Positions 1-24,945 of a stretch of DNA of 24,945 bases are shown here, piece after piece. Every line of letters begins with the position of its first letter. Positions within the stretch are counted from its first letter, which is position 1. Position numbers and translations under genes: made by a program. The stretch is taken from positions 1-24,945 of the IMG/VR virus record IMGVR_UViG_3300012008_000028; one strand, given 5' to 3'. The notes beneath the pieces were generated by a model that saw only the letters and a list, made by a program, of their open reading frames with translations, was not told the origin of the DNA and did not search any database. Source of the DNA: a virus.

Positions 1-359
1 TCGGCTAGGGAGACGGCACCAATACTCGCAGGCGTAGCAGTTAGCACGCCTACGGCATTCAGGATGCTTACATTGTCCGGCTTCACACCACCCAACACTG
101 TCGCTGTCGCCGTTGGCAGACGGACCGCCCAACCGTCCGTCCCGCAGGTGTACACCGTGTTGGGCGTGATCGCCGTGTTCTGGTAGGGCTGGCCATAGTT
201 GGCGACGGTGCAGGCGATGCTCAAACTCATTGGCGTGCCCGCGCCCGTGATCCGAGGCCAGTTGATCCGCGTGGCCGGATCGACCTGCGTCTGCGCTCCC
301 GCCACAGCAGCGAAGAGCAGGGCAACCGAGACAATGCAATGCTTGAGATGCTGCTTCAT
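1..359 (-). CDS. Fibre-like protein with signal peptide (partial, runs off left edge)
   Basis: An open minus-strand frame starts at ATG 359..357, two bases after the tail-fibre stop, and is still open at position 1, so only about 119 N-terminal residues are visible. The N-terminus looks like a cleavable signal peptide: a basic stretch (MKQHLKH), a hydrophobic core (IVSVALLFAAVAG) and an AQT cleavage region. The next part is rich in Thr/Asn/Gly and contains LGGVKPDNVSIL, a pattern common in shafts of phage and prophage tail fibres and related secreted adhesins. It is probably translationally coupled to the fibre gene, since no strong ribosome binding site is visible. A signal peptide is unusual for a virion protein. 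It may be a receptor-binding or accessory adhesin, or a host-type secreted protein carried by the phage. The function is inferred only from the shaft-like motif. Confidence 0.7.
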   Translation of the reverse strand, partial: MKQHLKHCIVSVALLFAAVAGAQTQVDPATRINWPRITGAGTPMSLSIACTVANYGQPYQNTAITPNTVYTCGTDGWAVRLPTATATVLGGVKPDNVSILNAVGVLTATPASIGAVSLA

Positions 360-360
360 T

Positions 361-2049
361 TCAGTTCACCCATTCCGTCCAGTACGTAAGTGTGGGAACC
401 GGGCTGCTGCCCGGAATGTCATCCCATGTGAAGTTGTAGTAGTAGCCAGGGGGAACAACAAACGTCACTCCCGTTTGGCCAGTCGAGTTCGTGACAGAAT
501 TTGCTGCGACCGTCTGAGCGCCAGCTCCGGACGCTGGGAGCGCCGCAGAGGTGCTCGCCACATTCCCATAGCAGTCGACGCCGTTCGCCACGCCGCTGCT
601 AATCGACGCGCTTGCGGATACCGTGAGACGATATCCGCTCGTGTTGTGGTAGACCGTATTGAAGGAGCGGGCACCCGTCACAATGCTCATCGTCGTGGCC
701 GGCGGAGCAAACGGAGTGCTCGGCACAAAGACTCCGCCCACATTGGTCAGCACCTGCCCCGCCGTGCCGGGTGCGGCAAGTGTGATCGACCCCGCAGTCA
801 GCAGCCCACTCACGACCTCAGAGGCGGCCGCAATCGACCCCACGCTCGCAGTCGGGGCGGTGAGCTCGCCGCTTAAGCTCACCGATACCCCTGTAATCGG
901 ACCGGTGGCGTTGATGGCGGCGGCGGCAACGTTAGCCAGCGTGGTGATCGCCTCGGCGAAGAAGGCTCCATTGGCACTGACCAGCGGCCCGGATGCGCGG
1001 AGCTTGCCCGTCACGGCGTCGAAGCCGAAGCACTGCAGACTCACCGCGTAGGGGAGCGGATCAGGCTGCGCCGCACCCGCCATGATGGCAGGGAATGTCA
1101 CGGTGCGGCCGCCCACCGCGTCCTGCTGGTAGTACATGGCGATGGGTTGCCCCGGCGCCAGACCCCACACCCCGGCAATGGTCAGATTGCCCGTCATGCC
1201 CGCAAGGTAGAACCCGTCCGCGAGGCCCGCGTTCAGCGTCACGGACGCCGCATACGGCACCACCACCACGTACGGCGTGTTGCTCCCCGGAGTAAAGCCG
1301 GTGGCAACGATCGAGCGGAACGTGTAAATATCCCCGGCCGGCGAAGGTGCCGTCAGCGTGATGGACCCGGAGGCTGTTTCGATGTAGTCGACGGTATTCG
1401 TCAGCGTCAACCCACCGGAAACGACAAACAGGTTGTTCGCTCCCGGCGTGTAGGGTGGCGTCGCAAACACCGTCTGCCCCGCCGTGGAGGTGGTCTCGAT
1501 GTACCCGAAGCTGAGCGTTTGAGGCGATGGCTGGTTGGGGGCGGAGATGACCGTCTGCGGCACTCCGTTGGCATCGAAGGACAGATACATCCCAGCCCGC
1601 TGCGCCACCGGCGGAACTTGCGTGCTGATGCCGGAGGGATCGGTGATCGGGAAGTTGATCGTCCGGTTGACCCGCTCCTGCATTTGCTGGATCAGGATGG
1701 TCAGCAGGTCGAACTCGGTCGTAACCACCTCAGGGTAAAATCCTCCCTGATTGGTCAGCTCGGTGCCCTGCAACTCCGGAATGGCGGACGAGAGGACGAG
1801 CGAGTATCCCACCTGCAACGCGACCTGGAGCAGGGTGATGGTGCCGCCGGGGTTGTAGTCCTGGTTGGCGTTCAACGTAACGGAGTAGTCGGTATTCAGG
1901 ACCAGCGTCGACTGAATGCCGAGTGCCAGGTTGAGCGTGACAACCAGCACATCCGAAGGCTGGAAGACTTTGAAAGGGAAAGGAAACGTGGAGACGGTTC
2001 CCGAGCCAGCGAACGGCCCCGCCCTTCGCACTGTGGACGATATCGACAT
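361..2049 (-). CDS. Phage tail fibre protein
   Basis: A 562-residue protein. The first ~130 residues match the virion-anchoring domain of podovirus fibres (T7 gp17 N-terminal type): an FPFPFKVF segment, a hydrophobic strand (DVLVVTL), 'LVLNTDYSVT', 'GGTITL', and then 'TELTNQGGFYPE' followed by a helix of the 'LLTILIQQMQERVNR' kind. The middle is low-complexity Ala/Thr/Gly shaft. From about residue 453 the C-terminus has the common fibre-tip pattern SFNTVYHNTSGY ... VPPGYYY ... WTEWVN. The start at 2049 is supported by GGAGGG about 7 bases upstream. The gene would bind the tail to the host surface receptor. It lies at the end of the structural block, next to a second fibre-like gene. I see no C-type-lectin variable region of the kind used in retroelement-diversified fibres. 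Confidence 0.92.
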   Translation of the reverse strand: MSISSTVRRAGPFAGSGTVSTFPFPFKVFQPSDVLVVTLNLALGIQSTLVLNTDYSVTLNANQDYNPGGTITLLQVALQVGYSLVLSSAIPELQGTELTNQGGFYPEVVTTEFDLLTILIQQMQERVNRTINFPITDPSGISTQVPPVAQRAGMYLSFDANGVPQTVISAPNQPSPQTLSFGYIETTSTAGQTVFATPPYTPGANNLFVVSGGLTLTNTVDYIETASGSITLTAPSPAGDIYTFRSIVATGFTPGSNTPYVVVVPYAASVTLNAGLADGFYLAGMTGNLTIAGVWGLAPGQPIAMYYQQDAVGGRTVTFPAIMAGAAQPDPLPYAVSLQCFGFDAVTGKLRASGPLVSANGAFFAEAITTLANVAAAAINATGPITGVSVSLSGELTAPTASVGSIAAASEVVSGLLTAGSITLAAPGTAGQVLTNVGGVFVPSTPFAPPATTMSIVTGARSFNTVYHNTSGYRLTVSASASISSGVANGVDCYGNVASTSAALPASGAGAQTVAANSVTNSTGQTGVTFVVPPGYYYNFTWDDIPGSSPVPTLTYWTEWVN

Positions 2050-2089
2050 GCCTTATCCCTCCATTTGAAACTACCGCTCTCCACGGCTG

Positions 2090-2101
2090 GTTATGTATAC
2101 A
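2090..2101 (-). promoter_or_regulatory. Motif copy A: TGTATACATAAC (minus-strand reading)
   Basis: A 12-bp sequence, GTTATGTATACA on the plus strand, found exactly three times in the window and only between genes. This copy lies between the divergent starts of the tail fibre (2049, minus) and the exported-protein cassette (2109 or 2124, plus). Its core TGTATACA is palindromic, so it could act in either direction. It could be a promoter element (TATACAT as a -10-like box) or an operator. No convincing -35 is seen. Confidence 0.55.
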
Positions 2102-2114
2102 CCGCAAGGTGTAT
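2097..2114 (+). promoter_or_regulatory. Perfect 7-bp inverted repeat with GCAA loop at the cassette start
   Basis: ATACACC (2097..2103) and GGTGTAT (2108..2114) are perfect reverse complements around GCAA. In plus-strand RNA this would be a hairpin closed by a GNRA-type tetraloop. It overlaps the last five bases of motif copy A and contains the upstream candidate GTG start at 2109. It could occlude that start, be a protein-binding site, or be chance. A start at GTG 2124 would lie just outside it. Confidence 0.45.
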
Positions 2115-2492
2115 CGTGATTCAGTGAAAACTGCCTTATGCATTCTCGTGCTCATAGTCGCGGTTCTATCGGTTGCGGAGCCTGTCAACGCCGCGACACC
2201 GCATCCCATCAGCATCGCGATCGATCCGCATTCCTCCGGCGAAGCACAGGCCGAGCTGATCACAAACGGGTTTCGCAAGTACTGCCCGGACATCGCCATC
2301 GTTCGCGACGAAGCCGCCGCGCAATACGTGGTCCTTGCCAGCGAATCGAACCCGCTGCGTGGCTTTTTGCTGCACTACTACATCACGGTTTACGACAGGA
2401 AAGGCACCGTCGTATTTAGCGTCGACAAAAACCACGACAAGAGCGCTACCAAAGCAGCCTGCAAATTCATCACCGATGCGGCCCGGGCATGA
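2109..2492 (+). CDS. Small exported protein, first gene of antisense cassette
   Basis: Up to 127 residues from GTG 2109. GTG 2124 gives 122 residues, a cleaner signal peptide beginning MKTALCILVLIV, and an AAGGTG about 12 bases upstream. The hydrophobic segment ends in VNAA, a plausible signal peptidase I site. The mature part is about 100 residues, with two cysteines (KYCPDI and KAACKF), alternating strands, and a C-terminal KFITDAARA helix. I recognise no named domain. It resembles short periplasmic proteins of unknown function in Acidobacteriota, an impression only. It overlaps the next gene by ATGA, so the two form an operon. It is encoded opposite to all neighbouring phage genes, which suggests a separately controlled accessory (moron-type) gene. 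Confidence 0.75.
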   Translation: MYRDSVKTALCILVLIVAVLSVAEPVNAATPHPISIAIDPHSSGEAQAELITNGFRKYCPDIAIVRDEAAAQYVVLASESNPLRGFLLHYYITVYDRKGTVVFSVDKNHDKSATKAACKFITDAARA

Positions 2493-2953
2493 TCGAGAAA
2501 TTCAAGAACGGTTCGCTGGCGCTGGTTGCTGCAGTCTTTTTACCGGCTTCCTGCATCCTTTGCGCGTCGCAATCACCGCATCGATCGGAGACGGTAGCTT
2601 CCGCTGCGTTCCCCGACCTACCGAGCGAGGCGTTTGTTGCGACCTGCACAAGGGTTGACAACCCCACAGATATTCAAAAGGAGGCGGCCGTCGCTTGCGC
2701 GTATTACATGGCTGGAGTGGCCCAGGGGATGCTGCAATACGTAGGGGCGCTCAAACATTTCGGTGTCGATCCCAGGATCAATCTCTGCTTCCCAGCCAAT
2801 ACAGAACCAGGACAGCTCGTGAAAGACGCTGTCGATTACATGAAAAAGTACCCACACATGAAGATATCCGGCGGCGATATGGCCTTTTTGGCAATCTTGT
2901 CTAAATACAGCTGCAGCATCAACGAACCGAAAGACAAACCTTCGCAACCCTAG
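2489..2953 (+). CDS. Exported Rap1a/Tai-family immunity-like protein
   Basis: A 154-residue protein. It begins with a signal peptide (MIEKFKNGSLALVAAVFLP). The mature part has the Rap1a/Tai layout: a first Cys (VATCTR), a second Cys in a helix ahead of a small-residue motif (ACAYYMAGVAQGM), 'INLCFP' followed by 'PGQLVKDAVDYMKKYP', then a terminal helix ending in a fourth Cys (LSKYSC). In this family the four cysteines form disulfides. Characterised members are periplasmic inhibitors of type VI secretion peptidoglycan amidases, and many others are of unknown role. It starts inside the stop of the previous gene (ATGA overlap). Its stop TAG abuts the stop of the opposing giant gene (TAGCTA), leaving no room for a terminator. 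Possible roles are protection of the lysogen from cell-wall hydrolases of rivals, or control of lysis. These are inferences. Confidence 0.8.
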   Translation: MIEKFKNGSLALVAAVFLPASCILCASQSPHRSETVASAAFPDLPSEAFVATCTRVDNPTDIQKEAAVACAYYMAGVAQGMLQYVGALKHFGVDPRINLCFPANTEPGQLVKDAVDYMKKYPHMKISGGDMAFLAILSKYSCSINEPKDKPSQP

Positions 2954-5900
2954 CTACTTGTGCGGTGCTCCTACCACCGCATCCCACGCGTTGGGGTTCT
3001 CGATCTTGCCAGCGTTTGCCTTGCGCACGTAGTGCGTGATCCTGAAGCCCTCGGCAGTCGCCGGGACGCCTGCCGATACCATCGCGGCTTGCAGGGCATC
3101 CAAGCCGATGCCGGTCCAGTCCTTGTCTTCCTTGTCGGATAGCGCTTCCACTCCAGCCTTCACGCCCATGGTAGCTATGTTCGCAATCGGAGAGAACTGC
3201 ACATCGCCCTTCGTCTCGATTGCTTTTGCAACTTGCCCAAGGAGCGGAATCGTTTCTATCGGGAATAGCAGCGCACGATTGGCCGCCCAGCGGCCCCAAC
3301 TCTCTCCCTCCTTGGGCCGTCTGCTTTGGACGAACGCGCCAATGACCGAGGGGATAATGAAGGCCATCGCCGATCCGTACGTGAACTTCCCTGCGCGTGC
3401 GGCAAAACTGCCCTGGTTGGGCGCAGCAGCTTTGTGAATCTGCTCGTCGATCTGGTTGAACTTCAAGTTTTCGAAACCGCCCAGCGTTGTTATCACCTTC
3501 CAGAAGTCGCTATTCCGCATGATCGCGGGAATGTCTTTGGGCGCATTCGATCCAAGGCCCGTCCGCACCGCTCCATCCGCTATGTGCATCGCCTGGTAGT
3601 GCGCCTCGTTCTCGGGGAGATCGACGCGCTCCTTCAGCGCTTTCTGGTAGGCCGCATCCCAAAAGGGGAAGGACAGCATGTGGTCCATGAATTGCAGCGG
3701 CATCATCCCGGCTGCGCCCAGCTTCTTCCAGGCACCCTCCTGCGAAGTCCCATTGTGAAGGCTCTGCTGATAGTCCCGGTCAAGATTGTCGCCCCTGAAG
3801 CGCATTTCATTGGGCGAAGCGTCCCGAATCTCTTGCGAAATTTCGAGTGGGTGAGCAAGGAACTTCACAAACGATGACGACCATTCCCGAGGAGAAACAT
3901 GATTGAACATGGCGGTGGCGTGGGTAATTTGCAGCAGGGTAGTAACCGGGTTCAAGGACAGAGACGCCTTGACGAGGTTCGTTCGCAACATCCGCAGCCC
4001 CGCCGAACCATCCTTCATCCCCTGTACAGCGCTTCCATTTTTGTCATTGATCAGCGTTCGCGCCCAGGGCATGAACTTTTCTTCGTGGGCCGGGCCCAGC
4101 GTCTCGCGGAGCGTATCTCGAATCCCCTGGTCCATCAGCAGTTTGTTGAGCACGTGAATCACCTGGCGGTGAGTGATGTCCTTCACGACCTTCGCCACAT
4201 GCTGAGTCAGTGTCTGTTCGTAATCGAACCGCAGCGGGCCGCCGTATCCCGTCCGCGCCTTCATATTATTTCGAGAGGTAGTCGCCCGCGTGTATCCGCC
4301 CTCCACCAGGTTCTGCACCCTGGTTCCCGCATCAGCTTCGGCGCCGCGCTTGGAGAACCGTGTGTCCATGTCAACCGGGTAGTATCCACCGTCCAGGTGC
4401 ATCATCGTGCCATCGGCTGTCTTCACATCGAGCGGGACGTGTGTGACCATGACTGGCGGTAATCCGGTTTCGCTCTTCTCCAGGTCGGACTGTGCCTGCC
4501 CGAGGGGCTTCAGCATGTCCCACTTGTCCTGAATGAACTGCCACTCTTCGCGGGTCAGCATTCCGTCCTTGATCTTGTCGACCAGGGACGGGTCGAATCC
4601 GCGATTCGTGAAATTGTGGTCCTGAAGCGAATTCGTCAGACGGTCAAGGTTTGATTCATTGCCCATGTTCAGCGCCATCGAAATAATCTCGTGACGAGAG
4701 GTAGGCTCTGTGACCCCTTCGATCGATATCTTTTTGAGCATATTCATGCGCTGCTCCGGCGTCATCTTTTCCAGAGAATCGCCAGCGTCCTTCGTCACCT
4801 GCGCATGCAGGCCGTATTCCTTACCCTCCGCGTCAGCCGCCAGGTTCCACAGGTTGTCGTGCCAGGGCCCAGTCTTGCCGCCATCCAGCCGGTTGATCAG
4901 GAATTCCATGCGCGTCATCATGGCTTCCCCGCTTTGGAGGTAGCCTTTGCCCGTCTGCACCGCAGTCTTGTTGCGCTCGAATAACGGCTCCGGATGCGAC
5001 CGCAGCGACTCCCGCGCCCGCACCTGCATCGCCTTCGACGCGATGTCGTACTCAATCTTTTTCCCGTCGATTACCTCATGGAGATCCTTATAGGCCAGCG
5101 TCTTGATGTTGGTCAGTGCGTCGTGGAGCTGGTGCAGCTCGCTCAGTGGGATGGTGCGATAGTTGGCCGTCCGATTCTCGTTGTACATCGCATCGCTGAT
5201 GGCCGGTTCTCTGTCCATCTGCTCGTACTGATAGTTTGCCCACTCGGCGAGCGACATGGTGGTCGGCGCGGTCCGTGGCATGAACGCCATTTCGTACCGC
5301 GCCATCAGCTTGTTGAACTGCGGCAGATTCTCAGGGCCAGACTTGCCCAGGTTCTGCTGCACCGTCTTCCCCTGTGCCCGCTTCCTGAAGGGCTCGAATT
5401 GCCGGGTCACGTAATCCTGCTGTTGCTGCTCTGCGCGAAATAAGAAATGGTTCAGCAGACCCTTGTGCTTCGCCTCGGCGGCGGCTGCATAGTCGCCTTT
5501 CGCGAAAGCCTCAAGGGATTCACGCTGATACTTCCGGCTGGCATCAAGTTTGCGCATCGGCTGCAGGTCGGCGGCAGACTTCTTCTGAGTTGCCTCCTCC
5601 GCCCGTTGCCGGTAGGCCTCGAGCGGCGCGGCCTCAATCACGGATTGTATCCCCTGCTTCTGACCTGTCTTCTGCGCTTGCAGCTCCGCAACCTTGCGCT
5701 TCAGCGCGACCAACTCTGCATGCTCGATCTTCGCGCGGTTGTCATTCTCCAACGCCAGCCGCGCCTGATCATCCAGGGTGCCGTCGTAGCGGATGTCGCC
5801 ATGCTTGGCCGTCATGTACGCGCGGGTGGCTGTGTCGATCGCCTCACTGCGCCGCGGCGCCGCCTCCAGCGCCTTCATCATCTCTTCGCCAGAGCCGAAG

Positions 5901-8900
5901 CCGTGGATCTCCGCAGCCGTTTCCGCGTCCGTTCCACCCTCGGTGCGATAGATTCCCCGATGCAGCTCCTGCAACGCCTTCACCCGCTCCTCGCCAAACT
6001 GCTCGACCAGCGCAGCGCGGTTCAGGGTCAGCGGCGTGCCGTCTTCGAGTTCGCCCTTGCGCAGCGACTTGATTGCCTTGTACACAGGCTGCGCGTCGAC
6101 AGTGTCGGTCACACCCTGGCGAACGTTCTTCTCTTCGTCGCGCCACGCCTCGGAGCGATCGCGCACCGCCGCCTCGTTCAAGCGGCCGAGGATGTAGGCC
6201 TTCGCCTCTGCGACGGTCGTCTGATGGTCTTCCGCATGTTGTTTGAACTGCTCTTCCGTCCATCCAGCTTCCTCGGGAGTCTTGAATTGTTGCGGCCCAG
6301 CTTCGTCCGCCGCCCGGTTGACGCCATCCTCGGCGGCATACATCCGGTCGAAGACATCGCGAATCTCGGGAGACAGTTCTACGCCCAGGGAAGAGGCTTT
6401 CTTGTAGACCGAACCCAACCAGACGGCGAAGCGCTGAAACGTCCCTTTGAGGCCGGGGCTGGGAGCTTTGCCTTCGCGGAGGTACTGCTCGTTGGCCTGC
6501 GCCCACTTCTCATGCTGCTCGGTAGTGAGCGGTTCGCCTTCCTTGGCGTCGAGGAAGTGCAGCACCTTGTTGTAATCGCCCTTCAGCGTTTTGCTGGAAC
6601 CCTCACGGCTGGCAAGATCGCGCAGCATGAACAGGTAGGCGTGCGCAGGCTCATGGACGAACGTCGACAGATCGCCAATCTTCGTCTTGCCAATCTCAAA
6701 CGATCCATCCGGGAGCGTGCGGAACCATCCCCGTGGCTGGCCGGAGGCTGGCTTGACAGCGTTCGCAGCCAGCTTGGCGTGTTCTGCGTCGACGCGGACG
6801 CGCGCGGCATCGACTCTTGCGGAGAGTTTATAGTCTGCCGGGTTTTCCATCGCTTCGTTGTAGAGTTTGCTGTGCTCGGCCTGAGCTGCCCGCAGGGCTG
6901 CCGTGCGGGGATCTGCATCGCGCAGGCTTTGGTACTTCTCCTGCGCGGAGAGCCATACCTCATCATCCCCGCGCGCCGCCGCCTCGATGGCCGTCCGCGC
7001 AAGGTGGTCTTGCTCGGCCGTGAGCGGAACACCAGTCGCCGCCGCCCGCTCCCGTAACGTGACGAGGGTTGGGTGATCTTCTCCCGCCGGCGTAGCGGGA
7101 AGGTTGTGGAACCATTCGGGAATTTGCGACTGGAAGAGGGTAGGATTGTCGCCGGTGCCGTGAAACAGAGGCGAGTTCCGCTCCATTTCGCCAGCGGCCT
7201 TGCTGATATCGCCCGTGGGAGAGCGCATCTGCTCTTCCATCCCCTGCTGTTGCAGGTCAGCCCTGGCTTGGTCGCCCTCGGCAACCATCGACTCCATGCC
7301 GGGAAATATACGGTCGTCGCTTACTTTCCGTTGGAAGAGGGGGTCTTGCTGGCTGGAGGCTTCAGCTTGTGCAGCTTTAGAAACTGGCTTATCACCCGAT
7401 CCTGCTGCTCCGGGGACAACTTTAGAGAGTGCTTCGCGGATGCTTGTGTAGGCTCGCTGCTTGATTTCATTTGCGTTCGCTCCCTTTTGTGCCAGCTCCT
7501 TCGCTGCGCTGTTCAGTATATCGTCAACCGGGCCACTGCGCGTACTCTCATGGTCGTATAACATCTGCGCTTGTTCCGCGTTGGCAGCGATCTCCGCGTT
7601 CTTCTTCGCGTTGATCTTCTGGCCCTTGACCTTTCCCAGCACTTCAGCCTTGCCAGCGTCCGCAACGCCACTGAAGGTGCGCCGCTCGGTGGCGATCTTC
7701 TCGCGGATCGAACTCGACACCTCTGCTTTTTCAAGCGCGAGGTTCTGAGTCATCTCCTGCATCCCAAAGAGATTTTCCTGCGTCTCGGTATGCTGGGGCG
7801 CTCCCTTCACCATGCGCGCCAGCTCTTCGACCGTATCGTCTGAGACCCGCTTGCCCTTCGACTCCGCCTTCTGGATGAGCTTTAGCAGCGCTTCCTGGTC
7901 GGCGGGGTCTGCGCTTGCGTTGCCGATGGCGACTCCACGGCCCTCGCGTATCTTCCCGCTGACCACCTGATCGAAGATGCTTGGGTCCAGCTTCGCAAGC
8001 GCGGTACCCTTTGAGGCTGTTGCTTCGCCCATAGAAATACCCAGGCCGTCCAGACGTTCCGGGGTGATACCGGAATCACGGAAGAACTTCGCTGCATCCA
8101 TCGCGGTCCCGCGGCCTTCGGCAATGTTCTGCAAAGCTCCCACGGCGCGGGCTTCTTCGGCGGTGGGAACGTCGATGTTCTTTGTCCAGAGGCTATCGAC
8201 GCCGCTTTCCTTCGCTAGCGTTGCGCGGTGGTGACCGTTGACTGCGTAGGTTTTGCCGTCCTCTGGGTCTTTCCATACACTGAGCAGTCCCGCCAGGTCC
8301 TCGTTCCACTTGCGGCCCTTCAAGAGATTGGTGACGCCGCCCGCGTCCGTGTTCATCTTGAATTGGAACCGCTTCGGGTCCATCTCAATGTCTGAGACCT
8401 TCGTGCGCTGTACGTTGTCCTCTGGTGTCGCTTCCCGTTCGACGGGGATCTCCGGAGTGGGTGCCGGTGCGGGAGCAGACTCAGCCGGTGCGCTTGCAAC
8501 CTCTGGGGCTTCGCCCACGGTCACTTTCGGGTTGTAGAGGTCCAGCAACTCGCTCGGCGTCACCCCAGCCGCTCGCGCCATATTCGTATACACGTTGGCA
8601 TCCTTGGTTGCCAGCGCCTCCGCCACTTCGGGAGTCTCGCCAGCGTCCACGTAGCGTCCGCGCAGGCTCTCTTTCACCTCTGCATATTCAGGAGTCGCCG
8701 CCGTCTCCGCCTGCGCCGCCGCCATGTCCGCCTGCAGCTTCTCCGTCCCACCACTGGCTTCCCAATCGGTCAGCTCCTGACGGCCTTGCTCAAACTGCGT
8801 TGGAGTCAAGTTGGTGGAGGGGTCTACAACGTGAGGCAAGAGAGCTTTCTGGTGCGCTTCGTCAAGCTGCGAAAGGAAACCAGCCTTTGGAACCTCAACC

Positions 8901-10318
8901 TCGCCGCCCGACAGGTGCGCTTCAGCGTAGTTCGTCGATCCAAGGCTCGCTGCGATCGCTTGCGGATCCTCTCCCTGGCCACTGAAGTAATAATTGAACT
9001 CGTCGACGGGGATACGCAGACTCGGACCCACGCCGGCGGCTGCTTTGATGGCCTCGCCAAACTGGTCGGGAGCGCGTGCCTTCAGTTCGGAACCGTTAGC
9101 AGCATCGACCGCTTCCGCCAGATTCGCGTGGAACTGGCCCAGGCCGAGGTGCATCCCTCCCTGAATCGCCGCACCCTGCCCCGCCGCCATCAGAGCGCCC
9201 TTGCTCCATGGCTGGCCGGTAACGATGTTGCTCCCAACCTTCGCCGATCCGCCCATCACCGCGCCCGTGCCCACTGAGGACAGCAGCGGGTTATCTTTCA
9301 GCCCCGGAATCATGTCGGTAAACCCTGCCAGCACGTTGCCGGGAAGGTTGATACCAAACGTCCTGTTTGCCGCCAGTCGCGCCGCGTCATCACCCCCGCC
9401 AGCACCAGCAACGTCAGTGTAGGCCGCGCCGCCCTGCTGGGCGCTGAACGTCGCACCGACACTCAACGCGGTCGCCACCTTGGCAGCCTTTTCGCTCCAT
9501 CCAAACGTCCGCGCAGCCCACCCCACCGCACTCGCTGCGCCCATGCCAACCGCCATCGACGCCAGCAAAGGAGCCACCTGGTCCATCCCGGTACTCTTCG
9601 CATAGTCTGCAACCCCGGCATTCGGGTCATTCGCAAAGACGTTTTCTGGCTTCAGACCGGATTCGATGCTCTGCAGCAGGTTCTGCCGCGTAGGTCCAGC
9701 ACCATGCCATCCGGCCATCGAAGCCACATCGCCAGCTGTTCCCACCGTTCCGCCCGCTGCTGAGATCGCCATGCGTGTGAGCGGGTACTCGTAGAGATTT
9801 TGCTTGACCGCATCCCAGGCATTGCTGACAGAGCCCTTGAGGGACTCCCACGCGCTCGGAGTGTATACGCTCACCTGGTCCATCTTGCGTACATTCTGCT
9901 CAATCCCGCCCAGCCGCTGAATCTCAGGCACGCCGGACACTGCCGCATTGTCTGGGTTCGAAGCCCACGCAGTTGTCTTCGGGTTATCCGCAGCGAACTT
10001 GTTGTAGTCGATCGATTTCTGGTCGACGGACTGCTTGAGTTGCGTCTGGTAGCCCTGCTGCTGTAGTTGCGGAGAAACTCCCGTCTGGGCCTTGAGTTGG
10101 AGCTGTTTCGCGTACTGGTCTGGATCTTGCGTCGTCGCGTAGGCTACCGACTGTTGCAGGTCCTGAGCGGGATTCGGCTGGGGAGGCGGAGGGAACGCCC
10201 TCTGAATCGCAGCATCGACATCTTGATCCTGCGGATTGGCGCTAGGTAATAAGTCCGCAGATCCGCTCGTCATCTGGTCAACTTGATCTTGCGTCAGTAA
10301 TCCATGCTTCTGCGGCAT
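2954..10318 (-). CDS. Giant internal virion / polyvalent protein with ddrB-ParB and peptidase-like domains
   Basis: A 2454-residue protein, the largest here. The N-terminus is Gln/Pro-rich, then about residues 180-400 hold several Gly/Ala-rich hydrophobic segments that could insert in membranes. Around residues 645-860 is a ddrB-type ParB domain: RFQFKMNTDAGGVT, the GHHR motif at 695-698, AEGRGTAMDAAKFF, and GRGVAIG. A zinc-peptidase-like HEPAH (HExxH) lies at 1222-1226, followed by PSPGLKGTFQRF. A charged helical region with coiled-coil character comes near 1530. The C-terminal part (about 2100-2350) resembles the large polyvalent-associated helical domain (LASLSLNP-like segment), with a hydrophobic stretch near 2320. 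Such proteins are thought to be packaged and ejected with the DNA, like T7 gp16. GGGG sits about 7 bases before the start. Fold calls are from memory. Catalytic activity is untested. Confidence 0.85.
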   Translation of the reverse strand: MPQKHGLLTQDQVDQMTSGSADLLPSANPQDQDVDAAIQRAFPPPPQPNPAQDLQQSVAYATTQDPDQYAKQLQLKAQTGVSPQLQQQGYQTQLKQSVDQKSIDYNKFAADNPKTTAWASNPDNAAVSGVPEIQRLGGIEQNVRKMDQVSVYTPSAWESLKGSVSNAWDAVKQNLYEYPLTRMAISAAGGTVGTAGDVASMAGWHGAGPTRQNLLQSIESGLKPENVFANDPNAGVADYAKSTGMDQVAPLLASMAVGMGAASAVGWAARTFGWSEKAAKVATALSVGATFSAQQGGAAYTDVAGAGGGDDAARLAANRTFGINLPGNVLAGFTDMIPGLKDNPLLSSVGTGAVMGGSAKVGSNIVTGQPWSKGALMAAGQGAAIQGGMHLGLGQFHANLAEAVDAANGSELKARAPDQFGEAIKAAAGVGPSLRIPVDEFNYYFSGQGEDPQAIAASLGSTNYAEAHLSGGEVEVPKAGFLSQLDEAHQKALLPHVVDPSTNLTPTQFEQGRQELTDWEASGGTEKLQADMAAAQAETAATPEYAEVKESLRGRYVDAGETPEVAEALATKDANVYTNMARAAGVTPSELLDLYNPKVTVGEAPEVASAPAESAPAPAPTPEIPVEREATPEDNVQRTKVSDIEMDPKRFQFKMNTDAGGVTNLLKGRKWNEDLAGLLSVWKDPEDGKTYAVNGHHRATLAKESGVDSLWTKNIDVPTAEEARAVGALQNIAEGRGTAMDAAKFFRDSGITPERLDGLGISMGEATASKGTALAKLDPSIFDQVVSGKIREGRGVAIGNASADPADQEALLKLIQKAESKGKRVSDDTVEELARMVKGAPQHTETQENLFGMQEMTQNLALEKAEVSSSIREKIATERRTFSGVADAGKAEVLGKVKGQKINAKKNAEIAANAEQAQMLYDHESTRSGPVDDILNSAAKELAQKGANANEIKQRAYTSIREALSKVVPGAAGSGDKPVSKAAQAEASSQQDPLFQRKVSDDRIFPGMESMVAEGDQARADLQQQGMEEQMRSPTGDISKAAGEMERNSPLFHGTGDNPTLFQSQIPEWFHNLPATPAGEDHPTLVTLRERAAATGVPLTAEQDHLARTAIEAAARGDDEVWLSAQEKYQSLRDADPRTAALRAAQAEHSKLYNEAMENPADYKLSARVDAARVRVDAEHAKLAANAVKPASGQPRGWFRTLPDGSFEIGKTKIGDLSTFVHEPAHAYLFMLRDLASREGSSKTLKGDYNKVLHFLDAKEGEPLTTEQHEKWAQANEQYLREGKAPSPGLKGTFQRFAVWLGSVYKKASSLGVELSPEIRDVFDRMYAAEDGVNRAADEAGPQQFKTPEEAGWTEEQFKQHAEDHQTTVAEAKAYILGRLNEAAVRDRSEAWRDEEKNVRQGVTDTVDAQPVYKAIKSLRKGELEDGTPLTLNRAALVEQFGEERVKALQELHRGIYRTEGGTDAETAAEIHGFGSGEEMMKALEAAPRRSEAIDTATRAYMTAKHGDIRYDGTLDDQARLALENDNRAKIEHAELVALKRKVAELQAQKTGQKQGIQSVIEAAPLEAYRQRAEEATQKKSAADLQPMRKLDASRKYQRESLEAFAKGDYAAAAEAKHKGLLNHFLFRAEQQQQDYVTRQFEPFRKRAQGKTVQQNLGKSGPENLPQFNKLMARYEMAFMPRTAPTTMSLAEWANYQYEQMDREPAISDAMYNENRTANYRTIPLSELHQLHDALTNIKTLAYKDLHEVIDGKKIEYDIASKAMQVRARESLRSHPEPLFERNKTAVQTGKGYLQSGEAMMTRMEFLINRLDGGKTGPWHDNLWNLAADAEGKEYGLHAQVTKDAGDSLEKMTPEQRMNMLKKISIEGVTEPTSRHEIISMALNMGNESNLDRLTNSLQDHNFTNRGFDPSLVDKIKDGMLTREEWQFIQDKWDMLKPLGQAQSDLEKSETGLPPVMVTHVPLDVKTADGTMMHLDGGYYPVDMDTRFSKRGAEADAGTRVQNLVEGGYTRATTSRNNMKARTGYGGPLRFDYEQTLTQHVAKVVKDITHRQVIHVLNKLLMDQGIRDTLRETLGPAHEEKFMPWARTLINDKNGSAVQGMKDGSAGLRMLRTNLVKASLSLNPVTTLLQITHATAMFNHVSPREWSSSFVKFLAHPLEISQEIRDASPNEMRFRGDNLDRDYQQSLHNGTSQEGAWKKLGAAGMMPLQFMDHMLSFPFWDAAYQKALKERVDLPENEAHYQAMHIADGAVRTGLGSNAPKDIPAIMRNSDFWKVITTLGGFENLKFNQIDEQIHKAAAPNQGSFAARAGKFTYGSAMAFIIPSVIGAFVQSRRPKEGESWGRWAANRALLFPIETIPLLGQVAKAIETKGDVQFSPIANIATMGVKAGVEALSDKEDKDWTGIGLDALQAAMVSAGVPATAEGFRITHYVRKANAGKIENPNAWDAVVGAPHK

Positions 10319-10328
10319 CGTTCATCCC

Positions 10329-12641
10329 CTACTGCTTGCTAAACTTGCGCCAATTCTGTCCGTTTTGAGTTTGGAGCCAAGCCGATGCGATGTGGCTCTG
10401 TGTCGCAGAAATCCCAGCCCTTGCCAATCCCTCCGTGACGCTCGCAGCGTCTTCTGGAGTGATGTGCCCAACGGGGACATTCACGGTTTTTCCGTCAGGG
10501 GTTTGGACGGGCTCGTATCCCTGGTCCATGTTGGAAGCCGTGGCATCCGGGAGGTTCACAGCCTTAGCAGAGTTTTTCCAGAAGATACCGCTTGGCTGAG
10601 GAACCATTATCGTATTGCCGATAAGAACGTCGTTTATCCCCTTCGTCATCTCCGCCGGCGTGAGTTGTTGCCCCTTCGCATTTTTCAGAGCGGTAAGGTT
10701 TAGCTGGATTTGGTTGTGGAGGGGGAGGAAGAGCTTCTGGTTTACCATTTTAGTAGTGACACTCTGACCGTCCGTGTTGATCAATCTCTGGTAGCCCGCC
10801 GCCGTAAAGGCCTGGTCCATTAGGTCTTTCGGAATCGACACCTGCTCCGTTTGTTTGCCCGTGGATTTTCCGTAGGCAGCGGTGAACTCCGGCGCCGTCA
10901 GATCCTTGCCCCGAGCGATCACATAGGCTGGAGATGCATCTGGGTGTGTTGCAAGGTCCACCAGCGCTTGCAGATGTTCCGGAGAGAGCATCTGCACTTG
11001 CGCAGCATAGCTCGCATCCTCCCGCGCTTGTGACATCCTCTGCCGCGCCTGTGCGGCAGGAATCGCCATCAATTGAGCTGCCTTCTCCGGGTCGTTTTGT
11101 TCCATCGTGGCCCACTGCGAAGGTGTCAGCGCATCGTTGCTGTACCTTGGAGCTCCGTTAGGGCCAGCACTGTTGATACCGTGCTGCATGAACGCATCCT
11201 GCAGCGGCTGCACGGTCAGCTGCTTATTCTCCGCGTCCTGCCGGAAGTTGACCTTCTGCTGGCTGTCCACGTACGTTGCCATCTGCGCTTTCATCTGCGG
11301 GTCGTAGCTGGAGTTGTTGATCTGGTCGATGACCGTCTTCGCCATCGTCGGATCAGCGAACTTCGTAAGGTCTACCTTCGGAAGAACCTGCGTGGTCGGA
11401 TCGACAGCCTTCCCATCCTTTCCGGCCATGGAGTAATCGAGGCCACCCTTGGCTGTCAACCCAATCGGCTGCTGACCCTGCATCACCGAATCTCCCACCT
11501 TGTAATTCACGGCCGAGAGGTTTCCGTACTGCGTCGTCGAACCGTCCGAGTGGGCGATCTCGACCGTGTAGGGATCGCCGGGCTTATCCTGGGTGACGCT
11601 GCTCACCTTACCATCCGCTGCCGCGTTGACCGCGGTGTTTGCCGGGACAGTGAAGGTCTGACTGCCATCCTCGTTCTTGTTCATCGTGTACGAACCGCCC
11701 TTGATGGGGAGCTGGGGATTGATTCCCGTCGGCTGGCCGTTCGCCGTGCGCAGCGCGTTCGAGATCAACTGGTTCGATACGTCCTTGACGGTCTCCACGT
11801 CCGTGTTGCGCTTGATGGCGCTACCCAGCATCTCCGCCGTTCGCTGGTCGATGTGTCCCTGCGCCAACTCGCTCTCGTAGAACGACTGCGCTCCCTGGTA
11901 GTTATGGTTGTCCAGCATCTTCGAGATGACGCCCTGCGCAATGCCTGTCGTGACTTCCTTGGCCGCTTCCACCCCTTGCGGGCTGTCCGGGCTGGCTCCC
12001 GTCGCGATGAAGAGAGCGTGCTGCTTCTGCTGGATAGCCTGATTGCTGAAGGTGTAGAAGTTGCCAGTTTTGTCGCCATTCACATCCGTTGCGCCGATGC
12101 TGTCGGGGTTGCTGATGGCGGACTGCGCGTAGCTGTTGGCGCTGTCGCTGGACGCCTGCGCCGAGTAGAGGGCGTTCTGCTGGAAGTGATGATCGGCCAT
12201 CACGGTGCCGAAGTTTGTGAGGTGCGCCGTGGTCACACGGTTGTACATCATCTTCTGGAAGTTGTTGTCGAGCCCATCCAGCCCCTGCTGCTTGATCTTC
12301 GCCAGCGCGGACGTGGCGTCACCAAACCCATTGATCGCCGCCTGCCCTCGGGTGTTCAGGTAGCCGGGATTGTCAGCCGTGCCATCGCCATGGACAACCT
12401 GCTGCGCCTGCTGCATGAAATTCGTCACCGCAGACTTGGTTCGCGCATCGTCGAGCTGCCACTGGATGCGCTCCCCGATGCTGTCGAGGGTCGATCCGGC
12501 CTTGCTGACCGCCTCGCCCATCTGCTCCTGCTGCTGAGGAGCAGCATTTCTCATGGCGTCGACGCCGCCGGCGGTGAGGGCGGTCTGTGGATCGGGGCTA
12601 AGCAGCGTGCTTGGCGCGAACGTATCGGGGATCTGCGGCAT
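10329..12641 (-). CDS. Internal virion protein with degenerate M23-like domain
   Basis: 770 residues from ATG 12641, chosen because GGGAGG lies upstream and the ATG overlaps the previous stop as TAATG. A longer frame to 12719 would run deep into the previous gene. It occupies the T7 gp15-like position of the ejection complex, between the gp14-like and giant proteins. It is largely helical and Gln/Asn-rich. About residues 310-430 follow the LytM/M23 peptidase pattern (VPANTAVNAAADGKV, VEIAHSDGSTTQYGNLS, VGDSVMQGQQPIGLT). However, the HxGxD segment is missing, YAHLS is YGNLS, and the position of HLHFE reads LDYSM before DGKAVDP. The zinc ligands therefore appear lost and the domain is probably structural or substrate-binding. 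The role in DNA ejection is inferred from order and size. Confidence 0.85.
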   Translation of the reverse strand: MPQIPDTFAPSTLLSPDPQTALTAGGVDAMRNAAPQQQEQMGEAVSKAGSTLDSIGERIQWQLDDARTKSAVTNFMQQAQQVVHGDGTADNPGYLNTRGQAAINGFGDATSALAKIKQQGLDGLDNNFQKMMYNRVTTAHLTNFGTVMADHHFQQNALYSAQASSDSANSYAQSAISNPDSIGATDVNGDKTGNFYTFSNQAIQQKQHALFIATGASPDSPQGVEAAKEVTTGIAQGVISKMLDNHNYQGAQSFYESELAQGHIDQRTAEMLGSAIKRNTDVETVKDVSNQLISNALRTANGQPTGINPQLPIKGGSYTMNKNEDGSQTFTVPANTAVNAAADGKVSSVTQDKPGDPYTVEIAHSDGSTTQYGNLSAVNYKVGDSVMQGQQPIGLTAKGGLDYSMAGKDGKAVDPTTQVLPKVDLTKFADPTMAKTVIDQINNSSYDPQMKAQMATYVDSQQKVNFRQDAENKQLTVQPLQDAFMQHGINSAGPNGAPRYSNDALTPSQWATMEQNDPEKAAQLMAIPAAQARQRMSQAREDASYAAQVQMLSPEHLQALVDLATHPDASPAYVIARGKDLTAPEFTAAYGKSTGKQTEQVSIPKDLMDQAFTAAGYQRLINTDGQSVTTKMVNQKLFLPLHNQIQLNLTALKNAKGQQLTPAEMTKGINDVLIGNTIMVPQPSGIFWKNSAKAVNLPDATASNMDQGYEPVQTPDGKTVNVPVGHITPEDAASVTEGLARAGISATQSHIASAWLQTQNGQNWRKFSKQ

Positions 12642-13357
12642 TAGTTGAATCCTCCCATGCTGCCAGGCATGTATCCACCGTTGGCGAGGTACATCTTCAT
12701 GCGTTGACTGTTGTTCCACTGGCTGGCGACAGAGGTTGCGCTGCTGAGCAGGCTGGAGAACCCTGCCGCGAACGGGCTGATCGTGCTCGCGGTCTTGCCC
12801 ATGTTCGCAGCCGACACGCGGTCAAGGTTGGACTGGTTCGTAAAGTTGGTGGACTGCACCCGCGCCGCTGAGGCCTCGCGCACGGCGTTGGAGTTGATGT
12901 CGTAGACGTTGACATCCTTTACGATGTCCATGCTCCCTGCGACGTCCGCCGTCGTGCCTGTACCGCCCCTCAGCCCTCGCGCTGCCATGTTCACCGTCGC
13001 GGCCGCTTTCTGCTGCCCCGCCACCATCGTGGTGCTGAATTCCTTACTCTGACCGGACTTGATATCCGACTCGGCCGCGTACTCGGACTGCCGCGCATTG
13101 ATCGAGGCCATGTCGGCCTGGTAGCCAAGATTCACGGCCTGCGACTTCGCCTGGTACTGCTGCGACTTGGCTGCAAAGTACCCGCCGATGGCCGTGTTGA
13201 TGCCGCCCATCACCTGCATCATCAGCGCAAACGTGCCCGCGCTGGGCATCTTCGACTTGCCCCATGCAGACATATCCATGGGCGGCGCTGTCTGGTACGG
13301 AATCGAGGTGTCCAGGCTCACATCGCCGGTCATCAGAGTACTGAAATCCATTCCCAT
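12641..13357 (-). CDS. Internal virion protein, T7 gp14-like
   Basis: A 238-residue protein. Near residues 45-60 is a hydrophobic Gly-rich segment (LMMQVMGGINTAIGGYFAA), followed by a long Ala/Gln/Ser-rich helix (AKSQQYQAKSQAVNLGYQA). Further on are AARGLRGGTGTT and a C-terminal Ser/Ala/Gly stretch ending YLANGGYMPGSMGG. This is the usual make-up of the small inner-core or ejection protein of T7-like and BPP-1-like phages, which forms a pore in the outer membrane in T7. GGGAGG precedes the start by about 7 bases. Its stop overlaps the start of the 770-residue gene by one base (TAATG), so the two are translationally coupled. Confidence 0.82.
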   Translation of the reverse strand: MGMDFSTLMTGDVSLDTSIPYQTAPPMDMSAWGKSKMPSAGTFALMMQVMGGINTAIGGYFAAKSQQYQAKSQAVNLGYQADMASINARQSEYAAESDIKSGQSKEFSTTMVAGQQKAAATVNMAARGLRGGTGTTADVAGSMDIVKDVNVYDINSNAVREASAARVQSTNFTNQSNLDRVSAANMGKTASTISPFAAGFSSLLSSATSVASQWNNSQRMKMYLANGGYMPGSMGGFN

Positions 13358-13359
13358 GG

Positions 13360-16300
13360 TTAGCCTCCCACGCTTACTTCAGTCGTGATCCCCACCACCG
13401 TCAAGGGCAGCGGGTTGGACTGGCTGATCGTGATCATGCCATCGGGGTTCCACGATGGCGGAATCGCAAGCTCAATCTCCCGTGTCATCAGGTCCGGCGA
13501 AGTGCCGTACGCCGCAACCGTGCGTTGCTTGTACTCGGTCAGGTTGCCGTCCTTTGGCCCTGCGAAGACGCTGCCGGAAAGAAACAGCTTGATCCAGAGT
13601 TTGTTGATGTTCTTCTGTGTTCCCTGACCGACGCCGGGAACTTGCTGAAGCGCAATAGGCAGGGTGTCAATCTCCGCCGTGTACGGAAGGCCAGCCTGCA
13701 CCACGACGCCGGGCCTTTGCAGAGTAATCGAGCCGTCGGGTTGCACCACGCACTGCGGCTCAACCGCTCCGTCGACCAGCACATTCACCGTCTCACCCAC
13801 CAGCCATGTCAGGCCTTCGATGAGGGGACGCGCCCACGCCCACGTCGCTGTCGCCACCGATTGCAGGTCCACTTCGAGCACCTTGTCGATCACCCCAACA
13901 ACGACCGTCGGGCTGGTGTAGCTCTTGACCGTGAAGCGGTAGAGGATGTTGCCAGTTTGAATCCCTATCGAGTTGAAGATAGGTGCGCCGGTGAGGACAA
14001 CCACGCTGCCGGGATCCGCGGGAACGAAGCTGGCAGCCGAAGCGTACAGGGTCAGCGTATCGGCTGGGCCCCAGGTTATTCCGCCGGTCACAGTCATCGT
14101 GACCGCGGACGCGTTGGTCCCGTCGAAGGTCGCTCCGCAGTCGACGAAGAACGCGCTCTCGGGCCCTCCGTAGAGCCTTGGCCCCATGCGCTCGATGCAG
14201 TTCGCCGTCTGGCCGTTGATCTGCCGCGTGATGACCGCGTACAGACGGTCCTCGGCACCCTCCGCAACCACAGCAACGCTCCGGAAGATGCCGTCTGTTA
14301 CGTGGTGATGCCACGCACCCACCGACTCCTCGGGGATGTAGGTGAAGCCGAGCAGGTTGCCGCTTGAGCTCGGATACCAGACTACCTGCCACGCCGCTTT
14401 CATGAACGCCTGATCGAGGATGCTGAATCCATCGAACAGGTGAGCGGCGCGGAGCGACACATCGCCGGTCACATACCCGCCAATCTGCCACTGGTAGCCC
14501 ATCTCGCGCACATGCCCACCCCGCGCCGCGCAGAACAGAAGCTGGTTATTGACGATCGCAGGAGCGACATTCGTCGCGCCGATATAGCTCTGCGGACGTG
14601 CGCAGATGGTCGAAGGCGTGATCGCGTCGGAGTTGCTTGGGCTCGCGCTGATCTCGCAGGAACTGGCGAGCAGGATCAGCTGGAGCAGCGGAACGACGTG
14701 AAGAATCGTCGACATCTCGCGCGTCGCGATGGCGATGGCGATGCGATCGGTATCCCGCACCGGCAGCGAATAGCTCATATCGCTCTCGGTGCCCGTCTTG
14801 GTCATCCACAGGTTTTGTGGATTGTTGTTCGTGCCCGCGAAGATCCTCCGCTGCTGGTAGTAGCTGACGGCGCCGGGATAGTCCAGGGCAGCGCCGAAGA
14901 CTGGATCGTAGATGTCTGGAGTGATGCTCATATCGACCCCGATGTTGGTATCGGAGAAGGTGAGTTTGGGTGTCTGCCCAATGAAGCCGTACAGGCCATT
15001 TTTCAGCTTATAAACGTAATAGGTGTAGGCACCCGCAACCGCTGCCCAGCTCAGGGTGTTGTAGCTGCCGGTCACATAGAGGTTGTTCAACATGCTGACC
15101 GGCGTCGACGTCGCGCTCTGCTGGATCCCATCCGAGGCGACGGCCGTCACCACGTAGGTGTTGGTGATATCGACGATCTGCGTCCCGTACTGCAGGGTCG
15201 CGCCATAGGTGTAGGAAGCCCAGCCGCTGGCATCGAGTGGGTTGCCGCTGTAGTCCTCCAGGTAGAGCTCATTCGTGATGAGGTGGCCGCCTGTATCAAT
15301 GGGAACCTTGCTGACCATCCAGAAGCCATCGAGCACCCTTGTCCCACCGCCGGTGAGCGTTGCCGTCAGTCCTTTGACGTACACGCCATCGCCGAGAGCC
15401 AGGGAGTGATCTGTTACCGTGGTGATCAGCGGATTCAGCGCAAGAGCGATGCTGGAGATGATGGCCATGTATCCGAGGGTGGGGGCGATAGCAACGCTGG
15501 CCGGGGCACTCAGGGATTGCCCAAACACAATCGAAGAAAACGTCCACAGCGTTGCCCCGTAGCGCCGCAGCTCCGACGGAGGGTAGTTGGGATGGACCAG
15601 GGTCATCACGTCCGCGCTCTGCACGAAGTGGATGTCCATCAGGTCGGCGGCACCGTAGGTGTTGGGGATTTCATAGGTCAGATCGGCTGGAAGAGCGTAC
15701 CAGTAGCTCTGGGTCGCAGGGTCCGTATCGAGGGCAGGCACGAAGGGGCAGGCTTCTGGAGGGACTTGCGGCCGGTAATACGTCGCTCCGCCATAGCTCA
15801 CCATGGCACCGATGGCGTAGTTCGGTTCAACGGCCAGACCGCCATAGGTCGGAGCCGCAGTCACCGCCGCCGCCAATCCCGTCACCGGATCGGTCAGCTC
15901 GAAGGTGTTGGCATCGAGTACCAGGACGTTGTAGGGCCCATATCCCAACCCGGCAGGGTAAGCGACATTATGGCCAACCGGCGCAACCCCTGTGATGGCC
16001 AGGACTACTGAATTCCCGGTGCTGAAAGGATGCCCAGGCCATGTAATAACGGTCGGTGTCGCGATCGTGTAGCTGACGGCGCCCGACGGCACGAACGCCG
16101 GCTGGGTCGCAGAATACTCCAGCGTCTTGCCTTGCGTGTGGAAGCGGAAGTAGCCGGGCCCAATCTCGATCACCATGGTCTGGGTGATCGAGTAGGTGAA
16201 CGGAATCAACCGTGCTGGCCCGTTGTTCTTGGTGGTCTTGACGAACGCGAAGCCGGGCCGCTTCTCCGCGGGACCAAGCGGCGTCACAATCAGGTTCTCA

Positions 16301-16407
16301 ATGCTCGCGGCACCGCTCTGGAACTTGGTGTCATCGATCCGGCCAAACATCTCCGGACTCAGCTCGCCGCCGATGAACGAACCCTTGAATGTTTTCGTGT
16401 TCGCCAT
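13360..16407 (-). CDS. Tail tubular protein B / nozzle protein
   Basis: A 1015-residue protein whose first ~100 residues are diagnostic of podovirus nozzles: FKGSFIGGELSPEMFGRIDD, 'ENLIVTPLGPAEKRPGFAFV', and LIPFTYSITQTMVIEIGPGY. Further nozzle-type segments are DIHFVQSADVMTLVHP, WMTKTGTESDMSYS and CAARGGHVREMGY. In T7 the homologue gp12 forms the hexameric tail nozzle below the gp11 adaptor and holds the fibres. It is longer than T7 gp12 (about 794 residues). Two related-looking beta insertions begin at HPFSTGNSVV (residue 126) and HSLALGDGVYV (residue 334), and a fibronectin-like stretch (TLSWAAVAGAYTYYVYK) follows. The gene directly follows tail tubular protein A, with adjacent stop and start. 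Confidence 0.9.
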   Translation of the reverse strand: MANTKTFKGSFIGGELSPEMFGRIDDTKFQSGAASIENLIVTPLGPAEKRPGFAFVKTTKNNGPARLIPFTYSITQTMVIEIGPGYFRFHTQGKTLEYSATQPAFVPSGAVSYTIATPTVITWPGHPFSTGNSVVLAITGVAPVGHNVAYPAGLGYGPYNVLVLDANTFELTDPVTGLAAAVTAAPTYGGLAVEPNYAIGAMVSYGGATYYRPQVPPEACPFVPALDTDPATQSYWYALPADLTYEIPNTYGAADLMDIHFVQSADVMTLVHPNYPPSELRRYGATLWTFSSIVFGQSLSAPASVAIAPTLGYMAIISSIALALNPLITTVTDHSLALGDGVYVKGLTATLTGGGTRVLDGFWMVSKVPIDTGGHLITNELYLEDYSGNPLDASGWASYTYGATLQYGTQIVDITNTYVVTAVASDGIQQSATSTPVSMLNNLYVTGSYNTLSWAAVAGAYTYYVYKLKNGLYGFIGQTPKLTFSDTNIGVDMSITPDIYDPVFGAALDYPGAVSYYQQRRIFAGTNNNPQNLWMTKTGTESDMSYSLPVRDTDRIAIAIATREMSTILHVVPLLQLILLASSCEISASPSNSDAITPSTICARPQSYIGATNVAPAIVNNQLLFCAARGGHVREMGYQWQIGGYVTGDVSLRAAHLFDGFSILDQAFMKAAWQVVWYPSSSGNLLGFTYIPEESVGAWHHHVTDGIFRSVAVVAEGAEDRLYAVITRQINGQTANCIERMGPRLYGGPESAFFVDCGATFDGTNASAVTMTVTGGITWGPADTLTLYASAASFVPADPGSVVVLTGAPIFNSIGIQTGNILYRFTVKSYTSPTVVVGVIDKVLEVDLQSVATATWAWARPLIEGLTWLVGETVNVLVDGAVEPQCVVQPDGSITLQRPGVVVQAGLPYTAEIDTLPIALQQVPGVGQGTQKNINKLWIKLFLSGSVFAGPKDGNLTEYKQRTVAAYGTSPDLMTREIELAIPPSWNPDGMITISQSNPLPLTVVGITTEVSVGG

Positions 16408-17109
16408 CTATCTTCCCGCCATCCATGGAACCGACTGCTTGAGTTCGATCCGGCGCTGGTTGGCGTCGGAAGTCTTTGCCTGGCTGGTGAACGCCTGCGC
16501 CTTCTGCATCATCGCAGCGGATACCTGCGCGCCAGTGTCCCCCTTGATGAGCGGGCCCGCGAGCATGGAGGCGAGCTGGTACGAGAGCGCCATCACAAAC
16601 AGGGCGCTGAACTGGTTGGCATCGCTGACCAGCAGCGTGTACCGCAGAATCGCATTGCAGACGTTGGTCAGGAGGATCCGGATGCCATCCGCACCGGTCT
16701 CCATGGCAAACGGCTGGGGCGTGTACACAATTTCAGCGGGGTTGGGGTAGTCGGGCATGGGGTGGAACCATGCCATCGCGTCGGTATCGACCATCACGTC
16801 GCCGAAATGCTGGGTGTAGTCATCCACCGCAAGCGGGGAGATGACGGCGATAGTGTTCAGCAGCCCATCGGGAACCGCGTAGGCGTACAGCCATGTGGTG
16901 CTGGGGTTGGTCGCCAGCAGCGCCAGGTTGGCGCGCCGGGTGGTGAAGTCCCACGTTGCCTGCTCCAGGAGGCTCTGGAGAGCGATGGGATAGAACCGGG
17001 AGCAGAATCCAGCCTGCACGGAGCTGTCCGGAGGAGAGATCGACTGGACATCGGCGACGTCGCCGATATGACTCAGTGCGAGATTGCAGACATCGACCGC
17101 GCTCGGCAT
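16408..17109 (-). CDS. Tail tubular protein A / head-tail adaptor (gp11-like)
   Basis: A 233-residue protein. The N-terminus (DVCNLALSHIGDVADVQSI), 'CSRFYPIALQSLLEQATWDF' and TTRRANLALLATNP are the classic signature of the gp11-type tail tubular A family. The C-terminal half has helices typical of the adaptor ring (MALSYQLASMLAGPLIKG). In the virion a dodecamer would join the portal to the nozzle. GAGGGG lies about 6 bases before ATG 17109. It is co-transcribed with the nozzle gene, with no gap between them, and lies downstream of a hairpin at 17131..17159. Confidence 0.9.
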   Translation of the reverse strand: MPSAVDVCNLALSHIGDVADVQSISPPDSSVQAGFCSRFYPIALQSLLEQATWDFTTRRANLALLATNPSTTWLYAYAVPDGLLNTIAVISPLAVDDYTQHFGDVMVDTDAMAWFHPMPDYPNPAEIVYTPQPFAMETGADGIRILLTNVCNAILRYTLLVSDANQFSALFVMALSYQLASMLAGPLIKGDTGAQVSAAMMQKAQAFTSQAKTSDANQRRIELKQSVPWMAGR

Positions 17110-17130
17110 GGTTGCCCCTCATAAGAACGA

Positions 17131-17159
17131 AGGGACCGAAGTGTGTGTCTTCGGCCCCT
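17131..17159 (-). terminator. Hairpin upstream of tail genes (weak terminator or processing site)
   Basis: AGGGACCGAAG (17131..17141) pairs with CTTCGGCCCCT (17149..17159) over 10 of 11 positions with a 7-base loop. It lies between the 56-residue gene and the tail adaptor. On the minus strand it is followed by a loosely T-rich stretch (TCGTTCTTAT), not a true U-run, so partial termination or mRNA processing is possible. Confidence 0.45.
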
Positions 17160-17180
17160 CGGGTGAATTGGCTTGGGCGA

Positions 17181-17351
17181 TTACTCTTCGTCGGTGCCGT
17201 TGACTTCCTCTGCCTGCTTGCCCTTCTCGGCCTGCTTGGCTTTCGGCTTCACAGGTTCGATGTGCTCATGGAGGGGGCCGTTATGCTCAAACTGCTCTCC
17301 CTCGTGCCGCAGGACACCGTTGTAATGCGTGCATTTGGCTCGCACTTGCAT
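17181..17351 (-). CDS. Small charged phage protein downstream of the capsid genes
   Basis: A 56-residue open frame that starts with MQVRAKCTHYNGVLRHEGEQ and ends in a Lys/Glu-rich tail (KQAEKGKQAEEVNGTDEE). ATG 17351 is preceded by an AGAGAG purine run at a normal distance. BPP-1-like structural modules often have a short gene of this type between capsid and tail genes, with a Cys and His near the N-terminus and a charged low-complexity tail. I know of no function. The call as a real gene rests on position, ribosome binding site, coding-like composition, and exact fit between hairpins at 17131..17159 and 17394..17427. Confidence 0.7.
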   Translation of the reverse strand: MQVRAKCTHYNGVLRHEGEQFEHNGPLHEHIEPVKPKAKQAEKGKQAEEVNGTDEE

Positions 17352-17390
17352 GGTTCACTCTCTTTCTCTGCTGACTAGACGGCGAGTCCC

Positions 17391-17430
17391 TATGCGCACG
17401 GCGAAAGTTTCTACTCTCGCCGTGCGCGTA
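17391..17430 (-). promoter_or_regulatory. Strong 11-bp perfect hairpin between capsid cement gene and small gene
   Basis: GCGCACGGCGA (17394..17404) and TCGCCGTGCGC (17417..17427) are perfect complements with a 12-base loop. Outer TA pairs extend the stem after one mismatch. It lies just after the cement-protein stop. The minus-strand continuation (ATAGGGACTC) has no U-run, so it is not a classic intrinsic terminator. It may be an mRNA-stabilising 3' stem or a partial attenuator reducing expression of tail genes relative to capsid genes. Confidence 0.6.
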
Positions 17431-17434
17431 GCAC

Positions 17435-17875
17435 TTAGGAGACGACGAAGCCGGACGGGCGTGGCGTGTTGCGTTGGATGGTGTTGGACACATACGCATC
17501 GAACGCTCCGGCGGTGAGGACGGCGGTAGCGATGCGGAACACGATGCGCCAGAAGCGCTGCGTGCCCACCGGAGGCTGCGCCTGCAACAGCGCCGTTCCC
17601 GGGGTCGCGGCAGCGAAGCCAAGCACCGGTCCGGCCAGCCGATCCGTCCATGCGGCGTTGTCAGGAGAGTCCTGAAACACAGCCTGCACGGTGGCAGCAC
17701 CGGCAGAGGTGGGTACAGTGTGGCTGATGACATTGAGCCAGAGGTTCTCTCCGGTAAATTCAGCGCTGGACCCAGCCGCGCTGCCCATGTCGTAGACGTT
17801 GGTACTCGGCGTGTCGCCAATGGCCGTCGGGGCCTGGGCGGAGGCGAGTACGAGTTCAGAATCGAGCATTCCCAT
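17435..17875 (-). CDS. Bbp16-like capsid cement (decoration) protein
   Basis: A 146-residue, mainly beta protein. It has the layout of the Bbp16 family: an N-terminal LDSELVLASAQAPTA with STNVYDMG shortly after, then WLNVISHTVPTSAGAATVQAVF, a QDSPDNAAW loop, 'RFWRIVFRIATAVLTAGAF', and a C-terminal AYVSNTIQ strand. Bbp16 is the cement protein that clamps capsomers together in Bordetella phage BPP-1. It directly follows the major capsid gene, as in that phage. The start is taken at ATG 17875. An internal ATG two codons later is an equally plausible start, since no strong ribosome binding site distinguishes them. Confidence 0.8.
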   Translation of the reverse strand: MGMLDSELVLASAQAPTAIGDTPSTNVYDMGSAAGSSAEFTGENLWLNVISHTVPTSAGAATVQAVFQDSPDNAAWTDRLAGPVLGFAAATPGTALLQAQPPVGTQRFWRIVFRIATAVLTAGAFDAYVSNTIQRNTPRPSGFVVS

Positions 17876-17892
17876 GATGATCTCGCTTTTCT

Positions 17893-17919
17893 GTGAGGGA
17901 GGGTTTCAGCCTCCCTCAC
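17893..17919 (-). promoter_or_regulatory. Perfect 10-bp hairpin after the major capsid gene
   Basis: GTGAGGGAGG (17893..17902) and CCTCCCTCAC (17910..17919) pair perfectly around a 7-base loop. It is located 25 bases after the major capsid stop and 17 bases before the cement gene start. On the minus strand it is followed by AGAAAAGCG, so there is no U-tract. A role as mRNA 3'-end stabiliser or partial terminator for the abundant capsid message is likely. Confidence 0.6.
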
Positions 17920-17944
17920 GGTTAGAGGTTGCGGTTGCCAGTCG

Positions 17945-19009
17945 TTATACGACGGCGGCTTCAGTGATCAGGAGTTGGTCGACGGTGCGTACCGGAATGC
18001 CCATAAACTTCAGGACGCCGCCCGTGATCCCCGTTCCAGCGCCCGCCACCGATCCGGCAGTCACCGCTCCATACTGATTGACCGCCTCGGTGAACGACAG
18101 AGCGTTCTGCGACTTGTCGAGGGCTCCAATGCTCAGCATCTCCTTGACGGAGCGGTTGGCATAGAAAGCGCATCGGCTCATGCCCATGGAGGGAATGCGA
18201 GCCAGCGCCTTGATCATCAGCTTATTGATCCAGGTGGACGCGGTGATCGCCTGCGTACCCGACTGCCCATCCATGTCCGCAACGGAGATGTTGGCGATGC
18301 GAACCGCATAGCGCCAATCCTTCACACAGAGACCGTACTTCCAGTCCCACAGGTCGGCATAAGCACGGAAGCGGTTGTTCGCTGCATCGAACGCATCGAT
18401 CACGCCCAGGTTCTCCTGGACCAGCCCAGCCTTCGAGCCCTTGGGGTAGAAGCCGGTGACCGTGTTCTCACCCCAACCCACAAGCCAGACGCTGGTGTTG
18501 GTGTTGCCCGCGCCGCCGGCGTTGATGATGTTCGGGCCGGAGGGACCTGCGAGCGCGTTGTACCGCGGCGTCAGTCCAAGGATGCCATCCTTGTTTGCCG
18601 ACGTATCGCCGTAGAAGATCTGCTGCGCGAACGTCTCGTTCATGGATTCGACGAAACCCAGGGCCTCACTGAAACGGAACGCATCGCTGTTGCCGTTCAG
18701 GTCGGCCAGGTCTTTGTCGATCTCGTTGCGGCCCTGCTGCATCGCGCAAACATCCTCGACGGTGGCGCGGCCGGACTTGCTGGTGGGAACGCCTTTGTAG
18801 AACTGGCGCAAACTCACCGAGGGAAGGCTCGTGCGAACTACCGACTTGTGGCCGGTGGGCAGGTTGCCTTCAATGAAATTCATGTCGAAGATGATTTCGT
18901 TGGACTGGTTGAGGAGCTCGGCGAGAACGGCAACCTTGCCGTCGGGTCCGAAACTCTTGGCGATATCGATCAGGGTATTGTGCCCTGCATTGAGCGGAAG
19001 CGTAGCCAT
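17945..19009 (-). CDS. Major capsid protein (Bbp17-like)
   Basis: A 354-residue protein with the signature of the BPP-1-group coat protein. It has an N-terminal LIDIAKSFGPDGKVAVLAEL, 'EIIFDMNFIEGNLPTGH', SLPSVSLRQFYKGVPTSKS, and FAQQIFYGDTSANKDGILGL. These are followed by LWDWKYGLCVKDWRYAVRI and a C-terminal 'GIPVRTVDQLLITEA'. Hundreds of copies would build the icosahedral shell. In BPP-1 this family has a topologically rearranged HK97-like fold. AGGAAAGG precedes ATG 19009. It sits between the scaffold and the cement gene, the order expected for this group. Confidence 0.93.
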   Translation of the reverse strand: MATLPLNAGHNTLIDIAKSFGPDGKVAVLAELLNQSNEIIFDMNFIEGNLPTGHKSVVRTSLPSVSLRQFYKGVPTSKSGRATVEDVCAMQQGRNEIDKDLADLNGNSDAFRFSEALGFVESMNETFAQQIFYGDTSANKDGILGLTPRYNALAGPSGPNIINAGGAGNTNTSVWLVGWGENTVTGFYPKGSKAGLVQENLGVIDAFDAANNRFRAYADLWDWKYGLCVKDWRYAVRIANISVADMDGQSGTQAITASTWINKLMIKALARIPSMGMSRCAFYANRSVKEMLSIGALDKSQNALSFTEAVNQYGAVTAGSVAGAGTGITGGVLKFMGIPVRTVDQLLITEAAVV

Positions 19010-19043
19010 GGATTACCTTTCCTTATGGTTCACTTGGTAGGAG

Positions 19044-19685
19044 TTAGGGCGTTGTGCCGTAAAGGATACTGGCTGCACTGACGGGCTTACCCGTTGGTGC
19101 CGCGCCGGAAACGAAGGTGTCTTCGCTGATGGCCTTCCCGATCTTGTAGAACGCCCGAATCACTTCCGGATGGTTCCCAAGGCCAGTCGTTCCCAGCAGC
19201 TTGCTGAGTTCGGGCGAACCGAACGTGTCGAGAGCTTTCTTCGCAATCCCCAGGTTGGCATCGAGCGCATCGCCGCCGAACTCCTTGTCCGACTTCGAGC
19301 TATCGAGCCATTCCTTGTTGATTGCCAGAACCTGCTCAGTCTGACGCTCCGCAATCTTCGGAGCCATCGAATCGAGCAGCTTCTGTGCCGCATCCTGCGT
19401 CAGATTGGCTTCCTTGGCGGAGGCTTCGAAAGCGGTGAGGATGTTCGCATCGTAGGTTTGCCCCTCGGGGGCAACGAATGCGTACGTCTCGGGTGCGCCT
19501 TCAACCTTCACTTCGGGCTTGGCCTCTGCGGACTCCGCTGGAGTCGCGACAGGTTCTGCAACGGGCGGTATGACTACGGCAGCAGCAGCCGTCGCATCGC
19601 TCAAGAGCGTTGCAGCAGCAGCGACCGCCTCTACAACTGGGGTCTCGGCGCTATTTGGAGTTGTGGCCGTTTCCGTCGGTTCCAT
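19044..19685 (-). CDS. Scaffold-type protein (often labelled endoprotease in relatives)
   Basis: A 213-residue protein. The first ~85 residues are Ala/Pro/Glu/Thr-rich and probably disordered. They are followed by YAFVAPEGQTYDANILTAFE and a helical part (ANLTQDAAQKLLDSMAPKIA, EFGGDALDANLGIAKKALDT). It ends with a conserved TTGLGNHPEVIRAFYKIGKA and a short tail. The position just upstream of the major capsid gene and the helical, acidic composition fit a scaffolding protein. No catalytic motif of a protease is evident despite that label in some relatives. AAGGAG lies 7 bases before ATG 19685. The start overlaps the end of the Bbp19-like gene by 35 bases. Confidence 0.8.
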   Translation of the reverse strand: MEPTETATTPNSAETPVVEAVAAAATLLSDATAAAAVVIPPVAEPVATPAESAEAKPEVKVEGAPETYAFVAPEGQTYDANILTAFEASAKEANLTQDAAQKLLDSMAPKIAERQTEQVLAINKEWLDSSKSDKEFGGDALDANLGIAKKALDTFGSPELSKLLGTTGLGNHPEVIRAFYKIGKAISEDTFVSGAAPTGKPVSAASILYGTTP

Positions 19686-20001
19686 TGTGGTTCTCCTTCA
19701 CAAGTGCCGAGTAAAACTCGGGGCAAAATACGTGGATTTGGGCTAAGGTGCGATTCCCGAAGTTCCTGTTTCCCTCGTTGAACGCCATCTGCATGGCATT
19801 GGTGTTGAACGAAAGACGGAAAACTCCAGACTGCTCCAATAACCGCCAAACGATCCGGCGACCACGTTTACTACTCATCAACCACTTCAGATCCAGCTCT
19901 TCGGTCTCGCTCGCCATGCGCTTGCGAAGGTCTACATCTTCCTTGGCAAGTTCTTGGCCGCGCAGGTCGGTAGGATCGTAGGCTTGACTCACATCCTCCA
20001 C
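19651..20001 (-). CDS. Bbp19-like phage protein
   Basis: A 116-residue protein containing the compact signature of the Bbp19-like family: DLKWLMSSKRGRRIVWRLLE, 'SGVFRLSFNTNAMQMAFNEG', NRNFGNRTLAQIHVFCPEFY. Members lie between portal and scaffold/coat genes in BPP-1-like phages and have no assigned biochemical role, so a minor structural or assembly function is likely. The start is uncertain. GTG 20001 gives this length but has no clear ribosome binding site, and an in-frame GTG three codons in (MSQAYDPTDL...) lies only two bases after GGAGG. It begins 20 bp after motif copy B and so may be the first gene of a capsid transcript. Confidence 0.82.
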   Translation of the reverse strand: MEDVSQAYDPTDLRGQELAKEDVDLRKRMASETEELDLKWLMSSKRGRRIVWRLLEQSGVFRLSFNTNAMQMAFNEGNRNFGNRTLAQIHVFCPEFYSALVKENHNGTDGNGHNSK

Positions 20002-20021
20002 ACTAGAACAGACCCGACCGA

Positions 20022-20033
20022 GTTATGTATACA
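20022..20033 (-). promoter_or_regulatory. Motif copy B: TGTATACATAAC (minus-strand reading)
   Basis: An exact second copy of the 12-bp motif, located three bases after the capsid staple gene stop and 20 bp before the Bbp19-like start. It fills a short gap between two otherwise tightly packed minus-strand genes. In the minus reading a GTAC lies 17 bases before TATACAT, as it does at copy C. This position suits a promoter for the scaffold-capsid transcript. Confidence 0.6.
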
Positions 20034-20036
20034 GCC

Positions 20037-20357
20037 CTATTTCTTGCCGTACAGCATCTTCGTCGTGGCGCTACCGCCGTCGCCGCCCATCTCCATCTCC
20101 GTGATCTGCAGCCCCATGCTGCTCTCAGAGTCGCCTATCGTCGTCTGATAGCCACTCTTGCTCGTGACCATAGCCTTCGCGGTGAAGGTCACTTCATCTC
20201 CCACCTTGAGGCTGTCGCCGATGCCGAGCTTTCCCAGCACGTCGTCATCGAGGTTGATGGAGAGACCGTAAGGGTAGCGCGGGCCATCGTCTGCGGTCTG
20301 AGGCTCGTTCTGCTCCTTCGCCTCTTCCTTGCTCATCTTCATATCGACCATTGCCAT
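20037..20357 (-). CDS. Capsid staple protein
   Basis: 106 residues from ATG 20357, which has a strong AGGAGGTG 5 bases upstream within the end of the portal gene. The upstream extension to 20612 is portal sequence in another frame and is excluded. The protein begins MAMVDMKMSKEEAKEQNEP and continues with YPYGLSINLDDDVLGKLG, VGDEVTFTAKAMVTSKS, and a terminal GLQITEMEM strand. This is the pattern of small proteins annotated as capsid staple proteins in many phages, with a flexible N-terminal arm and a small beta-barrel. It would stabilise the head. It follows the portal stop by two bases. Confidence 0.78.
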   Translation of the reverse strand: MAMVDMKMSKEEAKEQNEPQTADDGPRYPYGLSINLDDDVLGKLGIGDSLKVGDEVTFTAKAMVTSKSGYQTTIGDSESSMGLQITEMEMGGDGGSATTKMLYGKK

Positions 20358-20359
20358 CA

Positions 20360-22057
20360 CTACACCTCCTGCGGCGACGGCGAGCCGTATCCGCTGTACT
20401 GGTTCATGAGATCGTTGAGGGCATTCGGATTGCCCGGGCCCGTGGGACTCTGTGCGAGATTCTTCGCCGTCTGCGACTGCTGCTGCATCGCTGCCGCCTG
20501 CGCCTGAGCTGCCTGCGCCTTGGCCTTCGCCGCACGCTGCGCCTGCACCTGGTCGGCAGGCACGATCAGCTTCGGATCGATGCCCATCATGTCCGAGTAG
20601 GTCGTAACCCACGCGTCCGGGTTGAAGTTATCCAGCACTTCCGGCTTCATCTGCGCCACCGTGCCCATGGACTGCACAAAGCGGTCGACGGAGTTGGTCG
20701 CGATGGCCTTCTGCGCCTGCGCGAGGATGCCGATGAATTCGATGTTCAGCGCCTGCCCCTGCATCTCCGGCGGAGGCGGTGGAACCATGCCTGCATCCAT
20801 CATGTGCTGCAGGGTAGCCTCCACCAGGGGTTGCAGCGCCTCGTTGTTGATGCGCTCAAGCACCGGGCCCATCATCAGCATCTTCTCTTCCTGCCGCTCG
20901 GCAACCTCCGTCGCGGTCATCTGCGGGTTGGTCGAGTTCGCCAGCATCATGAAGACGTCCGAAAAGAACGATTGCTGGATGCGGTTGCGGCAATCCTGAA
21001 TATCCGGCAGCAGGTCAGCGATGCGGAGCGGCACCTCGAACGCGGACTTGATTGGCGCCGCGGCGCTGCCGTCGTAGTAAGTCACACCACCCGGCAGGCG
21101 ATTGACCTCGTTATTCTTCATGCTCGCCGGGACCTGCAACGGCGGGTTGGTCTGGTAGTCGATGGCGTTGGCCTTGCGCAGCTGCTCATGCTGCAACTGC
21201 TTGATGTCGCCCAGCGCCTCCATGCCTGGGCTATTGCCGTAGATGTCGCCACCGGCAATCGACCACCGCGGGCAGATGGCAGGGAAGGTCTTGAAGCCAC
21301 TCTCGCGCAGCATCCTGCCATCGCCTTCGCCCGACTCAAAGTAATACGAGCCCCAGGCCATATTCTTTGCATCCACCTTGCCCGGGTCACGGTCGGCCCG
21401 TGGCTCGATGGCATGGATCACCCGGATCCACTGGTCCAACCCCGTTCCCCCGTCGTACAGCGACTGCACCGTCGGCGAGCAGTTGTCGTATCCAAACTCC
21501 TTGACCATCGCGCTGACGGTCATCTCAAACTCGCGATAGAGCGTGCAGACCTTGCCCTGCGCATCGGTCGCAATGGCATACTCGCCCACAGTCAGCGGGT
21601 AGTGGTGGATCACGTTCGCGAAGTCGGGAAGGACGATGCTCGCGCCGGTCCCGAACGCTCCCATCTCCTCATAGACCTGCTGCAATGCGCGATACGTGTT
21701 GGACTTTTGGAAGACGGTGTGCATGCGCGTGGTAATGTCATCCAGCCACAACTTGACCGGCTGGTAGGCATTCAGGTCGGGATCGGAGACGCCCAGGCGA
21801 AACCACGGACGCGCGGGGCTAGTCGCGCCACTCATCAGCCCAGCTCCCAACGTACGCAGAGCGCGGATGCCGGTGTTGTCGTAGATCGCATTGGCTCTGC
21901 GACGCCCTTTGTTGCGGTCCTGCAGGAAGTAGCGGCCATTCCACGGCATCACATAGGTGGTGATCTCCTGCCAATGCGCCCAGAAGGACGAGCGCTCCGT
22001 CGTCAAAGCTCCCCACCGGCGAAGTAACTTGTTGCGAAGATCCGGGTTCGTTGCCAT
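20360..22057 (-). CDS. Portal (head-to-tail connecting) protein
   Basis: A 565-residue protein of the podovirus head-to-tail connector family. Near the N-terminus are ERSSFWAHWQEITTYVMP, RFLQD-like and RRRANAIYDNTGIRALRTLG sequences, then GLMSGATSPARPWFRLG and YEEMGAFGTGASIVLPD. The middle has VIHAIEPRADRDPGK, and residues 245-300 hold 'FPAICPRWSIAGGDIYG' and GMEALGDIKQLQHEQLRKA. The C-terminus is Gln/Ala-rich and helical (QAQRAAKAKAQAAQAQAAAM), fitting the internal barrel. A dodecamer would form the DNA entry channel and dock the terminase. A GGG-containing sequence precedes ATG 22057, six bases after the previous stop. Confidence 0.95.
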   Translation of the reverse strand: MATNPDLRNKLLRRWGALTTERSSFWAHWQEITTYVMPWNGRYFLQDRNKGRRRANAIYDNTGIRALRTLGAGLMSGATSPARPWFRLGVSDPDLNAYQPVKLWLDDITTRMHTVFQKSNTYRALQQVYEEMGAFGTGASIVLPDFANVIHHYPLTVGEYAIATDAQGKVCTLYREFEMTVSAMVKEFGYDNCSPTVQSLYDGGTGLDQWIRVIHAIEPRADRDPGKVDAKNMAWGSYYFESGEGDGRMLRESGFKTFPAICPRWSIAGGDIYGNSPGMEALGDIKQLQHEQLRKANAIDYQTNPPLQVPASMKNNEVNRLPGGVTYYDGSAAAPIKSAFEVPLRIADLLPDIQDCRNRIQQSFFSDVFMMLANSTNPQMTATEVAERQEEKMLMMGPVLERINNEALQPLVEATLQHMMDAGMVPPPPPEMQGQALNIEFIGILAQAQKAIATNSVDRFVQSMGTVAQMKPEVLDNFNPDAWVTTYSDMMGIDPKLIVPADQVQAQRAAKAKAQAAQAQAAAMQQQSQTAKNLAQSPTGPGNPNALNDLMNQYSGYGSPSPQEV

Positions 22058-22063
22058 GGTTCC

Positions 22064-22411
22064 CTACTTTCCGAGGAGCGTGCCGCCGCCGCCAAGCGTG
22101 CCAGTCCCTGCTCCGCTGGCTCCCGTCAGCATGGTTGAACCGATGCCCATCTTTGCAGCCTTCGCCGCGTTCGCCATGATGGTGGATACATCAGGCGTCT
22201 GCTGCGTCACCATATTGGTCGCCGTGGCATTCTTTCGCGCCGTGCTCAGCGCGCCACTTTCGGCCGTCTCTGTCGCGGTCGTCTGGCCCTTCAGCGCTGC
22301 CTGTTGGGTGCCATTGGCCTTCGCGCCTTCGTACATGCTTGCCCCAACGCCAGCCGCACCGATCCCAGCCGCGATCAGCCCCACTGTTGTTGCCGATATG
22401 CTTCCTGCCAT
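22064..22411 (-). CDS. Small Gly/Ala-rich protein with N-terminal hydrophobic segment
   Basis: 115 residues from ATG 22411, chosen because AAAGGAG lies 6 bases upstream and the previous gene stops at 22414. A longer frame to 22507 would overlap that gene out of frame. It begins MAGSISATTVGLIAAGIGAA, a hydrophobic Gly/Ala-rich segment that could cross or insert in a membrane. Then comes a Gln/Thr/Ala-rich helix, and it ends in a Gly-rich tail (SGAGTGTLGGGGTLLGK). Similar short proteins precede the portal in related phages. The role is unknown. A minor virion or ejection component is a guess from the composition. Confidence 0.72.
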   Translation of the reverse strand: MAGSISATTVGLIAAGIGAAGVGASMYEGAKANGTQQAALKGQTTATETAESGALSTARKNATATNMVTQQTPDVSTIMANAAKAAKMGIGSTMLTGASGAGTGTLGGGGTLLGK

Positions 22412-22413
22412 GG

Positions 22414-22704
22414 CTACTCCTTTGCGAAGTCCGCGAGCGTTGGAGCGTTGCTCGGTTCGAAGAGGTCGGTGAGTGTTGCCGCGTCGGACAGCTCGACGAT
22501 GTCCCACGGCCCAGCAGGCAGGTTCTTGAGATCGGCGCTGGTAGCAGCGACCGCAAAGGTCACATCCGACGTGTGGCCGACGCCATCGTCATAAACGCCT
22601 GTCTGCTTGAAGGGATCGTAGGTGACCAGGCACGGATAGTTGCCGGCGCGGTCATGCAGCTCCGATTCCGACTTGAATACGACCAGCTTCCGCCTGTTGC
22701 TCAT
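22414..22704 (-). CDS. Conserved small phage protein of unknown function
   Basis: 96 residues from ATG 22704, with GGGAGAG about 4 bases upstream. The longer frame from 22743 would overlap the preceding gene and has no better signal. The sequence begins MSNRRKLVVFKSESELHDRA and contains YDPFKQTGVYDDG and an aromatic/acidic 'PAGPWDIVELSD', with no hydrophobic or catalytic motif I can name. It is tightly packed in the pre-portal cluster: the previous stop is one base away and the next start two bases away. Co-transcription with portal is therefore likely. Confidence 0.68.
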   Translation of the reverse strand: MSNRRKLVVFKSESELHDRAGNYPCLVTYDPFKQTGVYDDGVGHTSDVTFAVAATSADLKNLPAGPWDIVELSDAATLTDLFEPSNAPTLADFAKE

Positions 22705-22705
22705 G

Positions 22706-23203
22706 TCACTCTCCCGTGATGGTGAAGGTGTTTCTGTTTTCATCGCTGTGAGACATCAGCAGCTCAACCTCAGCGAATACCTCGTTTTCGGCCTCTTCGA
22801 CCGTCTTCGCCTGCGTCGGGAAGATCATGGTCATCTCGACGCTGCAATCGCAATCTCCACCAGCGCACTCCTTTTTGTGGCGCGTCACAAATAGCTGCTG
22901 GCGACCGGCGCATCCCGGAATCACGTTGTAGCCTTCCAGCTCAACGCGATCCTCTCCCACCAGTACGGACGTTGAACCATTCACGATCAGCACCGTCGCC
23001 AGCTTGACCAGCGACCCCACCATCAGAATCCCCGCAGCCAGGCGAATCGTGCGAACATACATCCCGCCATGCAGTAGATGTTCCGTAGCAATTTCTACCT
23101 GCTCACACCGCAGCACGGCCTCATGCACACACTGAATCTTGGCCAGCGTCTCAGGGCTGGTTGGAACCAGAGCCGCCGTGAATGTCTGAAGGCCGATGCT
23201 CAT
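22706..23203 (-). CDS. Conserved phage protein with HGGMYVRTI motif (possible cupin-like barrel)
   Basis: 165 residues from ATG 23203, which overlaps the acetyltransferase stop as ATGA and has GGAG 6 bases upstream. The centre reads TEHLLHGGMYVRTIRLAAG, then a run of short hydrophobic strands (VKLATVLIVNGSTSVLVGED), a YNVIPGCAGRQQLFV segment, and TMIFPTQAKTVEEAENE near the end. I recognise this order from a family of unknown function in podophage pre-portal clusters. The strand pattern suggests a small beta-barrel of the cupin type. A Cys-rich insert (KKECAGGDCDCS) is less usual and could bind metal. Confidence 0.72.
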   Translation of the reverse strand: MSIGLQTFTAALVPTSPETLAKIQCVHEAVLRCEQVEIATEHLLHGGMYVRTIRLAAGILMVGSLVKLATVLIVNGSTSVLVGEDRVELEGYNVIPGCAGRQQLFVTRHKKECAGGDCDCSVEMTMIFPTQAKTVEEAENEVFAEVELLMSHSDENRNTFTITGE

Positions 23204-23652
23204 AACCACTCCGAGAAGACGGCATGACTGCGAATGCATCCGCTACGATGTGACAGGATGGTTTCCAACGCACTATCGACGCGAGCGGTGTGCAAGAGCA
23301 CGATGCACCCAGACTCGGACGCAAACTCCTTCGCAGCCGTCAACAACGCATCGCCAGCGCCGGAATCGCGATGCGATGGTTCTACATACAGGCTTTCGGT
23401 CGTCGCCACGCGCTTCCCATGATGAGGCATCACGCTGGTCAGGACCGTGATAAACCCCACCAACTCGTCGCCAGTATAGGCACCAAAGCACGCGAGCACT
23501 CCAGCACGCTCCATCGCTTCATAGATCGCTGTCTGCGGTTCGGATCCAGGGAGTAAGCATTCGACGGCGTAGGCGTCGAGCAAGGCCTGAGCATTCCTCG
23601 CGCCCAGGATGTCCATGCAACCGACTCGCCGGATTGTCGCGCTAAAGCTCAC
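23200..23652 (-). CDS. GNAT-family N-acetyltransferase
   Basis: A 150-residue protein. The central strand ends in ATTESLYVEPSHR and is followed by RDSGAG (residues 95-100) and a helix (DALLTAAKEFA), which is the acetyl-CoA pyrophosphate-binding motif of GNATs. An earlier FGAYTGDELVGFITVLTS strand-turn-strand also fits. The substrate is unknown. Such genes recur next to the terminase in BPP-1-like phages and may modify a host or virion protein. The start at GTG 23652 is preceded directly by AGAGG, too close to be ideal. An in-frame ATG 12 codons later is the alternative. It follows motif copy C by 28 bp and ends in an ATGA overlap. Confidence 0.85.
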   Translation of the reverse strand: MSFSATIRRVGCMDILGARNAQALLDAYAVECLLPGSEPQTAIYEAMERAGVLACFGAYTGDELVGFITVLTSVMPHHGKRVATTESLYVEPSHRDSGAGDALLTAAKEFASESGCIVLLHTARVDSALETILSHRSGCIRSHAVFSEWL

Positions 23653-23680
23653 CCTCTGAGCTTACGGAGCGATGCGGCAG

Positions 23681-23692
23681 GTTATGTATACA
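23681..23692 (-). promoter_or_regulatory. Motif copy C: TGTATACATAAC (minus-strand reading)
   Basis: The third exact copy of the 12-bp motif. It begins three bases after the terminase stop, the same offset as copy B after its upstream stop, and lies 28 bp before the acetyltransferase start. In minus reading GTAC lies 17 bases before TATACAT. It is a candidate promoter or operator for the acetyltransferase-to-portal block. Confidence 0.6.
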
Positions 23693-23695
23693 GGG

Positions 23696-24106
23696 TCACA
23701 TCTGCGCGTACGGGTCGTACTCCTGCACTTTCTTCGGCGCGCCCCAGCCCATCGTTCCGTTCGCGTTCTTCCGCATCCCCGCCGGCGCATCCGGGATAGA
23801 GAACGTCAGTGCCAGAGCGTCGGCAAGGTCAGGAGAACGCCCCAGGCGCTTCTTGATCTGATCTTTGCTCTCGATGATGAACTTACCCTCTTTGAACGCG
23901 TACGTGGGGCTGGTAAGCTCGGCAACCATCTCCGGGATCGGCGGCAATGCTCCGCCCGCCTTGATCCAGTCCGCCATCTTCATCCACATCTCAGCGCGCA
24001 TATTGAAGTAGCGATCATCGCTGGTCTGCTTATTGTCGAACCGGATCGCGTACGGACTCAACCCAGACGCTCGCAGGAAATCGACCGCGCCATGCGCCCA
24101 TCCTAC
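23696..24106 (-). CDS. terL: Large terminase, C-terminal (nuclease-domain) fragment
   Basis: About 136 residues of recognisable sequence, from GWAHGAVDFLRASGLSPYAI to the stop at 23696. The part FDNKQTSDDRYFNMRAEMWM followed by DWIKAGGALPP and FIIESKDQIKKRLGRSPDLA-DAL is typical of the nuclease-domain end of phage large terminases (RNase H-like fold, the RSPDLADAL acidic motif). Terminases of this type are usually several hundred residues long, so the ATPase domain and the start of the nuclease domain are absent. The frame stays open to the right, but the residues upstream of VGW no longer resemble a terminase and overlap unrelated coding sequence. The gene is therefore cut at the junction near 24106. 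Confidence 0.88.
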   Translation of the reverse strand, partial: VGWAHGAVDFLRASGLSPYAIRFDNKQTSDDRYFNMRAEMWMKMADWIKAGGALPPIPEMVAELTSPTYAFKEGKFIIESKDQIKKRLGRSPDLADALALTFSIPDAPAGMRKNANGTMGWGAPKKVQEYDPYAQM

Positions 24107-24186
24107 CGGGGCCTCCAAGAAGGTCCGGCCCTCGGCCAGGCTCGAGCTGCAGGGCCGGCTCATCCAGTCGGTGAAGGCGCCACCTC
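24107..24186. other. Junction segment between phage and non-phage sequence
   Basis: About 80 bases that fit neither the terminase on the left nor the transporter on the right. The plus-strand frame GASKKVRPSARLELQGRLIQ and the minus continuation of the terminase frame are both open but match nothing I know. GC content rises here. I see no repeat, att-like duplication, transposon end or tRNA that would explain an integration boundary. Confidence 0.5.
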
Positions 24187-24673
24187 GCGTCGACCACGTT
24201 CGCCGGGCTGGCGATCGTGCTCGTGCTGCGCAAGGAATTGGCTGTACGCGACCTTCGACCCGGGCGGCGCGCAGGCATCCGGGCTGCCGGTCGCGATCCT
24301 GGAGTACCTGCTGCTGGCGCTCCTCGGCGTGACCATCGTGGTCAGCATCCAGGCGGTCGGCATCATCCTGGTGCTGGCCATGCTGGTGACGCCGGCCGCG
24401 ACGGCGCGCCTGCTGGTGGACCGATTCGTGCCGATGCTTGCCCTCGGGTCGGGGATCGGCGCTCTCGTCGGCGTGGCCGGCTACTACCTCTCGTTCTATC
24501 TGGGCACCGCGTCGGGCGGCACCATCGTGCTGCTGGCGACGGCGGTCTTCCTGATCGCGTTCGTTGCGAGCCCGACCCACGGTCTGCTTGGGCACCGTAT
24601 GCGACGTCACCCGCAGCACGCCGCGGCCTCGCCCGCGCTCGACCCTCCGTTCGGTCACGACCACGGGGCATAG
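24187..24673 (+). CDS. Metal (Zn/Mn-type) ABC transporter permease, 3' fragment with frameshift
   Basis: The C-terminal ~150 residues of an ABC-3 family permease (ZnuB/MntB type). FAGLAIVLVLRKEL is read in one frame up to about 24236. YATFDPGGAQASGLP, then YLLLALLGVTIVVSIQAVGI and LVTPAATARLLVDRF, follow in the next frame. Later transmembrane segments include IGALVGVAGYYLSFYLGTAS and IVLLATAVFLIAF. The protein ends in a His-rich tail (PPFGHDHGA). The full protein would import zinc or manganese across the inner membrane with an ATPase and a binding protein. The 5' part is missing, and a two-base loss or one-base gain near 24236..24242 breaks the frame. Composition is GC-richer than the phage (45 of 60 bases G or C in 24241..24300, against 35 of 60 in 23881..23940). 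Confidence 0.82.
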
Positions 24674-24694
24674 GTCGTAACACGGAGCCTCGGC

Positions 24695-24847
24695 TCAGGG
24701 GCGATCGCCGCCGCCCGCGAAGAAGCCCCATGCGACGCCGATGCCGACCGCGGCCAGCACCAGCAGCACCAGGACCCAAGGTGGGGTGCTAATTCCCGAC
24801 CCCGGAACCGCCGGCGTTTGCGACGGAGCCGGGGGAGGGGGTCGAGA
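24695..24847 (-). CDS. C-terminal end of a membrane-anchored protein (fragment)
   Basis: A minus-strand frame ends at TGA 24697..24695. Its last ~50 codons read as a Pro/Ser-rich linker (RPPPPAPSQTPAVPGSG) followed by a single transmembrane helix (PWVLVLLVLAAVGIGVAW) and a short tail (FFAGGGDRP). This layout is typical of secreted proteins with a C-terminal membrane anchor, such as some copper-resistance or extracytoplasmic proteins. The frame stays open to the window edge, but the part beyond 24847 is Arg-rich and not convincing in this frame. The fragment is convergent with the transporter permease. No specific function can be assigned. Confidence 0.35.
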   Translation of the reverse strand, partial: SRPPPPAPSQTPAVPGSGISTPPWVLVLLVLAAVGIGVAWGFFAGGGDRP

Positions 24848-24945
24848 CCGACGATTCCAGCGTCGACCCGCTGGCCGACGCGCCGCGTCAGGACTACCGC
24901 GAAGTCCCCCAGCTGATCGACGTTGGCCGAGAACAGGTCCGGCAG

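Follow-up and report, generated by a model that had tools for sequence, protein, structure and literature searches.

What do two small plus-strand genes do within a podophage virion operon that runs on the minus strand, and how did they come to lie there? The locus is in a 24,945-base virus record, the whole of which was analysed (the window), and in which podophage portal, capsid, tail tubular and giant virion genes were identified by profile search and tblastn. All tested homology-supported phage genes (tail fibre, giant virion protein, M23-domain protein, gp14-like, tail tubular, major capsid and portal) are on the minus strand. The original prediction described an antisense pair, overlapping by ATGA, that fits exactly between the giant-gene stop and a repeated motif, and the coordinates bear this out. 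The TAG of ORF2 (2951-2953) abuts the giant-gene stop (CTA at 2954-2956 as read on the plus strand), and motif copy A is on the other side. The features of the locus are:

361..2049, minus strand: tail fibre gene, one neighbour of the slot (phrog_1640 tail protein, E 2.9e-21)
2068..2099, minus strand: probable late promoter copy A, of the tail-fibre gene, TATACATAAC-N16-TAGTTT (motif search; leader common to relative L169)
2098..2113, no strand: dyad TACACC-GCAA-GGTGTA, single copy in the window, between motif copy A and ORF1
GTG 2109 or GTG 2124 to TGA 2492, plus strand: ORF1, predicted exported small alpha/beta protein; GTG 2124 is the better start for a signal peptide
2489-2492, plus strand: ATGA start/stop overlap of ORF1 and ORF2 (sequence)
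ATG 2489 to TAG 2953, plus strand: ORF2, predicted exported Rap1a-like protein, 154 aa
2954..10318, minus strand: giant virion gene, 2454 aa, the other neighbour of the slot (phrog_9880, E 2.5e-227; tblastn to phages)
10329..12719, minus strand: virion-operon protein with a peptidase M23 domain (PF01551, E 4.9e-11)
20000..20031, minus strand: probable late promoter copy B (motif search)
23659..23690, minus strand: probable late promoter copy C (motif search)

The giant virion gene is related to Bbp10 of BPP-1 and AF_016 of Pseudomonas phage AF (tblastn to phages). No phage record matched the window as a whole. An integrase gene is absent from the 24.9-kb window, which is itself a fragment.

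About 4% of simulated sequences of matching length and composition contain two long open frames, so length alone is no proof of genes. For ORF1 (122 aa from GTG 2124, 127 aa from GTG 2109), homologues were identified in a 124-kb phage contig (63% identity, L003) and in an Acidobacteriaceae contig (58% identity, L007), and the homologue comparison has 41, 30 and 74 differences at codon positions 1, 2 and 3 (p 2e-5). Judged by this homology and the third-position bias of the substitutions, ORF1 is a gene, as is ORF2 by its Rap1a match and conserved cysteines (below). A contig in a Granulicella MAG, deposited separately and possibly from the same sample, is 99.3% identical over 6.5 kb and has the arrangement seen in the window. 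Spurious frames or an assembly artefact, for which the simulated 4% could be cited, are therefore highly improbable given the Pfam match, the homologues and this second contig. The DNA of window positions 15000-24945 was not found in the Granulicella MAG. Thus, the MAG holds just a 7.8-kb phage piece, and the host assignment by binning is weak. The phage family appears to infect soil Acidobacteria.

Each product has one N-terminal hydrophobic stretch after a basic start (Kyte-Doolittle 2.45 for ORF1 and 2.17 for ORF2), in keeping with the signal peptides that had been predicted for both. A signal-peptide-like start, odd for a virion protein, was also noted in the post-fibre gene of three relatives (window 1-358, minus strand; L005 8792-12007; L059 genome 33520-35508).

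The proposed Rap1a likeness of ORF2 holds: it matches the Pfam Rap1a family (PF18602) with E 1.3e-7 and 32.5 bits, over the cut-off of 27.7. Alignment of acidobacterial Rap1a proteins shows that ORF2 keeps four family cysteines (53, 70, 100 and 142), all in the mature part. In Rap1a, which neutralises a peptidoglycan endopeptidase, a disulfide joins the alpha2-alpha3 loop to the C-terminus (PMC3852654). C100 and C142 of ORF2 are the counterparts of the cysteines of this disulfide, as read from the acidobacterial alignment (which does not include Serratia Rap1a) against that description. The best identity to the acidobacterial Rap1a proteins compared is about 26-27%, and the family is present in 32/200 Acidobacteriaceae genomes. 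The single-sequence AF2 model of ORF2 (pLDDT 47) contains helices only and is too poor for a structure search; the Rap1a fold is a five-helix dimer. Searches of viral contigs, phages (50,697 records) and plasmids gave no convincing direct relatives of ORF2.

Weaker relatives of ORF1 were identified in 12/200 Acidobacteriaceae genomes, the phage contig itself aside, and none that was convincing in the 50,697 phage records. The AF2 model of ORF1 (pLDDT 77) aligns over about 88 residues with the fold group of the TolB N-domain, CsgG, PqiC and TraT at Z 6-7. These matches all have Z < 8 and Foldseek E > 0.001; Foldseek searches of PDB and viral models gave no match with E < 0.001, and sequence searches of solved structures gave no match. 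The modelled likeness may be just a common arrangement, and it does not imply function. No ORF1-like gene was identified beside acidobacterial Rap1a genes (1.5-kb flanks). In the 124-kb phage contig, which is from an unrelated phage, the ORF1 homologue and an exported SEL1-repeat gene form a plus-strand pair adjoining minus-strand genes (L002/L003/L004, 4866-6626).

To place the pair among related phages, relatives were sought with two probes, the giant gene and the fibre N-terminus. One or more antisense genes occupy the exact giant-gene/fibre junction in the window and in L054, L055, L056 (the same record as L005), L057, L059, L066, L163, L167, L169, L172, L173, L174, L177, L178 and L179. 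The junction is free of antisense genes and spans just -4 to 109 bp in prophage L156, L060, L064, L162, L182, BPP-1, Carin1 and CP2. Nor was an antisense gene identified at 74 more distant fibre-homologous junctions, 71 of which have a detectable giant-gene match; a soluble antisense ORF of 107 aa was noted in L181, also more distant. Within the clade, antisense genes are present in 14/15 members (window included), the exception being the chromosomal prophage L156, whose junction is empty.

The tree of the giant-gene C-terminus groups the window with L059, L167 and L169 (100/99), and these three nearest relatives all carry a membrane-protein gene in the slot. L169 has the same leader as the window, from motif copy A to the fibre start, and has a membrane-protein gene where the window has its pair. 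None of the examined relatives carries both window genes. Because the nearest relatives have a different slot gene and nearly all relatives are occupied, replacement is a simpler history than one-off insertion. Thus, the original proposal stands in that an accessory cassette with an orientation of its own separates a stop codon from the fibre promoter, and a single insertion event is not the best account of it; the window pair is probably a cassette swap, on the window branch, in an old standing antisense slot. In L066 (7662-8420), the slot membrane gene belongs to the clade family, and the C-terminal part of the giant gene is about 22% identical. The combination of a distant giant gene and a same-family membrane gene makes transfer between phage lineages likely.

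The motif that bounds the slot, TATACATAAC-N16-TANNNT, has three copies in the window, all on the minus strand, and none in 100 shuffles. Copies B and C begin 3 bases past an upstream stop codon, in line with the original description. A general form, TAYMCRTAAC, was identified in 16 copies in five relatives (the records behind L169, L167, L054, L178 and L179), on one strand per record. L169 has three copies, all with TAnnnT at a roughly constant distance behind them. TAYMCRTAAC-N15/16-TAnnnT is conserved in part of the clade and is absent from the other eight relatives tested. The motif is probably an activator-dependent phage late promoter. If so, the cassette has a stop codon on one side and the following late promoter on the other.

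We also identified candidate signals for transcription of the antisense genes. In 7/7 relatives (L055, L056, L057, L172, L173, L174 and L177), the locus contains a single extended -10-like box, GSTARACT, which is on the antisense strand and precedes the start of the antisense gene by 17-40 nt. L167 has the candidate antisense promoter TTGACA-17-TACATT. No clear sigma-70 promoter for ORF1 was found in the window; the dyad TACACC-GCAA-GGTGTA upstream of ORF1 is a possible operator. Integrases are encoded by all six slot-bearing relatives tested, and the prophage L156 is located within a 570-kb Acidobacteriaceae contig. The opposite strand and the antisense promoter boxes of relatives are consistent with expression from the prophage rather than from the late message, and expression of the slot genes in the prophage state seems likely.

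The usual cargo of the slot is a gene for a small protein in which one to three membrane segments are predicted. These proteins form two main sequence families, in addition to those of L178 and L179. No gene of the membrane families was detectable in the window. Exported proteins do occur in the slot: L163 encodes an exported protein and then a membrane protein, and in L057 and L177 the first gene encodes an exported protein (61% identity between the two) and the next a membrane protein that differs between them. A link between ORF1 and this first protein of L057/L177 is possible: they are alike in element order by eye, with a short, weak blastp match (E 0.002) and an hhalign probability of 51%. 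A homologue of the same first gene is co-directional among tail genes in L192 (3650-4432), a phage with an 874-aa tape-measure-like protein. The slot membrane proteins gave no clear match to Pfam (curated cut-offs) or PHROGs, SieA-type families included, and two representatives gave none in the 50,697 phage records.

We consider it slightly better than an even bet that the pair currently fills an antisense slot for exchangeable, superinfection-blocking cargo in temperate BPP-1/AF-like podophages that apparently infect soil Acidobacteriota. Cargo placed between the giant-gene stop and the tail-fibre late promoter interrupts neither neighbour. In the prophage, with the late operon silent, a promoter of its own would drive the cargo, and the products would be located in the envelope, as small membrane proteins in the majority of relatives and as an exported pair in the window. 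There, they could keep out the DNA or ejection proteins of a superinfecting phage, like P22 SieA, which acts from the equivalent position. The usual membrane protein would have been replaced, in the window, by ORF1, with its TolB/CsgG-like predicted fold, and the Rap1a-like, presumably periplasmic ORF2. Superinfection exclusion, one of three roles originally suggested, is thus retained as the leading candidate function of the slot, by analogy and at roughly even odds. Against this reading, the clade prophage L156 does without any slot gene, the window has neither a clear sigma-70 promoter for ORF1 nor an integrase, and no slot membrane protein clearly matches a SieA-type family. Also, ORF1 and ORF2 are soluble exported proteins and most slot genes encode membrane proteins, so assigning function by position is an extrapolation. 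The mechanism of the window pair itself is less certain than the role of the slot. Since the target of known Rap1a is a peptidoglycan endopeptidase (PMC3852654), ORF2 could conceivably inhibit, in the periplasm, the peptidoglycan hydrolase of a superinfecting virion (e.g., a protein such as the M23-domain protein at 10329-12719), with ORF1 as envelope partner. This specific mechanism is quite unlikely. If true, it would be exclusion by enzyme immunity at the cell wall, with a Rap1a-type protein recruited from toxin immunity.

The other suggested roles were weakened by the comparisons. As an orphan immunity protein of the Rap1a/Tai4 type, ORF2 could shield the lysogen from the type VI peptidoglycan amidases of neighbouring cells, with ORF1 as a companion envelope protein. 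The PF18602 match, the disulfide-position cysteines C100 and C142 (PMC3852654) and the presence of T6SS VipA in 39/200 Acidobacteriaceae genomes speak for this. However, Tae4 is present in just 2/200 of these genomes, against 32/200 for Rap1a, and Rap1a and VipA occur together in 8 genomes where 6.2 are expected (p 0.46), so the family shows no association with type VI secretion. ORF2 is only weakly similar to the acidobacterial Rap1a proteins compared, it is flanked by ORF1 and phage virion genes rather than by an effector gene, and the slot genes of relatives encode membrane proteins, not immunity proteins. We regard protection from type VI amidases as unlikely. Control of lysis in the lytic cycle, by inhibition of a phage peptidoglycan enzyme or by delay of lysis, could draw on the same endopeptidase-neutralising activity of Rap1a (PMC3852654) and on the two annotated holins in the slot of Pseudomonas phage AF. 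Those holins are co-directional, whereas the window pair is antisense to the late operon, and L059 has, downstream of its fibre gene, what look by inspection like an endolysin and a holin gene of its own, which speaks against such a function for the slot in general. We consider a role in lysis very unlikely.

Alternatively, the pair may be a generic moron derived from an acidobacterial host, serving for example in envelope stress and having no phage-directed role. The ORF1 family is spread in Acidobacteriaceae chromosomes, its homologue adjoins a SEL1-repeat gene in the unrelated phage contig, and the Rap1a family is well represented in host genomes (32/200). Yet membrane-protein genes without homology to the pair occupy this position in this orientation throughout the clade. 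Such sharing suggests a common function in the lysogen, and we judge generic cargo to be somewhat unlikely.

The slot is a fixed site in poorly studied soil phages that collects envelope genes, probably expressed in the lysogen. The roughly twenty small proteins form a testable set for superinfection exclusion in Acidobacteriota, and the late-promoter motif and antisense promoter boxes provide handles on regulation. Our literature search on BPP-1-like antisense slots and phage-borne orphan T6SS immunity found nothing bearing on the case.

Several known systems resemble parts of this locus. ORF2 is like the Rap1a/Tai4a immunity proteins (PF18602) in its signal-like N-terminus, the helices of its low-confidence model, its disulfide-position cysteines and its score over the cut-off. 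It differs in that there is no adjacent T6SS effector and that Tae4 is nearly absent from the host family. BPP-1 and Pseudomonas phage AF share the gene order of wall-cutting virion protein, giant virion protein and tail fibre; however, BPP-1, Carin1 and CP2 have only 0-82 bp at the junction, and AF has its co-directional holins there. In P22, the immI/sieA region lies between the ejection-protein gene 16 and the tailspike gene 9, and its small envelope protein acts on superinfection (PMC8022706, PMC10883804). Here too, accessory genes lie between a giant virion gene and the fibre gene, and their content is highly variable among relatives. Unlike the P22 region, the slot has no antirepressor genes that we could see, its protein set is different, and the window has two exported proteins in place of one membrane protein; the host phylum is unrelated and no sequence relation was detected. 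With no homology detected, a true parallel with P22 would point to repeated use, among temperate podophages, of the junction between ejection and receptor-binding genes for superinfection exclusion. The principle is known from P22; what is new, to our knowledge, is the phage group, the set of genes in the slot and a cassette of two exported proteins.
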